IMG/VR virus record: IMGVR_UViG_3300032893_000072
Location: 1 to 49,588 of that record
DNA: 49,588 nucleotides
Strand: one strand, 5' to 3'
DNA from: a virus
Positions 1 through 49,588 of this stretch are shown one piece after another. A model generated the notes under the pieces. The model saw only the letters and a program-made list of their open reading frames with translations, had not been told where the DNA came from and did no database searches. How positions within the stretch are numbered: the stretch's first letter is position 1; every line of letters begins with the position of its first letter. The position numbers and the translations under genes are program-made.

Positions 1-127
1 GCCACGTCAAGCTCTGCCTCAAGAGTCTCCGAGAATACCTGCCAAAACTAGCCAAGGAATGCGGATTCATCCGTGTTCAGGCGACCTGCATCAAGGGAGT
101 GTCGGACAGGATATTCCCGTTTCTGGG
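1..127. repeat. Terminal 127-bp direct repeat, left copy (identical to 49462-49588)
   Basis: Every base from 1 to 127 matches 49462 to 49588 in direct orientation, and the reading frame of the GNAT-like gene continues across the join. An overlap of exactly 127 bp equals a widely used maximum assembly k-mer, so it most simply shows that the contig closes on itself. A real short terminal repeat of the packaged DNA is not excluded. Confidence 0.95.
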
Positions 128-209
128 GTTTAGCTATGAAGGCAACATGCTGAAATTCGGGCCGAACGGGGAGACGTGCAGTATGTATGCGCGGATAATC
201 GACTTATGA
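1..209 (+). CDS. GNAT-like internal virion protein (T7 gp13 position), 3' part
   Basis: This is the end of the gene that starts at 49254. Joining the ends through the 127-bp repeat gives one uninterrupted frame of about 138 residues, stopping with TGA at 207-209. The joined protein has the size and pattern of a small GNAT-fold acyltransferase-like protein and ends in SMYARIIDL. It sits between tail tubular protein B and the internal virion proteins, the position of gp13 in T7, whose relatives have a GNAT-like fold. Whether it retains enzyme activity cannot be judged; a structural or assembly role is likely. The family call rests on position and general pattern, not on a diagnostic motif. Confidence 0.75.
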   Translation, partial: HVKLCLKSLREYLPKLAKECGFIRVQATCIKGVSDRIFPFLGFSYEGNMLKFGPNGETCSMYARIIDL

Positions 210-229
210 CGCCACAATCCACAATAAGC

Positions 230-691
230 CTATTCATCAATAGGCTCAGAGTCTTTTTCGGGAATGATATTTCTTTCTCTAAATCTTACCTGAGTAGCCG
301 AAGAACACCAGTTGGAGTGTCCTTTTCCATCCTTGATCCGGCATATATGACAACAGTACACATTCTCCCTGATCTTCTTAACGTGAAAGGGTTTGTAATG
401 GAGTTCCCCGCTGATATAACTATTGCAGAGATTGACTACCCTTTGAGCATTCTCCACCGTAGCCCTGAGAAGCGTCTCTCCACACCCCAAGCATTTTCTC
501 TTCGGGGAGTTTGTTGGTTCAATGTATTTTTGGGCGGCATCTATAGAAGGCTTAGATGCCCTTATGGACCTCAGTTCCTCTCTAATCGGTTCCAGAAGAA
601 TTCGATAGCGTCTTTTAATAGAATCTATTTTTCGATTCTTTTCCCCGACAAGTTTCTTGCGTTTTTGAATGAGTGCTTCCTTTTTCGTCAT
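230..691 (-). CDS. Antisense accessory protein with CxxC pairs, unknown function
   Basis: This gene is read against the whole surrounding late arm. The chosen ATG at 691 follows a good ribosome site (AAGGAGA, 6 bases upstream); the open frame extends further upstream but without one. The 153-residue product starts with a strongly basic helical stretch (MTKKEALIQKRKKLVGEKNR), followed by two CxxC pairs (CLGCGE and CCHIC). The pairs suggest a zinc-binding domain, perhaps nucleic-acid binding. It looks like a moron: a self-contained gene dropped into a gap of the virion operon. I do not recognise the family. The opposite-strand frame (176-868) looks like a shadow. Confidence 0.7.
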   Translation of the reverse strand: MTKKEALIQKRKKLVGEKNRKIDSIKRRYRILLEPIREELRSIRASKPSIDAAQKYIEPTNSPKRKCLGCGETLLRATVENAQRVVNLCNSYISGELHYKPFHVKKIRENVYCCHICRIKDGKGHSNWCSSATQVRFRERNIIPEKDSEPIDE

Positions 692-735
692 TTGTCTCTC
701 CTTTTCAAGAGATATGGTTTTGCTTTGCCAGTTCC

Positions 736-897
736 CGAACTGCCATTTCGACAACAGAGGTCTTCGACAATCCAAGTGAATCGGAAAGAAGAAGGATTAA
801 TCTCAATGCAGTGGTACTCAATCGGAATGATGTTGGCTTTCGATCCATGGAAGAAGTGTATCGTATGATGCGCTACATGTCAAAGGTTACGCCATGA
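736..897 (+). pseudogene. Possible remnant of a small late gene cut by the antisense insertion
   Basis: An open plus frame runs to a TGA at 895-897 that overlaps the next start as ATGA, as real gene pairs do here. Its last 40 or so residues (including RSMEEVYRMMRYMSKVTP) read like a genuine helical protein, while the upstream part is the reverse of the antisense gene. No credible start with a ribosome site is seen in this frame. The best reading is a small gene, once between the GNAT-like gene and the first internal virion gene, whose 5' half was lost when 230-691 arrived. It may also be only chance coding. Confidence 0.3.
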
Positions 898-1412
898 CGC
901 CACAAGCCATCTCGGGTGCTTCGTTTGGTATAGGGGCAATCTCCTCTGTCATCGCTGGATTCGGCCAGTATCAGTCGGGACAGGCTACGAGGTCCGCGTA
1001 CGACTACAACGCCGACATCACCCTCCAGAACATGCGCGATCAGGTGGAGGCGAATACCCAGCAGTATGCGGTGTTGCGGGGCAGGCAGGCCGCTACCTAC
1101 GCTGCTTCCGGGGTGGATATAGCCTCGGGGTCACCACTTCTCATCATGGCGGCTACGGCGGCTCAGGGTGCGAGAGAAGCCAAGCGGATTGAGGAGGCAG
1201 GAACCGAAGAGGCAGCATTGCAACGGTACTACGGCAAGATTGCGGCCTTTGGCGGGACCATGGGAGGCATTGGAACGTTCCTGCAGGGGATTACAAAGTC
1301 TTCTCTTGGCTATTGGCAGGCCACCAGCAAACTTCCCAAGCCAACCAATCAATCTTCCGGTGGCGGGGGAAATGTCCCTACCTTTGATCCTGGCGATTTG
1401 GGGAACCTCTGA
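894..1412 (+). CDS. Internal virion protein, T7 gp14-like
   Basis: The 172-residue product begins with a glycine/alanine-rich hydrophobic stretch (ISGASFGIGAISSVIAGFG), continues with a long charged helix (NMRDQVEANTQQYAVLRGRQ) and has a second glycine-rich segment near residue 120. Size, composition and place as the first of three consecutive genes before the fibre locus match gp14-type internal core proteins. In T7-like phages these are ejected to form part of the channel carrying DNA across the envelope. It overlaps the previous frame by ATGA, and its stop overlaps the next start. The ribosome site is modest (AAAGG). The call is by position and architecture. Confidence 0.75.
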   Translation: MTPQAISGASFGIGAISSVIAGFGQYQSGQATRSAYDYNADITLQNMRDQVEANTQQYAVLRGRQAATYAASGVDIASGSPLLIMAATAAQGAREAKRIEEAGTEEAALQRYYGKIAAFGGTMGGIGTFLQGITKSSLGYWQATSKLPKPTNQSSGGGGNVPTFDPGDLGNL

Positions 1413-3223
1413 TGCCGCAGGTGCCTGGAGTTCCGATCCTCGAACCCGTAGCAAAGCCCTACATGTCTCCCCGCGAGGCAGGGAAGCCGGGGCGGGATAT
1501 TGCCGAGTTGGGTGAGGCGTCTCTGGGAATCGCAGACGAAGGGCTCCAGCTTCAGGCGCATATCCGGGAAGCGCAGAAAAGCGTAGACCGGCTGGCATCC
1601 CAGAATCAGTTTGAAGCTCTATTCGATCAGTATCAGGTCGACCTGCGCAAAACGCAGAACTCCCGCGATATTCCCGCACTCCAGCAGAAATACGAGGATG
1701 AAAGAAACGCCATCACCAAGCAGTGGTCAGCCTCTCCAGCGGCTCTCGAGATCGATATGTACGCGAGCAGTCTTGCACCCAAGTTCGAGTTGCATGGGCA
1801 GATGCGCGGCATTGACCTGATGGCCAAGGAAGGGAAGATACAACTGACCCAGCAGGCGCAGTCTTACGCCAAGGATTACGCCAACGCCAGAGCGATAAAC
1901 GACAAGGAAGGCGAGGCCTCCTCCCTTGGCGGGTTCACTTCCGCTGTCATGAGCCTTGTGCAATCGGGAGTGATTGGGGATGCGGAGGCGGCGGATACGA
2001 TTCGCAAGTTCCGCGAAGAAGGGCAAGAGTTGCAGATACGCAATGCCATCACCAATCCCGACCCTGTTGTGAATCAGATCATCTTTGACAAGATGAATGG
2101 CCATCCGGAGTTGTTCCCCGATGTGAAGCCTGAGAACCTGGATACCCTCAAGAGCCATGCCCTGGCTGCGGTCGAATCGCACATCAAAACACAGAACTGG
2201 ATGGAGGGCCAGATAGCGTTAAAGACTCAACTTGTGCAGAAGATCAACCAGTTTACCAATTCTGCCACAGGACGATTTGATGAAGGAGCGGCCCTTACCG
2301 ACAATGCTAATCGTCTGACCAAGGGAGAGATCACTGAAAACCAAGCGAGTGTTCTGGCGGAGGCCTTTCATTCTCACGGTGCGCAGTTGCATGAAGGTTT
2401 GAAGAATGAGGCAGATAAAAGGCTTGACGATATAGCCAAAGACCTCTCAGGGAAAAATCCTAACTTTGCATCGGCGGCTAGGAAACTCGAAGAGAACAAA
2501 GATTGGTTTGAACAGAATGGTTTCGGCGCAGATTATCGTGCCGCACTGCGTTATCAGAAGCAGGCAGAAACGGAAGTTGAGAAAGAGGCAAGAGAGGTAC
2601 GTACAGAGAACAAATACCAACACCAACTTGATCGCCAGCAAGCAGATGAACAGAGCAGGGATCAGCTTTCACAGGTCCACAATTTCATTATCGCTGGAGG
2701 TTATCTCACCAAGGCTGATATATGGAACATGGCTGGTACCGGCGAAGGAAAGATGAACACGCGGGATGTAAACTCAGCGTGGGCGAACATGCAAGCTCAT
2801 GAAAAGGAACCTGATTTCGCAGCCGGAATGGATTATATCGGTTCCAGTTTCGGTTTCCCCAAGGGCTCGGACCCGGATGTGATGGGCGCACAGAATCAGA
2901 AGTATGCCGAGACGATGGAATTGTTCCAGCAGCAAGTCAACGCGCATCCGGAAAAGAGCAAGCTTGAAATTGCCCATGAACTGATGAAGTCCGCCAACGA
3001 GGAGATCATCAAGCAACATGCAGACAGAAGATTCGGGACGGGACCGACTGCAACCAAGATATCTGATTGGTGGAAGAGGGGGTTTGGCTCCATCGCGGAT
3101 ACGGATTGGCTCGGGACGAAGGGCAAGGAGCCTGTACGTCCTGCAAGTGTTCCGGACAATTATGTCTGGAACCCGCAAGGGAATGGAGGTAAGGGTTCAT
3201 GGCAACCTCCCAAGCACAATTAG
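1412..3223 (+). CDS. Internal virion protein, T7 gp15-like
   Basis: A 603-residue, soluble, strongly helical and charged protein without membrane segments, lying between a gp14-like and a very long gp16-like gene. In T7 the protein in this slot (gp15, 747 residues) forms the periplasmic part of the ejection tube. The N-terminus (PILEPVAKPYMSPREAG) is proline-rich, and much of the middle is alternating Lys/Glu helix (KQAETEVEKEAREVRTENK), consistent with a helical tube subunit. The ATG overlaps the previous TGA and follows GGGGA. Its 3' end overlaps the next gene by 25 bases, typical of coupled virion genes. Confidence 0.75.
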   Translation: MPQVPGVPILEPVAKPYMSPREAGKPGRDIAELGEASLGIADEGLQLQAHIREAQKSVDRLASQNQFEALFDQYQVDLRKTQNSRDIPALQQKYEDERNAITKQWSASPAALEIDMYASSLAPKFELHGQMRGIDLMAKEGKIQLTQQAQSYAKDYANARAINDKEGEASSLGGFTSAVMSLVQSGVIGDAEAADTIRKFREEGQELQIRNAITNPDPVVNQIIFDKMNGHPELFPDVKPENLDTLKSHALAAVESHIKTQNWMEGQIALKTQLVQKINQFTNSATGRFDEGAALTDNANRLTKGEITENQASVLAEAFHSHGAQLHEGLKNEADKRLDDIAKDLSGKNPNFASAARKLEENKDWFEQNGFGADYRAALRYQKQAETEVEKEAREVRTENKYQHQLDRQQADEQSRDQLSQVHNFIIAGGYLTKADIWNMAGTGEGKMNTRDVNSAWANMQAHEKEPDFAAGMDYIGSSFGFPKGSDPDVMGAQNQKYAETMELFQQQVNAHPEKSKLEIAHELMKSANEEIIKQHADRRFGTGPTATKISDWWKRGFGSIADTDWLGTKGKEPVRPASVPDNYVWNPQGNGGKGSWQPPKHN

Positions 3224-6200
3224 AATACGACGCTCAGGGAAAACCTCTGGGGCAAGTCGAATATGATGCGGAGGGAAAACCTCTCACGGGAGAAGCGCCG
3301 AAAGAGCCTGATGTCATCACCGCTCTGCCTCCACTCCATGTGACTCCGAAGATCGCTGGAGATATGTGGAAGGCGGGCGTTCATTCAAAGATGCTGGGGG
3401 TCACTCCCGGTATGGCCTATGAAAACCGTGATGAGATCGACAAACAGCTTCGTGAGCGTGGCGGAGACTACGATGGCGAGTTAGACGACACCATCGCCAA
3501 CGACATTAAGGTTGGGCTTGAAGGCTCCATCTTCGGGTTGCATCACCGCGAAAAGATGCCGGAGAAGATTCACGATCCAGGCATGGTTGACAAGTTCGTT
3601 TCTGGACTCGCTGAGATGGTGGCGGACCTGCCTTTCTATGCAGTTGGTGGCCTTGCCGGTGGTGCGGCTGGCTCGGAGGTTCCTGCCGTGGGAACTGCCA
3701 TCGGTGCCGCTGCGGGAGCGTTTGCCGTCCCTTCCGCAGTTCGCGAGGCATTGGTTTTGGGCATCAAGAATGGTGAGGTTAAGGATTTCAAAGACCTTCT
3801 GCACCGGGCGGCAGATGTGACCTGGGAGGCTACCAAAGGAGCAGCCGTTGGTACAGCCACGGAACTAGCGGGCGGGCTACCTGTCGGCGGCCTGATCGCC
3901 AAGAGCGGTGGTGCAACCATAGCAATGAAAGGACTCTATCAGGCAACCGCCCTGACCACGGCGGCTGATTTGCTGGAGGGAAAGCTTCCCAGTGCCAGCG
4001 ATTTTGCCAGCAATGCCGCTCTGATCGTACCCCTTAATCTGGTCACGCATGGAATGGCAATGACTCATGGAGATGCCAAGACCGCACTTCAGGATGTGTT
4101 TGTAAAGGATGGGAAGACTGCGAAGGAAACCAAAGACATACTTTCTGCTCAACCTCCGGCAAAACCCGATCTCCCTGAAGGATTAAGGCCCGCCATTAAG
4201 TTTGGAGAAGATGCCCATCTTGAAGGCGATGTGACAGAGACGCATACTGATCTGGTTGCGCGGACACTGGGTACGAAGCCTGTTGTTATCGATGAATTGG
4301 AAGCCAATCCTGAACTGGTAGACAAGGTACTTCAGAATCCGAAAGTTCATGAACAAAGCGTTATTGATGAGGCTTACAGGTTGAAGAAAGAAGCCATTGA
4401 ATCAGGAGCATCCGATGATGAACTTCCTCCGCGAAATCAGACGAAGTCCGGACGTGGCTTCGTCACTCCCGATGGAAAATTCCTTACCCGCGAACAGGCT
4501 CTCAGTTGGATGAAGGAGAATGAACCTGAAGTATATGAGATGTGGACCAAGGCAGGGCAAAAGGAACTCCACTCTATCGATTACAAGGAGGCGAGAGATA
4601 GAGTGTCGGGTATGAATCTCGCGGAGGGTTCAGAGCCCTTCGACTCAATGAGTAATGACCTGAATGTGTTCTGGGCTGGTGGAAGGTCTGTCCTTAACGG
4701 GATCAAGGCGGGATTGAAGGGTTCCGAATACGGAGAGTCTGCGATCAGGACACTCCTCGTTGGTCCCCATAATGCTTTTGTGGCGGAAGCTGCGCAGGTT
4801 GTAGGACGTCTTCGCAAGATGGTGCCTGACGTTGTAGACCAACGAGCGATCAGTTTCATGCGTGACTACCGCGACAATCCTCAGAATCTTCGCACTGCCA
4901 TTGACCAGATCAAGGCAGGACAAAATGAAAGGCTAAAAGCCTACATCCCTTCGATGGAAAGGGCGTTAAAACCGACTCCAGAGATGCTGAGAGCGGATAT
5001 TCAGCTTACCAATTACTTCAGGAATGCTTTGAATCGCGCACGACAATTGGGGATTATGACCAGTACTATCGATCCTGCCCGATACAGTCCACGCATGTTC
5101 GTCAGGCAGATGGGCGACGCGAAAGGTTTTGGAGGAAGAAGGTTAACAGAGAAAACACCTCACGCCATCCAGAGAGAGTACCTGCATTTGCTGGACCCTC
5201 TGAAATCTGGGGAATTTGAGGCGCGTACTTTCAACGCTTTTGATGAACTCGCCATCTATGGAGATCGTCACGCTACAGCAGTTTCGACGAAATTATTCAC
5301 TACAGAGCTAAGAAACAGTTCCTTGGGAGTTGAAGGAACCAGGGAAAATCACCCTGAAGGCTGGAAACTTCTGTCCGGCTCGGATGGTCTTTATGTTCCT
5401 GAGAAGATTGCCGATGCGATTGAGCCGATGCTCGCGCGTGGAGGAGAACTATCCGCAGTGGCGAAGTTCCTGCATGTACAGCAACTCACAAAAGCCATTG
5501 AACTTGGACTGTCTTTCTTTCATATCAAAGCCATGGGGATTACCGCTTTAAACAATATGGGAGTGGATGGTTATCTCAGGACAATGCACTCCGACAACTC
5601 CTCTCCTGCTTTTGAGGCACAGGAGCGCCATCATGCTCTCTATGGGCTCACCACAACCAAGACCGGACCGGAATATGAGGCCTATAAGGGAGGCCATCCG
5701 TCAGACATTCCTACTGGGTTCGACAAGTTCACCAATCTCCCTTTGATCAAGCAGGTTGATTCCTTCGCTAAATCCATTACCAAGGCTACCTTTGATGTGG
5801 TACAGAGGAAGTTCAAAGTCGCGGACATGTCAGCAAAGGAAGCCGCGTGGGTTGCGAAGCATCCGGAGGCGACTGAGCAGGAATATGCTTCGGCCATGCG
5901 CAGCATTGCCAAGGAGGTCAATGCAGCCTATGGTGGATTGAACTGGGATGTAATGGGCGTAAGCAAAGGTATGAGAGACATGTACCGCATGTTTCTTCTG
6001 GCACCAGATTGGACATTCAGCAACATCATCAATGCCAAATATGCTTTCCAGGGTGGACCTGCTGGTATTGCCGCACGCATGTTTTTTGTCAAATCCTTCA
6101 CCACTGGTTTTGCCATGACCGCCGCTATGAGCATCGCTATTGGTGGAAAGTATGATCCAAGCGATCTTCAGAATCTTGACAGGGTTTACCTAGGAATCGA

Positions 6201-6705
6201 CAAGGATGGCAAGAAGATGTACGTCAACCTGTTCTTTGCGGGCGCCCCGAAAGACCTGATGACGTGGGTAAAGAAATCAATCAGCGACACTCCGATAGCA
6301 GGAACAGCAGAGTTTGTTGTGAACAAGGCCGCGCCTGTGATCGGGTCCATTGGCCATTTAGCAATGAATGTGGAGTATGGAGGTAAGCCTATATATAAGA
6401 AGACGGATACTACTGCAAAGCAGTTGGCAGATCAGGGAAAATATGTTGCGGAGCGGGTTGCGCCTATCTCTTTGGTATCTGCGGTGGAAACAATTATGAG
6501 GGCATTGAAAGATCCAGCCCAACTTTCCTACAAAGACCTTCTGGAACTGGCTGGAGATGCGATGGGTTCTCAGGTTGTCAGAGAGAGCCCTAAGGCGCAA
6601 TCTAATGCCGGTGGGAGGGCATTGCAATTTCCGGGAGGGGCGGGAAAGAAGAACACGTGGACCAGTCCTCTTGGCAAACAACATGCGGGACGGTCAAAGC
6701 CATGA
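3199..6705 (+). CDS. Large internal virion / DNA ejection protein, T7 gp16-like
   Basis: At 1168 residues this is the longest protein of the ejection set and sits where T7 has gp16. The start follows GGAGG and AAGGG. The N-terminus repeats the short motif EYDAQGKPL / EYDAEGKPL. A glycine/alanine-rich hydrophobic region at about residues 145-175 (VGGLAGGAAGSEVPAVGTAI) and further apolar stretches near 225-285 and 945-1010 could insert in the envelope. I see no clear lysozyme or transglycosylase catalytic motif, whereas T7 gp16 carries an N-terminal transglycosylase, so wall opening may fall to another virion protein. The role is inferred from position, length and composition. Confidence 0.7.
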   Translation: MATSQAQLEYDAQGKPLGQVEYDAEGKPLTGEAPKEPDVITALPPLHVTPKIAGDMWKAGVHSKMLGVTPGMAYENRDEIDKQLRERGGDYDGELDDTIANDIKVGLEGSIFGLHHREKMPEKIHDPGMVDKFVSGLAEMVADLPFYAVGGLAGGAAGSEVPAVGTAIGAAAGAFAVPSAVREALVLGIKNGEVKDFKDLLHRAADVTWEATKGAAVGTATELAGGLPVGGLIAKSGGATIAMKGLYQATALTTAADLLEGKLPSASDFASNAALIVPLNLVTHGMAMTHGDAKTALQDVFVKDGKTAKETKDILSAQPPAKPDLPEGLRPAIKFGEDAHLEGDVTETHTDLVARTLGTKPVVIDELEANPELVDKVLQNPKVHEQSVIDEAYRLKKEAIESGASDDELPPRNQTKSGRGFVTPDGKFLTREQALSWMKENEPEVYEMWTKAGQKELHSIDYKEARDRVSGMNLAEGSEPFDSMSNDLNVFWAGGRSVLNGIKAGLKGSEYGESAIRTLLVGPHNAFVAEAAQVVGRLRKMVPDVVDQRAISFMRDYRDNPQNLRTAIDQIKAGQNERLKAYIPSMERALKPTPEMLRADIQLTNYFRNALNRARQLGIMTSTIDPARYSPRMFVRQMGDAKGFGGRRLTEKTPHAIQREYLHLLDPLKSGEFEARTFNAFDELAIYGDRHATAVSTKLFTTELRNSSLGVEGTRENHPEGWKLLSGSDGLYVPEKIADAIEPMLARGGELSAVAKFLHVQQLTKAIELGLSFFHIKAMGITALNNMGVDGYLRTMHSDNSSPAFEAQERHHALYGLTTTKTGPEYEAYKGGHPSDIPTGFDKFTNLPLIKQVDSFAKSITKATFDVVQRKFKVADMSAKEAAWVAKHPEATEQEYASAMRSIAKEVNAAYGGLNWDVMGVSKGMRDMYRMFLLAPDWTFSNIINAKYAFQGGPAGIAARMFFVKSFTTGFAMTAAMSIAIGGKYDPSDLQNLDRVYLGIDKDGKKMYVNLFFAGAPKDLMTWVKKSISDTPIAGTAEFVVNKAAPVIGSIGHLAMNVEYGGKPIYKKTDTTAKQLADQGKYVAERVAPISLVSAVETIMRALKDPAQLSYKDLLELAGDAMGSQVVRESPKAQSNAGGRALQFPGGAGKKNTWTSPLGKQHAGRSKP

Positions 6706-6803
6706 TGACAACACGGAGGAAGAAACTCGACTGGCTATGGATGCTCTGGGAACTAGGCCTGCTCGATGATGCGTGGCCACCGGAGGAGGTGGAATGTGAT
6801 TAA
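6702..6803 (+). CDS. Small tryptophan-rich protein, 33 aa
   Basis: The ATG at 6702 overlaps the TGA of the ejection gene (ATGA), and the frame ends at 6803, eight bases inside the next gene. The product (MMTTRRKKLDWLWMLWELGL and on) is basic at the N-terminus, then Trp/Leu-rich, then acidic. It is amphipathic and could attach to a membrane or pack against a virion protein. Coupling at both ends argues that it is translated. No family is recognised. A second in-frame ATG lies at 6705. Confidence 0.5.
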   Translation: MMTTRRKKLDWLWMLWELGLLDDAWPPEEVECD

Positions 6804-8922
6804 ACGACTTCTGCTCTTGTTCATTCTTTTCATCCCTTCCGTGGTATGGGCAACGGTGACAGGCCAGAATTTCAGCGTGTCCTACACTTGTTCTGGGACT
6901 ACCGGGCCATTTGCTTTCACATTTGCCATCAGTGATGCAACCGCGCTTACGGTTACGCAGAGCGGGACGGTTCTCAACTCCGGTCTCTATAACATCGTTC
7001 CTATCAACAAGAACTATATGTATGGAGGGAGCATTACGCTCAAGAAGGCATGCCCTGCCGGTCAGCCATTAGTCCTGACGCGCATTACTCCGGTCACGCA
7101 GACCACTCTCTACACCAACAACATGCCTCTGCCTATGACAACGATCATGGCGAGTCTCGACAAGTTGACGGAGATCGATCAGGAGCAATCGCAACTACTT
7201 ACCAATGCTACCTGTATTCCTGGGTACACCATGCAAAGCCTCAATCCTCTGGTATGCGTTCAGGTGGGCGGTCCAAACTCCGGCCTTCCCTTATCTGGAG
7301 GAACGATGACTGGTCCCCTTCGCGGTCCGCAAATCGGAAATGGAGTGTATGCATCTTTGATGGTTGGAGCGGATTGCGGAGCACAGGTAAACGCCGCGAT
7401 TGCATCAACTCCTACGGCTACGATCCCAATTTATGTAGATGCCTCCTGCGGAGGTAATACCGCCACGTTCTCTACTCCGGTGACGCTGGACGCTGGAAGA
7501 GTGCTTCGATTTGTCCAATATGCCAACTACACCATGAACGCCGGAATCACGCTTGGCTATGCCAGCGTTGTAGAAGGATTGCCGATTGCCTCCAATGGAG
7601 GTTCGACATCTCTAGTAGAGGGAACGGGAGCCAATTTAGCCTGTATCCTTTGCATGTCGGCTGGAAGCAACTCGGTCATTAAAGACCTTTATATTGATGG
7701 TAATAAAGCGAACAACTCTTCCGCCCTCGATGGGATTCTGGTGTCGAATGCCAATCGAGTGCATATCTACAATGTGACCGTCAACAACTCCAAGCGGGAT
7801 AACATCCATATCACGAATACGATGGTCCCCACCATCACAGCAAGCGAAAGCCTGTCTCTCAATCAACAGGTGACTTTGAATGTAACGGGAGGAGGAGTCG
7901 AACTATTTAACACCACCACTCCTGGAACCGGAACAAACTCTTATCCCGCCTGCGCCTCCAATCTTGGTGCAACCTGTACCTGGGGGACAGCGGTACTGAC
8001 TAATATCGGATCAACCTCGGACAACGTTTCGGGAGATGGTTATCTTGGTCCTAATGTGCTCATCGAAAATGCAGGAAGAGACGGGCTCTTTACCGAACGT
8101 AATGCGGATTGGATTATCGACGGACAGGTAGAGTTTGAAACCAACGGAAGGGACGGGCTCCACTGTGAAGACTGCGCCACTTACCGTATTTCAAACTCCG
8201 ATTTCGGGTTGAATCTGGCCCATGGATTGTATTCCGCAGTTGTGAATGCCCAGTGTTCCACAGGTATATTCGCTTCCGGTCATATCATTGCATCCACGCA
8301 GTTTGGGGCCAACGCTTCCGGGGACATTTACTCTACCGGAACGTCGGAATCCGGGGCAGGGTTCTGCTCTGTGGCCGGGACGGGACAGGTGGCAGGAGCC
8401 TTGACGATTACCGGAAACGCCTTCATTAGTGCTACCAGCGGTTCTCCGAATGAGGACAGCATCACTCTGGTGGATTCCGGGGGCAACACTATTGCAGGAA
8501 ATACCTTTGGATTCGTGGCCTTTTCCCTGCCCTTCCGGTATCTCGTGAACTCTTCCTTCTCCACCCTGACCGGAGCGGCCAGAGTAGGGCAGTATATCAG
8601 CGGAAACAATATGGTCGCCACTGCGGGAGGACCGATTTACTCCAGCGCCCCGTTTTCTCTGACCAACGGAATTGATTATGGATGTGTGTTCAACAGCGCG
8701 GGAAGCGAAACCTGTTATGGAAATCATGTTCAGTCCGGTGCTTTGAGTTCAACAACATTGAGCGTGGGAGGGGGAGCAACTATATCCAATACCAACGCGG
8801 TGCCGCAGATTGGAACACCTACGGTCAATCATGGAGCATGCATCAAGAATGCCGGTCCTCCGGTAGTGATCGGATATTGCTCCACAGCCCTAGATGGTTC
8901 AGGTGTCTGCACATGCAATTGA
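6796..8922 (+). CDS. Exported tail fibre/tailspike with T7-fibre N-domain and beta-helix
   Basis: The chosen GTG at 6796 follows GGAGGAGG at 6782-6789; the frame reaches 6766 without a comparable site. The N-terminus, MIKRLLLLFILFIPSVVWA, is a textbook Sec signal peptide with a likely cut after VWA. Residues of about 20-140 match the T7 tail-fibre N-terminal domain pattern, including TPVTQTT and LDKLTEIDQEQ, which attaches a fibre to the tail. The rest reads as a right-handed beta-helix with repeated short Asn/Gly turns (SVIKDLYIDGNKANNSSALD), as in spikes that bind or cut polysaccharide. About 20 cysteines occur, many close together (LHCEDC, VCTC), fitting an oxidising compartment. A signal peptide on a tail-attached fibre is highly unusual. 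Its N-domain is paralogous to that of 11593-17352. Confidence 0.85.
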   Translation: MIKRLLLLFILFIPSVVWATVTGQNFSVSYTCSGTTGPFAFTFAISDATALTVTQSGTVLNSGLYNIVPINKNYMYGGSITLKKACPAGQPLVLTRITPVTQTTLYTNNMPLPMTTIMASLDKLTEIDQEQSQLLTNATCIPGYTMQSLNPLVCVQVGGPNSGLPLSGGTMTGPLRGPQIGNGVYASLMVGADCGAQVNAAIASTPTATIPIYVDASCGGNTATFSTPVTLDAGRVLRFVQYANYTMNAGITLGYASVVEGLPIASNGGSTSLVEGTGANLACILCMSAGSNSVIKDLYIDGNKANNSSALDGILVSNANRVHIYNVTVNNSKRDNIHITNTMVPTITASESLSLNQQVTLNVTGGGVELFNTTTPGTGTNSYPACASNLGATCTWGTAVLTNIGSTSDNVSGDGYLGPNVLIENAGRDGLFTERNADWIIDGQVEFETNGRDGLHCEDCATYRISNSDFGLNLAHGLYSAVVNAQCSTGIFASGHIIASTQFGANASGDIYSTGTSESGAGFCSVAGTGQVAGALTITGNAFISATSGSPNEDSITLVDSGGNTIAGNTFGFVAFSLPFRYLVNSSFSTLTGAARVGQYISGNNMVATAGGPIYSSAPFSLTNGIDYGCVFNSAGSETCYGNHVQSGALSSTTLSVGGGATISNTNAVPQIGTPTVNHGACIKNAGPPVVIGYCSTALDGSGVCTCN

Positions 8923-10166
8923 ACACCAAGTCGGTAGCGGTGATCGACAATGGCCTGTTTTCGGAATTGGCCATAACGCTATCCCAGTCCTTTGCCAAGG
9001 TTTACTATCACTCCCCGTGGGTGGCGGACTATCCCTCCTCCTACCGTACCGAACTGGGTGAAGGATTTCCTGAATACGAGCGCATCGAGGACATCTGGGA
9101 TGTGGTGGACGATGTGGATTTGTTCGTGTTCCCTGAACTCCATCAGGGTCCGTTGCAGGAATATCTAGCGAAGCAGGGAAAGCGGGTCTGGGGATCGCGC
9201 AACGGGGAGGAACTGGAAGTTTACCGCAAGGAAGCCAAGGAATATTTCGAGTCTCTGTCCATTCCCCAGGCACCTTATAAGGTCATCACCGGCATGACGG
9301 CGCTCAGGAAGTACATCAAAAGCCGGGACAAGGACAAACTGTGGATCAAGATTTCGCTCACCCGAAGCGATACCGAGACGTTCTCGGCGGAAGGGTACGA
9401 TTCAGTCAAGAACAGGCTGGATGACTTTCAGGCACGATTCGGTCCCACATCCGAATACCGAGAGTTCATCGTGGAGGACAATCTCCCCGAAACTTTCGAC
9501 CTCGCCATTGACACGTACTCCATAGATGGTGAATACCCCTCGCGGTCGCTGCTCGGCAATGAACAGAAAGACGAAGGATACATCGGCGTCGTAAAAGAGT
9601 GGGGGCAATTTCCTCCTAAGCTCAGGGACATCTATGAGAAACTTAGCCCCGCCCTCAAGGAATTTCAATACCGCAACTTCTTTGCCGTGGAGTGCCGCAC
9701 CGGGAAGTCTGGGATGTGGCTCTCGGACCCGTGTTGCCGGGTAGGTTCGCCCGTCTTCGAGTTGGAACTCCACATGATCAAAAACCTCCCTGAAATCCTC
9801 TGGGAAGGCGCTGACGGCGTTTTGGTCGAACCCGAATACAAGGGCAGGTACGGGTTTGAAATCCTGCTCGAAAGCCAGTGGGTCAACGAGCACCCGTTGC
9901 TGGTCGAATACCCAGAAGAGTACCGCGACCAGATCAAGTTCCGCTATGCCACCCAGTTCCCCGATGGGCTTTGGATCATGCCTCAGCGACAGGGACCGGC
10001 CTTCGGTTCGGTGGTAGCCTGCGGTGACTCGATTGATGCCTGCGTGGGAGAGGTTGAGGAGATCGCCAGTCAGATCAAGGGAATACAGGTGGAGGCGTTT
10101 ACTGCTAGTGCCGACAAACTGAAGAAAAACCTCGAAGAGTTAGCAACATACGGAGTACGATTTTGA
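8913..10166 (+). CDS. ATP-grasp family ligase-like protein (PurD/GARS-like)
   Basis: The ATG at 8913 follows AGGTG by 7 bases and overlaps the spike gene by 10 bases. The 417-residue soluble protein has no signal peptide. An N-terminal alpha/beta part is followed by VWGSRNGEELEVYRKEAKEY at about 90-110, like the entry to the ATP-binding region of phosphoribosylamine-glycine ligases. LWIKISLTRSDTETFSAEG supplies the lysine and flexible loop expected of ATP-grasp enzymes. Late segments with SDPCCRVGSPVFELELH and AFGSVVACG resemble the C-terminal part of that fold. Such enzymes join a carboxylate to an amine via an acyl-phosphate. The substrate is unknown; lying among exported tail-locus genes, it may modify a virion protein or a small molecule. 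Inferred from pattern, not a search. Confidence 0.65.
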   Translation: MQLNTKSVAVIDNGLFSELAITLSQSFAKVYYHSPWVADYPSSYRTELGEGFPEYERIEDIWDVVDDVDLFVFPELHQGPLQEYLAKQGKRVWGSRNGEELEVYRKEAKEYFESLSIPQAPYKVITGMTALRKYIKSRDKDKLWIKISLTRSDTETFSAEGYDSVKNRLDDFQARFGPTSEYREFIVEDNLPETFDLAIDTYSIDGEYPSRSLLGNEQKDEGYIGVVKEWGQFPPKLRDIYEKLSPALKEFQYRNFFAVECRTGKSGMWLSDPCCRVGSPVFELELHMIKNLPEILWEGADGVLVEPEYKGRYGFEILLESQWVNEHPLLVEYPEEYRDQIKFRYATQFPDGLWIMPQRQGPAFGSVVACGDSIDACVGEVEEIASQIKGIQVEAFTASADKLKKNLEELATYGVRF

Positions 10167-10177
10167 GAGGAGTCACC

Positions 10178-10705
10178 ATGAAGAACCGTCTGCTTTTGAT
10201 TCTACTGGCGTTGTGCGCCTGTCCTTCCCTGTGGGCTGCGGGAAGCTGCACGACCACGGACGTGACCAGCAGCCAGAACGCGCAGAGCCGTATTCCCGAT
10301 GCCGAGACAGTTATCATTACCATCGTCTGTACCGCAGACGCATCGACAGGAAGCTACCCTGCGGTCACTGTGCCTCTGACGGGGTCTTACCCTTCCGGCT
10401 CGGCGCGGAATGCCTACAACCTTACCGGCTACGTGTTGTACGAGGTGGGAAGAACGCCGGGAAGCACCGCTCCGACCAACAACTACACCACGGTGATTAC
10501 CGATGCGCGGGGATTTGCTATGGACCTTGCTCTTCTGACCACCAACGGGTCTTCCACGGTGGCGCAACTGACGCCGATCTCTAGCGCCACTCTGATGCTT
10601 TATAGCTATCCGGTTGTGCGCAGTGCTTTGACTGTGCAGTTGTCCGCGAACTCGGTCAACAGCGCCGTCATCACCCTGGACCTGATTTTCCGGACGCAAC
10701 TCTAA
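10178..10705 (+). CDS. Exported small tail-locus protein, beta-rich, 175 aa
   Basis: The ATG at 10178 follows GAGAGGAG; the frame itself opens at a TTG at 10163. The signal peptide MKNRLLLILLALCACPSLWA is strong, and the mature part starts near AGSCTTTDV. The mature 155 residues are Ser/Thr/Val-rich and beta-like, with a pair of early cysteines and a segment (YVLYEVGRTPGS then TDARGFAMDLALL) that repeats the alternating pattern of fibre-tip or adaptor domains. It stands alone between the ATP-grasp gene and another exported protein, with good ribosome sites for both. Function unknown; a secreted fibre accessory is the simplest inference. Confidence 0.7.
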   Translation: MKNRLLLILLALCACPSLWAAGSCTTTDVTSSQNAQSRIPDAETVIITIVCTADASTGSYPAVTVPLTGSYPSGSARNAYNLTGYVLYEVGRTPGSTAPTNNYTTVITDARGFAMDLALLTTNGSSTVAQLTPISSATLMLYSYPVVRSALTVQLSANSVNSAVITLDLIFRTQL

Positions 10706-10714
10706 GGAGATGAA

Positions 10715-11584
10715 ATGAATCTACGCTGGTTACTGCCTTTGGTTCTTGCGGTTCCCTGCTTGGCCCAGACGCCATCTGCGGCGACCTGCGGCAATCCACA
10801 GCAACCCTATTACATGTACAATAACCACTTCTACATGTGCGCGAATGGCTCACCAACACAGTTGGATACGTCCAGTCAAACCATTACTCCAAGTCTGGTA
10901 AAGATTCCGGAAGGCACTGCTAGTGCACCGACGATTCAGGATGCAAGTGCTGCTACTACGGGAACATACCCCAAGACGGCGGGAGCATATTGGAATACGA
11001 CTATCGGCGGAACAGATATTCTTTCCGTGCATCAGTATGGAGCCTACGTAGCGGGAGCAATCGGAATCGGAACGACTACTACGCCGACTGTTTTAATGCG
11101 GTCTGGAAACGGCCTTTTGTATCTAGGGTATGCGGGTTGGACCGATGGTACTCTGGAACTTCTATCCACCATCGCTACGGATGGAACCTATAGTTCCCAA
11201 ATGACTACCGGAGTATCGGCCTGCGAAGCCAGTTTTGCAGAGACAGTTGCGCATAATGGGACAGTCACTATCCCTACCAGCCTGAATTGCCTTCCTGCCA
11301 ACTCGATCATTGATGGCATTGTCTATCGCATCACTACCACCTTGAGCGGTAATGCCATCTCCAGTTTCACTCTCGGAGTCACCGGCACAACCGCCAAGTT
11401 CTGCTCTACACAGAGCACGCTGACAGCGGGCACTACAGGCGTATGTCTGGCTCAGTGGGGAACGGCAGGTAACCAGGTAAATACCACGGCTGCTCCAGTG
11501 GTCATTACCGAGAACCAGATTGCAACTGCAGGAGCGATCAGAATCATTGTTTATTATCACAGCTTTACTCCTCCGACCTCGTAA
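10715..11584 (+). CDS. Exported fibre-like protein, 289 aa
   Basis: The start follows AAGGAGA. The N-terminus MNLRWLLPLVLAVPCLA is a probable signal peptide cleaved before QTPSAATC. A short Cys/Tyr-rich head (NPQQPYYMYNNHFYMC) precedes low-complexity Thr/Gly/Ala beta-rich sequence. From about residue 175 there is a compact domain beginning ACEASFAETVAHNGTVTIPT with regularly spaced cysteines. The C-terminal part resembles receptor-binding or trimerising tips of phage fibres in composition, but I do not recognise a named family. It may be an accessory fibre built from the same material as the 1919-residue protein next door. Confidence 0.7.
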   Translation: MNLRWLLPLVLAVPCLAQTPSAATCGNPQQPYYMYNNHFYMCANGSPTQLDTSSQTITPSLVKIPEGTASAPTIQDASAATTGTYPKTAGAYWNTTIGGTDILSVHQYGAYVAGAIGIGTTTTPTVLMRSGNGLLYLGYAGWTDGTLELLSTIATDGTYSSQMTTGVSACEASFAETVAHNGTVTIPTSLNCLPANSIIDGIVYRITTTLSGNAISSFTLGVTGTTAKFCSTQSTLTAGTTGVCLAQWGTAGNQVNTTAAPVVITENQIATAGAIRIIVYYHSFTPPTS

Positions 11585-11592
11585 GGAGATCC

Positions 11593-14500
11593 ATGAGGCG
11601 TTTCTTCATATTCACGTTCTTTCTGATGACTCTGCCTATCTGGGCGACAGTCACGACTCAGACCATCAAGGTTACATATACCTGCACGGGTAGTGCAGGG
11701 CCATTTCCCTTCTCTTTCGCCATCGGCGATCCAACCGGATTGACTGTTACTCAGAACGGGACGGTCCTGAATCCCGCCGCTTACAACGTGGTTCCCTACA
11801 ACAACAATTTCGACAAGGGAGGAAGCGTAACTCTAGTCGATCCATGTCCTTTCGGACAATCCTTGATTCTTCAGAGAAATACTCCCATCACCCAGACCAG
11901 CGTGTTTACGGACAACATGCCGATTCCCATGAACACATTCGAGAATGGCTTGGACAAATCCACCATGATCGAACAGGAATTGTCGAACAGCATTTCTTCC
12001 GTGAGTACACAATTGGCAGCGGCGACTTGTCCTTCAGGGTCTGTTCTTCAGTCTTCTACCGGACCTATCTGCGTTCCGAATGGAGGGGGTGGAGCAGTAT
12101 GTCCATCTGGACACGCTCTTCAATCGACTATCGGACCCGTATGCGTACCAGCAGGGGGAGGAAGCACCCCGTCTCCGCCTTCCTACGCTGTGCAGTTTGC
12201 CAACAATGGCGCAACGACCTTGCAGGCTGACCAGACATTTACCGTCAATCCCACGACTCACAACGTGAATGGAAACCTGAATGGAGTTGTCAACGCAACG
12301 GGGATGACCTCTCCGATGGTCCCCGCTCCCTATAGTCATCTATGCCATGGAACCATTTCAAATGGTTCCAGCATTCTGACCATGACTGACTGTGCTTTCC
12401 CTTCGCCTATGGTCAATTACGTCGCGCGCGTTGGAGACAGCGGCAATGGTGAATTGAATGTCGGACTCTCCTATCTCTCTCCAACTACAGCTACCATGAG
12501 CAGTCCTGCAACATGGACAAGCAACAACACGATCATCTCTGCTTCGATAAACAACGGAGGAACGGGATGCAATGTCGGGGACACGATGGGGATAAGCGGC
12601 GGAATCGGCAAACAGGCAATTGCCCAGGTCAACGCCACAAACGGAAGCGGGGTAGCCACAAGTGTTTTTTTGGTCAGCGGAGGGGGAGGATACTCCAGCG
12701 CGACCGGGGTGACTACGGTTGCTGCCGGTGCTCGACCTGCAACCTGTTCCGGGGTCACGCTGAATACTTCGACATCGCTTCTCCCTGAAATTGTGTATTT
12801 CGGTCCCGACAATTGCACACAGGCCAATGCATGGTTCAATTCAATTAAGTCCGTGGGTCGGGGCATTCTACCTCCCGGTTATTACCTTTCCTCCTGCCCT
12901 ATCCTGAATGATCAGAACACGGGCTTCATCATGGAAGGCACGTCGATGACGAACACCTGGATCATCGATGCAACCCCTTCCAGTCATGCGGATTTCGTGC
13001 GCGTCGGAGCATCCGGGTCAGGAAATCTTAACATCTCGCAGGTCAACAACATCACCATCATGGGCAACGGTCAGGTGACGCGGGGAGCGTTAACCGATGT
13101 GGAACCCGCCAACGCAGAGATCAACAATGTCAGCGTCCCTGAGTCTGGAGCGGCAGCATTCTACTTCGATAACGGTGTAGGCGCGACTTTCACCAATCTT
13201 GTTTCGCAGGGCACTTACGAGCGTATCTCGCAGCCCGTCAATTGCATCGTCAATGCGGCTCCAGGGCCTACGGTATTCGTTTCTCCAGTATGCGAGAACT
13301 TCAGCGGATACGTCGTGGAATGGCTGGGCTCAGGGCAGATCGTTCAGGGGCAACTCGATCTTTCCACGACAGGAATTGTGCATGTAGCGCAGGGCGCATA
13401 CCTTGATTTGAATGGTTTGGATATATGTGAAATCTGGACTTGCACTCTTGAAAACAAAATTGAAGGAGTGTTCAGAAACAGTTCCGGTTTGAATGTAGTC
13501 GATGCGAAGCCCGGTAGCGTGCTCCAGTCCTCGAATACGGATATAAGAACTGTCACGGCGGAATCGGGATCAGCGGTTGCGATGGGCAATATCCGTGCAG
13601 AGCCTGCCGCGTTCGACGATCAGGCTGGGATGTGGATTGAAGGGCCGATTGTCAGCCTATCGGGTAGCGATTCTACCCACCAGCGTCAAATCACGTATGG
13701 TCCTGTGACCCAGCATTCTTACGGCGGGAGTGGTGGTCACGGAGAGGTTCAGACCAACAGCGGGTCCCTGACGTTTGGTGGCGGCTGCGATTCATTTGGC
13801 TCTGCTGCCTGCTACGTGAATTACCTTTCCTATCAGCAATACCCGCTTTCTTCTGCATGGAAGGTGTCTTTTGCCGGTCAATGGAATGACAACAGCGTTG
13901 CATTCAACACCTCCTGCTCTTATACCTCTCCGACATTTGTGGTTAACGGAGGCACTGTAACGTGCATACAAAGTCCCATCACGTTCACGAACAATAATGG
14001 GCAGACGATTCGCACTGGCCAAATCATTGCCTATATCCCTTCGGCTTACGTGAATTTCATATCGTTCATTGGCGGCGTCTGGTCGGTTTATCCCGATGGC
14101 CAGAATGTTTTATATGACTATGCAAAACTGAACCTGCCCGCCATCACCACGCCGCTGTGGGATTGTTCCACTGCTGCATGCACGCTGAAAGGCGGTGCTG
14201 CCTATGCTCCGCTTACCATGGAGAGCTTAGGCGGAAACTTTATCGTGAAGGACACCACCGACGATACCGAATTTCAAATGCAGGCATATCACGGTCAGGG
14301 AACGTATCTGTATACGAATGCAACAAATAACGGCAATCTTTTCGTGATGCCGGGTCATCAATACAGCATGGAGTTCCATGGGTTGAATACATGGATAGGG
14401 GCCAACAATCATGCCAGTACCGGGAACTGCACATCGTTCGTATGTCTTGGCCCAGCCGCATTTACGATGGATGCCGATGGTACGATGCAGATGGGCCTGC

Positions 14501-17352
14501 TGACATCATCGAAACTGTTAGGGCTTGATGCTTCTCATAATGTTGCCAGCTACACTCTGACTGGTTCGGGTCCGATTGTTGCAACACCAGGAACAAATAC
14601 GATTGATTTCTCCTGTCCTTCCTGCTGGACGGGAAGCAACACAATCACAGGGCCGGGAACCAGCGGGTACATTCCGAAATGGACAGGCACGACAACACAG
14701 GGGAACTCTCTGCTTGATTACGGTCTGACGCATACCAGCGCATTCAACTTTGGCGCTCCTGTCTACATGGGGAATATGGTTGCCAGCGGCACCGTTCAAT
14801 TCAGCGGTTTGACGGGAGTGGGAACGGCAGGACGTGTTCTGGCCGACTCGGCAGGCAATCTTTCCATTGCTTCTCCGGCAGTGGGTGTCGATACCATCAA
14901 TGGCTCGGCGGGAGCGTTTACCTTCAGCTTCGGGTCTGGAGCGGGAAGTTGTTCAGGAACAACCTGCACCTTTACTGGATCGGGATCGGGCGGAGGGTCT
15001 GTTACCAATTTCATTGCGAATACCTCAGATTGGCCTTCATGGTTGGTTCCTACGGTTAATACATCATCGACAACACCTACTCTGTTAGTTTCAGCAAGCG
15101 CGATCCCCAATTCCGCCATCCAGAATGTTTCGACAACCGTAAGCGGAGCGACGTGCACTCTGGGATCGAGTTGCAGCCCGACCATTGATGCTGCTCATGG
15201 CGGAACGAATATTGATACTCATACTTCTACAGGTGTTGCTCAGGTCAGTTCCGGTACATGGTCTGTTGGCTCATTAGCTCTTACGTCACTGGCGGCTCAG
15301 GCGGCGGATACGGTCTTGACCAATGCTACCAGCGGGTCTGCTGCTCCTACAGCCTTTGCCATGCCATCCTGCACGGGATACAAGATGAGTCTCTACGACA
15401 CAGCCTCTCATGCATGGGTATGCAAAACGCCTGCCGTGCTGACCACGGCGACCAGCGGCGGTGCCGCAGCGGGGACAACCTATGATGGATCAACCGCAAG
15501 AACATTTGATTACAGCTCCTTCGGGGCATCGCCTCTGGCGGGATCAGCAAGCTTGGTTACGACCGGAACGATCACCAGCGGCACATGGCATGGTACGGCT
15601 ATCGGGTCGCAGTATGGAGGGACAGGGCAGAACTGGAGCGCGTCTTCGGGAGTTCCTGAATATGCATCGGGAGCGGCGTCACTGTTTAATGCAACCTGCA
15701 ACGGGTCAGGAAGCGCCCTGAACTATACGGCTGGTGGAACTCTCGGCTGCAACTCATCCATCGCGGCGGCTACGGCTACCAGCGCAACCACAGCAGGAAC
15801 CGCGACACTGGCCACGACAGCCACAACCGCAAATAGCATTGCGGGTTCCCCTGTCATCAATCAGTTCTGGGGATATAACGGGACATCGCAGGGATGGTAT
15901 GTTCCATCCGGGAATGGGACAGTCAACAGCGGCACAGCCAATCATCTCGCCATCTACGCTTCGTCCACGAACGCCGTGAGCAACGATTCCACGTTAACCG
16001 ATGATGGGACCACGCTTGCCTATACCGGAACGTCTGGACTGGCGGTTCCTATCGTAACCACCAATGGCACTACAAACGGGGCATGGGGTCCAATCAGTGT
16101 CGGAGTTCTTCCAAGTGCCGAAACCACCAACCAGGTTTTGTTGACTGTCCCCAATTCGGTGACGCATTACACAATGATCCTTCCCGGCGTTCAGCCAACA
16201 TCAGGAAACACCTATCTTTCCTGTAGTGCTGCGAACCCAGCCATATGCTCATGGGCGGCAGGAGGGGCGGGTGGAGGAAACAACCTTACCGCCAACAGCA
16301 GTGGTGGCGCTGCTCCGGGGTCAACCTACAACGGATCAGCGGCAGTAACATTCGACTACCACTCGTTCGGTGCTGCGCCTCTTGCAAGTCCTACATTTTC
16401 AGGAACGGTGACAGTTCCCAATTTCGCGCTGACGACCAAGATGAATGTGACCACGACCACGGTTGCGGCACTTCCAAGCGTAGGTAATACGACTTACGAT
16501 CTCCGCCCGGTAAGCGATGCCTCGGTTGCAGGGGATGCGGGATGTATTACCGGAGGCGGAACGGTTTACCAGTGGTGCTACTGGAATGGTTCGATCTGGA
16601 AGTCGACAGGAGGAAGCGCAAGTATCACCTATCCGGGTGCTGGCGTGGTTGTCTCGACAGGCAGCGCATGGGGAACATCCCTGACGCAGCCAACCGGGGC
16701 GCTTGTGGGAGCGGGCCAAGCCAATACATGGACAACCGGATTGCAGGACTTCAGCGCGGCAACAATGAAGCTACCCGCATCGGTTACGGTGGGATCGAAC
16801 TCGATTACGCTTCCTTCATCGGCGGGTACGGTTGCCCTGACGAGCCAGGTTCCGGCACTGGTAGCAGCAGGTGGAGGGGCGGGAATCAACGCATACAATG
16901 CCGGTACTGCCGTTACGTCCTCGCGCTCCGACCACACGCATCGCCAGCGTCAGACCTTGACATGGTACTTCCCCGGAACACCATCGACAGGCGTACAGAA
17001 CCTCATTATGAACGCACCGATGGGGATCACCAATGCGGCTATCACAGATATGGAAGTATCGATGGGAACAGGCAGCAGCAGCGGAAACAGCACCTTCAAC
17101 ATCCAGCGATGCACCGGCTCCTGCGGTGGTTCCTCGGCTACCTTCGCCAACATCTATGCGACCGGTCTGGTCATCGGAACTGTGACCACGACAACCAACA
17201 GATCAGGCTCCTGCTCTGTGGCGGGAACATGCGGTGCTCTCACCAGCACCATCACCACCGGCGATCAGTTCAAGGTGAATCTGGTTGGGATTGGAACCTC
17301 GGTAGCGGATGTGACTGTGACCATGACGTATGTAAGTGAGACAACCAATTGA
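11593..17352 (+). CDS. Giant exported tail fibre (1919 aa) with T7-fibre N-domain
   Basis: This is the longest gene in the window. The start follows AAGGAGAT, and MRRFFIFTFFLMTLPIWA is a clear signal peptide. Residues of about 19-140 are the second copy of the T7-fibre-type attachment domain (TYTCTGSAGPFPFSFAIGD, then TPITQTSVFTDNMPIP), paralogous to the spike at 6796. A beta-helix-like region with pectate-lyase-type turns covers roughly 395-720. A long Gly/Ser/Thr shaft follows, with a duplicated unit near residues 1287 and 1569 (TYDGSTARTFDY versus TYNGSAAVTFDY). The last 160 residues after SRSDHTHRQRQTLTWYFPG form a distinct tip. Many short-range cysteine pairs (SCPSCW, CTLGSSC) suggest disulfides. 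It probably recognises the host surface; how an exported chain joins a virion is unexplained. Confidence 0.85.
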   Translation: MRRFFIFTFFLMTLPIWATVTTQTIKVTYTCTGSAGPFPFSFAIGDPTGLTVTQNGTVLNPAAYNVVPYNNNFDKGGSVTLVDPCPFGQSLILQRNTPITQTSVFTDNMPIPMNTFENGLDKSTMIEQELSNSISSVSTQLAAATCPSGSVLQSSTGPICVPNGGGGAVCPSGHALQSTIGPVCVPAGGGSTPSPPSYAVQFANNGATTLQADQTFTVNPTTHNVNGNLNGVVNATGMTSPMVPAPYSHLCHGTISNGSSILTMTDCAFPSPMVNYVARVGDSGNGELNVGLSYLSPTTATMSSPATWTSNNTIISASINNGGTGCNVGDTMGISGGIGKQAIAQVNATNGSGVATSVFLVSGGGGYSSATGVTTVAAGARPATCSGVTLNTSTSLLPEIVYFGPDNCTQANAWFNSIKSVGRGILPPGYYLSSCPILNDQNTGFIMEGTSMTNTWIIDATPSSHADFVRVGASGSGNLNISQVNNITIMGNGQVTRGALTDVEPANAEINNVSVPESGAAAFYFDNGVGATFTNLVSQGTYERISQPVNCIVNAAPGPTVFVSPVCENFSGYVVEWLGSGQIVQGQLDLSTTGIVHVAQGAYLDLNGLDICEIWTCTLENKIEGVFRNSSGLNVVDAKPGSVLQSSNTDIRTVTAESGSAVAMGNIRAEPAAFDDQAGMWIEGPIVSLSGSDSTHQRQITYGPVTQHSYGGSGGHGEVQTNSGSLTFGGGCDSFGSAACYVNYLSYQQYPLSSAWKVSFAGQWNDNSVAFNTSCSYTSPTFVVNGGTVTCIQSPITFTNNNGQTIRTGQIIAYIPSAYVNFISFIGGVWSVYPDGQNVLYDYAKLNLPAITTPLWDCSTAACTLKGGAAYAPLTMESLGGNFIVKDTTDDTEFQMQAYHGQGTYLYTNATNNGNLFVMPGHQYSMEFHGLNTWIGANNHASTGNCTSFVCLGPAAFTMDADGTMQMGLLTSSKLLGLDASHNVASYTLTGSGPIVATPGTNTIDFSCPSCWTGSNTITGPGTSGYIPKWTGTTTQGNSLLDYGLTHTSAFNFGAPVYMGNMVASGTVQFSGLTGVGTAGRVLADSAGNLSIASPAVGVDTINGSAGAFTFSFGSGAGSCSGTTCTFTGSGSGGGSVTNFIANTSDWPSWLVPTVNTSSTTPTLLVSASAIPNSAIQNVSTTVSGATCTLGSSCSPTIDAAHGGTNIDTHTSTGVAQVSSGTWSVGSLALTSLAAQAADTVLTNATSGSAAPTAFAMPSCTGYKMSLYDTASHAWVCKTPAVLTTATSGGAAAGTTYDGSTARTFDYSSFGASPLAGSASLVTTGTITSGTWHGTAIGSQYGGTGQNWSASSGVPEYASGAASLFNATCNGSGSALNYTAGGTLGCNSSIAAATATSATTAGTATLATTATTANSIAGSPVINQFWGYNGTSQGWYVPSGNGTVNSGTANHLAIYASSTNAVSNDSTLTDDGTTLAYTGTSGLAVPIVTTNGTTNGAWGPISVGVLPSAETTNQVLLTVPNSVTHYTMILPGVQPTSGNTYLSCSAANPAICSWAAGGAGGGNNLTANSSGGAAPGSTYNGSAAVTFDYHSFGAAPLASPTFSGTVTVPNFALTTKMNVTTTTVAALPSVGNTTYDLRPVSDASVAGDAGCITGGGTVYQWCYWNGSIWKSTGGSASITYPGAGVVVSTGSAWGTSLTQPTGALVGAGQANTWTTGLQDFSAATMKLPASVTVGSNSITLPSSAGTVALTSQVPALVAAGGGAGINAYNAGTAVTSSRSDHTHRQRQTLTWYFPGTPSTGVQNLIMNAPMGITNAAITDMEVSMGTGSSSGNSTFNIQRCTGSCGGSSATFANIYATGLVIGTVTTTTNRSGSCSVAGTCGALTSTITTGDQFKVNLVGIGTSVADVTVTMTYVSETTN

Positions 17353-18044
17353 GGAAACTGATCTCCATTTCGATCCTTATAGTATCGACTCCGATCTGGG
17401 CCAACAACGTCTTCCTTCACGATACGGCATCGAAGGTGTCGATGGGAGCAAGTTATCTCGTCAAGGATGCCAACACGACGCAGGGAGCGAGCGCGCAGAC
17501 CGCGATCACGGCAACCATTGCCGGTCCTGTCCCTGCCGGATACTGGCCTGTCGCAACAGCGAGTGTGAACATTACGAAGACCAGCGGAGGGACCAAGACG
17601 GTATGGCTCTCTGATCCTCTGTCGGCAGGGTTCACCATCTCGGGTACAGTAACAGCGCATCTCTGGGGTCTGGAATCGGCATCGGCGGCAAATGCCGGAT
17701 ACTCTTTCAACGTATACCGATGGGCTGCGTCGTGTGGCTGCGTCGTATCGGCGTTGAGTGCTTCAGCTTCCGGAGCATCGGCGGAATGGACAACATCGTC
17801 GGCGGTCAATGCCACGCCTCCTACCATCACGGCAACGAGTACGAACTTTGTGACCGGGGATCGGCTGTTCATCGTCATCTTCAACATCGATGCCGGGGGG
17901 ACGCAGACCGCTTCCAGCCGGACCATGACCGTGAACTATAACGGCGCCACGGGAGTGAGCGGAGACTCCTACATCACCTTTGGTCAGACGCTGACCTTTG
18001 TATCTGATTTCAATAATCAGCCAGCGCGTGGGGTGTCGCAATGA
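17349..18044 (+). CDS. Exported beta-sandwich-like protein, 231 aa
   Basis: Translation probably starts at the TTG at 17349, overlapping the giant fibre stop (TTGA). The resulting N-terminus MRKLISISILIVSTPIWA is a good signal peptide, cut before NNVFLHD. The mature protein is Ser/Thr/Ala-rich and beta-like with few charges, and contains CGCVV and VWLSDPLSAGF. Strict coupling to the fibre gene suggests it is made in proportion to the fibre, as a tip, chaperone or cap. No enzyme motif is visible. The weak start codon and weak ribosome site make it dependent on upstream translation. Confidence 0.7.
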   Translation: MRKLISISILIVSTPIWANNVFLHDTASKVSMGASYLVKDANTTQGASAQTAITATIAGPVPAGYWPVATASVNITKTSGGTKTVWLSDPLSAGFTISGTVTAHLWGLESASAANAGYSFNVYRWAASCGCVVSALSASASGASAEWTTSSAVNATPPTITATSTNFVTGDRLFIVIFNIDAGGTQTASSRTMTVNYNGATGVSGDSYITFGQTLTFVSDFNNQPARGVSQ

Positions 18045-18085
18045 GAGCCGCACCGTGGAATCCGGAAGGCTGGGCGATTAAATGA
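18041..18085 (+). CDS. 14-codon coupling mini-ORF
   Basis: An ATG overlapping the previous stop (ATGA at 18041-18044) opens a frame of 14 codons, MRAAPWNPEGWAIK, whose TGA overlaps the next ATG (ATGA at 18082-18085). The next gene has only a weak ribosome site (GGAAGG). This little frame may carry terminating ribosomes from one exported protein to the next rather than make a useful peptide. Confidence 0.35.
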   Translation: MRAAPWNPEGWAIK

Positions 18086-20145
18086 AAAAGATTCGCTTGT
18101 TGTTTCTTCTTTTCGCGCTTCCAGGATCGGCCCAGAACTGGTCCTCGTTTCTCGATACCTCGCGGGCTATTGACTGGAGTGAAGCAGGATTCACGATCCC
18201 GAACTACACGGTGAATTGTTCGACCCAGCCCTCGCTCGCGACGGGATCGGGCAATGCTTCGGCCAACGCGACCGCCATTCAGAATGCTCTCAACTCCTGC
18301 GACTCGACCCACAACGTAGTGAACATCCCGGCTGGAACCTACTATGTGGCGGGATTCAACTACGGCACCCAAGGCAAACAGGTACTTCGTGGAGCGGGTC
18401 CGAACTCTACCCGCCTTTACATTACAACCGCGGTCGGATGCGGAGGATTCGGCGGCGGCATCTGCATGTTGAGCAACCCGACCCTCTACGGAGCAAGCAG
18501 CGAAGTCATTCCTCCCAGCGGCTCGAATCAGTGTATGTGGACGGCAGGGTTTTCCAAGGGAACCACTTCCATTACCTTGTCCAGTTGCGGCGGGACTCCA
18601 CCCGTCAACAAGACCATCATCCTTGACCAGAAAAACGATACCAGCGATACAGGAGGAGTCTATATCTGTGATGACCTGACTGACGGCTGCACCCTCGAAG
18701 CGGGGCCGGGAGACAACAATGGACGGGTTATCGGAGGAGTCACTTACTCCCAGCAACAGGTGGCGTATGTGACTGGAGTCACTTCGCTTGGCGGGGGTTC
18801 CTACACCGTCACCATCTCACCCGGAGTGATGTTCAACAACGTCCGCATAGGGCAGACTCCCGGTGCGTGGTGGCCGGGTTTTGTGCAGAATGATGGTCTG
18901 GAAAACATCACGGTGGATTACAGCAACAGCAGTTCGGGAACCACCGATTTCAATGCTGTCTTCATGTTCAACTGCTACCAGTGCTGGATGAAGAACGTCC
19001 GCTCCATCGATGCCGCCAGAACCCATGCAGAAATCTTCCAGAGCGGGAATGACGTGATCCGGGACAGCTACTTCTATCAGGCCCGCGACCATGCCGCCGA
19101 AAGCTATACCATCGAACTCGATCAGACCTCCGGAACCCTGATTGAAAACAACATTTTTCAGCAGAGCACCATCCCTATTGCGGGGATGACCACCTCGGGG
19201 AGCGTCATCGACTACAACTTCACCATCGACAATCTCTACACTGGGTCTACCGGGTACATCAACGCCCCTTACTACAACCACAACGCAGGCTCCAACGTGA
19301 ACCTCTGGGAAGGAAACAACACCACCGGCATCTGGGCCGATGCTATTCACGGATCGAGCGTCAATGGAACCTTGTATCGGAACTCCATGAATGGATGGTC
19401 GCAAGGGAACACCAACGAGACCGTTCCCCTCATCATGCGGAGTTACATTCGTGGAATGAACATGATAGGGAACGTGATGGGCCAGCCTTCCTATCACAAT
19501 CAATACCAGACCTACGCCACATCGAACAGCGGAGGCATTGGAGGCGGAGCAGAGTATACCAGCATCTACAGCCTAGGATGGGCCAGCGGTGCGCCATTCT
19601 GCGGAACAGGCGGGTCGGCATCCCCGTACTGCGATGCCAAGGTATTCACAACCCTGATGCGCTGGGGAAACTATGACACGGTAACCAACGGCGTGAAGTG
19701 GGATTCAACCGAAGCCTCTCCGGGAGCGGCGACGTATCTCAATGCGAACTTCTCCTCTTCCTATTTCGGTTCGCTGGCACATACACTGCCTGCCTCACTC
19801 CTTTACAACTCAACGCCTTCATGGTGGCCGAGCGGCAAAGCATGGCCTCCTATCGGTCCGGATGTGTCGACCGGAAATGTCGGGATATGCACAGGAACCT
19901 ATGCCGGGGCGCAGGCAACACAAGCAAGTCAGTGTACAGGCGGAACGCTCACAACCGCATGGGCTTCGCATATCAGCTCCATCCCTGCCCAGGACTGCTT
20001 TCTGACGACCATGGGCGGCAATCCTGCCGGGACAGGCAGTTCGCTCAGTTTCGATGCCTCTGCCTGTTACTCCTCAACCCCCACAGTACCTACCGCGCAC
20101 CTTACCGGGGCGCAAGTGATATCAGGAACAGGAGGATTCAAGTGA
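18082..20145 (+). CDS. Exported right-handed beta-helix (pectate-lyase-fold) protein
   Basis: 687 residues. MKKIRLLFLLFALPGSA is a signal peptide, with the mature chain starting QNWSSFLDTSRAIDWSEAG. The following region (NATAIQNALNSCDS then VVNIPAGTYYVAGF) is the usual entry of pectate-lyase-3-type beta-helices, followed by coils such as LENITVDYSNSSSG, NVRSIDAARTHAEIF and DVIRDSYFYQ. The fold is common in polysaccharide lyases, glycosidases and tailspikes. No T7-type attachment domain is present, so unlike the two fibres it may be a free secreted depolymerase. From memory the opening resembles exported proteins of Acidobacteriota, which hints at host acquisition. Cysteines are numerous. Substrate unknown. 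Confidence 0.8.
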   Translation: MKKIRLLFLLFALPGSAQNWSSFLDTSRAIDWSEAGFTIPNYTVNCSTQPSLATGSGNASANATAIQNALNSCDSTHNVVNIPAGTYYVAGFNYGTQGKQVLRGAGPNSTRLYITTAVGCGGFGGGICMLSNPTLYGASSEVIPPSGSNQCMWTAGFSKGTTSITLSSCGGTPPVNKTIILDQKNDTSDTGGVYICDDLTDGCTLEAGPGDNNGRVIGGVTYSQQQVAYVTGVTSLGGGSYTVTISPGVMFNNVRIGQTPGAWWPGFVQNDGLENITVDYSNSSSGTTDFNAVFMFNCYQCWMKNVRSIDAARTHAEIFQSGNDVIRDSYFYQARDHAAESYTIELDQTSGTLIENNIFQQSTIPIAGMTTSGSVIDYNFTIDNLYTGSTGYINAPYYNHNAGSNVNLWEGNNTTGIWADAIHGSSVNGTLYRNSMNGWSQGNTNETVPLIMRSYIRGMNMIGNVMGQPSYHNQYQTYATSNSGGIGGGAEYTSIYSLGWASGAPFCGTGGSASPYCDAKVFTTLMRWGNYDTVTNGVKWDSTEASPGAATYLNANFSSSYFGSLAHTLPASLLYNSTPSWWPSGKAWPPIGPDVSTGNVGICTGTYAGAQATQASQCTGGTLTTAWASHISSIPAQDCFLTTMGGNPAGTGSSLSFDASACYSSTPTVPTAHLTGAQVISGTGGFK

Positions 20146-20537
20146 TTCGATATGCCGTGATTTTATGTTGTCTTTGCTCAGTTTCATTTGCGCAGACCGT
20201 TACCCTCCCACCGGGGTCGGCGGGGGCGACAGGTGTCAAACTGACATGGACTCTGCCTATTACCTGCACCACGTCCAATCCATGCACAGAGCGTCCTTAC
20301 CGGATTCTTGGCGTCTGCCCAAGCCCGCTCACAGGAACCTCGGGATGGACGGTACTCACAGATTCCGCATCGCAGGCTACCACCGTGACGGACTCAACTA
20401 TCACGTCTGGATTGCAGTATAGTTATGTGGTTGAAACGCAGCAGGGGGGATTGAACTCCGGACCATCGAACTGCATCTCGGTGACGGTCCCAAACGTCCC
20501 AAGCCCTGCCACTGGCCTTGCGGGTGTTACGCAGTAA
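20142..20537 (+). CDS. Exported single fibronectin-III-like domain protein
   Basis: The GTG at 20142 sits 6-7 bases after AGGAGG and overlaps the previous stop (GTGA). The product is MIRYAVILCCLCSVSFA, a signal peptide, then about 115 residues with an FN3-like pattern: VKLTWTLPITC, YRILGVCPSP, a linker with TVTDSTITSGLQYSYVVET, and SGPSNCISVTVPNV. Four mature cysteines could form two disulfides. FN3-type domains are common carbohydrate-binding or spacer modules on phage surfaces and secreted enzymes. It ends the exported-gene block, and the lysis genes begin 100 bases later. Confidence 0.75.
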   Translation: MIRYAVILCCLCSVSFAQTVTLPPGSAGATGVKLTWTLPITCTTSNPCTERPYRILGVCPSPLTGTSGWTVLTDSASQATTVTDSTITSGLQYSYVVETQQGGLNSGPSNCISVTVPNVPSPATGLAGVTQ

Positions 20538-20636
20538 AGCCGCCTTGGTGGTGCAGGGTATTTGACTGGTTTTGACGGGCTGGCCAGTAATAGGCCAAGC
20601 GCAAGCTGCCCGCATGCATGGCCTTGGAGGGATGAT

Positions 20637-21020
20637 GTGGTCCACGACGAAGGTTTGATTCAGAGGCACGATTCCCGATTCGTCCGCATCGAAGGAGATG
20701 TAAACCAACTGGGATTGGATATGGCGCTACTCAAAACCAGGGTCGAACGTTGCGAGGAAGGCGTAGCCAACTTCAGGGAGTTCCAGCGCAAGGCTCTCCA
20801 GCATCAGTGGTGGATGAAGGGAGCCACAGCCGCCATCATCGGCATCCTCGGTGTGATCGGATGGACGGTCGACCATGCCATCGACAAGATTCTCCCTGCC
20901 GCCAAGATCCTCATCGAGTATTACGATCAGAACCATCCCGACGCAAAACTGCCGAAGATTTCTCATCATGCGGAACCCAGTTCGGCGTATTCTACCTCCA
21001 ACGACAGCAGGCAACCGTAA
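20637..21020 (+). CDS. Coiled-coil plus one transmembrane segment, lysis-associated (XhlA-like layout)
   Basis: The GTG at 20637 follows GGAGG at the right spacing; the frame is open from 20562 without a better start. The 127-residue product has an N-terminal charged coiled coil (IEGDVNQLGLDMALLKTRVE), then a single membrane segment at about 62-80 (ATAAIIGILGVIGWTV), then a short soluble tail. This is the layout of haemolysin-XhlA-like and other holin-partner proteins. It opens the lysis cassette, directly before a proline-rich peptide and a two-span holin candidate. Function is inferred from topology and position. Confidence 0.65.
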   Translation: MVHDEGLIQRHDSRFVRIEGDVNQLGLDMALLKTRVERCEEGVANFREFQRKALQHQWWMKGATAAIIGILGVIGWTVDHAIDKILPAAKILIEYYDQNHPDAKLPKISHHAEPSSAYSTSNDSRQP

Positions 21021-21031
21021 GGAGAACGAAC

Positions 21032-21145
21032 ATGGGAATGCCTCCCGGAAACAATCCTTTACCGCCTCCCGGACAGAAACCCAAGCCCCAGCCTGAGCCC
21101 TGCACACCGCAGCCGCCCGCAGAACCCGCCAAGGATGATCTATGA
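21032..21145 (+). CDS. Proline-rich 37-aa peptide
   Basis: The ATG at 21032 is preceded by a near-perfect ribosome site (TAAGGAG, 7 bases), and the TGA overlaps the next ATG (ATGA). The product is almost one third proline, with a single cysteine (PEPCTPQPPAEP). No fold is expected. Small proline-rich proteins in lysis cassettes include outer-membrane spanin lipoproteins, but no signal sequence or lipobox is seen here, so that role is not supported. Excellent translation signals make it a real gene. Confidence 0.6.
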   Translation: MGMPPGNNPLPPPGQKPKPQPEPCTPQPPAEPAKDDL

Positions 21146-21348
21146 ACCTGAAAGACATTCCCAATCCGTTCTGGGCGTCTATCTTCATCCTGATTGCGTG
21201 TCTTCTGGCAGTGGTGGCCCTGATGGTCAAGGACAAGACTGATACCACAGCCGTGATTACCATGGCTTCCAGCATTATCACCGGAGCCTTTGGATACATT
21301 CAGGGCGTCAAGGATGGTAGCGCCAAACCCCCACAACCCAACCCATAG
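21142..21348 (+). CDS. Putative holin, two transmembrane segments
   Basis: 68 residues. After a short polar head (MNLKDIPNPF) there are two hydrophobic segments, WASIFILIACLLAVVALMV and TAVITMASSIITGAFGYIQG, joined by a charged turn (KDKTDT), and a polar tail ending KPPQPNP. Small two-span proteins between a coiled-coil membrane protein and an endolysin are typical class II holins, which open the inner membrane at the end of infection. It is coupled to the proline-rich peptide by ATGA. The sequence family is not certain, but topology and place are strong. Confidence 0.7.
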   Translation: MNLKDIPNPFWASIFILIACLLAVVALMVKDKTDTTAVITMASSIITGAFGYIQGVKDGSAKPPQPNP

Positions 21349-21361
21349 AAAGTGAGAACCT

Positions 21362-21832
21362 GTGAAGAAGATCATTGCAAGCATTACGGCGTTTGTTCTG
21401 GCGCTGACGCTGACCGCATGCCCAAGCCAGAACACGCTGGCCGCACTGGTAACCGTAGTCGGCAATGCCGCTGCGTCCGTGGCTTCCATCGAGGGCAATT
21501 CGCCGCTTTCGCAAAAGCTGAGTACGGATACGGCTGCGCTGTCCAAAGCTGTCGCCCAATGGAAACCCGGAACCAACGCACAAATGGCGATTGAGGCCGC
21601 GCAGTTGGTCGAAGATGACCTTAACCTGTTTCCGCAGGTAAGCCCGTATGCGCCTCTGATTTCTCTGGCTCTGAGCACGGTTATCAGTATCATCCAGATT
21701 CTCAACCCGTCGCCAAGTCCGCAGATAACACACACCGTCTCCAGTGCTCCTAAGACGGCGGCTGAGTTCAAGGCGCGGTGGAACACAATTGCCCTGAGCA
21801 ATGCACAGACGGCTAACGCGGCAATCAAGTAG
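21362..21832 (+). CDS. Lipoprotein of the lysis cassette
   Basis: The GTG at 21362 gives MKKIIASITAFVLALTLTAC, a signal peptide ending in a lipobox (LTAC), so the mature protein should be acylated at Cys20. The remaining 136 residues are helical and Ala/Ser-rich, with a moderately hydrophobic stretch (YAPLISLALSTVISIIQIL) near 95-115. It could act as an outer-membrane component of a spanin-type system, but it is longer than usual o-spanins and not embedded in another gene, so the role is open. It has a weak ribosome site (AAGTGAG). Confidence 0.65.
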   Translation: MKKIIASITAFVLALTLTACPSQNTLAALVTVVGNAAASVASIEGNSPLSQKLSTDTAALSKAVAQWKPGTNAQMAIEAAQLVEDDLNLFPQVSPYAPLISLALSTVISIIQILNPSPSPQITHTVSSAPKTAAEFKARWNTIALSNAQTANAAIK

Positions 21833-21837
21833 GGACT

Positions 21838-21927
21838 ATGGCTCAGAATCCCATTGAAGCACCAAGCACCAATCCCCTCGTGGCTTTGTGGAACATCATT
21901 GTGGGGCTGTTCAAGCCGAAGAAATGA
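21838..21927 (+). CDS. 29-aa amphipathic micro-protein
   Basis: MAQNPIEAPSTNPLVALWNI followed by IVGLFKPKK. The frame begins six bases after the lipoprotein stop and its own TGA overlaps the next ATG (ATGA). A short hydrophobic helix followed by lysines suggests membrane association. It is flanked by holin, lipoprotein and endolysin genes, so a modulator of lysis is plausible. No ribosome site of good spacing is visible (GGGA, close), and it may depend on coupling. Confidence 0.5.
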   Translation: MAQNPIEAPSTNPLVALWNIIVGLFKPKK

Positions 21928-22016
21928 GCGATGATCTGGTCACCGTCCTCATAGTTCTCGGTGCTCTGTGTCTATGCGCCTTGATGATGGGAGGCAATAG
22001 TGAAAACCAGCGATGA
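21924..22016 (+). CDS. 30-aa single-span membrane micro-protein
   Basis: MSDDLVTVLIVLGALCLCAL followed by MMGGNSENQR: an acidic head, one membrane segment and a polar tail, expected to sit N-out or N-in once across the inner membrane. It overlaps the upstream micro-gene by ATGA and the lysozyme start by 17 bases. Its sequence carries the lysozyme ribosome site (GGGAGG). Small single-span proteins in such positions include antiholins and pinholin-like peptides; which one cannot be told. Confidence 0.55.
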   Translation: MSDDLVTVLIVLGALCLCALMMGGNSENQR

Positions 22017-22407
22017 AGGACGGAAGTTCATCGAATCGAATGAAGGTCTGAGACTGGATTCCTATCGGGATACGGTAGGAGTCTTAACCATCGGATACGG
22101 CCATACGGACGGCGTCCATGAAGGCGTCCACATCACCGAGGAGCAGGCTGACATGCTGCTCGAAGCCGATCTGACTCACGTAGAACACGCCCTGAATAAT
22201 CTCGTTCCCGCCAACTGCACCCAGAACCAGTTCGATGCTCTCGTAGACTTCGGCTTCAATCTCGGTACAGGGGCTCTGGAGACGCTTCTGAGCCACGGAT
22301 GGGACCAAGTGCCAGAACAGATACCGCGATGGAACAGAGCGGGCGGCAAGGTCAGCACGGGGCTTTCCCTGAGACGGTCCAGGGAGGTTGCGTTGTTCAA
22401 CCAATGA
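22000..22407 (+). CDS. Endolysin, GH24 (T4-type) lysozyme
   Basis: The GTG at 22000 follows GGGAGG by five bases. The 135-residue product has the complete T4-lysozyme triad: Glu15 in ESNEGLRL, Asp24 in YRDTVG and Thr30 in LTIGYGHT, spaced E-x8-D-x5-T as in the family. Family motifs FDALVDFGFNLG and RWNRAGGK follow at about 78 and 112. It hydrolyses the glycan strands of peptidoglycan. No signal or SAR segment is present, so it depends on a holin. It is the last plus-strand gene before the convergent terminator. Confidence 0.95.
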   Translation: MKTSDEGRKFIESNEGLRLDSYRDTVGVLTIGYGHTDGVHEGVHITEEQADMLLEADLTHVEHALNNLVPANCTQNQFDALVDFGFNLGTGALETLLSHGWDQVPEQIPRWNRAGGKVSTGLSLRRSREVALFNQ

Positions 22408-22409
22408 AA

Positions 22410-22478
22410 GGAGCAGCGGGAACCAAGAGCGGGTGGAGAGGGGCTGGATTATTCTGGCCCCTTTTCTATGGCTGCTCC
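22410..22478 (+). terminator. Terminator between the converging arms
   Basis: AGGGGC (22439-22444) and GCCCCT (22457-22462) can pair as a 6-bp stem, followed by TTTT, giving an intrinsic terminator for the late arm just after the lysozyme gene. It is enclosed by an outer perfect 8-bp stem, GGAGCAGC at 22410-22417 with GCTGCTCC at 22471-22478. The last codons of the minus-strand gene 22466-22612 overlap it. In the minus direction there is no U tract. Confidence 0.6.
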
Positions 22479-22612
22479 TTGGTATCTCTCTCGGCAATCC
22501 ACTGCTTCGCAAATTTAACAGCTTGCCGATGTTGTGCCTCCTCTCCTATGAACGGATGGAAAAAGCCCCACCAGAATGCTTTCCAGTGCCAACGAAATGG
22601 TATCTGGCTCAT
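22466..22612 (-). CDS. 48-aa tryptophan/aromatic-rich protein, last of the minus arm
   Basis: The ATG at 22612 is preceded by GAGAGGTGAGTGA, an initiation region also used by two other genes of this arm. The product (MSQIPFRWHWKAFWWGFFHP, then a helical polar half ending AERDTKEQP) has an aromatic, basic N-terminal half that could contact membrane or nucleic acid. It begins right after the stop of the VRR-NUC gene and ends in the convergent terminator. No family recognised. Confidence 0.6.
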   Translation of the reverse strand: MSQIPFRWHWKAFWWGFFHPFIGEEAQHRQAVKFAKQWIAERDTKEQP

Positions 22613-22951
22613 TCACTCACCTCTCCAATAGGCTGGTAATAGGCTGGTTACGTCCTCAAGCGATCTGGCGACGATGTACCTGTGGCCATGATCTTCGACT
22701 TGCTTCTGAAAGGACTTCTGGAGTTCCGACTGGATTCCCTTGGGAGCCTTGACCTCGATCCAATAGACACAAAACGCTCCAGGGAACGCCAGAATATCCG
22801 CCATCCCCGGCACACCCGCCTTGATGAATCGCTTTCCATCTGCCGTGGGCATTGCCAGTACATTCATCCGATAGGCAAGTATCCCCTTGGCCTGAAGCCA
22901 GTCCATGATGGCCTTCAGAGTCTGCGCCTCTGTCGTCTTGGTGGGGTTCAT
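22613..22951 (-). CDS. VRR-NUC family nuclease
   Basis: 112 residues from the ATG at 22951, which overlaps the preceding stop (ATGA) and follows GGAG. The chain shows the stand-alone phage VRR-NUC pattern: an early Glu helix (TEAQTLKAIMDWLQAKG), GVPGMADILAF with the metal-binding Asp near 52, WIEVKAP with the ExK pair at about 66-68, and a trailing SELQKSFQKQVEDHGHRY. These are compact PD-(D/E)xK enzymes that act on branched or flapped DNA. In this arm it pairs with the annealing protein as a recombination or replication-repair function. Confidence 0.85.
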   Translation of the reverse strand: MNPTKTTEAQTLKAIMDWLQAKGILAYRMNVLAMPTADGKRFIKAGVPGMADILAFPGAFCVYWIEVKAPKGIQSELQKSFQKQVEDHGHRYIVARSLEDVTSLLPAYWRGE

Positions 22952-23439
22952 GGTTTTCTCCATGAGCACTTGAACGTGTTGGGCCGCACCTGCTCGCACT
23001 TCACTTGGTCCTTAATGTCCGGGAACGTGATGGTTATTTCGCAGCGCCCATTTTCCTCAAACGCCCCCCACCAAGTGCAGTCTGTTGGCTGCGTAATCGC
23101 CCACATTACAGAAGGGTTGTTCTTGAGTGAGAGGTTCTCCCTATTTAACCTGTCTAAGATAGTTGCGACGCGAGGGTCGAGCGCGTTTCCCCCTTCGACC
23201 CGAACTTGCTGATGATCCCGCAGATAATCCACTTCCTGCTGTTTCGCGTCTAGCTTAGACTGCAAGGCATATTTATCTGAGACGAGTTGAGATTTCTCAG
23301 AAATCAATAGGCTTGAGTTATGGTGTTCATCAACGAACGCTTGGAAGCAGGAAACAAACAAGCAGAACAAGAAGAATGCTCCTACCCAACGCCACTCCAC
23401 GTCTCGCTCGGTCTTTTTCTCCCAGATGAATATCCCCAT
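22948..23439 (-). CDS. Membrane-anchored coiled-coil protein, unknown
   Basis: 163 residues: a cytoplasmic head (MGIFIWEKKTERDVEWR), one membrane segment at about 19-37 (WVGAFFLFCLFVSCFQAFV), a coiled coil (LVSDKYALQSKLDAKQQEV) and a C-terminal domain with three spaced cysteines (TDCTWWGAF, GRCEITI, VKCEQV). That topology, with the bulk outside the inner membrane, could suit an i-spanin-like or superinfection-exclusion protein, but it lies in the early arm, away from the lysis cassette. Function unassigned. Confidence 0.65.
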   Translation of the reverse strand: MGIFIWEKKTERDVEWRWVGAFFLFCLFVSCFQAFVDEHHNSSLLISEKSQLVSDKYALQSKLDAKQQEVDYLRDHQQVRVEGGNALDPRVATILDRLNRENLSLKNNPSVMWAITQPTDCTWWGAFEENGRCEITITFPDIKDQVKCEQVRPNTFKCSWRKP

Positions 23440-23471
23440 CGCTACAACCCCCCCCCAAAGTAGAAGAGGAA

Positions 23472-23522
23472 CTAATGAAATAAGTCATCGATAAACCAGA
23501 AAAGAATGCTATGTGTTTCCAT
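23472..23522 (-). CDS. Possible 16-aa hydrophobic peptide before a C9 tract
   Basis: METHSILFWFIDDLFH begins 6-7 bases after GAAGAGGTG. After its TAG the same frame continues as FLFYFGGGL to a second stop, across a run of nine C on the plus strand (23448-23456). Either this is a tiny membrane peptide, or a homopolymer error or slippage hides a slightly longer one. Support is slight. Confidence 0.25.
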   Translation of the reverse strand: METHSILFWFIDDLFH

Positions 23523-23544
23523 GTGCACACCTCTTCCCATCCCC

Positions 23545-23880
23545 TCAAACTAACCATGTGTCGCCGTCGTTGTGTTCTCTTGGCGCTCCTGTTGGGCATG
23601 AGCCTTCAGGATGATAGGCGCCGCATTCAGCATGAAACGGGGCGCTTGGAAGCGTGCGATCAGAAGTGCTGCATCGGCCATCATGCCCAAGACCTAACAC
23701 GCAAGGATAGTTTGGGCATGGCTTGGTTGGATCTGGGCGCATCATCGGAGCGAAGGCTGACGCTAATTTTGCCCTCCGCTCAGACTCGCACTTAGGACAA
23801 ATCGGCACCCACTTGCCGCGCCCAACGTCCTGCTGTTCATTCGGTGTTCCGTGAATCTTGCAAGTTCCTGCTATTGTCAC
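23545..23880 (-). CDS. Cys/His-rich zinc-ribbon protein
   Basis: The GTG at 23880 overlaps the upstream stop (GTGA) and follows GGGGAG; the frame also opens further upstream at 23910. The product has two or three probable metal sites: CKIHG with PICPKCE near the N-terminus, then KPCPNYPCVLGLGHDGRCS, then FHAECGAYHPEGSC. The central Cys-Cys-His-Cys string (LGLGHDGRC) resembles a short motif seen in many small phage and actinobacterial proteins. Likely a metal-stabilised scaffold; no catalytic role is apparent. Confidence 0.65.
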   Translation of the reverse strand: MTIAGTCKIHGTPNEQQDVGRGKWVPICPKCESERRAKLASAFAPMMRPDPTKPCPNYPCVLGLGHDGRCSTSDRTLPSAPFHAECGAYHPEGSCPTGAPREHNDGDTWLV

Positions 23881-24014
23881 TTGCTCTCCCCTCCCGTCCG
23901 CGTGTTCCATGCTTTAACTGCGTACTTTTTCGTGCTCTTGGGTGGACCTCCGCTAGCAGCATCAACAGCGGAAACCCAACGTTCTTCGAGCATGTATCGT
24001 TGTATCGTCGTCAT
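23877..24014 (-). CDS. 45-aa basic protein
   Basis: The ATG at 24014 is preceded by GGAGAGAGGTGAGTGA. The product (MTTIQRYMLEERWVSAVDAA, then GGPPKSTKKYAVKAWNTRTG) is helical then basic. It is coupled to the next gene through GTGA. No family recognised, but the initiation signals and overlap make it real. Confidence 0.6.
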   Translation of the reverse strand: MTTIQRYMLEERWVSAVDAASGGPPKSTKKYAVKAWNTRTGGESK

Positions 24015-24029
24015 TCACTCACCTCTCTC

Positions 24030-24242
24030 CTAGTAACCGTAGGTGCTTCCCGGCTTTCCATCGCAGCCGCACCATTTGCCCTTCACTTCAGCAAGGCTCT
24101 GCGCATAGTCAGCACGGGCGTGGTCACACATTGGCGAGTGGTCTTCACAATGAGTCCAGCCGGGTCGGCCATTGGCATCCTTTGCCCCGTCCTGATGCAC
24201 CTCACGCTTACAGAACGAACAAATACACATTCCCCAACTCAT
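24030..24242 (-). CDS. Cys/His-rich small protein
   Basis: 70 residues with CICSFCKREVH at the start, WTHCEDHSPMCDHARADY in the middle and KWCGCDGKPGS at the end. Seven cysteines and several histidines suggest one or two zinc sites of the zinc-ribbon or treble-clef type. The start region again carries GAGAGGTGAGTGA. It follows the HNH gene by 13 bases. Possibly a nucleic-acid-binding or protein-interaction module. Confidence 0.6.
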   Translation of the reverse strand: MSWGMCICSFCKREVHQDGAKDANGRPGWTHCEDHSPMCDHARADYAQSLAEVKGKWCGCDGKPGSTYGY

Positions 24243-24255
24243 TCACTCACCTCTC

Positions 24256-24579
24256 TCATGGCTTCTCGTAGTAGTTTCTGATACTTCCACGCAGCGAGTT
24301 GCACCATCTGTGAACCGCTACGATGTTCTCCGGCCTGTCATCGCGCCATGCTCCGCCCATTCCACGAGGTCTGTAGTGGTCCGGGCTCAAGTCCTGCCTT
24401 GCAATGAACTGATGGCAGACAGGGCATACATGGTCCTGGCTCTCATAAGCAAGATCGAGCGTGGCGTAATACCGTCTCCGTCCCTCTTTGGTGGCTAAGT
24501 TGTGAACGACCCTCCCGTCTGGATAGGTGTGGGTGTATTCAGGCTCCCGCTCTATGTCTTTGGGCTTTGGAAACATCAT
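24256..24579 (-). CDS. HNH endonuclease
   Basis: 107 residues with the zinc-knuckle HNH arrangement: CPVC at 52-55, SPDHYRPRG with Asp67-His68, RPENIVAVHRWCNSLRGS with Asn85, His90 and Cys93. The DH...N...H core is the metal-dependent nuclease site and the cysteines hold the fold. Free-standing HNH proteins in phages act in packaging, homing or host DNA cleavage. This one lies beside a methyltransferase-like gene rather than the terminase, so a packaging role is less likely. The start overlaps the methyltransferase stop (ATGA). Confidence 0.85.
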   Translation of the reverse strand: MMFPKPKDIEREPEYTHTYPDGRVVHNLATKEGRRRYYATLDLAYESQDHVCPVCHQFIARQDLSPDHYRPRGMGGAWRDDRPENIVAVHRWCNSLRGSIRNYYEKP

Positions 24580-25175
24580 GCTGTCTGCCTCATTTCAATC
24601 AGTCGCTCTGCGTAGTCGGCCACGCAGGATGAAAGCTCGGGAGGAATGGTTGCCACCTTGGCGCGATGTTCTGCTCGTTTCTTCGACTTGCTACTCCCAA
24701 TGGAAATGATGAACTGACGGTCCATCTTGCCGAAACCCTTGGTTATCCCTCGCGGAAGAATCGGTGGAACAGCAGTCCCCCAGAGGTAGAAAGGGCCGCA
24801 ATGGTTCACAGCCCTCCCGACAAACTCTTGAGCCGCCCTTACGTTCTCCTGCACATAACTGATGCTGGTCATTTCGCACAGTTCGCGGGAGTGGTTGAAC
24901 AGTTCTATTCCTTCCGAAGGATAGGGAGGATCTTTATGGAAACACTGCAATTGAAACATCGTGAACTGATTGCAGGGTGAAGAAATGCATACAAAATCAG
25001 GGTTCAGGCCGCGAATCCAGCGATAATCAATGTCAAGTACGTTTTTCCTGAAGAAGATGCATCCATCAGGAATTTCAGGCGGCTCAATCAGGTCCACGCC
25101 CACACACTCCCAGCCCCGTGCAGCAAATGCCCTGGACCATCCCCATCTTCCGCAGAACAGATCGAGCATTCTCAC
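24576..25175 (-). CDS. DNA C5-cytosine methyltransferase-like protein
   Basis: 199 residues with motif I DLFCGRWGWSRAFAARGWE at 5-23, a catalytic-loop candidate SSPCNQFT at 65-72, and YVQENVRAAQEFVGRA with the ENV motif at 110-112, followed by GPFYLWG. That order (I, IV, VI) fits the C5-methyltransferase core, in the short form common in phages, with a reduced target-recognition part. It could methylate phage DNA against restriction. The Pro-Cys is followed by Asn rather than the usual Gln, so activity should not be assumed. No cognate restriction enzyme is evident, though an HNH gene follows immediately. Confidence 0.75.
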   Translation of the reverse strand: MRMLDLFCGRWGWSRAFAARGWECVGVDLIEPPEIPDGCIFFRKNVLDIDYRWIRGLNPDFVCISSPCNQFTMFQLQCFHKDPPYPSEGIELFNHSRELCEMTSISYVQENVRAAQEFVGRAVNHCGPFYLWGTAVPPILPRGITKGFGKMDRQFIISIGSSKSKKRAEHRAKVATIPPELSSCVADYAERLIEMRQTA

Positions 25176-25492
25176 GGCTTCACTCCCAGCACTTCATCGG
25201 TGCGCCGCGATAAGCATTCTTCGTTGCTGCAAGGTCCATCGGGAACGTCACACTTTGGCAGTTTCCATTTGCGGTAGCCATGCTTACAAACCGCACAGTA
25301 ACCATTGTCGATAATGCCAGTGTTTTTGTAGAACTCCCGCAGCAGTTGCTTCAGTTCGGCTACTTCGCGCTCGTGGTCCTCGGTTGCAACGTACTTACCG
25401 TTTTTTGCCGGATACATTCCGCAGTTATCATCTCCCGCCGAACCGCCAGTACAATCACCGCCAATTACAAAATCCCATCGCTGTATCGTCAT
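25172..25492 (-). CDS. Unknown protein with coiled coil and CxxC sites
   Basis: 106 residues. A glycine-rich start (FVIGGDCTGGSAGDDNCG) is followed by a charged helix (EDHEREVAELKQLLREFYK) and a Cys-rich end with CAVCKHGYRKW and CDVPDGPCSNEEC. The last part may be a zinc site. It is coupled to both neighbours by overlaps of four bases. No function recognised. Confidence 0.6.
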   Translation of the reverse strand: MTIQRWDFVIGGDCTGGSAGDDNCGMYPAKNGKYVATEDHEREVAELKQLLREFYKNTGIIDNGYCAVCKHGYRKWKLPKCDVPDGPCSNEECLSRRTDEVLGVKP

Positions 25493-25698
25493 GCCTTCAC
25501 CTTGGGAGGATCAGGTAGGGGCATCCAGAATTCAGGCGGGTACACATTCAGCGTATCGCTGCAACTTTCTATCAGCCATTCATCATGTTCGTTGTGGTAT
25601 CCGGCCATCAACGCTCCGCCGTAACGCTTCCCCCCTGCCATCAAAATGAATGTGTTCAGGGGCGGCATCTTCTCTTTCACGCTGATCCATTCGCTCAT
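25489..25698 (-). CDS. DUF551 family protein, copy 2
   Basis: 69 residues starting MSEWISVKEKMPPLNTFILM and ending EFWMPLPDPPKVKA, the two signatures of DUF551, a small family widespread in phages and prophages with no known function. A second copy lies at 26294-26497, and the two share a 25-base identical 3' stretch (around GGGAGGATCAGGTAGGGGCA), so they arose by duplication. The 200-residue gene between them is thus flanked by paralogs. Confidence 0.8.
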   Translation of the reverse strand: MSEWISVKEKMPPLNTFILMAGGKRYGGALMAGYHNEHDEWLIESCSDTLNVYPPEFWMPLPDPPKVKA

Positions 25699-26297
25699 TT
25701 GCTCACCTTAATCGTCATCAATTCCTCATAAGCCACTGCGTTTTCTGAGATATACAGTTCCCCGATGATGTCCTCTGCCGCCTTCCGTCCACAGCCCTCA
25801 AGAGCCTCGCACATCTCAATGGCTTCCTCCAGCTTGCTCTTGACGCTAAGGTGCTGGTCTGGATGGTCTAGTGCGGTTTCAGCAAGGAACTCCCGGTAAG
25901 GCTTGGTCTTGGCTGACTCGATGACCTTCCTGTCCCGCCGTACTTGCGGAGAGAGCTTCTTGATCGTCTCCACGTTGCACCGCTTCATGTCCCTGAGATC
26001 GTCCATGGGCACGTCAGGGAGTAGTTCCTTGACTGTCCGCATGGCCGCGTAGCAGTCCGACCACGAGTTGGGAGCGATGCGCTTGATCCACTGTCCCATC
26101 GACTCGGCACGGTCCCTCCAGAGTCCCCGCTCCTCGATAATCAGCAAGGCCATCCCGCGAGCAGCGAACACCTGTTTTTCTGCCTTATCCAGAGCGCCCA
26201 GGATACCCGCCACGGCGTCGGCAGCCTGTTCCTGACCCATCACCCTTATCGCCAGCCAGTCAGGCGCTAGAAGCCGATATTGCGATATTGCAGTCAT
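25695..26297 (-). CDS. Unknown 200-aa helical protein, possible DNA-binding
   Basis: The product is almost wholly helical and soluble. An Ala-rich N-terminal half with GQEQAADAVAGILGALDKAE is followed by SMGQWIKRIAPNSWSDCYAA, which has the rhythm of a helix-turn-helix. Later segments (DDLRDMKRCNVETIKKLSP, then KTKPYREFLAETALDHPDQH) resemble ParB-like or replication-accessory proteins of phages, but no family is certain. Codons for LRDMKRCNVE are the target of a perfect 32-base complementary stretch in the intergenic RNA candidate at 33718-33868. A degenerate copy of the palindromic element lies at 26280-26293, just inside the start. Confidence 0.65.
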   Translation of the reverse strand: MTAISQYRLLAPDWLAIRVMGQEQAADAVAGILGALDKAEKQVFAARGMALLIIEERGLWRDRAESMGQWIKRIAPNSWSDCYAAMRTVKELLPDVPMDDLRDMKRCNVETIKKLSPQVRRDRKVIESAKTKPYREFLAETALDHPDQHLSVKSKLEEAIEMCEALEGCGRKAAEDIIGELYISENAVAYEELMTIKVSK

Positions 26298-26497
26298 GGC
26301 TTTGCCTCGGGAGGATCAGGTAGGGGCATCCAGTGGGTTACATCGCACAAGTTGAATCCACCGCAATCGTGCTCTACCCAGAACATGTCTTTATGTCCTC
26401 CTAACCTCGCCAAGTAGCGGTCGGGCTCTTTGGTCTGAATCAGCACAAGCGTTTCCATCTTAGGCAACCGATCCTTCACGCTGATCCACTCGCTCAC
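26294..26497 (-). CDS. DUF551 family protein, copy 1
   Basis: 67 residues, MSEWISVKDRLPKMETLVLI at the start and DVTHWMPLPDPPEAKP at the end, a clear DUF551 match. The central part (MFWVEHDCGGFNLC) differs from the paralog at 25489-25698. Function unknown across the family; frequent in dispensable early regions. It is coupled to the downstream gene (ATGA). Confidence 0.85.
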   Translation of the reverse strand: MSEWISVKDRLPKMETLVLIQTKEPDRYLARLGGHKDMFWVEHDCGGFNLCDVTHWMPLPDPPEAKP

Positions 26498-26670
26498 ACC
26501 TCCACCCCCAATTCCTCCAGAATCTGCTTGTCAATGCCGGTCAGGGACTCATCGAACCACACTTCCAGGGGAATCGGCTCCTCCGGCTCCGGCTCAGGTA
26601 CACGCCTCATCTTCCTGTACCAGCGATTCCGTACCCTGTCTGCCATTTGATTGCGTTCTGATGGAGTCAT
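26494..26670 (-). CDS. Small basic/acidic protein, 58 aa
   Basis: The ATG at 26670 follows AAGG; the frame extends to a TTG at 26676 that overlaps the previous stop. A basic half (MTPSERNQMADRVRNRWYRK) is followed by a proline/glutamate linker (VPEPEPEEPIPLEVW) and an acidic end. No known family. Compact spacing to both neighbours supports it. Confidence 0.55.
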   Translation of the reverse strand: MTPSERNQMADRVRNRWYRKMRRVPEPEPEEPIPLEVWFDESLTGIDKQILEELGVEV

Positions 26671-26672
26671 GG

Positions 26673-27173
26673 TCAAACCTTCGCTTTTTCTAGATTCAGA
26701 GTTATTCCCAATGGTGGTTCGGGTTCCGGCATCTCATGCGGAAGCAACTGGAAGGTCCACAACCCAGCCTTAGTAAATCCGACATGATGGAATCCCGCTT
26801 CCTGATAACAGCGCCCAATCTCTTTCTCGGCCTTAACTCTTATCTTGCTGGAATCTACGAAGGAAATCATCCCTAGAGCAGGAATTTCAGGCCAATACCA
26901 CCGCGTTGCTGCCACCGCATCTCGAATCATTTCAGAGGCTATCTGGCGTCCTCCTTGGCGTCTGAAACATGAATTAACCCAAGCTCCAGCCCACGCATGT
27001 TTTACCCACTGAGCAAAGGGCCATGATGTAACCCAAACAGCTCTCTTCTGGCGCAATACAAAGCATCTTCCCGGTGGAACGAATTGAGGAGTTCCCGGCT
27101 TCTGTCGGTTGTAGTGTCGATCTGCAATTACACGCGCCTTTGGGTCTGCTCGGTAGGATAGAGTCCAAATCAT
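26673..27173 (-). CDS. GNAT-like phage protein, 166 aa
   Basis: Three consecutive start codons (27179 GTG, 27176 ATG, 27173 ATG) follow GGAGG; the third has the best spacing. The pattern ADRHYNRQKPGTPQFVPPGR, CFVL...AVWVTSWP, NSCFRRQGG, ALGMISFVDSSKIR and GRCYQEAGFHHVG is a family I have seen often in phages and mobile elements, with the strand/helix order of a GNAT acetyltransferase. The cofactor loop is not obvious, so catalysis is uncertain. It neighbours a DUF1643 gene, another small early protein of unknown role. Confidence 0.65.
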   Translation of the reverse strand: MIWTLSYRADPKARVIADRHYNRQKPGTPQFVPPGRCFVLRQKRAVWVTSWPFAQWVKHAWAGAWVNSCFRRQGGRQIASEMIRDAVAATRWYWPEIPALGMISFVDSSKIRVKAEKEIGRCYQEAGFHHVGFTKAGLWTFQLLPHEMPEPEPPLGITLNLEKAKV

Positions 27174-27197
27174 CATCACACCTCCGATAACGCCTTG

Positions 27198-27224
27198 AGT
27201 TCAGCGATGATTTCCTTCGATGGG
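27198..27224. repeat. 27-bp imperfect direct repeat flanking the DUF1643 gene, distal copy
   Basis: This stretch matches 27741-27767 with one mismatch (AGTTCAGCGATGATTTCC then C/T then TCGATGGG). The other copy encodes the PSREIIAEL tail of the DnaB-N gene. This copy, in a frame different from DUF1643, would encode PSKEIIAELKALSEV and a stop. The copies are 543 bp apart, almost exactly one gene, which suggests that the DUF1643 gene was inserted with duplication of the 3' end of its neighbour. Confidence 0.85.
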
Positions 27225-27725
27225 CCAAGTTTGTCGTTCTGTTGTGTATGGCAGCATCAATGGATGGCGCGGCGACCCATCTTTGCTACGTCCAAGGCAT
27301 ACCAACTCAAGCTTGGGATAGTAGCCGCGAATCAGTTTGATGACCTTTGCTGGCCTGTCGCTGTGGCTTTTGAGATGCTGTCCACATCCCCACGCCGCTA
27401 CAACCTGCGTTGCCGTTGTGCAAGCCGTTAAAATCTGCGAATCGTTTTCAATGCCTACTGCGTCATCGTAGAGATGCCTTGCAATCGCCTTTGGGTCAGT
27501 ACTGCGAAGCGCGAACAAGTTGACCACAGCAAGCCCTGGATATCCCCACCGCTGCGCAAAGCCGATACACTTACGAATCGTTGGATCGTCAACCTCGGCA
27601 TCAGCGGTGCTTGGATTGAACATCAGGAAGACAACAAACGGGCCATCACCCCAAGACCGATACAAGCAATAGCGATACCGCTTGCAGTCTGAAATCACTG
27701 CTGATTTGTAAACCTTTGCTGTCAC
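27201..27725 (-). CDS. DUF1643 family protein
   Basis: 174 residues with the DUF1643 signature: YRYCLYRSWGDGPFVVFLMF leading into NPSTADAEVDDPTIRKCIGF, then ARRWGY-like RWGYPGLAVVNLFALRSTDP, VAAWGCG, and LGRSKDGSPRHPL. The family is common in phages and plasmid-borne islands; its biochemical role is not established to my knowledge. It starts with GTG overlapping the DnaB-N stop (GTGA). The gene is bounded by a 27-bp near-identical repeat, so it may be a recent arrival. Confidence 0.9.
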   Translation of the reverse strand: MTAKVYKSAVISDCKRYRYCLYRSWGDGPFVVFLMFNPSTADAEVDDPTIRKCIGFAQRWGYPGLAVVNLFALRSTDPKAIARHLYDDAVGIENDSQILTACTTATQVVAAWGCGQHLKSHSDRPAKVIKLIRGYYPKLELVCLGRSKDGSPRHPLMLPYTTERQTWPIEGNHR

Positions 27726-28159
27726 TTCACACCTCCTGTAAGTTCAGCGATGATTTCCCTCGATGGGTCTGCATCATAAGCCCGGTTCATGGCCCTGTCA
27801 CATGCAAGGAGAATCCTTCTGAGCGTAGCTTTCTCCTTCACGATGCGAACATAGTCAGGCAGCAGTTCGTGAGGGCATAGAGGCATTCCCTCTGTGAGTG
27901 AAGCCAAATAAGCAATGGGGGTTTCGCTGATCTTCGCTAATTCCTTGGTTGAGAGCAGATATTCGCTGAGAGTGCGGAAGTCCACTGCCTGTCCCCTGCC
28001 GATCATCTCTTTCATTGCCATGAAGATGCGCCGATGGGAGTCAAGCACAAAGTCATCAGGCTCCATGTCGGGAAGGAGTTCATTGCAGATGAGGACACAG
28101 CCCAGTATGGCTTTCTCGATGTCCACATTCGCTGGTAATGACCTGTCTTTCGTTTTCAC
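27722..28159 (-). CDS. Stand-alone DnaB N-terminal domain protein
   Basis: 145 residues matching the N-terminal domain of replicative helicase DnaB: NVDIEKAILGCVLICNELL, DDFVLDSHRRIFMAMKEM, then VDFRTLSEYL, ELAKISETPIAYLASLTEG and YVRIVKEKATLRRILLAC. The protein stops where the linker and RecA-like ATPase would begin, and no such ATPase is encoded elsewhere in the window. In DnaB this domain forms the collar that binds primase, and it controls loading. A free copy could recruit or poison the host helicase. The short region after the repeat, PSREIIAEL, is echoed beyond the DUF1643 gene. Confidence 0.85.
   Translation of the reverse strand: MKTKDRSLPANVDIEKAILGCVLICNELLPDMEPDDFVLDSHRRIFMAMKEMIGRGQAVDFRTLSEYLLSTKELAKISETPIAYLASLTEGMPLCPHELLPDYVRIVKEKATLRRILLACDRAMNRAYDADPSREIIAELTGGVK
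27741..27767. repeat. 27-bp imperfect direct repeat, proximal copy in the DnaB-N gene
   Basis: Partner of 27198-27224 with one mismatch in 27 positions. It lies in the last codons of the DnaB N-domain gene and is in frame there, so this is presumably the original copy. Confidence 0.85.
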
Positions 28160-28383
28160 AGGTACATCCTCATCAGTTCATTCATCAGCACTTCGGGATC
28201 GGGCCGCTTCAGCATGTCCTCGAAGTATTTCCTCGGTACAGGGCAAAGCTCGTACTCCACTTCCCCAAGCACGTCTATCCACAGAGTGCCTACCCCGCAC
28301 TTCTCATGGATGCCCTGTCTCCAGCCGCACCTGAGGCCAGCCGTGCGCGTGGCGTGCATACGGGGCTTTCCGAACAGCCTCAT
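28156..28383 (-). CDS. Unknown 75-aa protein
   Basis: MRLFGKPRMHATRTAGLRCG then VGTLWIDVLGEVEYELCPVP and a helical end (KYFEDMLKRPDPEVLMNELM). It overlaps both neighbours by four bases (ATGA on each side). A short basic head and a compact alpha/beta body; no motif recognised. Directly upstream of the DnaB-N gene, so perhaps part of the same replication group. Confidence 0.55.
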   Translation of the reverse strand: MRLFGKPRMHATRTAGLRCGWRQGIHEKCGVGTLWIDVLGEVEYELCPVPRKYFEDMLKRPDPEVLMNELMRMYL

Positions 28384-28598
28384 GCCCGCAGACTTTCACT
28401 TGCCGGACCTGTTTCCCGCAAGGCTTCTGGCACTCCGTCACTCGACTCCCATAGTCCATGCCAAGCGGTGATCTTTCGATACGCGGTTAGACAATCGTTG
28501 AGATATGCAGCCAACATAAAATCTGGCGTATTGCATGAAGCATCGACCGAATAACGATTGATAAGGCCTGCTAGTTCTCTTTCAAATAGACTCACCAT
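28380..28598 (-). CDS. Conserved phage protein of unknown function, 72 aa
   Basis: The ATG at 28598 follows AAGGATGGGG. MVSLFERELAGLINRYSVDA then SCNTPDFMLAAYLNDCLTAY and ITAWHGLWE. The pattern (NRxS...NTPDFxLAxYLxxCLxA) occurs in very many phage early regions, where it is annotated only as hypothetical. It forms a small helical bundle. Not essential in most phages that carry it, as far as known. Confidence 0.75.
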   Translation of the reverse strand: MVSLFERELAGLINRYSVDASCNTPDFMLAAYLNDCLTAYRKITAWHGLWESSDGVPEALRETGPASESLRA

Positions 28599-28614
28599 TT
28601 TTACCCCATCCTTT

Positions 28615-28974
28615 CTATGGCACAATCTCCGCAAAGGTCTGCTGTCTCGCCAGTGGTGGCCTTGAATCCGTCTTCCGTGTTTCCCCGTCAAGGAAGTCAT
28701 AAAACGGGTCATTCCAGTCTGCTGGTGGAATCTCCACGGGCTTCGGTTTCCGTCTCAGCATCCACGTCACGCCTTCCCTGGTAAAGTGTTTCTTCAGGTG
28801 CTCCTCAAACGTAGGAGGGCCGATTGGCTTGACCGTGATGGACTTGGCGATCTTATCCCTTGTAGCTCGGCAAAGATGAAGGCCGCCAGATTCGTAGGCA
28901 AGCCTCCATCTCCCTTCCACCTGTCTCCAGTGAAGGCCGTCCACCTTGCAGTACTGGCACATGATGGCGCTCAT
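28615..28974 (-). CDS. Zinc-binding early protein, 119 aa
   Basis: The ATG at 28974 overlaps the annealing-protein stop (ATGA); the frame continues upstream without need. The N-terminal half has MCQYCKVDGLHWRQVEGRWR followed by LAYESGGLHLC, a common phage pattern in which CxxC and the later His-Leu-Cys probably bind zinc. The rest (FEEHLKKHFTREGVTWMLRR, then PPADWNDPFYDFLDG) is helical and Pro-rich. Its constant position after an annealing protein suggests a recombination partner; this is inference. Confidence 0.65.
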   Translation of the reverse strand: MSAIMCQYCKVDGLHWRQVEGRWRLAYESGGLHLCRATRDKIAKSITVKPIGPPTFEEHLKKHFTREGVTWMLRRKPKPVEIPPADWNDPFYDFLDGETRKTDSRPPLARQQTFAEIVP

Positions 28975-29975
28975 GCTGGCTCCTGAAACGGAACGATGTT
29001 GGTGTCCTCGCTGATGCCCTGAATCCACAGAACATCGGCAATATTTGCGTACTCGCCCTTCATGGCGATCTTGAGTTTGCATTCATGGTCAAGAGCCACA
29101 TCTAGGGCTTGCCAGAGTTCGGTATCGAACACGGAAGCGAAGTTGGCTCCGTTGGGCAGTCTGCCATTGAAGGTGACGCTGCGGAACTCCTTGCCCGGAG
29201 TGTGCGTCTTTGGACCCAGCTTCTTTTTCTGGATGCCAACCACCTTGCAGTGCAGCACATCGCCATCGAGAGAGAAAATGCCTTGCTGTTCTGCCAGCTT
29301 ATTCCGTTCCAGGGCAGCGCGTTTCTCGGCTTCGAGCCAGACGGAATCAGCGAGGGCGTTGGTCAGGCCGTTTCCTGCGATCCCCGGCGATTGCTTGGCG
29401 GGCTCCGCTTTCTGGCGCTCCACTTCCGCAATGACTTCAGCCTGCTGCTCGGCGTTGAACTCCTCCCGCATCTGCTGGACGTATTTGGAGTCATCGAACA
29501 GGCCCATATGGACATCGGCAGCAACGCCAATGAACTTCATGGCATTCGAGAGCGCGTCAGTGTAGGACTTCTTGAAGGCTTCGTCGTCAGTCTGAGAGTA
29601 GGTTTTCCACGTACCGGCCTCGGTGTCGAATATCTTGTTTCCTTTGTTGTCCTTGAGGGCGACCTGAGAAAGAACTTTATCCCCTCCAACGCCATAGACA
29701 GGGCCACACTTTACGCCATTCTGCATGTACCATAGTCCGGCAGTGCAGAACACCATCAATTCCCTGTCTGCTGGTTCGATATTGAATGTTGGCTCGGTCA
29801 TTCCCCAGCCGATGCCGCAAGGCCCGAAGAACTCGGTCATCTGCTTATTCGCCCACATTGGTTTCACGGCGGTGCCTTTGAAGCCTCCCGCCCGTGTGAA
29901 CTGTTTGGTGTGCGCCGGATCGGTCTTGCCCAGCGCATCCCAGATACGCATATTTTCAGTCTTTGGCGTGCTCAT
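28971..29975 (-). CDS. Single-strand annealing recombinase-like protein (Rad52/Sak-type)
   Basis: 334 residues. The first 180 have the pattern of phage annealing proteins of the Rad52/Sak class: IWDALGKTDPAHTKQFTRAG then KPMWANKQMTEFFGPCGIGW, a strand-rich middle (ELMVFCTAGLWYMQNGV then VYGVGGDKVLSQ), and DDEAFKKSYTDALSNAMKFI with GVAADVHMGLFDD. The remaining part is an Ala/Glu linker and a C-terminal domain beginning GIFSLDGDVLHCKVVGIQKK, which looks like a beta-barrel and may bind DNA or a partner. Such proteins anneal complementary strands for recombination-dependent replication or circularisation. The exact subfamily needs a profile search. Confidence 0.75.
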   Translation of the reverse strand: MSTPKTENMRIWDALGKTDPAHTKQFTRAGGFKGTAVKPMWANKQMTEFFGPCGIGWGMTEPTFNIEPADRELMVFCTAGLWYMQNGVKCGPVYGVGGDKVLSQVALKDNKGNKIFDTEAGTWKTYSQTDDEAFKKSYTDALSNAMKFIGVAADVHMGLFDDSKYVQQMREEFNAEQQAEVIAEVERQKAEPAKQSPGIAGNGLTNALADSVWLEAEKRAALERNKLAEQQGIFSLDGDVLHCKVVGIQKKKLGPKTHTPGKEFRSVTFNGRLPNGANFASVFDTELWQALDVALDHECKLKIAMKGEYANIADVLWIQGISEDTNIVPFQEPA

Positions 29976-30280
29976 TTTGTCTCCTTCACTGGACAGGGGA
30001 AATCCTTCCCAAACTCGTAGTCATATAAACATCGAGCACAACGTCTAACCTGCCTGCCATCGGACCTTGTTACCTCTTGCCAAGCGTGCTCGGTGCTCAT
30101 CTCGGATTCCTTCAGTTCCTTCAACGCCAGCCGTGCCTCTCGCGTCATTGGGTGACACCAGCATCCAGGGATGAAGTCGGGGTTTTCGTCGATGTACCTC
30201 TGATGTATCCCGGCGTCAAACTGTTCCCGTTCAGCGCGAGTGTCGAGCCAGGTTCCCTTCCAGCTCCAGTCTTCATTCAT
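29972..30280 (-). CDS. Unknown protein with CxxC, 102 aa
   Basis: The ATG at 30280 overlaps the preceding stop (ATGA). MNEDWSWKGTWLDTRAEREQ, a middle with PDFIPGCWCHPMTREARLAL, and an end RQVRRCARCLYDYEFGKDFP. Two Cys pairs (CWC, CARC) suggest metal binding. It directly precedes the annealing protein and overlaps it by four bases. No family recognised. Confidence 0.6.
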   Translation of the reverse strand: MNEDWSWKGTWLDTRAEREQFDAGIHQRYIDENPDFIPGCWCHPMTREARLALKELKESEMSTEHAWQEVTRSDGRQVRRCARCLYDYEFGKDFPCPVKETK

Positions 30281-30693
30281 GGCTTGCTCCAAACCGAGCC
30301 GTCAGGACGGATATATCTGGTAAACGACACTCTTACCTTGTCTTTGGCCCAGCGGTGGTGGTTGAAGATGTCATCGGTACGTGCTACCCATCCATCTACT
30401 TCAAAGAGGGCTAGGATTTTCGCAGCCTCTTCTTGGTTTCTTTCATACCCGCTAGGTTTGGGAACCATTTCTTCCTTATGCTCCCGGGTACAGCCTACTG
30501 GCGAATCCTCGTAGAAATCTCCTTCTGCATGAATCCCGCCCAATCCGGTCAAAATCTCCATAAATTCGGCCAGTCCAAAGTTGACCTCAAGAATGCGGCA
30601 TCCGCTCGTGAAGTCCTCGACGCGGACATATATGGGTCGATCATGCTGTCCACCATGCGAGCGGTGAATCTCCAAGTTGAAATCAACCTTCAT
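30277..30693 (-). CDS. Unknown 138-aa early protein
   Basis: MKVDFNLEIHRSHGGQHDRP then VRVEDFTSGCRILEVNFGLA and EFMEILTGLGG, an alpha/beta protein whose C-terminal part (KDKVRVSFTRYIRPDGSVWS) is beta-rich. It begins just beyond a degenerate palindromic element at 30708-30721 and overlaps the end of the upstream gene by 11 bases. Nothing in it points to a particular activity. Confidence 0.6.
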   Translation of the reverse strand: MKVDFNLEIHRSHGGQHDRPIYVRVEDFTSGCRILEVNFGLAEFMEILTGLGGIHAEGDFYEDSPVGCTREHKEEMVPKPSGYERNQEEAAKILALFEVDGWVARTDDIFNHHRWAKDKVRVSFTRYIRPDGSVWSKP

Positions 30694-30934
30694 CGCAGCC
30701 TCCCTGTTTGGAATATTGCAATTCCTTCCATGCTTGGCGAAGCTGTTCTACCTGCTCCTCAAGCTCGTCGAATCGGGCTTTAATGTCCGCTGTGGCGGGA
30801 ATCATGCGTTCGTCATCGAAGCGGTACAGATTTTTCCATTCCCGATAACACTCAGCCGAAAGAGAAGAGAACGCAAGTAACGTCCTTTCCTTGCCGGTTT
30901 TTACGGCTAGTTCAAGGAGAGATTCATTGCTCAT
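30683..30934 (-). CDS. Small helical protein with coiled coil, 83 aa
   Basis: MSNESLLELAVKTGKERTLL, a central charged part (ECYREWKNLYRFDDERMIPA) and a coiled coil (ARFDELEEQVEQLRQAWKEL). It overlaps the helix-turn-helix gene by ATGA, so the two are made together; it could be a partner of that regulator. Its last codons contain the degenerate palindrome at 30708-30721. Confidence 0.6.
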   Translation of the reverse strand: MSNESLLELAVKTGKERTLLAFSSLSAECYREWKNLYRFDDERMIPATADIKARFDELEEQVEQLRQAWKELQYSKQGGCDEG

Positions 30935-31161
30935 GCTGCACCCCTTTTCTGAGCAGTCTTTTCGTAAAGCCCCTCGACTCTCCTAAACCCAAGCCATGCA
31001 AGGACTTTGCCAACTATTGGCGCTCCCTTAACCATGGCTGAGACGTTCTGCGGAGAGACGCCACATGCGCGTGCGATCTCAACTTGGGTGTGGCCCATTG
31101 TGATCTTGAACTTTAGGGCTGCTCTCACAAACTCTTCATCGTAATATCGGTGTCGTCTCAT
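30931..31161 (-). CDS. Helix-turn-helix DNA-binding protein (Cro/CI-like)
   Basis: Start chosen at the ATG at 31161; the frame extends to a TTG at 31197. MRRHRYYDEEFVRAALKFKI is followed by TQVEIARACGVSPQNVSAMV, a classic helix-turn-helix (QVEIARACGVSPQNVS), then KGAPIVGKVLAWLGFRR. A small single-domain Cro-like regulator is the natural reading. It is embedded mid-arm rather than at a divergent promoter, so its operator is not obvious; the dispersed palindrome TTGCAATATTGCAA is one candidate. Confidence 0.75.
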   Translation of the reverse strand: MRRHRYYDEEFVRAALKFKITMGHTQVEIARACGVSPQNVSAMVKGAPIVGKVLAWLGFRRVEGLYEKTAQKRGAA

Positions 31162-31211
31162 GCGAAGAAGTCTCTCATAAATCCAATCACGTGTCAAACG
31201 TTATTTCATTG

Positions 31212-31415
31212 CTATTTGTGGAAAATAAGCGCGTCGATGTCGGCGGCAATGCTCTCAAGCGTTCCATTCAGCCTATCCCGCTCGCCGGGGAACCAAGGCT
31301 CCGCGCCCGACATCTTCAAATACCATCTGGCTGTCAGTTTGCGTTCGGCTTCGAGAAGTTGGCCGATTCGCTCTGCCGTTTTCTGATCCACGCCGTATTT
31401 TGCCTGTTTGCCCAA
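31212..31415 (-). CDS. Unknown helical protein, 67 aa
   Basis: A TTG at 31415 five bases after GGGAGGGG gives MGKQAKYGVDQKTAERIGQL then LEAERKLTARWYLKMSGAEP and DRLNGTLESIAADIDALIFH. Clean amphipathic helices with a conserved-looking Trp-Tyr core suggest a genuine small protein. It overlaps by 82 bases the frame 31334-31645, so at least one of the two boundaries may be wrong. Confidence 0.55.
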   Translation of the reverse strand: MGKQAKYGVDQKTAERIGQLLEAERKLTARWYLKMSGAEPWFPGERDRLNGTLESIAADIDALIFHK

Positions 31416-31645
31416 AGCCCCTCCCTAGCGTTCCCTATGGGAGCCTCGCCTTTGCTATTCACCGCCTCTACCAGCAAAACCTGGGTCGCATTGGGTATCC
31501 CGTGTTCTGAAGCCTGCCCGATACGCAGGCTTAAACCCCTAGAGCGTTCGGCTAGGGAAGTCTGCTGATTCGGATTGGCTGCATATTTGGGCAATTGGAG
31601 TCGGCTCATCCTGTACACGTTTGCCCACTGGCGGGATGAAGTCAC
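31334..31645 (-). CDS. Doubtful 103-aa ORF overlapping a neighbour
   Basis: The frame starts with a GTG overlapping the upstream TGA (GTGA), or at an ATG at 31609 giving MSRLQLPKYAANPNQQTSLA. It is rich in Asn, Arg and Ser, lacks a good ribosome site, and its 3' quarter overlaps the better-looking gene 31212-31415. The coupling pattern is in its favour, the composition against. No family recognised. Confidence 0.35.
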   Translation of the reverse strand: MTSSRQWANVYRMSRLQLPKYAANPNQQTSLAERSRGLSLRIGQASEHGIPNATQVLLVEAVNSKGEAPIGNAREGLWANRQNTAWIRKRQSESANFSKPNAN

Positions 31646-31827
31646 CTTGCACCAGCGTGGTCAACGCATACGGGAATTTGCAGGTCGAATTGTTCGAGGC
31701 ATTTTCCATAGTGAGCGTGACACTTGAAATCTAGCATCCAATCCCCTAGAATGCAAGTGCGGGGTGAGTCTGGCACTCCGAAGCTCCCGGTGAGCGTGAC
31801 ACCTTCCTTGGGAGCAGCCCCGCACAA
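31642..31827 (-). CDS. Doubtful 61-aa ORF across a folded RNA candidate
   Basis: The frame opens at a TTG without a ribosome site and yields a product with LTGSFGVPDSPRTCILGDWM and KCHAHYGKCLEQFDLQ. Its stop overlaps the next start. The same DNA folds as an elaborate stem set with a repeated hairpin read in two different frames, which protein coding would not explain. Either the ORF is chance or a coding and structural element coincide. Confidence 0.25.
   Translation of the reverse strand: MCGAAPKEGVTLTGSFGVPDSPRTCILGDWMLDFKCHAHYGKCLEQFDLQIPVCVDHAGAR
31711..31825 (-). ncRNA. Structured RNA candidate with a repeated covarying hairpin
   Basis: Read on the minus strand: an 8-bp closing stem (GTGCGGGG with CCCCGCAC; plus-strand positions 31818-31825 and 31757-31764) encloses two arms. 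One is GCTCCC/GGGAGC topped by GGTG-TCACGCT-CACC; the other is GAGT-GCCAG-ACTC. Next comes a hairpin CACTTG/CAAGTG (31721-31759) with an inner TCTAG/CTAGA. Then comes a second copy of the first loop, AGTG-TCACGCT-CACT (31711-31723 plus flanks). The seven-base loop is identical and the outer pair changes from G-C to A-U, a compensatory difference. This is what a conserved RNA, or a DNA cruciform site, would show. Expression is unproven. Confidence 0.4.
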
Positions 31828-31846
31828 TTCGAGTCACTTGAACTTT

Positions 31847-31878
31847 GGCCCGCTCCTCAGAAGGCGGGCCGTTTTGTT
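31847..31878 (+). terminator. Strong GC hairpin followed by T-rich run
   Basis: GGCCCGC (31847-31853) and GCGGGCC (31864-31870) form a perfect 7-bp stem followed on the plus strand by GTTTTGTTG. It looks like an intrinsic terminator for plus-strand RNA, yet no plus gene precedes it. On the minus strand it lies 9 bases after the stop at 31880 and lacks a U tract. It may protect the 3' end of the minus message or stop antisense transcription. Confidence 0.4.
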
Positions 31879-31879
31879 G

Positions 31880-32134
31880 TCACAATCCTTTCCTTAGAAC
31901 TCTATCCACTTCTGCGATGATTGGTGTTTGATCTGCGTATCCTTGGGACCACAGGAAATCTCGCAGTCTTACCAGAAGTGAACGCAGCTCTTTTTTGTCC
32001 GCTTCAGCCTTGTTGCGTCTGTCGAATTCAAGTTGCAGAGCGTGATGGTATTGCATCTCCCCTTGATAGCCTGCCAGTGATGCACCGCCATCCAAAAGAG
32101 CGGTAGTGCTCAATATTTCTTTGGGCTTATCCAT
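31880..32134 (-). CDS. Unknown coiled-coil protein, 84 aa
   Basis: MDKPKEILSTTALLDGGASL then QYHHALQLEFDRRNKAEADK and KELRSLLVRLRDFLWSQGYA. Mainly helical and charged. It follows the zinc-ribbon gene by a few bases and ends just before a strong hairpin. No recognised domain. Confidence 0.6.
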   Translation of the reverse strand: MDKPKEILSTTALLDGGASLAGYQGEMQYHHALQLEFDRRNKAEADKKELRSLLVRLRDFLWSQGYADQTPIIAEVDRVLRKGL

Positions 32135-32137
32135 TTT

Positions 32138-32506
32138 CTAGAGTCCTCTTCGCTGTGTTTTAGTAATCAAATCGTTGGCCTTGTCGATGATTAACTTATC
32201 TGACACGCTCCAATATTCCTTGGAGCATCCCCAGCGCAAGGCAAGGTCAAAAAGTTCCCGCAATGAATCTCTCAGAGCAGGGGCGCAAGAAATCAAATTC
32301 GCTCGGTCGATGGCGTCCATATCTCGTGAGCCGTGGACTGCAACTAAGGGTGTGCCTGATTCATCCACTCCTCGGCAATTGGCTTCCCATTTGGGATTAC
32401 CATTCTCCGCCGCACGAAAATGGCCGGTGCATCTGCATATTGCGCAATCTGTTTTTGAGTGGACCACTATAGAATGCCCACATTTGGGGCAATTGTCGGT
32501 TTTCAT
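32138..32506 (-). CDS. Zinc-ribbon protein, 122 aa
   Basis: The N-terminal 30 residues form a zinc ribbon, NCPKCGHSIVVHSKTDCAIC then RCTGHFRAAE. The remainder contains a stretch (DMDAIDRANLISCAPALRDS) typical of phage early proteins with a helical C-terminus. The ribosome site lies in an AAGGAAA sequence that recurs before several genes here. Probably nucleic-acid associated. Confidence 0.65.
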   Translation of the reverse strand: MKTDNCPKCGHSIVVHSKTDCAICRCTGHFRAAENGNPKWEANCRGVDESGTPLVAVHGSRDMDAIDRANLISCAPALRDSLRELFDLALRWGCSKEYWSVSDKLIIDKANDLITKTQRRGL

Positions 32507-32527
32507 AACCCGATTCCTTTCCTTGGT

Positions 32528-32698
32528 TTAGCTGATGAGGATGTTGTAAATACTCTCTGGATGCTCATTGCCACAGCACTCCAGTTGAGCCGATTCTCTA
32601 CTCGAAAACTTCCGAGCGCGTTCTAATGACCTCGTAAATGAGCAATGTGAACCGAGTGGAGCAACGTACAAGCCATTTGAATTTCTGATTACCCACAT
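32528..32698 (-). CDS. Small protein, 56 aa
   Basis: The ATG at 32698 follows GGAGGAG. MWVIRNSNGLYVAPLGSHCS then FTRSLERARKFSSRESAQLE: the pattern (WVIRNxxGxYVA...FTxxLxxARxFxSRExA) is frequent in small phage proteins. It reads as a tiny beta-hairpin plus helix domain whose function is unknown. It fills the space between two genes exactly. Confidence 0.7.
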   Translation of the reverse strand: MWVIRNSNGLYVAPLGSHCSFTRSLERARKFSSRESAQLECCGNEHPESIYNILIS

Positions 32699-32718
32699 AA
32701 CTCCTCCATTTTCTTGGG

Positions 32719-32732
32719 TTGCAATATTGCAA
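32719..32732. promoter_or_regulatory. 14-bp perfect palindrome TTGCAATATTGCAA, copy 1
   Basis: A perfect inverted repeat located about 20 bases upstream of the start of gene 32528-32698 and immediately after the stop of 32735-32875. Identical copies are at 34130-34143 and 36646-36659, and degenerate ones at 30708-30721 (one mismatch) and 26280-26293 (two). Placement near starts suggests an operator for a dimeric regulator. Confidence 0.55.
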
Positions 32733-32734
32733 TT

Positions 32735-32875
32735 TCACAGAAAGAACAGCCCAAAGGCCATTCCAAAGACAAAGACGATGCCTGCTCCAACAGCCCTCAC
32801 GATCACATCCCTGGCAGCACGGTATGCGATCTCGCGTTTGGTGGCATCCAGGAGCCAGTCAGATTTGCGTGGCAT
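32735..32875 (-). CDS. 46-aa single-span membrane protein
   Basis: The ATG at 32875 follows TAGGAGA. MPRKSDWLLDATKREIAYRA has a basic amphipathic head; the second half (VGAGIVFVFGMAFGLFFL) is a membrane segment reaching the C-terminus. It is a tail-anchored-looking small early membrane protein; such proteins often alter host physiology or block superinfection, but nothing specific is visible. Confidence 0.6.
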   Translation of the reverse strand: MPRKSDWLLDATKREIAYRAARDVIVRAVGAGIVFVFGMAFGLFFL

Positions 32876-32877
32876 TG

Positions 32878-33222
32878 TCAGTCTCCTATGTCGTCGTAAT
32901 CGGGCTCAGGTTCTATCGGGTCGGCGTCACACTCAGCCACAGACAGACGGACCCTCAGTTTGCCGTCCACGAGGCTAAGGATGGGCGTATCCCATTTCTT
33001 TACATATATCTTTGGCATCGTATCGATTGGGCCATCGCCGCATACTTCCTCATTCATAATCTCGATAAAGTCTTCCGGATCAAATTCAAGAACAATCTCC
33101 CCTTCGCATCCGGCAAGATAGTTGTAGCTTGGCAGTGGTCCTCCGCCTGCGCCTGATGGGTAATCGCCTGGGTCCGACCACGTTTCAATGATTGGCTCAA
33201 GATCGTTTGAAATGATTTTCAT
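32878..33222 (-). CDS. Acidic early protein, 114 aa
   Basis: MKIISNDLEPIIETWSDPGD then a Gly/Pro loop (YPSGAGGGPLPSYNYLAGCE), EIVLEFDPEDFIEIM, and a strongly acidic end (ECDADPIEPEPDYDDIGD). It has a net charge far below neutral, as in DNA-mimic inhibitors, although no such family is recognised. It overlaps the upstream gene by ATGA. Confidence 0.6.
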   Translation of the reverse strand: MKIISNDLEPIIETWSDPGDYPSGAGGGPLPSYNYLAGCEGEIVLEFDPEDFIEIMNEEVCGDGPIDTMPKIYVKKWDTPILSLVDGKLRVRLSVAECDADPIEPEPDYDDIGD

Positions 33223-33401
33223 TGGGCACCGTCCGCCTCTCTTTCTGCCATCGTATTGGCGATTAAATAGCCGTTTCTTACGAATTCAAGGTGCTCTGCC
33301 ATCGAGTTTGGGCCTATGGTGCGGTCCTGGGCCTTCCGGCGTGTCTCCGCGAGCATGGCGAGCCTGTAGAGCGTTTCTGATGGGGGCATGGATGGGATCA
33401 T
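33219..33401 (-). CDS. Small helical protein, 60 aa
   Basis: The ATG at 33401 overlaps the preceding stop (ATGA). MIPSMPPSETLYRLAMLAET then RRKAQDRTIGPNSMAEHLEF and a helical tail. Short, conserved-looking, no known domain. Coupled on both sides by four-base overlaps. Confidence 0.55.
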   Translation of the reverse strand: MIPSMPPSETLYRLAMLAETRRKAQDRTIGPNSMAEHLEFVRNGYLIANTMAEREADGAQ

Positions 33402-33694
33402 GGCTGCACCGCCTTGATTGCGCGAATAATCTTTCCGAGGTAGGCTTCGTGGCGCTTGGTCATTTTCTGCCATTGATTGTCGATGAGTTTACTGGTGAGG
33501 TAATCGACTCCGGCGCTCTTAAAGAACTCTTGAATAGTTTGACCGCACATACCACCGAAATAGCAGTTCCAAGCTGCCGCCCAGCAAGTGATTGTGACCA
33601 TTCCTTTTCCGGGTTCGTAGTTGTGCCAATAGACCGTAATTGCGTCTAGGCCATCTTGGGCCGGGATATACAGCGATTCAACCGTTCCGCTCAT
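33398..33694 (-). CDS. Conserved phage protein, 98 aa
   Basis: The ATG at 33694 follows GGAGGAG. The middle, ITVYWHNYEPGKGMVTITCW then AAAWNCYFGGMCGQTIQEFF and VDYLTSKL, is a pattern I recognise from many phages (V.W.....G.G.......G.AW..Y.G.M....F....DYL). Function unknown. The C-terminus is helical and basic. Its leader is the hairpin-rich interval 33718-33868. Confidence 0.7.
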   Translation of the reverse strand: MSGTVESLYIPAQDGLDAITVYWHNYEPGKGMVTITCWAAAWNCYFGGMCGQTIQEFFKSAGVDYLTSKLIDNQWQKMTKRHEAYLGKIIRAIKAVQP

Positions 33695-33717
33695 AACTCC
33701 TCCATATTCCTTGGTTT

Positions 33718-33868
33718 ATGCGTGGTCTCGTATACGCATCCCACGTCTGATGTTGCGTAATCAGACCCGGTTTACCAGACCGGACGCTTGCGGCGTCATG
33801 GAGTGAAACACCGCAAAGTCAATCTCAGGGACATGAAGCGGTGCAACGTGGAGTCACGGCTGCACCGC
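33718..33868 (-). ncRNA. Hairpin array with 32-nt perfect antisense to a gene of the same arm
   Basis: Five consecutive hairpins fill the gap between two minus-strand genes: ATGCGT/ACGCAT (33718-33739); GTCTGAT/ATCAGAC (33745-33766); CCGGT/ACCGG (33767-33783); GACGC/GCGTC (33783-33797); and GCGGTGCA/TGCACCGC (33838-33868) with an inner CGTG/CACG. The last overlaps the end of gene 33854-34108. Plus-strand bases 33822-33853 equal the coding (minus) strand of 25968-25999. An RNA from the minus strand here would therefore be perfectly complementary, over 32 nt, to the mRNA of gene 25695-26297. A regulatory antisense RNA is a reasonable inference. Confidence 0.4.
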
Positions 33869-34108
33869 ATTATCGAAGTGTTTGGCAAATTCACGGCGCA
33901 ATGGTCCATCGGGCAATGATTTCCAATCGGGGCCATTCTTCTCCAATGCTGGGAGGCAGGTTTCCTTGTGAATAGGCAACTCCGAATCAAATCCGTCAAG
34001 ATGGATCATAGCCACTGAATGATTGAGCATAATCTCTTTCAGGAATGATTTACCGCAGAGAACACACTCGCCGAGACTGCCACCGATTCCGGGTATATCA
34101 AGCTTCAT
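33854..34108 (-). CDS. Small zinc-site protein, 84 aa
   Basis: The ATG at 34108 follows GGAGGAT; the frame extends upstream without need. MKLDIPGIGGSLGECVLCGK then SFLKEIMLNHSVAMIHLDGF and a helical end. One CxxC with a later His and Cys (HKETC) may bind zinc. Unknown family. A palindromic element lies 22 bases upstream of the start. Confidence 0.6.
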   Translation of the reverse strand: MKLDIPGIGGSLGECVLCGKSFLKEIMLNHSVAMIHLDGFDSELPIHKETCLPALEKNGPDWKSLPDGPLRREFAKHFDNAVQP

Positions 34109-34129
34109 AAAATCCTCCGTTTTCTTGGT

Positions 34130-34143
34130 TTGCAATATTGCAA
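34130..34143. promoter_or_regulatory. 14-bp perfect palindrome TTGCAATATTGCAA, copy 2
   Basis: Identical to 32719-32732 and 36646-36659. It lies between the stop of gene 34151-34360 and the start of 33854-34108, in the same relative place (just upstream of a GGAGGA ribosome site) as copy 1. Flanking sequence ACCAAGAAAAC is also partly shared with copy 1. Confidence 0.55.
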
Positions 34144-34150
34144 TCGTGTG

Positions 34151-34360
34151 TTAGCCGATGGCATCTTCGTACAAATCCGGGAATCTCACTTTCAATTCGT
34201 TGAGAGCGGCCCGAACCTTGGCGAAGTGATAGGGAACATCCAAACCTTCTTCGGCACCATCGAGGGCGGCCTTTTCAATGTTGAGCATTGCAAATAGCGC
34301 ATCGCCAAGGACGACAACGGTTGATTCCAACAGTGATTCTTTGCTGACAGTTACGGTCAT
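34151..34360 (-). CDS. Small helical protein coupled to the RHH regulator, 69 aa
   Basis: The ATG at 34360 overlaps the RHH stop (ATGA). MTVTVSKESLLESTVVVLGD then ALFAMLNIEKAALDGAEEGL and a helical end. Toxin-like features are absent. Being second in the arm and co-translated with a DNA-binding protein, it may be a partner of that regulator. Confidence 0.6.
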   Translation of the reverse strand: MTVTVSKESLLESTVVVLGDALFAMLNIEKAALDGAEEGLDVPYHFAKVRAALNELKVRFPDLYEDAIG

Positions 34361-34494
34361 AAGGAAGCTCCTTTCACTGCCTCTGCGAGCAGATCCAGAA
34401 TGAACTGCCGCAGAGTCTTGCCAGCCAATGAGGCTGTGGCTTTCACTTTAGCGTGAAGCGATTCATCAATCTCGACTCTGATTGCCTTGCTCAT
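34357..34494 (-). CDS. Ribbon-helix-helix (Arc/MetJ/ParD-type) regulator, 45 aa
   Basis: MSKAIRVEIDESLHAKVKAT then ASLAGKTLRQFILDLLAEAV is a near-ideal ribbon-helix-helix: a short beta strand (AIRVEID) that enters the DNA major groove, then two helices with the conserved turn LAGKTLRQF. These act as dimers on tandem half-sites. It is the first gene of the whole minus arm, and its start region carries three copies of ATGCAAC at 9-bp multiples, so it probably represses its own arm and perhaps the opposite promoter. Confidence 0.85.
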   Translation of the reverse strand: MSKAIRVEIDESLHAKVKATASLAGKTLRQFILDLLAEAVKGASL

Positions 34495-34586
34495 GTATGC
34501 AACAATAGCACAGAATGCAACGAATGCAACAGGTATTTTCAGGTAATCTGTGGAAATCTTCAGCAGGAATGATAAAATCCTGTCCT
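34495..34586. promoter_or_regulatory. Divergent promoter/operator region with 9-bp phased ATGCAAC repeats
   Basis: ATGCAAC occurs at 34497-34503, 34515-34521 and 34524-34530; the last two are perfect tandem copies of the nonamer GAATGCAAC, and the first is 18 bp away. On the minus strand TTGCAT (34529-34524), 16 bases, and TATTGT (34507-34502) make a plausible -35/-10 pair overlapping these repeats, with transcription starting at or next to the RHH ATG. On the plus strand TAAAAT (34573-34578) may be the -10 for gene 34587, again nearly leaderless. Neither start has a good ribosome site. Confidence 0.6.
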
Positions 34587-34967
34587 ATGGGAGCCAAGAC
34601 AGGTGCAGCGCCAAAGATCAGAGCACTGCACAGCCGTTATCCCGATCTCTCCAATGCAGCCATTGCCAAGCGAGTCGGATGCTCCAATGAGAACGTCCGC
34701 ATTACCCTTGCATCCTTCCTTGATGACAAATCCCTTGAAGACCTCAGGGATTTTCAGGAAACCAAAGCCGACGTGTTTGACTCGTTGCAACTTAGAATGC
34801 TCGCATCTATAACAAAAGAAAAGATCGATAAAACCCGACCGGTCGAGGCGATTACTGCTGCAGCCATCCTGGAAGACAAAGCACGCCTGGTACGTGGACA
34901 GGCAACTAACATCAATGCCACCATACTGTTAGACGTTGTGGAGGCCCTGAAGAACAGGCGTCAATAA
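34587..34967 (+). CDS. Helix-turn-helix protein, possible small terminase or regulator
   Basis: The ATG at 34587 gives MGAKTGAAPKIRALHSRYPD then LSNAAIAKRVGCSNENVRIT, a clear helix-turn-helix (AAIAKRVGCSNENVRITL), followed by a helical body with VEAITAAAILEDKARLVRGQ. Proteins with an N-terminal helix-turn-helix and this kind of ILEDKxRLxxGxxT helix occur as phage small terminase subunits and as other DNA-binding proteins. No other small terminase candidate is clear, but terminase L is 2.2 kb away, so the assignment is open. First gene of the plus arm. Confidence 0.6.
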   Translation: MGAKTGAAPKIRALHSRYPDLSNAAIAKRVGCSNENVRITLASFLDDKSLEDLRDFQETKADVFDSLQLRMLASITKEKIDKTRPVEAITAAAILEDKARLVRGQATNINATILLDVVEALKNRRQ

Positions 34968-35168
34968 CAGGGCAGTCCCCCACTCCACAGCATCTATATA
35001 TATGTGTTCTCTGGGCTCTACGGCCATCTTGGCAGCTATCCCTATGAATTGATTGTGTTTTGTTCCGTGACGGGCAGGGGCAAGCATGCTTAAAGGACGG
35101 ACCCCAGGTCCCCCATTCGACACCCGTACCACGATTTTCGTATCGTCTGGCTCATAAATTTTCCCCAT
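34929..35168 (-). CDS. Doubtful 79-aa ORF in the regulatory gap
   Basis: The frame (MGKIYEPDDTKIVVRVSNGG then IGIAAKMAVEPREHIYIDAV) reads like protein in places but has no ribosome site, lies antisense to the end of gene 34587-34967, and would be the only minus gene in this stretch. Otherwise the 241-base gap holds a TATATATATG tract near 35012, a small GGACC/GGTCC hairpin near 35097-35110 and the repeats at 35183-35207. Confidence 0.25.
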   Translation of the reverse strand: MGKIYEPDDTKIVVRVSNGGPGVRPLSMLAPARHGTKHNQFIGIAAKMAVEPREHIYIDAVEWGTALLLTPVLQGLHNV

Positions 35169-35182
35169 AAAAGCAATACAAA

Positions 35183-35207
35183 GTAGTCATCTGTAGTACA
35201 ATGTAGT
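35183..35207 (+). promoter_or_regulatory. Three GTAGT repeats at exact 10-bp spacing before an RHH gene
   Basis: GTAGT starts at 35183, 35193 and 35203, one helical turn apart, ending directly at the ATG of the RHH gene (35209). The outer two extend to ACAAAGTAGTCAT and ACAATGTAGTCAT. TACAAT at 35196-35201 is a good -10 element, which would again give a nearly leaderless transcript. The arrangement suits cooperative binding of RHH dimers on one face of the helix, that is, autorepression. Confidence 0.55.
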
Positions 35208-35208
35208 C

Positions 35209-35943
35209 ATGCCTGTGATATCAATACGTGTTTCTGAGGAATGGCTGGCGATGTTGGACGCCGAGGCTGATCTTCGGAAGTGGAGTCGCAATGCGGCAAT
35301 CGTCAACATTCTCTGGCAGGTGCTTGGAGGGGACCATGGAGTTGTGGCAGGAGATGGTGGAAGCGAAGGAGAAGGTGCAGAGGGAGGCAAGGGAGGGCGG
35401 AGAACTGGAGAGTCTCCCTTGCCCGATGTGCGGAAGGCCGAGAAGCCAGAGGTCAGATTACGTCCGGTGCACTCCGTGCGCGGCCAACTGGCTGAACGGG
35501 GAGGACCTGACGAAAGACCCGCGTCTGAGCCGGGAGCCCTATCTGTCAAGTGTACGCAACCGGGGCATGTCTGCTTCAAAAACGGAACCGAGTTCTATTG
35601 CATGACGTGTTCAGAAATCGAAAGGAGGGAAAGTGATGGCAGAGACGAAGAAGCGGGTAAGGAAGCCGAAGTCGGCAGCGATAGTGAGAATCGTGGTCGT
35701 AAGGGAAGAAACGGTTTGGAAGCAAAGCCGGGACTGGCGGCAGGTAGGCGTCGATCCAATGAAGTTCGAGTATGTGGACGCGGTTCTGCCCAGACTGGAG
35801 ACGACCTCTCTTCTGGAGCAGACCATGCCGGAGTCGAAGTTCGATCTGGCGAAGGTCATCAAGGCCCTGAACGGGCTGTGAATCGGTGTGCGGAGTGTTT
35901 TGCAGTGAGTCCGTATCACCAGAAGGGGTGTTCGAGGAGATGA
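35209..35943 (+). CDS. Second ribbon-helix-helix protein; long frame with nested genes
   Basis: The first 45 residues, MPVISIRVSEEWLAMLDAEA then DLRKWSRNAAIVNILWQVLG, are a ribbon-helix-helix domain (strand ISIRVS, then two helices). The frame does not stop for another 200 codons. It crosses two better-supported genes in another frame, reading as Gly/Arg/Glu-rich sequence with one zinc-like patch (KCTQPGHVC, then YCMTC) and a C-terminal part identical with the 21-aa frame at 35878. The long tail may be real disordered protein or chance openness in G-rich DNA. Only the N-terminal domain is secure. Confidence 0.5.
   Translation: MPVISIRVSEEWLAMLDAEADLRKWSRNAAIVNILWQVLGGDHGVVAGDGGSEGEGAEGGKGGRRTGESPLPDVRKAEKPEVRLRPVHSVRGQLAERGGPDERPASEPGALSVKCTQPGHVCFKNGTEFYCMTCSEIERRESDGRDEEAGKEAEVGSDSENRGRKGRNGLEAKPGLAAGRRRSNEVRVCGRGSAQTGDDLSSGADHAGVEVRSGEGHQGPERAVNRCAECFAVSPYHQKGCSRR
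35336..35605 (+). CDS. Zinc-ribbon protein, 89 aa
   Basis: The ATG at 35336 follows GGAGGGG. A charged helix (MELWQEMVEAKEKVQREARE) is followed by LPCPMCGRPRSQRSDYVRCT then PCAANWLNGEDLTKDPRLSR, a standard four-cysteine zinc ribbon and a short tail. It probably binds nucleic acid or a partner. It lies wholly inside the longer frame of 35209-35943, in a different reading frame, and has the better translation signals of the two. Confidence 0.65.
   Translation: MELWQEMVEAKEKVQREAREGGELESLPCPMCGRPRSQRSDYVRCTPCAANWLNGEDLTKDPRLSREPYLSSVRNRGMSASKTEPSSIA
35636..35881 (+). CDS. Basic small protein, 81 aa
   Basis: The ATG at 35636 follows AAAGGAGG. MAETKKRVRKPKSAAIVRIV then VVREETVWKQSRDWRQVGVD and a helical end (KFDLAKVIKALNGL). 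A lysine/arginine-rich head followed by a small alpha/beta body suggests DNA or RNA contact. It overlaps the next short frame as GTGA. No family recognised. Confidence 0.6.
   Translation: MAETKKRVRKPKSAAIVRIVVVREETVWKQSRDWRQVGVDPMKFEYVDAVLPRLETTSLLEQTMPESKFDLAKVIKALNGL
35878..35943 (+). CDS. 21-aa cysteine micro-protein
   Basis: The GTG at 35878 overlaps the upstream stop (GTGA). MNRCAECFAVSPYHQKGCSR with a final Arg: CxxC plus a later His and Cys could bind one zinc. The TGA overlaps an ATG. Tiny, but the spacing of metal ligands and coupling make it plausible. It coincides with the C-terminus of the long frame from 35209. Confidence 0.4.
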   Translation: MNRCAECFAVSPYHQKGCSRR

Positions 35944-35963
35944 GCAATAAAACGGGAGCGAAT

Positions 35964-36584
35964 ATGGGGAAGGATAACAAGCCGATTCTTTGCCTGGATT
36001 TCGATGGCGTATGCCATATGTACACATCTGGATGGAAGGGGGCGGACGTAATCCCTGACCCGCCAGTTCCGGGGCTGTTTGAGTTTCTTGACTCATGTGC
36101 TCCGTACTTTGATTTGCAGGTGTTCTCCAGTCGGAGCCATCAGGAAGGTGGGATTGCGGCCATGCGTGAATGGTTTGAGAAATATCGTTTCGCATTTCTT
36201 GCAAAGGATTCGTTCACGCATGAAAACTTCGACGAAGAAGCGCGTCGATGGGTAGAAAAGACGCTTAGCTTTCCGACAGAAAAGCCGCCAGCGTTTCTCG
36301 GCATCGATGACCGCGTTCTTAACTTTCGCGGCTCGTGGCCTGATGTCGAGGATATTCGTGCATACAAAACATGGACCCAGTATCCTCTCGGCGCTACAAA
36401 TACATTCTCGCGAGGGAAGGTTCATGAGTCCGACGAGGGGGATTTGAGACTAGCTGTCTACCAAAAGGATGGCACGATATTCGTGGACTTTGGCAAGACC
36501 ACGGCTTGGATAGGTATGGATTCTCAAACGGCGCGTGATCTTGCTGAAATCCTGACCCAACATGCAAACGCATTACAGGGATAG
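35964..36584 (+). CDS. HAD-like hydrolase
   Basis: The ATG at 35964 follows GGGAG; an in-frame ATG at 35940, overlapping the previous stop, is the alternative. LCLDFDGVCHMYTSGWKGAD carries the DxDG nucleophile motif, SSRSHQEGG the second motif region, and AFLGIDDRVLNFRGSWPD a motif with paired acids late in the core. The size and the loop (IPDPPVPGLFEFL) match a HAD family common in phages, probably acting on nucleotides or polynucleotide ends. The last 60 residues (beta-rich, DGTIFVDFGKTTAWIGM) look like a small appended domain. Confidence 0.8.
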   Translation: MGKDNKPILCLDFDGVCHMYTSGWKGADVIPDPPVPGLFEFLDSCAPYFDLQVFSSRSHQEGGIAAMREWFEKYRFAFLAKDSFTHENFDEEARRWVEKTLSFPTEKPPAFLGIDDRVLNFRGSWPDVEDIRAYKTWTQYPLGATNTFSRGKVHESDEGDLRLAVYQKDGTIFVDFGKTTAWIGMDSQTARDLAEILTQHANALQG

Positions 36585-36592
36585 GCAAAGCC

Positions 36593-36682
36593 ATGATTAC
36601 AACTCTTCTGCTGTTGGCGGCAATGGGGCAGGCGGTGCCATCCGATTGCAATATTGCAACTTTGGAGGATGGTAAGCGATGA
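36593..36682 (+). CDS. Possible 29-aa micro-protein spanning a palindrome
   Basis: MITTLLLLAAMGQAVPSDCN then IATLEDGKR. The first half is hydrophobic, like a short signal or anchor, and the frame ends in ATGA overlap with the next gene. The DNA for CNIAT is the third TTGCAATATTGCAA palindrome, so this may be leader sequence rather than a true gene. Confidence 0.35.
   Translation: MITTLLLLAAMGQAVPSDCNIATLEDGKR
36646..36659. promoter_or_regulatory. 14-bp perfect palindrome TTGCAATATTGCAA, copy 3
   Basis: The only copy on the late arm. It lies 20 bases before the ATG at 36679 and just upstream of a GGAGGA ribosome site, the same geometry as in the early arm but in the opposite orientation, so one regulator could touch both arms. 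Confidence 0.55.
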
Positions 36683-36783
36683 GCGAGAGATGGTCTGGAA
36701 GGGCTCTTAACGTTCTGGCAATTCTGATCTTCATTGTCGGCGTAATCATAGCAATCTATACCACATCATTGAGGCACCCATGA
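36679..36783 (+). CDS. 34-aa single-span membrane protein
   Basis: The start follows GGAGGATGG. MSERWSGRALNVLAILIFIV then GVIIAIYTTSLRHP: a short basic head, one membrane segment, a short tail. The stop overlaps the next ATG (ATGA). Role unknown. Confidence 0.6.
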   Translation: MSERWSGRALNVLAILIFIVGVIIAIYTTSLRHP

Positions 36784-37175
36784 GCGAGATCAAAGTACCG
36801 GATGGGATGCTGAAGGCGGCGATGGCAAGCCGCATGTCGATTAAGGGACAGATTGCGCCGTGGTCTGAGGGGATGTGCCTCCAAGTCCTCGAAGCTGCTC
36901 TCCGCTGGCTCTCAGAGAATCCGATTGTGCCGACATACAATCAGCTAAATTCCTTTGCATCGGAGCGAACCTCTCCTGACGCAATCCAGTGGTTTTGCGC
37001 GGAATGGCAACGCCGCATGTTCCTTGCCCCGGATCATCCGGAGATACCGGAAGAAGTGAAGGACTTGCAGATTGACATCAATGCCTATGATCCTGTTCAC
37101 AAGATCATGATTAAGCATCACAACGAGGACGTGATCGAAGCATTCCGCAGGGGCCAGAAAAGCGTTACCAAGTAG
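36780..37175 (+). CDS. Unknown 131-aa protein upstream of terminase
   Basis: MSEIKVPDGMLKAAMASRMS then QVLEAALRWLSENPIVPTYN and EWQRRMFLAPDHPEIPEEVK. Soluble, mainly helical; the N-terminal motif (I-V-P-DGMLKAA) recurs in small phage proteins, with a Trp-rich centre. It ends 37 bases before the terminase start, with no obvious terminator between them. A small-terminase role cannot be excluded but is not indicated. Confidence 0.6.
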   Translation: MSEIKVPDGMLKAAMASRMSIKGQIAPWSEGMCLQVLEAALRWLSENPIVPTYNQLNSFASERTSPDAIQWFCAEWQRRMFLAPDHPEIPEEVKDLQIDINAYDPVHKIMIKHHNEDVIEAFRRGQKSVTK

Positions 37176-37212
37176 TACACAATCCCAGATGGGACGGGTG
37201 TAGGATGAAACC

Positions 37213-38925
37213 GTGCGCAAGGACAAGAATCAGGCCATCCCGGACCTCCTCGAAGGATACGACCCGTCGAATCCGGAAAGCCTCGCCCTCGTTGAATCGA
37301 ACATCGCCAACGAGTTCAAACTGGCCCTGCTCCGCATGAACCCCACACAGGAACGGTTTATCCGCATCAAGAACGCCCGTGGCCGTCTTCCCAGAACCCG
37401 ACTATTCGAGGCGGGAAATCAATCCGGCAAGACGACGATAGGGGTAGCTGAAGACCTTGCCCACGCCATGGGGTTCCGTCCGTGGCTGAGACAGACCGAC
37501 CCCGACTACCGCATCCCCATCCGGGTTCCCAATCAGGGCATTGTAGGTTGCGAGGTAGCCGGTCAAACCTTGGCCCAGAACATCGAGCCGAAGTTCATGG
37601 AGTTCCTTACCCGTTTCTGCGGTGCCCAGAAGGAACGCTACTCGGACGGGTCGATCAAGAGCCTGTATCTCGCTAACGACCTCTTTGGAAGACCCTGTGG
37701 CTCTACCATCCACTTCCGATCCTATGTCCAGCCCGCCGAGAGCTTTGAAGGCATTCTTGCCGACTGGATTCACTGGGACGAGCCTCCTCCGCGAGCCATC
37801 CTGAACGCCGCAGAGCGCGGCAAGATGAAGACCAACGCTCCCTCATGGCTGACCATGACGCCCCTGAAGGAGCCCTATATCTACGACCTGTTCACCCTCC
37901 ATGCCTTCAATAATGGCGGAGAGGATCAGGAGATTGCCATCTTCCGCTGCCCTACATGGGACAACTGCCAGGACTGGTGCCGGGACTGCGACGAGACGAT
38001 TGAGGAAAACAAGCCCGAGAACCTCGCCATCGACCAGATACGGCCTGTGGACAAGTGCCCGAAGTGCGGCAGGGTGATGGGGTTCATGCCCCGCGAAGGG
38101 ATCGACAACTACTTGAAGAAGATTACCGATCAGGATGAAAGGGAAGCCCGTGAAGAAGGAAAATGGAAGCACCTCAGCGGGCTGGTCTATAAGGAACTGG
38201 ACAGGAGCATCCATCAATATAAGGACTTTGACATCCCCTCCGACTGGATGCGTATTGAAATTCTGGACCCGCACGACGCAAGACCTTCCCGATGGTTATT
38301 TGGTGCGGTTTCTCCCGAAGAAATCGTAATCAATGACAAGCCCGCAAACCGCATCTATTGGTACACCTACCTCCTGCCCACCGGAAACATTCAGGAGATC
38401 GCTCGCAAGGTGAAGATCAGGCGGGCGGAGATGGGTTACAAGGAACCTGCCATGGTCATCCTCGATGCGAAGTTCGGGTCAAAGACCACCAAGACCGGAC
38501 TCGAAGAGACAAGCTGGGAAGAGGAACTCGGCAAGGCGGGGATCAAAAACATCGTCCTCTCTCACTCCGCTCCCGGCGACGTGGCTCTTGGTCACAAGCG
38601 GGTCAAGGAATATCTGGCTCCGCAGTATTCCTCTACGAGAAACGGAAGTTTCCCCGGAATGATGTTTGCCGCAGAGGGATGCAAGGGGGATCGAGGCCCA
38701 TGGCAGGACATGACCAACTACCAGTGGCAGGAGGGAACCGACAAGCCTGAAGAAGCCTACAAGGACATGTGCGACTGCGTGAGGTATGCGGCTCTGGAGC
38801 AGCCAGTGTATCAAAGACCGATGCCGGAGATGGATGCGGAACTGGCACGGATCATCATGGAAAGAGAAAATCTCCAGCGCAATCATGTCAATGAGTTGTA
38901 TTATGGCTTGCAGGTAAAGACTTAA
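37213..38925 (+). CDS. Large terminase subunit (packaging ATPase/nuclease)
   Basis: 570 residues from a GTG following AGGATG. Walker A is AGNQSGKTT at 67-75 and Walker B WIHWDE near 185-190, followed by a coupling region (PSWLTMTPLKEPYIYDLF). A cysteine-rich insertion (CPTWDNCQDWCRDCDE then DKCPKCGRVMGF) at about 246-300 may be a zinc finger, as in some podoviral terminases. The C-terminal half has the RNase-H-like nuclease pattern (VILDAKFGSKTT, later acidic residues). It pumps DNA into the prohead through the portal and cuts the concatemer. Confidence 0.92.
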   Translation: MRKDKNQAIPDLLEGYDPSNPESLALVESNIANEFKLALLRMNPTQERFIRIKNARGRLPRTRLFEAGNQSGKTTIGVAEDLAHAMGFRPWLRQTDPDYRIPIRVPNQGIVGCEVAGQTLAQNIEPKFMEFLTRFCGAQKERYSDGSIKSLYLANDLFGRPCGSTIHFRSYVQPAESFEGILADWIHWDEPPPRAILNAAERGKMKTNAPSWLTMTPLKEPYIYDLFTLHAFNNGGEDQEIAIFRCPTWDNCQDWCRDCDETIEENKPENLAIDQIRPVDKCPKCGRVMGFMPREGIDNYLKKITDQDEREAREEGKWKHLSGLVYKELDRSIHQYKDFDIPSDWMRIEILDPHDARPSRWLFGAVSPEEIVINDKPANRIYWYTYLLPTGNIQEIARKVKIRRAEMGYKEPAMVILDAKFGSKTTKTGLEETSWEEELGKAGIKNIVLSHSAPGDVALGHKRVKEYLAPQYSSTRNGSFPGMMFAAEGCKGDRGPWQDMTNYQWQEGTDKPEEAYKDMCDCVRYAALEQPVYQRPMPEMDAELARIIMERENLQRNHVNELYYGLQVKT

Positions 38926-38927
38926 CG

Positions 38928-39191
38928 ATGGCACCGATCATCCCGTTCATTCCTTTGATTGCTGCCGGAGTCGGAGCGGCTACTGCGGGAGTTGCCATTG
39001 CCGAGCAGCCCAAGGCTCCGCAAGCTCCCTCCCCCGTAGAGGCGGCTACCGAGCAGGCGCAGTCGGCATCGGCGGCAGCGCAGGCGCAGGCCGAAGCATT
39101 GAGTAAGAGAAGGGGCATGGCCAGCACGATCCTTACCAGCCCCTTCGGAGCGCCAAGCGCACAGACCGGGAAAGCGACTCTGGGAGCGTAA
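38928..39191 (+). CDS. Small Ala/Gln-rich virion-associated protein, 87 aa
   Basis: A hydrophobic head (MAPIIPFIPLIAAGVGAATA) is followed by a proline/alanine/glutamine stretch and a tail with RRGMASTILTSPFGAPS and a final KATLGA. The tail (R-G-x-S-T-I-L-T...LG) is a recurring signature of small proteins encoded beside the portal in podoviruses. Probably a head- or portal-associated minor protein; mechanism unknown. Confidence 0.65.
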   Translation: MAPIIPFIPLIAAGVGAATAGVAIAEQPKAPQAPSPVEAATEQAQSASAAAQAQAEALSKRRGMASTILTSPFGAPSAQTGKATLGA

Positions 39192-41057
39192 ATGCCTTAT
39201 CCCTTTGGCTCCGTCACGCACATGCAGGCCAGCGACAGGGGCTACGATCCTTCAAAACTGGGAAAGAGAAGCGATGAGCAGAAGGCCAAGGACTGCCTGA
39301 AATACCTTCTCGTCTTGGCCGAACAGCGCCTGTTCTGGGAACCGCAGATCGAGAACATCATTGCCTACGTCAACCACGGGCGCAGGTTCATTACCGACAG
39401 AGACTTGTGGGCGGGCCAGCCTACCGGACAGTATGTCTACGACGATACCGCGCTTCTGGCCAAGAACATGCTCGTGGACGGGATGACCGGGTATCTGTGC
39501 TCAAGGAACCAGCCATGGTTTGGCTTGCAGATACCGGGCAAGTTCAACTTTCCCCGCACCAGCGTTATGCGCAGCTGGAACGGCAACCGCGTAGACCAAT
39601 ATCCGCAGGTCCAGAAGTGGTTGCAGGATTGCGAGGAAGTTCTCTATTCGGCGTTCAACCGCAGTAACTTCTACGATGTCAATACCGAGTTCATTTCGGA
39701 CGGAGCGACCAACGGAACCTCGCACATTATCGTAGAGGAGGACATCGAGCGAGCAGCCATCGTCTTCACAGTTCCCCATTTCCGGGAATGCTTCATCGCG
39801 GAAAATCAGTTCGGCAAGGTCGACACCAATTACCGCGTATACAAGATGACGCTGCGGCAACTGGCGCAGAAGTTCGGCTGGGACGAGATGTGCAAGGTCG
39901 AGCCGAATTTTGAGAAGGACTACACCTCGAACATGCAGTCGGAGCGCGACGTTCTTCATGCCATCTACCCCAGGCAGGACTACGAGCCGTGGCGCATCGA
40001 TGCCAAGGGCAAGAAGTGGGCTTCGGACTGGATCTATTCTCGGGGCGGAAAGATTATTACCTTCGGCGCTCGCGGTCCGGAACTGGCTGACTCGAAGAAT
40101 GTGATCGTGAAGCAGAGCGGCTACGACTCCATGCCGACCATCTCGTGGCGCTGGCGCAAGAACAACGATGAAGTCTATGGTCGTGGACCCGGACACGATG
40201 CGTGGGTATCAATTGCGCTCATTAATCAGATGGCGCGTACCAACCTGATTACGGGTCAAAGAGCCGCCGAACCGCCTCTTGCGGCTTATTCCGATCAGAG
40301 GGGCGCAATCCAGCGAGGTCCGAACGGGATCACCTACCTTGAATCGAACCGGGGCGACCTCAGGACGCGTATGCCCCAGCCCCTGTATACGGGAGTCCAG
40401 AATCTTCCCTTCTTAGTGGAGTTTCAGGACAGAGTGGCTGCAAAAATCAAGGAGCATTTCCATACCGACGTGTTCATGATGATGTCGCAACTGGCCAGTG
40501 CCGGGAAAAGCGAGCGCATGGTTCAGGAGCAGGTTCAGGAGCTTCAGGGCGAGAAGGCGGCGATTCTCGGAACGAGGGTTGGCAACCTTCAGTCCGAAGC
40601 CTTCGATCCCCTGATCAACCGCGTTTATGAGATCGAGGCGGGTGCCGGACGCATTCCGGAACCTCCCTCCATCCTGCTTCAGGCAGCGCACGGACCGGTG
40701 CAGGTCCAATATCTAGGCCCATTGGCACAGGCGCAGACCCGCCTGACGACTGTAAGGGCCATTGACGGTTTCATTGGGGAGGCGATGAAACTGGCCCAGA
40801 TCGATCCCACCATCATCCATGCAATCAATGCTCCGCACATCCTGAGAACGCTGAGGGATGCGGTGAACGCTCCGGTGGACTGCGTGTATGACGAGAAGAC
40901 TTTTGCCACAATTATGCAGAACCTCCAGAAGCAGGCCCAGCATAAGGAGATGGCTGAGGAGATTCCGCAACTGGCCAAGGCCGCAGCATCGCTCTCGAAG
41001 GCTCCCGAATCCGGCAGTATTCTCAAGGAACTGATGGGAGGTGAAGAGAATGGATGA
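39192..41057 (+). CDS. Portal / head-tail connector protein (T7 gp8-type)
   Basis: 621 residues, next after terminase, as in most tailed phages. The pattern (LLVLAEQRLFWEPQIENIIA, YVYDDTALLAKNMLVDGMTG, VLYSAFNRSNFYDVNTEFIS, then YGRGPGHDAWVSIALINQMA, and DVFMMMSQLASAGKSERMVQ) fits T7-type head-tail connectors. These assemble as a dodecamer at one capsid vertex and serve as the DNA channel and tail docking site. The C-terminus (LAKAAASLSKAPESGSILKE) is helical and flexible. Its stop overlaps the next gene. Confidence 0.9.
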   Translation: MPYPFGSVTHMQASDRGYDPSKLGKRSDEQKAKDCLKYLLVLAEQRLFWEPQIENIIAYVNHGRRFITDRDLWAGQPTGQYVYDDTALLAKNMLVDGMTGYLCSRNQPWFGLQIPGKFNFPRTSVMRSWNGNRVDQYPQVQKWLQDCEEVLYSAFNRSNFYDVNTEFISDGATNGTSHIIVEEDIERAAIVFTVPHFRECFIAENQFGKVDTNYRVYKMTLRQLAQKFGWDEMCKVEPNFEKDYTSNMQSERDVLHAIYPRQDYEPWRIDAKGKKWASDWIYSRGGKIITFGARGPELADSKNVIVKQSGYDSMPTISWRWRKNNDEVYGRGPGHDAWVSIALINQMARTNLITGQRAAEPPLAAYSDQRGAIQRGPNGITYLESNRGDLRTRMPQPLYTGVQNLPFLVEFQDRVAAKIKEHFHTDVFMMMSQLASAGKSERMVQEQVQELQGEKAAILGTRVGNLQSEAFDPLINRVYEIEAGAGRIPEPPSILLQAAHGPVQVQYLGPLAQAQTRLTTVRAIDGFIGEAMKLAQIDPTIIHAINAPHILRTLRDAVNAPVDCVYDEKTFATIMQNLQKQAQHKEMAEEIPQLAKAAASLSKAPESGSILKELMGGEENG

Positions 41058-41283
41058 ACTGGACGATCTTCAGAAATGCTACGAAAATACCTTCAAGAGC
41101 CTTGAAGGACAGAAGGTTATGGGAGATATTTTGTTCAGGCTGGGCCATTTTGGTGAGACGATGGACCCCAGAGACCTTGCAGTGGTAGCGGAGTACAATG
41201 TCGCTGTCACCATTGCGCGTATGGCGCGCGTGCTCGATCCACTCTACCGGCAACTCGGTATGGTTGAGGAAGGAAAGGACTAA
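41050..41283 (+). CDS. Bbp19-like small protein
   Basis: The ATG at 41050 follows GGGAGGTGAAGAG. 77 residues: CYENTFKSLEGQKVMGDILF then RLGHFGETMDPRDLAVVAEY and ARVLDPLYRQLG. The pattern (F..TF.S..GQ.VL.DL) belongs to small proteins named after Bordetella phage Bbp19, found next to portal genes of podoviruses. The role is not known to me, but the conserved position points to head assembly. Confidence 0.75.
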   Translation: MDELDDLQKCYENTFKSLEGQKVMGDILFRLGHFGETMDPRDLAVVAEYNVAVTIARMARVLDPLYRQLGMVEEGKD

Positions 41284-41286
41284 GAC

Positions 41287-41676
41287 ATGGCAGGAACAGC
41301 ACCAAACTATGACAACGTACGCATGGGCGGACCTGATGGAATTCGCATTCCACAGGAGGTTGGCAAGGCTGTTTTTGCCACCGACAACTTCGAATCCATC
41401 AATGTAGGCGGAGCCGGAACCACCAATACCGTCAATCTGAACGATTCCAACTCGCTCGGTTCCTACTACGTGATGACCAATGCCGGGTCTGGAGCAACGA
41501 CAGTGAACTGGCCAGCCGCCTTTCCGGGGCATATCTTTGGTTTCTTCAACAACTCCGGACAGGCATCGACGCTCGAAGCGGCGGCTGCGGGAGGTATTAC
41601 CGGACCCGCCGATGGAAAGTATGCTCTCTTCACCTTCAATGCCACGGCTGTCGTGCGCCTGACAGCGGACCTCTAA
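41287..41676 (+). CDS. Possible capsid decoration protein, 129 aa
   Basis: MAGTAPNYDNVRMGGPDGIR leads into a beta-rich body (INVGGAGTTNTVNLNDSNSL, then TTVNWPAAFPGHIFGFFNNS, ending NATAVVRLTADL) without cysteines or long helices. It lies between portal-associated and scaffold genes, where decoration or head-fibre proteins may occur. The call is by composition and place. Confidence 0.55.
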   Translation: MAGTAPNYDNVRMGGPDGIRIPQEVGKAVFATDNFESINVGGAGTTNTVNLNDSNSLGSYYVMTNAGSGATTVNWPAAFPGHIFGFFNNSGQASTLEAAAAGGITGPADGKYALFTFNATAVVRLTADL

Positions 41677-41870
41677 TGGCTACCGGTGGAGGAGCAGCGA
41701 AGGGCGGTAAAGGCGGATCAGGGGGTGCGTCCAATGCCGCCCTTCATGATGACGAAGATTTGATGTTCAGACGAAAAGTTTTGTTCGGGAAATGGAAGAT
41801 GTCGAAGAGACCAAAGCAGATGATCGACTACGACAAAAGCCCATCTCCCCCGATTCATAGGAGCAAGTAA
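41676..41870 (+). CDS. 64-aa protein sharing its C-terminal tail with the scaffold
   Basis: A glycine-rich head (MATGGGAAKGGKGGSGGASN), a charged middle (DDEDLMFRRKVLFGKWKMSK) and the tail DYDKSPSPPIHRSK. The next protein, the scaffold, ends AYDKSPAPPKR. Shared C-terminal motifs in two adjacent head genes suggest docking on the same partner, presumably coat or portal. It is coupled on both sides (TAATG). Role unknown. Confidence 0.65.
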   Translation: MATGGGAAKGGKGGSGGASNAALHDDEDLMFRRKVLFGKWKMSKRPKQMIDYDKSPSPPIHRSK

Positions 41871-42589
41871 TGCCTGAAGCCGTATTGGAACAACCTCAAA
41901 CGACGCCGGAATCCCTGGGATGGAGAGCCGGTCTGCCTGACGACTTAAAACAGAACGAAGCCTTTATCTCATTCAAGACGGTTGGAGAACTTGGCAAAGA
42001 CTATCTTGGACTGAAGGCGAAGGCTACCGAACTCGAAAAGAAGCTAGGCGACTATGTTCCCAAACTGCCGGATAACGCGAGTGATGAGGATCGAAACCTC
42101 TACTACGACGCTTTAGGTCGACCTAAACAGCCCAGCGAATACGAGTTTGACGGAGAAGACAAGAACGCTCCCGAGTGGACAGGTTTCTGGAAGAACCAGT
42201 TTCATTCTCTCGGTCTGACCAAGACTCAGGCTAAACAGTTGTCCGGTCTGTGGAATGGACAGATTCAGAAGATGGTCGATGCACACAACGCAGCCATCAA
42301 GACAGAGATGACGCAGGCCGAACAGAAGCTGAGAAGCGAGATGGGCGACAAGTTCGATACCAACGTGGAACTGGCCAAGCGTATGACCAACAAGTATCTG
42401 GGTTCGGACTTCGACAAGACGTTTGCCAACCTGAACGGCGAGAGCCGGTTTGGGGTGGTAAAACTGCTCTTGAAGCTGGCCGAGCTTACCGGAGAAGATA
42501 GGTCGCCGCAAGCAGGATCGAGTCTGCCGCAAGGGAAGCAGGTAAGCTTCATTGCCTACGACAAAAGTCCTGCGCCTCCAAAACGATAA
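41870..42589 (+). CDS. Scaffolding (capsid assembly) protein
   Basis: 239 residues directly before the major capsid gene. The N-terminal half contains WRAGLPDDLKQNEAFISFKT then VGELGKDYLGLKAKATELEK, a common opening of podoviral scaffolds. The second half is helical and charged (KTEMTQAEQKLRSEMGDKFD), with a helix bundle end and the tail AYDKSPAPPKR. In related phages the basic C-terminus binds coat subunits and the protein leaves before DNA fills the head. No protease gene is seen, so exit is probably intact. Confidence 0.85.
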   Translation: MPEAVLEQPQTTPESLGWRAGLPDDLKQNEAFISFKTVGELGKDYLGLKAKATELEKKLGDYVPKLPDNASDEDRNLYYDALGRPKQPSEYEFDGEDKNAPEWTGFWKNQFHSLGLTKTQAKQLSGLWNGQIQKMVDAHNAAIKTEMTQAEQKLRSEMGDKFDTNVELAKRMTNKYLGSDFDKTFANLNGESRFGVVKLLLKLAELTGEDRSPQAGSSLPQGKQVSFIAYDKSPAPPKR

Positions 42590-42601
42590 GGGAGAATCGC
42601 T

Positions 42602-43654
42602 ATGGCAACGGATGTATCACAACTTGGATATTCCACCTTCAATGACATCGTGGCGAACTACTCGTCCACTGATGCGGGGGCAAGATTCGTTCTGCCCAAG
42701 CGCGTTCTTGACCGCATGACACCGCTGGTCAGAATGCTTCCACTTAAAGCCTCAAACAACATCATGTCAAACATCGCCGTGCGCAATGACTCTCTTCCTA
42801 TCGCCTCGACACGGCGCTGGAATGAGGGCATCAAGGCGACGGCGGCACACAACACTCCGCTCAATGATCCCATCATGCTTCTGGAGGATTACGGAGAGGT
42901 TGACAAGAAACTCTGGAGCATTCAGAACGATCCGAACGCATGGCGAGCGGACCAGGACATGAGCCATATCGAGGGCCTGTTCCAGCTGGTTGAGTCCATC
43001 CTGTTTTATGGCAACCAGGGACTGAACCCCGGCGTCATCAACGGACTGACTACGCGGTTCAACAACCTTGAATCCTATCCGAACGGAGACCAGACATGGC
43101 AACCGAACGTGTGGAACGGCGGAGCCAGTTCAGGCAACACGACCTCGGCGTGGATGATTGAGTTTGGGGATGATTCAATTTATGGGATCTATCCTCCCAA
43201 CTCACCGGCAGGTCTGAGGGTTGAAGACCTTGGCGAGTCTACCAAGGAACTGGCCAGCGGGACCGCTGCGGTAGGCGCGAACTATCTGTATCAGGTTCTC
43301 CGCACTCACTTTGAGTGGATGCTGGGAATTCAGATTCCCGATGAGCGCGCGGTGCAGCGTATCTGCAACATCAATCCTGCGGTGTTGTCCAGCAACAACT
43401 TCGATGAGAACATCTTCATTGAGGCTAAAAACTGGCTTCCGCGAGCGGGTGAAGCACCGGGTACAGTGATCTTCGTGAATCGCGCCTTGAAGACCCAGAT
43501 CGACATTCGCGCGGTCTCGCAGAAGATCAATACCTATTTCACTCCACCCAGCGACAACTCGATGGACGTGTTCGGGAAGGCAGTCACCAAGTTCCAGAAC
43601 ATCCCCATCTATGTTGCTGAAAAGCTTCTGTCAACCGAAACCGTTGTGAGCTAA
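42602..43654 (+). CDS. Major capsid protein (HK97 fold, T7/BPP-1-like)
   Basis: 350 residues after AGGGAGAA. Order in the operon (portal, scaffold, this) and length fit the major coat protein of T7- and BPP-1-like phages. The N-terminal arm (FNDIVANYSSTDAGARFVLP) has no obvious cleaved delta domain. The body has MLPLKASNNIMSNIAVRNDS and a long spine-helix candidate. The C-terminal part (TVIFVNRALKTQIDIRAVSQ, then DVFGKAVTKFQNIPIYVAEK) matches the A-domain pattern of this class. About 415 copies would be expected for a T=7 head. Confidence 0.9.
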   Translation: MATDVSQLGYSTFNDIVANYSSTDAGARFVLPKRVLDRMTPLVRMLPLKASNNIMSNIAVRNDSLPIASTRRWNEGIKATAAHNTPLNDPIMLLEDYGEVDKKLWSIQNDPNAWRADQDMSHIEGLFQLVESILFYGNQGLNPGVINGLTTRFNNLESYPNGDQTWQPNVWNGGASSGNTTSAWMIEFGDDSIYGIYPPNSPAGLRVEDLGESTKELASGTAAVGANYLYQVLRTHFEWMLGIQIPDERAVQRICNINPAVLSSNNFDENIFIEAKNWLPRAGEAPGTVIFVNRALKTQIDIRAVSQKINTYFTPPSDNSMDVFGKAVTKFQNIPIYVAEKLLSTETVVS

Positions 43655-43666
43655 AGGAGAAACGAC

Positions 43667-44422
43667 ATGCCAGTATCTGATGCATTACTTTACCTCCACG
43701 GCTCCGGATCTTCAGCGTATGGACCTGTAACCTCAACCGCGAATGCTGCGTCCAGCGGTACAATCTCCGGAACCACGTTAACCGTCACCACTCTGACCAC
43801 GGGGCAGGTCCAGGTTGGCCAGCTTATTACCGGGGTTGGCGTCACGGCGGGAACCTACATCACCGCTCTCGGAAACGGGATCGGTCTGGGCGCGGGCACA
43901 ACCTACACGGTAAACATCTCGCAGAGCGTTGGGCCGATTGCCATGACCTTCAGCCCCAATACTCTCGGGGATGCTCTTACCGGCAGTGCGCAGTATTCGA
44001 ATCTCGAACTCGACTTCGGCGCACCTTCCTCGGGGATCGTCTATCCGTATCTTCCCCAATTCCCATCGGGATACGAGAAGGCTTACACCTTCCCTCCCGA
44101 AGCTCTGGGGACAGGTGGGGTGGAGATGGGTATTCATCTGCTCATCACCGCTCCGATGTTGACGGCAGCGACCACCTCGATTGCGTTTACCGTCGCCACT
44201 TCTTCGGCTACGGCAGCACTCTACAACACCGCAGCCAACGTCATCGGCTCGCGCACTCTGACTGCCGCGCAGTTGGCTGTTCAAGGAGCGCACTACTTCA
44301 TTCCCGTCAACCCCGGTTCGGTGCTTGAATTCCTGCGCTGGTATGCGGCCAACGCGGGAGGGGCAGCGACAACCGGCTATCTGGTGTCGTGGTATGGACC
44401 ACGCACTGGTGGAGAACAATAA
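43667..44422 (+). CDS. Capsid cement protein (Bbp16-like) with an inserted repeat module
   Basis: 251 residues after AAAGGAG. The outer parts (MPVSDALLYLHGSGSSAYGP, then ALTGSAQYSNLELDFGAPSS, GTGGVEMGIHLLITAPMLTA, and VLEFLRWYAANAGGAATTGY) follow the cement protein of BPP-1-like phages, which stabilises the coat. Between about residues 22 and 100 lies a Thr/Gly-rich unit, SGTTLTVTTLTTGQVQVGQL then ITGVGVTAGTYITALG, a module seen in other phage surface proteins. A similar unit lies in the tail tubular protein B gene. The insertion would display an extra domain on the capsid. Confidence 0.75.
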   Translation: MPVSDALLYLHGSGSSAYGPVTSTANAASSGTISGTTLTVTTLTTGQVQVGQLITGVGVTAGTYITALGNGIGLGAGTTYTVNISQSVGPIAMTFSPNTLGDALTGSAQYSNLELDFGAPSSGIVYPYLPQFPSGYEKAYTFPPEALGTGGVEMGIHLLITAPMLTAATTSIAFTVATSSATAALYNTAANVIGSRTLTAAQLAVQGAHYFIPVNPGSVLEFLRWYAANAGGAATTGYLVSWYGPRTGGEQ

Positions 44423-44946
44423 TGCTGGTGAAGGCACTTTGCACGGCTCGCGCGTGGGATAACGAAACTGCGCGCGAGTTTCTACCCGGCTTGGAGTACG
44501 AGATTCCTTCAGACTCCAAGCTGGCTGATCTTACTGTTGTTCCTGTTGCTTATGACGAGCAGGGAAGGTCTGTCCGATATTACCGGGACAGGGACGGAAA
44601 CATGAAGACGATTCCCGTTCCCAAGCCTGCGTACGTATTCCAGTTTGATCGGAACATTACTCGAACCAATGAAGGCGTAGTTGTTGAGAAGGACTATTCC
44701 TGCAAGGAAGAAGCCTGTCCGGGTTTCGGGATGAAATTCAAGACGCTCAATGCCCTTGGGAACCATTCGAACAAGTTTCACAAGGACTTGAAGCTCATCA
44801 AGGACGATTCTCCAGATGAGGAGCCAGAACTCAAATTTGCCTGTGACAAGTGCGAGAAACGGTTCAAGGATCGTCGCGGATTGGTGGGTCATCTGAGATG
44901 GTCGCACAAAAATGAAGAGGTAACGGATGCAGTAACAGTGACTTAG
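44422..44946 (+). CDS. Protein with two C2H2 zinc fingers in the virion operon
   Basis: 174 residues; the ATG at 44422 overlaps the cement stop (TAATG). The N-terminal 90 residues are alpha/beta (LEYEIPSDSKLADLTVVPVA). Then come two C2H2 fingers: Cys94, Cys99, His115, His120 (YSCKEEACPGFGMKFKTLNA...) and Cys141, Cys144, His157, His162 (FACDKCEKRFKDRRGLVGHL...). The second is indistinguishable from a eukaryotic TFIIIA-type finger (C-x2-C-x12-H-x4-H). An acidic linker (DDSPDEEPEL) joins them. Such fingers are rare in bacteria and their viruses, and here the gene sits between capsid and tail genes. It may be a neck or packaged DNA-binding protein. Confidence 0.8.
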   Translation: MLVKALCTARAWDNETAREFLPGLEYEIPSDSKLADLTVVPVAYDEQGRSVRYYRDRDGNMKTIPVPKPAYVFQFDRNITRTNEGVVVEKDYSCKEEACPGFGMKFKTLNALGNHSNKFHKDLKLIKDDSPDEEPELKFACDKCEKRFKDRRGLVGHLRWSHKNEEVTDAVTVT

Positions 44947-44955
44947 GGGGCGTAG

Positions 44956-45708
44956 GTGAACTATTCTCAGACGGGTATATCGAACCTCGCCCTAGGTCGC
45001 ATCGGTGCTCGCGGCCAGATCACCAGCATCAATGAGAACTCTCCCAACGCAGTCAAGGTCTTGGCTGTATGGGACATGATCTTTCAGGAAGTTCTCTCCG
45101 AGCGCGACTGGAAGTTTGCCAAGACCCGCGTCCAGTTGCAGTTGAGCGATGTTGTCCCTCTGTACTCTTATCGCTACGCATGGGCCTTGCCCGACGATCT
45201 TCTGCGCTTCGTTCGGCCCCTCAAAAGACCGGAGCGGAGAGTTCTCGGATTCTGGTGGGGATGGGGTCCGGAAGGAACCGGATGGTATCGCCGGGAAGAC
45301 CCTCCTTTCTGGCCATACGACACCGATTACAAGGTGGAGACGCTGACTCAGGGGTGGCTTGCTCCTTTGTCCGATCCTCCCGTCCCCTACCCTCCCCCAT
45401 TTCCCGGTGGACGATATGCGATCACGAACTACGGCGGGTGGCGCGGCCCAGCCATGATTACCTACATCCAGTTGATCTCCGACTATACCCAGTTGATGCC
45501 GGGATTTGTGAACTGCCTTGCGAACCGTCTGGCAATGGAGTTGTCTATCGGGATCACGGAGGACAAGCAGAAGTACGAGCAGATGCAGCAGGCGTATCGC
45601 GACAGCCTTAATTCGGCTGAAGCGCAGAATGAATGCCTTGATTTCTCAGAGGACGAAGACGGGTCAACCTCCTGGCAGGATGCCGGACGTGTCGTTAGGT
45701 TATGGTAA
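44956..45708 (+). CDS. Tail tubular protein A (T7 gp11-type)
   Basis: 250 residues from a GTG after AGGGGG. ISNLALGRIGARGQITSINE then VLAVWDMIFQEVLSERDWKF and YRYAWALPDDLLRFVRPLKR are typical gp11-type gatekeepers that ring the portal. The C-terminus has FVNCLANRLAMELSIGITED. An aromatic/proline-rich loop (VLGFWWGWGPEGTGWYRRED) is unusual and may be a lineage insertion. It connects portal and nozzle. Confidence 0.9.
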   Translation: MNYSQTGISNLALGRIGARGQITSINENSPNAVKVLAVWDMIFQEVLSERDWKFAKTRVQLQLSDVVPLYSYRYAWALPDDLLRFVRPLKRPERRVLGFWWGWGPEGTGWYRREDPPFWPYDTDYKVETLTQGWLAPLSDPPVPYPPPFPGGRYAITNYGGWRGPAMITYIQLISDYTQLMPGFVNCLANRLAMELSIGITEDKQKYEQMQQAYRDSLNSAEAQNECLDFSEDEDGSTSWQDAGRVVRLW

Positions 45709-45711
45709 GCT

Positions 45712-48700
45712 ATGCCGCCCAAGGTCTATACAGTACGGCAGGCATTCAATGCGGGTGAAGTCAGTGAACTGGTCGCCTTCCGGGATGATGTATCGAAGTA
45801 TGCTTCTGCCTGCCTGACCCTTGAGAATGCCGTCCCCCTGGTAGAGGGCGGAGCCAAGAAGATGCCAGGTTCCTACTTTGCCGGGGCAACGGCATTGGGC
45901 GGGTCGATGTTTACCGGGTCGATCACATCCACAACCCTGACCGTGACCGATGTAAATTACGGAATTCTGCGGGCCGGTCAGAGTCTGTTTGGCGACGGAA
46001 TCATTCCCGGTGTCATTCTTATGTCGGGAGCGAGCGGCGGGGCTGGAGGCGGAACCAATGTTTCGATGCCGGGTGGCGATGTTCAGGTCGACAGTTCTGT
46101 CGGAACCAACTCACTTGTGCTGTCCGGATTGCCTTCCGTCACAGTGACTGGGGGTCTGGCCAACGTCTCGGTTCCTATCAGCATCTCTGGCTTGTTCCAG
46201 AATCCGCGAGGAAGCATCAAGGCATCCTATTCCTATTCCATCGATGCCGGAATTACCTACACAGAGTTCTACTCTTCGCTCAATCCGGATCAGGTGGATA
46301 CGGTAACGAATTTCACCATTACAGGAGTCACGAATCTAGCCAGTTTTCGGCTAAAGATCGCTGTCAGCGCAACGGCCATCGGCAATCCTCCCAACGCCAT
46401 TGATGCTTCGTGCGGAGTCATCACTGTCAACTGCCCATCAGGAACGGTGACTCTTCCCTACACCGGAACAGGGGGAACCGGCACCTATCTAATCTCGACT
46501 CCGCTGACCGTACCGAGTGAGCAGATGCAGACCGCATCGAGCGGGAAAAGCCGTCTTGCTCCATTTCAGTTCTCTACGGAACAGGGAGCTATTCTGGAGT
46601 TTTCCTCCGGAGTGATTCGTGTCTGGGAAGGCGCGAAGCAGGGAGACTGGTCGCTTGGATTGGCTTTGCAGGTTCCCGATCAGGCCAACTTCGATCCAGC
46701 CACTTCCTATGTAGCGAATAATGTGGCTCTCGTTGGTCCAACCTACACCAGTTGCTTTTCTCCCACGGCTGGCGTCATCGATTTATCCAAGGGAGTACTT
46801 TACATTTCTTCTCCTTACGGAACAACCAACGCGGCAGGCGCGTTCCTGGGTGTTGCTGTCAACAGCATTGATACGATGTATGTCACCAAGGCTGGTGCAT
46901 CCCCGAATGAGGGGTTTGTGATTGTTTTGGCCAATACAACACCTGCCAATAATGCGGCGAACCTGATCCAAGCGGCTGTGCGCGCTCTTGGTTCTCTCAA
47001 TGCCGGAACCTCCAACTACATCGATCTGACCAAATGGACGGTGACTCCGGATTCGGTTTATTACGCTACTCCCTGGATACTCTCTACAGGGAATAGTCCT
47101 TTGCAGAACTCAAACTGGATTGCTCAGTGCGTAGCCAACAACCAGAATGACGAGTTTCCTATCGCCATTGGAGCATCCGGAATGCTCGCGTGGAACGCTG
47201 CCTACTGGCAGCAATTCGATGAGAGCACAGAACCTCCCATTGAGGTTGTTACGCCCTATGCTGAGAGCGATCTCTTCGACCTGGACCTGAGCACCCAGAG
47301 CGCCGATGTTCTTTGGATCTTTCATCCTAAGTATCCTCCGGCGGTTCTGGAACGACAGAGCGCGAACTCATGGGTTTACTCACTCTCGCTTCCCGGACAG
47401 CAACCCGGAGAGTCCGCCTATCGTGGAACGCTCGATGTCGTCAAGACGGGATACTCGGCGCTGGGACAGTCGATTACCGCAATCACTCAGGCGAACCCTT
47501 GCGTGGTGACGGTAGCGGCGACAGGGAATGCCTTTGTTTCCGGAAGCCGCGTCTACATGAACGAAATCGCAGGCATGGTCGAACTCAATCAAGGCGAGTT
47601 CATCGTCGCCAACCCAAGCTATGGGGCTGGAACGTTTTCCTTCTCTCTGCAAGACCCGAACACTGGCTCGGCTGTCGATTCCACAGGGTATCTGAAATAT
47701 GTGAGTGGAGGTTTTGCCGTACAGGTGATGCCACTGTTTGCCGGGACAGGGGATTATCCGGCCTGCGGAACGTTGTACCAGGAACGTCTCTGCGTTGGCG
47801 GCAGCGAAAACAACCCCACCCAGATCAACGGAAGCGTTCAGGACGACTATCCGGATTTCATATGCGATCCGAACGCGGAAGACTTTGCCATTCAGTTCAC
47901 CCTAGTTTCGAACAAACTGGACCAGATTCTGAACATGATTGGTACGCCCAACTCGCTAGTCATTGGAACCTCTGGTGGCGTCTGGGTCATGACTGGTTCG
48001 AATGGCCAGTCCTTGAGTCAGGTGAATGTGACCGCCGCCAAGCAGACGACGCTTGGAGTGAGTAATCTTCAGCCGCAACTCGTGGGGTCTTCAGCTATCT
48101 TCGTCTCGCGCTCCACGCGCATCGTGCAGTTTCTGATCTTCAATTTCGTATCCAATCAGTGGGATAACTATGATTTGACCCGCCTGAACCGGGTGATCAC
48201 GTTAGGTCCGACCGAAGCCACTTCAGGGATTGCCCAGACCGCATTCCAGATGGAGCCATACCCGATTTACTGGTGCGCTCGAAAGGACGGACAGTTGATC
48301 GGCCTTGTCTTTAATCAGCAGGATAAGGTATACGCATGGTTCAGGGTCAACATGCTTCCCGGCAAGATCGAATCTCTTGCCGTCATCAGCGGAAAGAATC
48401 AGGAAGACCAGTTGGCCGTAGTGGTTAACCGTCAGACCAATGGCGTGACCCAGAGGTTTGTCGAATACTTCATGCCTCACGAGTTGTTCTCTCAAATATC
48501 TAACTCCTTCTTTGTCAACGCTGGACAGAGGTTGCAGTTGCTTCCCGCCGCTCAGATTACCGGGATCAATAACGGCACTCCGTGCGTCGTGCAGTCTCCC
48601 GGACACGGGTTTTCGAATGGCATGTACGTAAACATCACAGGCGTTCAGGGAATGACGGAGATCAATCAGGACGCAACTCAGGCATATTCGATCAGCGGGG

Positions 48701-49254
48701 TGACGACCAACAGCTATGTTCTTGACGGGATGGATACAACGTCCTTTGGCGTGTATACCGGGGGAGGGACAGGGAGGCAGGTTACGAACACCTTAACCGG
48801 GCTTGGTTACCTTATAGGCCAGCAGATTACCGCGATTGGGGACAGCACGTACATCCAGCCGCCAACACCTGTGACCTCTGATACAGTCACGCTTCCCTAC
48901 TATGCCAACCTGATTGTGGTTGGGATTCCTTATCAGATGACTTTGCGTCCGACCAACCCCATCCTGAGTTCGCAGGGATCTACCACTCGTGGGATGAGGC
49001 AGAAGCTGGAGCGTATGACCATCTCGCTCTATCAGGCCATGGGAGGAAACGTGGGGACTGACCTAAATCACATGTATCCGATCAATTATGGCCCGGGAGC
49101 CATGGCGCAGCAGCCTCAGATGAGCACCATCGAGTTTACCTGGGATCTGGATTGCGACTGGAACGACGACTCTCAAATTTACATCACGCAGAGCGATCCT
49201 CTTCCGTTTACGGTAAGGGGGCTGGTAGCGAGGATGAGTGTGAATCAGGACTGA
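45712..49254 (+). CDS. Tail tubular protein B (T7 gp12-type nozzle), enlarged
   Basis: 1180 residues against about 800 in T7. The opening (VYTVRQAFNAGEVSELVAFR then LTLENAVPLVEGGAKKMPGS) and the core (TLYQERLCVGGSENNPTQIN, then LNMIGTPNSLVIGTSGGVWV) are typical of gp12-type nozzles. Extra modules explain the length: a Thr/Gly unit near 65-110 (FTGSITSTTLTVTDVNYGIL), and two beta modules near 586-670 (ITQANPCVVTVAATGNAFVS) and 947-1026 (GTPCVVQSPGHGFSNGMYVN), each with the x-x-G-M-x-E-[LI]-N-Q core that is frequent in this family. It forms the tail tip to which fibres bind. The stop overlaps the GNAT-like gene start. Confidence 0.9.
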   Translation: MPPKVYTVRQAFNAGEVSELVAFRDDVSKYASACLTLENAVPLVEGGAKKMPGSYFAGATALGGSMFTGSITSTTLTVTDVNYGILRAGQSLFGDGIIPGVILMSGASGGAGGGTNVSMPGGDVQVDSSVGTNSLVLSGLPSVTVTGGLANVSVPISISGLFQNPRGSIKASYSYSIDAGITYTEFYSSLNPDQVDTVTNFTITGVTNLASFRLKIAVSATAIGNPPNAIDASCGVITVNCPSGTVTLPYTGTGGTGTYLISTPLTVPSEQMQTASSGKSRLAPFQFSTEQGAILEFSSGVIRVWEGAKQGDWSLGLALQVPDQANFDPATSYVANNVALVGPTYTSCFSPTAGVIDLSKGVLYISSPYGTTNAAGAFLGVAVNSIDTMYVTKAGASPNEGFVIVLANTTPANNAANLIQAAVRALGSLNAGTSNYIDLTKWTVTPDSVYYATPWILSTGNSPLQNSNWIAQCVANNQNDEFPIAIGASGMLAWNAAYWQQFDESTEPPIEVVTPYAESDLFDLDLSTQSADVLWIFHPKYPPAVLERQSANSWVYSLSLPGQQPGESAYRGTLDVVKTGYSALGQSITAITQANPCVVTVAATGNAFVSGSRVYMNEIAGMVELNQGEFIVANPSYGAGTFSFSLQDPNTGSAVDSTGYLKYVSGGFAVQVMPLFAGTGDYPACGTLYQERLCVGGSENNPTQINGSVQDDYPDFICDPNAEDFAIQFTLVSNKLDQILNMIGTPNSLVIGTSGGVWVMTGSNGQSLSQVNVTAAKQTTLGVSNLQPQLVGSSAIFVSRSTRIVQFLIFNFVSNQWDNYDLTRLNRVITLGPTEATSGIAQTAFQMEPYPIYWCARKDGQLIGLVFNQQDKVYAWFRVNMLPGKIESLAVISGKNQEDQLAVVVNRQTNGVTQRFVEYFMPHELFSQISNSFFVNAGQRLQLLPAAQITGINNGTPCVVQSPGHGFSNGMYVNITGVQGMTEINQDATQAYSISGVTTNSYVLDGMDTTSFGVYTGGGTGRQVTNTLTGLGYLIGQQITAIGDSTYIQPPTPVTSDTVTLPYYANLIVVGIPYQMTLRPTNPILSSQGSTTRGMRQKLERMTISLYQAMGGNVGTDLNHMYPINYGPGAMAQQPQMSTIEFTWDLDCDWNDDSQIYITQSDPLPFTVRGLVARMSVNQD

Positions 49255-49588
49255 TGACAGAAATTGTTCCATTGACGCCCGAATACCTCGACAAATTGCT
49301 GGGGGAGACTCTGGCATCCCAGTTGGGACGGTCCTATTTCTCTCAGGGTTCGGCTGCGCTCTGTCTTCTTTCGGACGGTGAACCCGTGTTTGCTGGGGGA
49401 ATCGTAAACCTGCAATGGAATCGGGGCGAGGCATGGATTCTCCCTACCGCGTTCTTTAGACGCCACGTCAAGCTCTGCCTCAAGAGTCTCCGAGAATACC
49501 TGCCAAAACTAGCCAAGGAATGCGGATTCATCCGTGTTCAGGCGACCTGCATCAAGGGAGTGTCGGACAGGATATTCCCGTTTCTGGG
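49254..49588 (+). CDS. GNAT-like internal virion protein, 5' part (continues at 1-209)
   Basis: The ATG at 49254 overlaps the tail tubular B stop (ATGA). MTEIVPLTPEYLDKLLGETL, then SAALCLLSDGEPVFAGGIVN and EAWILPTAFFRRHVKLCLKS, follow the strand-helix order of GNAT folds, continuing as LAKECGFIRVQATCIKGVSD and FPFLGFSYEGNM. The frame runs off the contig and resumes at its left end. T7 gp13-type proteins occupy this place and are needed for virion maturation. Confidence 0.75.
   Translation, partial: MTEIVPLTPEYLDKLLGETLASQLGRSYFSQGSAALCLLSDGEPVFAGGIVNLQWNRGEAWILPTAFFRRHVKLCLKSLREYLPKLAKECGFIRVQATCIKGVSDRIFPFL
49462..49588. repeat. Terminal 127-bp direct repeat, right copy
   Basis: Identical to 1-127 and inside the GNAT-like gene. 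Because it splits a virion gene, it is an unlikely place for a packaging site in a phage with fixed ends; a circular assembly, or a permuted headful genome, fits better. Confidence 0.95.

Follow-up and report, generated by a model that had tools for sequence, protein, structure and literature searches.

The window considered here is a complete IMG/VR virus record of 49,588 bp, with a 127-bp repeat at its ends as expected from a circular assembly. Its genes are arranged as in a T7-type podovirus: terminase at 37.2 kb, a portal-type head-tail adaptor at 39.2 kb, the capsid protein at 42.6 kb, tail-tube proteins at 45.0 and 45.7 kb, and internal virion proteins at 0.9-6.7 kb, followed by a block of fibre and spike genes and then by a lysis region that includes the endolysin gene (22.0 kb). 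The fibre genes thus come after the internal virion proteins, as in T7-type podoviruses. At the DNA level, megablast finds no isolate phage that matches the first 25 kb. A 32-nt perfect inverted repeat has its arms at 25968-25999 and 33822-33853, 7.8 kb apart, and a repeated motif, CATTCACTCACCTCTC (22600-22625, 24002-24027 and 24230-24255), is possibly a phage regulatory site.

The block holds eight genes (Table 1), and Pfam at E 0.01 names none of their products. Seven begin with a Sec-type signal peptide, as the original prediction had it, with starts in frame and scores of 6.6-14.9 on a home-made scale. The eighth, the ATP-grasp-like gene, has no signal and is the sole cytoplasmic gene of the block; it is matched by no PHROG or Pfam family, and it is 58-76% identical across the phages with signals and present in about 80 diverse viral contigs. 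Searching with peptide patterns from the whole 6796 protein finds no relatives, while its N-terminal domain alone retrieves them; a homologue search with the 17349 protein returned none.

Table 1. Features of the fibre and spike block (SP, signal peptide; scores from the home-made scorer)
Feature	Position	Strand	Details
SP MIKRLLLLFILFIPSVVWA of fibre 1	6796..6852	+	GTG start; score 13.0; Shine-Dalgarno match of 6
Fibre 1, mature part	6853..8922	+	689 aa, 20 Cys
T7-type tail-attachment domain, fibre 1	6853..7188	+	phrog_1640; tail-bound fibres matched by PDB profile and by fold
Cys pair of fibre 1 attachment domain	codons 6889-6891 and 7051-7053	+	alignment
ATP-grasp-like protein, no SP	8913..10166	+	417 aa; weak PurD profile match, E 7e-5; 80 viral loci
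SP MKNRLLLILLALCACPSLWA of second exported module	10178..10237	+	ATG start; score 14.4; SP in all homologues from viral contigs
Exported beta protein, invariant Cys pair	10238..10705	+	155 aa
SP MNLRWLLPLVLAVPCLA of 10715 protein	10715..10765	+	ATG start; score 10.3; SP-bearing homologue in L014
10715 protein, mature part	10766..11584	+	272 aa, 6 Cys
SP MRRFFIFTFFLMTLPIWA of fibre 2	11593..11646	+	ATG start; score 7.5; 5/2000 shuffles as high
Fibre 2, mature part	11647..17352	+	1901 aa, 42 Cys
T7-type tail-attachment domain, fibre 2	11647..11979	+	
Exported 231-aa protein; SP MRKLISISILIVSTPIWA at 17349-17402	17349..18044	+	mature 213 aa, 2 Cys
Exported spike-like protein, 687 aa; SP MKKIRLLFLLFALPGSA at 18082-18132	18082..20145	+	ATG start; score 12.0; mature 670 aa, 16 Cys
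Exported 131-aa protein; SP MIRYAVILCCLCSVSFA at 20142-20192	20142..20537	+	GTG start; score 9.7; 4 mature Cys

Signal peptides in the block and in related phages

The score is built from the n-, h- and c-regions and is not that of a standard predictor such as SignalP; six signal peptides of E. coli, used for calibration, reach 9.6-14.1. All seven N-termini have a short basic n-region, a hydrophobic h-region and small residues at -3 and -1, the weakest being that of the 17349 protein (score 6.6, TTG start). Among spurious open reading frames, 20/574 (3.5%) score at least 6.5, and when each N-terminus is shuffled 2000 times, 0-21 of the shuffles score as high as the real sequence. No gene for terminase, portal, capsid, tail tube or internal virion proteins scores above 3.0; the remaining high scores in the record belong to a hydrophobic protein of 87 aa (38928) and to lysis-type genes at 20814, 21142 and 21362.

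Among relatives the signal region evolves faster than the mature domain (33% versus 55% mean identity) and yet keeps its character, as expected of selected signals, and the cut-site regions are conserved, nearly all ending in A. A Shine-Dalgarno-like match lies upstream of each of the seven starts. Starts placed after the hydrophobic stretch were considered and are ruled out by these start-site matches and by the retention of a diverging signal in relatives. There is little doubt that the seven proteins carry real export signals; their translocation and cleavage are inferred from sequence.

A search with the internal virion protein finds four relatives at 53-65% identity, in which the block genes begin with signals wherever the contigs extend far enough, and a search with the attachment domain finds more. 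The ATP-grasp-like neighbour (80 loci) served as an anchor that avoids selecting for signals. In the anchored phages whose fibre has a signal, signals occur in 30/39 of the downstream block genes and in 0/60 of the upstream genes, whereas the downstream count is 0/10 in five phages that share the neighbour and the attachment domain but have a signal-less fibre.

The only attachment-domain copy found by searching genome contigs lacks a signal and lies in Anaerovibrio, so the host of the record is unidentified. A two-membrane host is inferred from the length of the signals and from the lipobox protein at 21362 in the lysis region. This protein (21362-21832, lipobox LTLTAC) and a small membrane protein (21142-21348) adjoin the endolysin gene and are likely to be an outer spanin and a holin, a pair that points to a host with two membranes.

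The attachment domain and its cysteine pair

Two of the exported proteins, encoded at 6796 and 11593, had been described as fibres with a T7-fibre-type attachment domain directly after the signal, which profile and fold matches bear out. The domain is an N-terminal beta domain with a following helix, homologous to the N-domain of gp17 by profile and fold. PHROG 1640 matches 41/42 of the attachment domains; Pfam PF03906 matches 15/42, and the first copy of the window is not among these. A PDB profile search reaches the Carin-1 fibre family at E 9e-21, and the fold matches are 9efk, 8ck1 and 7boz; the homologues from the Carin-1, LME-1 and T7 fibres come from solved tail complexes. The AlphaFold model of the domain is of moderate quality (mean pLDDT 76). 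Similarity among the fibres is mostly confined to the first 130-200 aa, and the distal part is variable.

A comparison of 52 distinct attachment domains, 24 with a signal and 28 without (10 of the latter from isolates, L022 included among the 28), ties the signal to a pair of cysteines: the pair stands at matching places in 24/24 signal-bearing domains and in 0/28 signal-less ones. In two signal-bearing members the second cysteine is shifted by two positions but retained. The lowest signal score among the 24 is 6.3 (L055), and a near relative, L171, scores 7.5. The ten isolate fibres, from named phages of Vibrio, Pelagibacter, Alteromonas, Burkholderia, Yersinia and others, have no signal and start at the domain.

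The original prediction had proposed phylogenetics of the domain as a check, and the tree does show the signal to be common to related phages: the 24 signal-bearing sequences form one clade (support 100/99), with the signal-less, cysteine-less domain of L022 nested inside. The tree therefore needs two changes, the simplest account being a gain and a loss of the signal, and each time the cysteines change with it. Fisher's test of the link gives p = 2e-15, a value that ignores relatedness and cannot be read literally; a fair count is of two concordant changes, so that the link rests on few independent events.

The fibres of T7-type phages share with those of the window the domain, by profile and predicted fold, and the gene order, but begin at the domain and have neither signal nor cysteine pair. 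Signal-less homologues begin M-TV, M-TI or similar and signal-bearing ones read ...A|TVT, so that the predicted cut coincides with the position of the initiator Met and the exported mature protein would be laid out like a cytoplasmic fibre. Fifteen related records have one attachment domain each, signal-bearing in 14 (the exception is L022); the window has two copies, both with signals, and no other attachment-domain gene.

The exception follows the same rule gene by gene. In L022 (region L022:9983-14412) the attachment domain belongs to a 357-aa protein with no signal and zero cysteines, and the next genes encode a signal-bearing spike of 1119 aa with 20 cysteines and a signal-bearing protein of 699 aa with 15. 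Apart from the odd count of 15 these genes obey the rule, and the arrangement may be read as a cysteine-free cytoplasmic adaptor combined with exported spikes.

The second exported module, at 10178, is conserved at 45-64% in relatives from viral contigs, all with a signal and an invariant cysteine pair, as are all nine aligned representatives; two members gain two further cysteines together. In L007, L009 and L017 the module heads longer fibre-like proteins. In its model (mean pLDDT 68) C4 and C31 lie on strands 3-12 and 24-32 and could be partners in an antiparallel hairpin, which is only suggestive. A fold search with the module found nothing at E 0.001 or below. A signal-less homologue that keeps only the second cysteine occurs at 2444-2869 of L147 (Methanosarcina virus MetMV), an archaeal tailed virus.

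Cysteine parity

Exported bacterial proteins favour even cysteine counts, which is thought to limit wrong disulfides, according to a published account (PMC7678975, citing Dutton et al. 2008). Such a bias is an accepted indicator of disulfide formation during folding in the periplasm. Counts were made on the complete genes of this phage group, using the mature part of exported proteins. Of the exported mature proteins, 35 have an even count and 5 an odd one (p = 1.4e-6); for the non-exported proteins the numbers are 35 and 37 (p = 0.91). When the exported set, which includes a few lysis lipoproteins, is collapsed to 37 homologous families, 33 are even and 4 odd (p = 1.1e-6). Cysteine content per 100 residues is 1.85 in exported and 0.63 in non-exported proteins.

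All seven exported proteins of the window have even counts (20, 2, 6, 42, 2, 16 and 4). Clustered cysteines had been noted before, about 20 of them in the 6796 protein; its mature part has exactly 20, the capsid protein has one, and the motifs LHCEDC, SCPSCW and CTLGSSC are all present in the translations. The bias is regarded as the strongest single argument for folding outside the cytoplasm, because the signal scorer ignores the mature part. Disulfide-bonded folding outside the cytoplasm is highly probable, the periplasm being the inferred site; the earlier reading of these proteins as exported and disulfide-bonded finds support in the kept signals, the co-occurrence of the cysteine pair, the match of N-termini and the parity bias.

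Fate of the exported fibres

In the standard model, tailed phages complete every virion part in the reducing cytoplasm. The best explanation of the block, held with moderate confidence, is that a T7-type podovirus exports its fibres and spikes through Sec, that these fold with disulfides in the periplasm, and that they are attached to tails at or after lysis. The block would then comprise the receptor-binding genes, with fibre and spike proteins as Sec substrates. These would pass the Sec channel unfolded, and signal peptidase would cleave at A|TVT..., recreating the N-terminus that signal-less T7-type fibres have after the initiator Met; folding and cysteine pairing would take place in the periplasm of a two-membrane host. 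Heads and tails would be assembled in the cytoplasm, and the fibres would dock onto the tail by way of the conserved attachment domain once the envelope breaks at lysis. The features from which the model starts are observed: signals that are present and conserved, a cysteine pair that goes with them, the parity bias, and a mature domain homologous to fibres bound to virions. That the signals are cleaved, that folding is periplasmic and that the fibres attach at lysis or later is inferred, with no experiment behind it. It is the simplest model, because these phages would otherwise be without a T7-type fibre. That the exported fibres become virion parts is likely, though likewise inferred, with no virion or proteome data. 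That a group of tailed dsDNA phages builds its receptor-binding apparatus outside the cytoplasm and adds it only at lysis to particles made in the cytoplasm can be put slightly above an even chance. Against the model, neither the route of the fibres to the tails at lysis nor the benefit has been demonstrated, and four exported families have odd cysteine counts.

The original prediction left three outcomes unranked: assembly outside the cytoplasm with attachment at lysis, secreted decoys, and adhesion that precedes release. Maturation in the periplasm, followed by attachment at lysis or later, is now favoured over decoys, and incorporation into virions remains undemonstrated. As secreted or periplasmic decoys the fibres would not be virion parts; they would coat or block receptors of the infected cell and of its debris, either to exclude superinfecting phages or to free progeny from the debris, much as the T5 lipoprotein Llp does by another route. 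Such a role is possible but unlikely; it accords with genuine export signals and with the several signal-bearing proteins per genome seen among relatives. Llp, an exported protein known to block a receptor, shares with the fibres, as do similar proteins, that it is phage-coded, exported and linked to receptor use; it is, however, a small lipoprotein, not a fibre, and has no tail-attachment domain. A decoy does not need that domain, and a conserved N-domain with a divergent remainder is the pattern of receptor-binding proteins. In 14/15 related records the signal-bearing protein is the sole carrier of the domain, so that decoys would leave virions without T7-type fibres (no second attachment-domain gene is found in these, though a fibre of unknown type is not excluded), and in L022 the adaptor is separate, cytoplasmic and cysteine-free beside exported spikes; both points favour periplasmic maturation.

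It is also conceivable, if very improbable, that the signals are used but not cleaved, and that the N-terminal helix anchors the fibres in the inner membrane, where virions acquire them or dock. A hydrophobic N-terminal helix is compatible with this, and inovirus coat proteins are assembled at the membrane; but the cut-site regions are conserved, the predicted mature N-terminus is that of the signal-less homologues, and the end of the attachment domain would be held at the membrane. Scarcely credible is the reading in which the hydrophobic N-termini are no export signals but arose by chance or serve assembly in the cytoplasm, with the proteins folding there. Spurious frames do score as high at times, but not in seven genes of eight, with signals kept in relatives despite their divergence, a parity bias confined to exported genes and a cysteine pair that occurs only with a signal.

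Some known systems resemble this one in part. Inovirus coat and receptor-binding proteins are signal-bearing virion proteins exported before joining the virion; they differ in being unrelated proteins of phages that are not tailed, inserted in the membrane as subunits and extruded without lysis. Fibreless T4 particles can be completed in vitro, and so can P22 heads by the tailspike, so by analogy late addition of fibres to finished particles would be chemically feasible. The nearest case in the literature is that of Porphyromonas gingivalis phages, which have several genes with signals adapted to the signal peptidase of the host; five of unknown function are reported, not identified as tail fibres and with no cysteine link (PMC10367356). 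The statement that no similar system is known agrees with literature searches on signal peptides of tail fibres or tail proteins, which found no described case (most subscription papers and bioRxiv preprints lay outside their scope); a search on fibres, disulfides and the periplasm likewise found none.

If the fibres do mature in the periplasm, assembly takes place in two compartments and is completed only at lysis or later, and the phage depends on Sec, signal peptidase and disulfide-forming enzymes of its host. Fibres as long as 1900 residues, with 42 cysteines and braced by disulfides, would be possible, and the question arises of fibre exchange between phages within one lysate. A signal combined with even cysteines gives a sequence rule for finding such phages. 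Export of fibre-like proteins may be wider than the attachment-domain clade. Large signal-bearing fibre-like proteins with unrelated N-termini occur in L094, L108, L117 and L120; cysteines are few or absent in those of L117 and L120 and in one from L108, and several of the proteins in these records expose Gln after the cut, like Bacteroidota substrates.

Follow-up and report, generated by a model that had tools for sequence, protein, structure and literature searches.

Proteins with several classical C2H2 zinc fingers have, to our knowledge, rarely been described outside eukaryotes and their viruses, and a gene that appears to encode one between the capsid and tail genes of a phage raises the questions of whether the fingers are real, of what kind they are, and what such a protein might do at this place. 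The gene lies in the window (the whole 49,588-nucleotide viral stretch that was analysed), in a run of structural genes in the order major capsid protein, cement, zinc-finger gene and tail tubular A:

42602..43654, + strand: major capsid protein (MCP), Pfam GP7, with relatives in BcepC6B, BPP-1 and phiV10
43667..44422, + strand: cement/decoration-type protein, its C-terminal part profile-related to Bbp16 of BPP-1 and its N-terminal part an extra repeat module
44422..44946 including the stop codon, + strand: zinc-finger gene, 174 aa (P0001), with homologues in the same slot
44956..45708, + strand: tail protein of the tail tubular protein A type (phrog_394)

An earlier note on this DNA had put the gene after the cement gene and before that of the portal-proximal tail protein in the operon, and profiles of the neighbouring genes agree. 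The zinc-finger ATG at 44422 overlaps the cement stop codon (TAATG) and has a GGAG at 44411–44414, 7 nt on its 5' side, and tail tubular A starts shortly after the gene ends. A search of 42500–45800 gave no terminator-like site, and it is this together with the TAATG overlap that places the gene in the structural operon; the two promoter-like sites in the same interval equal the shuffled mean. Homologue starts agree with the start at 44422, and a longer GTG start at 44389 was rejected as it disagrees with them. By hhalign (E 4.8e-5, probability 68), the C-terminal part of the cement protein is related to the Bbp16 group, and searching for this part in phages gave no match. Residues ~23–67 of its N-terminal part also match phage tail-fibre profiles, and they match segments in loci L147–L152 (see below) to which the tail protein of gene 45712 (45712–49254) is matched as well; this repeat module is common to cement and tail proteins and is absent from some cement homologues.

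The product can be divided into the following parts, the folds of the domains being predicted:

44422..44655, + strand: N-terminal small beta-barrel domain, residues 1–78, with a loop insertion at about residues 40–70 in the window member (alignment, AlphaFold)
44701..44781, + strand: zinc finger 1, residues 94–120, C-x4-C-x15-H-x4-H (alignment, AlphaFold pLDDT 90–93)
44782..44841, + strand: linker of 20 residues, net charge -3, without TGEKP-type sequence, the fastest-changing part (median pN/pS 0.77)
44842..44907, + strand: zinc finger 2, residues 141–162, C-x2-C-x12-H-x4-H (alignment, Pfam, AlphaFold pLDDT 95)

Both finger patterns are present as the earlier note had described them, with C94, C99, H115 and H120 in finger 1 and C141, C144, H157 and H162 in finger 2, and the only Cys or His outside these ligands is C7. 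When P0001 was shuffled 20,000 times the finger pattern was absent in 19,910 shuffles, occurred once in 90 and occurred twice in none, and among the stop-to-stop frames of at least 40 codons in the window the strict motif C-x2,4-C-x12,13-H-x3,5-H picks out only the zinc-finger gene. Finger 2 of P0001 matches Pfam zf-C2H2 with an E-value of 4.4e-4 and 21 bits, below the curated cut-off of 25.2, and across the family 32 of 45 members match PF00096 at E<=0.1 (best 1e-8) and 24 of 45 match PF13912 zf-C2H2_6 (best 8.2e-14). Searched against the PDB, the family profile matches eukaryotic or designed DNA-binding finger proteins, including Aart (E 1.6e-18), CTCF and PRDM9; searches of PHROGs and NCBIfam profiles gave weak or Zn-ribbon-like matches only.

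Relatives were gathered from IMG/VR with the capsid protein (67 loci) and tail tubular A (66 loci) as anchors, many contigs being common to both. Cement and tail genes lie in order in 109 loci, and the gene in the slot between them was recognised in 89 (N-terminal profile, E<=1e-3), the other 20 comprising 14 with a more distant slot gene and six without one. A scan with the finger-family profile added six further loci (L147–L152) of the same gene order, and the four of these that were read (L147, L149, L151 and L152) encode two fingers. P0001 alone found no match in IMG/VR, P0001 and the L026 protein found none among 50,697 phage records by tblastn with cut-offs of E<=1 and E<=10, and two genome-contig scans with the capsid protein gave no match, so no host or prophage was found.

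The search of other head operons that the earlier note had proposed thus yielded 50 distinct full-length homologues at the cement–X–tail tubular A locus, and a regular expression finds two fingers in 26 of them, one in 13 and none in 11, consistent with the expectation of more than one finger per protein. Composition shuffles of the same 50 (300 rounds) gave on average 0.7 proteins with a finger, never more than 3, and none with two fingers. In 24 aligned two-finger members, whose mean column identity is 36%, C94, C99, H115, C141, C144 and H157 are invariant; H120 is kept in at least 90%, the L018 and L020 proteins lacking it with a Cys at or near that place, and the H162 position is His, or Cys in some members. 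The earlier note had reasoned that homologues at this locus without the Cys/His ligands would make the pattern accidental. Such homologues do exist (the 11 of 50), but they lack whole finger modules and no half-eroded finger is seen; beyond residue 40, a CxnC pair outside a complete finger occurs only in L056 (an odd CxxCx9H variant), indicating that modules are lost whole rather than eroded. The pattern is therefore not an accident of composition, a reading to which only the single-protein Pfam scores below the curated cut-off lend anything, and whose negligible probability follows from the homologue counts (at least one finger in 39 of 50, against no more than 3 of 50 in shuffles) and the invariant ligands. 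As judged from these alignments, the fingers are real and under selection.

Rates of change are in keeping with this. Median identity is 0.20 in the linker and 0.37–0.50 across the slot-gene domains, compared with 0.74 and 0.70 for MCP and tail tubular A, respectively. Median pN/pS values are 0.48 for the barrel, 0.49 for finger 1 and 0.54 for finger 2, with 0.29 for MCP and 0.31 for tail tubular A, in a rate test that is weak because synonymous sites are near saturation. Every domain of the slot gene evolves more quickly than MCP or tail tubular A but is under purifying selection, and an arms race as the source of finger gain is unsupported, pN/pS being below 1 even if pS is near saturation.

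The fingers had been called classical rather than Ros/MucR-like, and the spacing and the small modelled fold bear this out. In Ros the spacer is 9 residues long, the fold includes an extra helix and the hydrophobic core comprises 15 residues (PMC9779718). The P0001 fingers share with Ros/MucR a beta-beta-alpha core with two Cys and two His, zinc-bound in Ros/MucR, but their spacers are 15 and 12 residues in the window and mostly 12 in the family, and the modelled fold is small and classical, with neither the 9-residue spacer nor a larger fold with an extra helix. Finger 2 conforms exactly to the classical C-x2,4-C-x12-H-x3,5-H with its conserved Phe and Leu, and P0001 resembles classical C2H2 fingers (PF00096, PF13912; UBI-D4, CTCF) in ligand spacing, Phe/Leu core and predicted beta-beta-alpha fold. 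Finger 1 of the window, whose loop is three residues longer than the classical one, is a long-loop form (C-x4-C-x15-H) common to L038, most relatives having C-x2,4-C-x12-H. The family departs from classical C2H2 proteins in its attached phage barrel domain and in its linkers, since 18–42 residues (median 30) separate the last His from the next Cys in 26 of 26 two-finger members and none has the short TGEKP-like linkers of a tandem (TFIIIA-type) DNA-reading array. These linkers have a median net charge of -1 in the family, and the two window fingers carry net charges of +2 and +4 and are flanked by acidic stretches.

The finger helices differ in what they might read. In the family, finger 1 has Thr or Ser at helix position -1, Asn at 2, Glu or Ala at 3, an invariant Gly at 5 and Thr at 6, and we take its LGxH helix, in which the Gly is the invariant one, to resemble the QALGGH helix of the long-linker EPF-type fingers of plants, which bind DNA. 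In finger 2 a hydrophobic helix (Asn-Leu-Tyr-Ala-Leu-Arg-Val-His) is conserved in most members and the base-contact positions are mostly Asn, Tyr, Ala and Val. Helix residues of this kind make sequence recognition by finger 2 unlikely; finger 1 might be capable of it.

Structure prediction of the protein alone, which the earlier note had suggested, gives two confident beta-beta-alpha fingers (pLDDT 90–95) and a beta-rich N-terminal domain with the appearance of a small barrel (AlphaFold, P0001 with the family alignment, mean pLDDT 84, pTM 0.43); the barrel domain alone, in its L007 version, is predicted with a pLDDT of 88. The ubi-d4 finger 3iuf aligns with the model over 31 residues (rmsd 2.0, Z 3.6). 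Foldseek found no match for the whole model in the PDB or BFVD at E<=0.001 and none for the barrel model either, and the best VIA-align Z for the barrel is 3.6, giving no clear structural relative.

Beyond the barrel, the relatives have tails with two, one or no fingers, or tails that are Lys-rich or Rho_N-like. Eight tail classes placed on a tree of 45 capsid proteins require 13 changes compared with a shuffled mean of 22, a count to which recombination between capsid and slot genes would contribute likewise. The most direct case is that of L119, with two fingers, and L097 and L098, with none, whose N-terminal domains are closely similar and whose C-terminal ends are related: both fingers are removed cleanly and in frame in the latter two contigs, which come from different samples, encode the same protein and, as read from the alignment, differ in the N-terminal part by apparently synonymous third-position changes only. 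The L059 tail is Rho_N-like (E 0.0012, below the Pfam cut-off); those of L034, L108, L113 and L115 are Lys-rich, that of L108 with a sub-threshold NUMOD3 match (E 0.034); those of L036, L085 and L103 are acidic; and L040 and L098 have no tail. The slot gene itself is absent in six loci, of which L012, L079, L117 and L122 have about 70–105 nt between the cement and tail genes and L118 and L120 have an unrelated 82-aa ORF in the slot; no copy was found elsewhere in these six records, which are fragments, so that a copy elsewhere is possible. The finger tail thus looks like a module that a phage can carry or do without, and not like a constant component of the particle, and the finger loss in L097/L098 together with the six loci without the gene makes an indispensable neck part unlikely.

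Other features of the slot were noted in passing. Free-standing genes that are HNH-endonuclease-like by sequence motif lie directly 3' of the finger gene in three lineages (L004:2444–3025, L026:9256–9777 and L104:4388–4984), so the slot seems to be a place of homing-endonuclease insertion. Extra genes are present between the cement and finger genes in some relatives (L018:1634–2722, L021:3081–4112), and a hairpin-like repeat rich in G+C, with a short T run after it, is found where the finger gene is missing (L117:4931–5000, L079:1755–1825) and beside the unrelated ORF (L118:4600–4680).

A small gene also follows the cement gene in BcepC6B, BPP-1, phiV10, Acinetobacter phage 4316, Mel-JY33, Shamal, ctEw122 and vir555, the last two being metagenome-assembled. 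The slot proteins of these relatives start somewhat like P0001, have variable tails and are finger-less. Among them, Bbp15, BcepC6B gp10, phiV10p12 (similar to epsilon15p09 according to its record) and UKM17093.1 of Acinetobacter phage 4316 share with P0001 the place after the cement gene, a similar start (VxAxxxGFxGxxRxPGxxF) and the variable tail, but lack fingers, and the N-terminal profiles of the finger family and of the isolated-relative slot proteins are weakly related (hhalign E 0.0032, probability 10). The putative relation to Bbp15-type proteins is thus a lead suggested by position and style. A similar two-part plan, with a small N-terminal domain and a nucleic-acid-type tail, may be shared by phage proteins with Rho_N/HeH-type tails, such as Mu-like FluMu HI1506; L059 of the slot family has a Rho_N-like tail, and these proteins differ from P0001 in having no fingers. 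Cryo-EM work on BPP-1 assigns the roles of the two capsid proteins to Bbp16 and Bbp17, with Bbp15 unmentioned in the available portion of that paper (PMC3863775). In searches of the open-licence PMC literature we recognised no paper on zinc fingers in a phage head or neck gene, or on the function of Bbp15 or BcepC6B gp10.

Our preferred reading, to which we give a probability of roughly 40%, is that the product of the gene is an accessory protein, produced together with the structural proteins of an uncultured podovirus of the BPP-1/epsilon15 type, with the barrel as a dock and the fingers as a nucleic-acid-binding tail. The small barrel, as the constant part, would probably dock on a phage structural or assembly partner, as the position of the gene suggests, and the protein may be present in the virion; the flexible C-terminal tail with its two separate, putatively zinc-binding fingers would be the variable part, most likely binding nucleic acid, be it host DNA or the phage's own DNA during packaging or ejection, with each finger working on its own instead of forming part of a continuous base-reading array. 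Nucleic-acid binding is suggested by ligands that stay invariant in divergent two-finger members while the linker drifts, by the predicted beta-beta-alpha units, the PDB profile matches to DNA-binding fingers, the plant-like LGxH helix of finger 1 and the net positive charge, and by the resemblance of alternative tails to known nucleic-acid-binding modules (Rho_N and NUMOD3, both below Pfam cut-offs). The poor base-contact residues of finger 2 speak against it, and the acidic and missing tails imply that a shared nucleic-acid role is not universal. The lack of a clear structural relative of the barrel counts against the docking part, and the lack of the gene in some relatives against the reading as a whole.

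It is also conceivable, if somewhat less likely, that the fingers are protein-binding modules gripping either a phage protein (portal, scaffold or terminase) or one from the host, such as a defence factor or a transcription factor, with the tail swapped as the partner changes. Isolated fingers on long linkers, the conserved hydrophobic helix of finger 2, the faster divergence of the slot gene than of its neighbours and the absence of gene and module in some relatives would all fit, whereas pN/pS well below 1 in both fingers gives no sign of an arms race, as far as so nearly saturated a test can tell, and the alternative tails look like nucleic-acid binders. That the protein is a component of the virion neck or head, in which zinc would mainly keep a small fold stable next to the portal or capsid, is improbable: where both neighbours are visible, the gene does lie between those for cement and tail tubular A, and isolated relatives keep a small slot protein, but the fingers are deleted in L097/L098, the gene is missing in six (fragmentary) loci and the assigned capsid proteins of BPP-1 are Bbp16 and Bbp17, with Bbp15 absent from the available text. 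The suggestion in the earlier note of a neck component touching DNA accordingly found no support, given the deletable fingers, the six loci without the gene and the finger-less isolated relatives. Least probable among the functional readings, and a distinctly long shot, is a DNA-binding protein that is made late, stays out of the virion and regulates transcription of the phage or the host, a reading for which the classical DNA-binding type of the fingers and the accessory distribution could be cited, but which sits poorly with a gene inside the structural operon, with the lack of tandem-array linkers and with Pfam searches in which no regulator-type partner domain was recognised.

Returning to the barrel-and-fingers adaptor, a broader and doubtful extension is that the slot protein serves podovirus heads as an adaptor with an exchangeable tail, in which the barrel docks on the particle and a plug-in tail (two fingers, one finger, Rho_N-like or Lys-rich) is swapped per phage to suit DNA or host, so that eukaryote-type fingers would be in or on the particle and be delivered with the genome. 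A phage family with clear orthologues and with natural deletions and swaps at one locus makes finger function directly testable, and would offer a first way into the small, poorly characterised cement–tail slot protein of BPP-1/epsilon15-type phages. Elsewhere in the window, the terminase large subunit (37213–38925) has Cys pairs at about residues 253–288 with a weak HypA match, a possible zinc knuckle.
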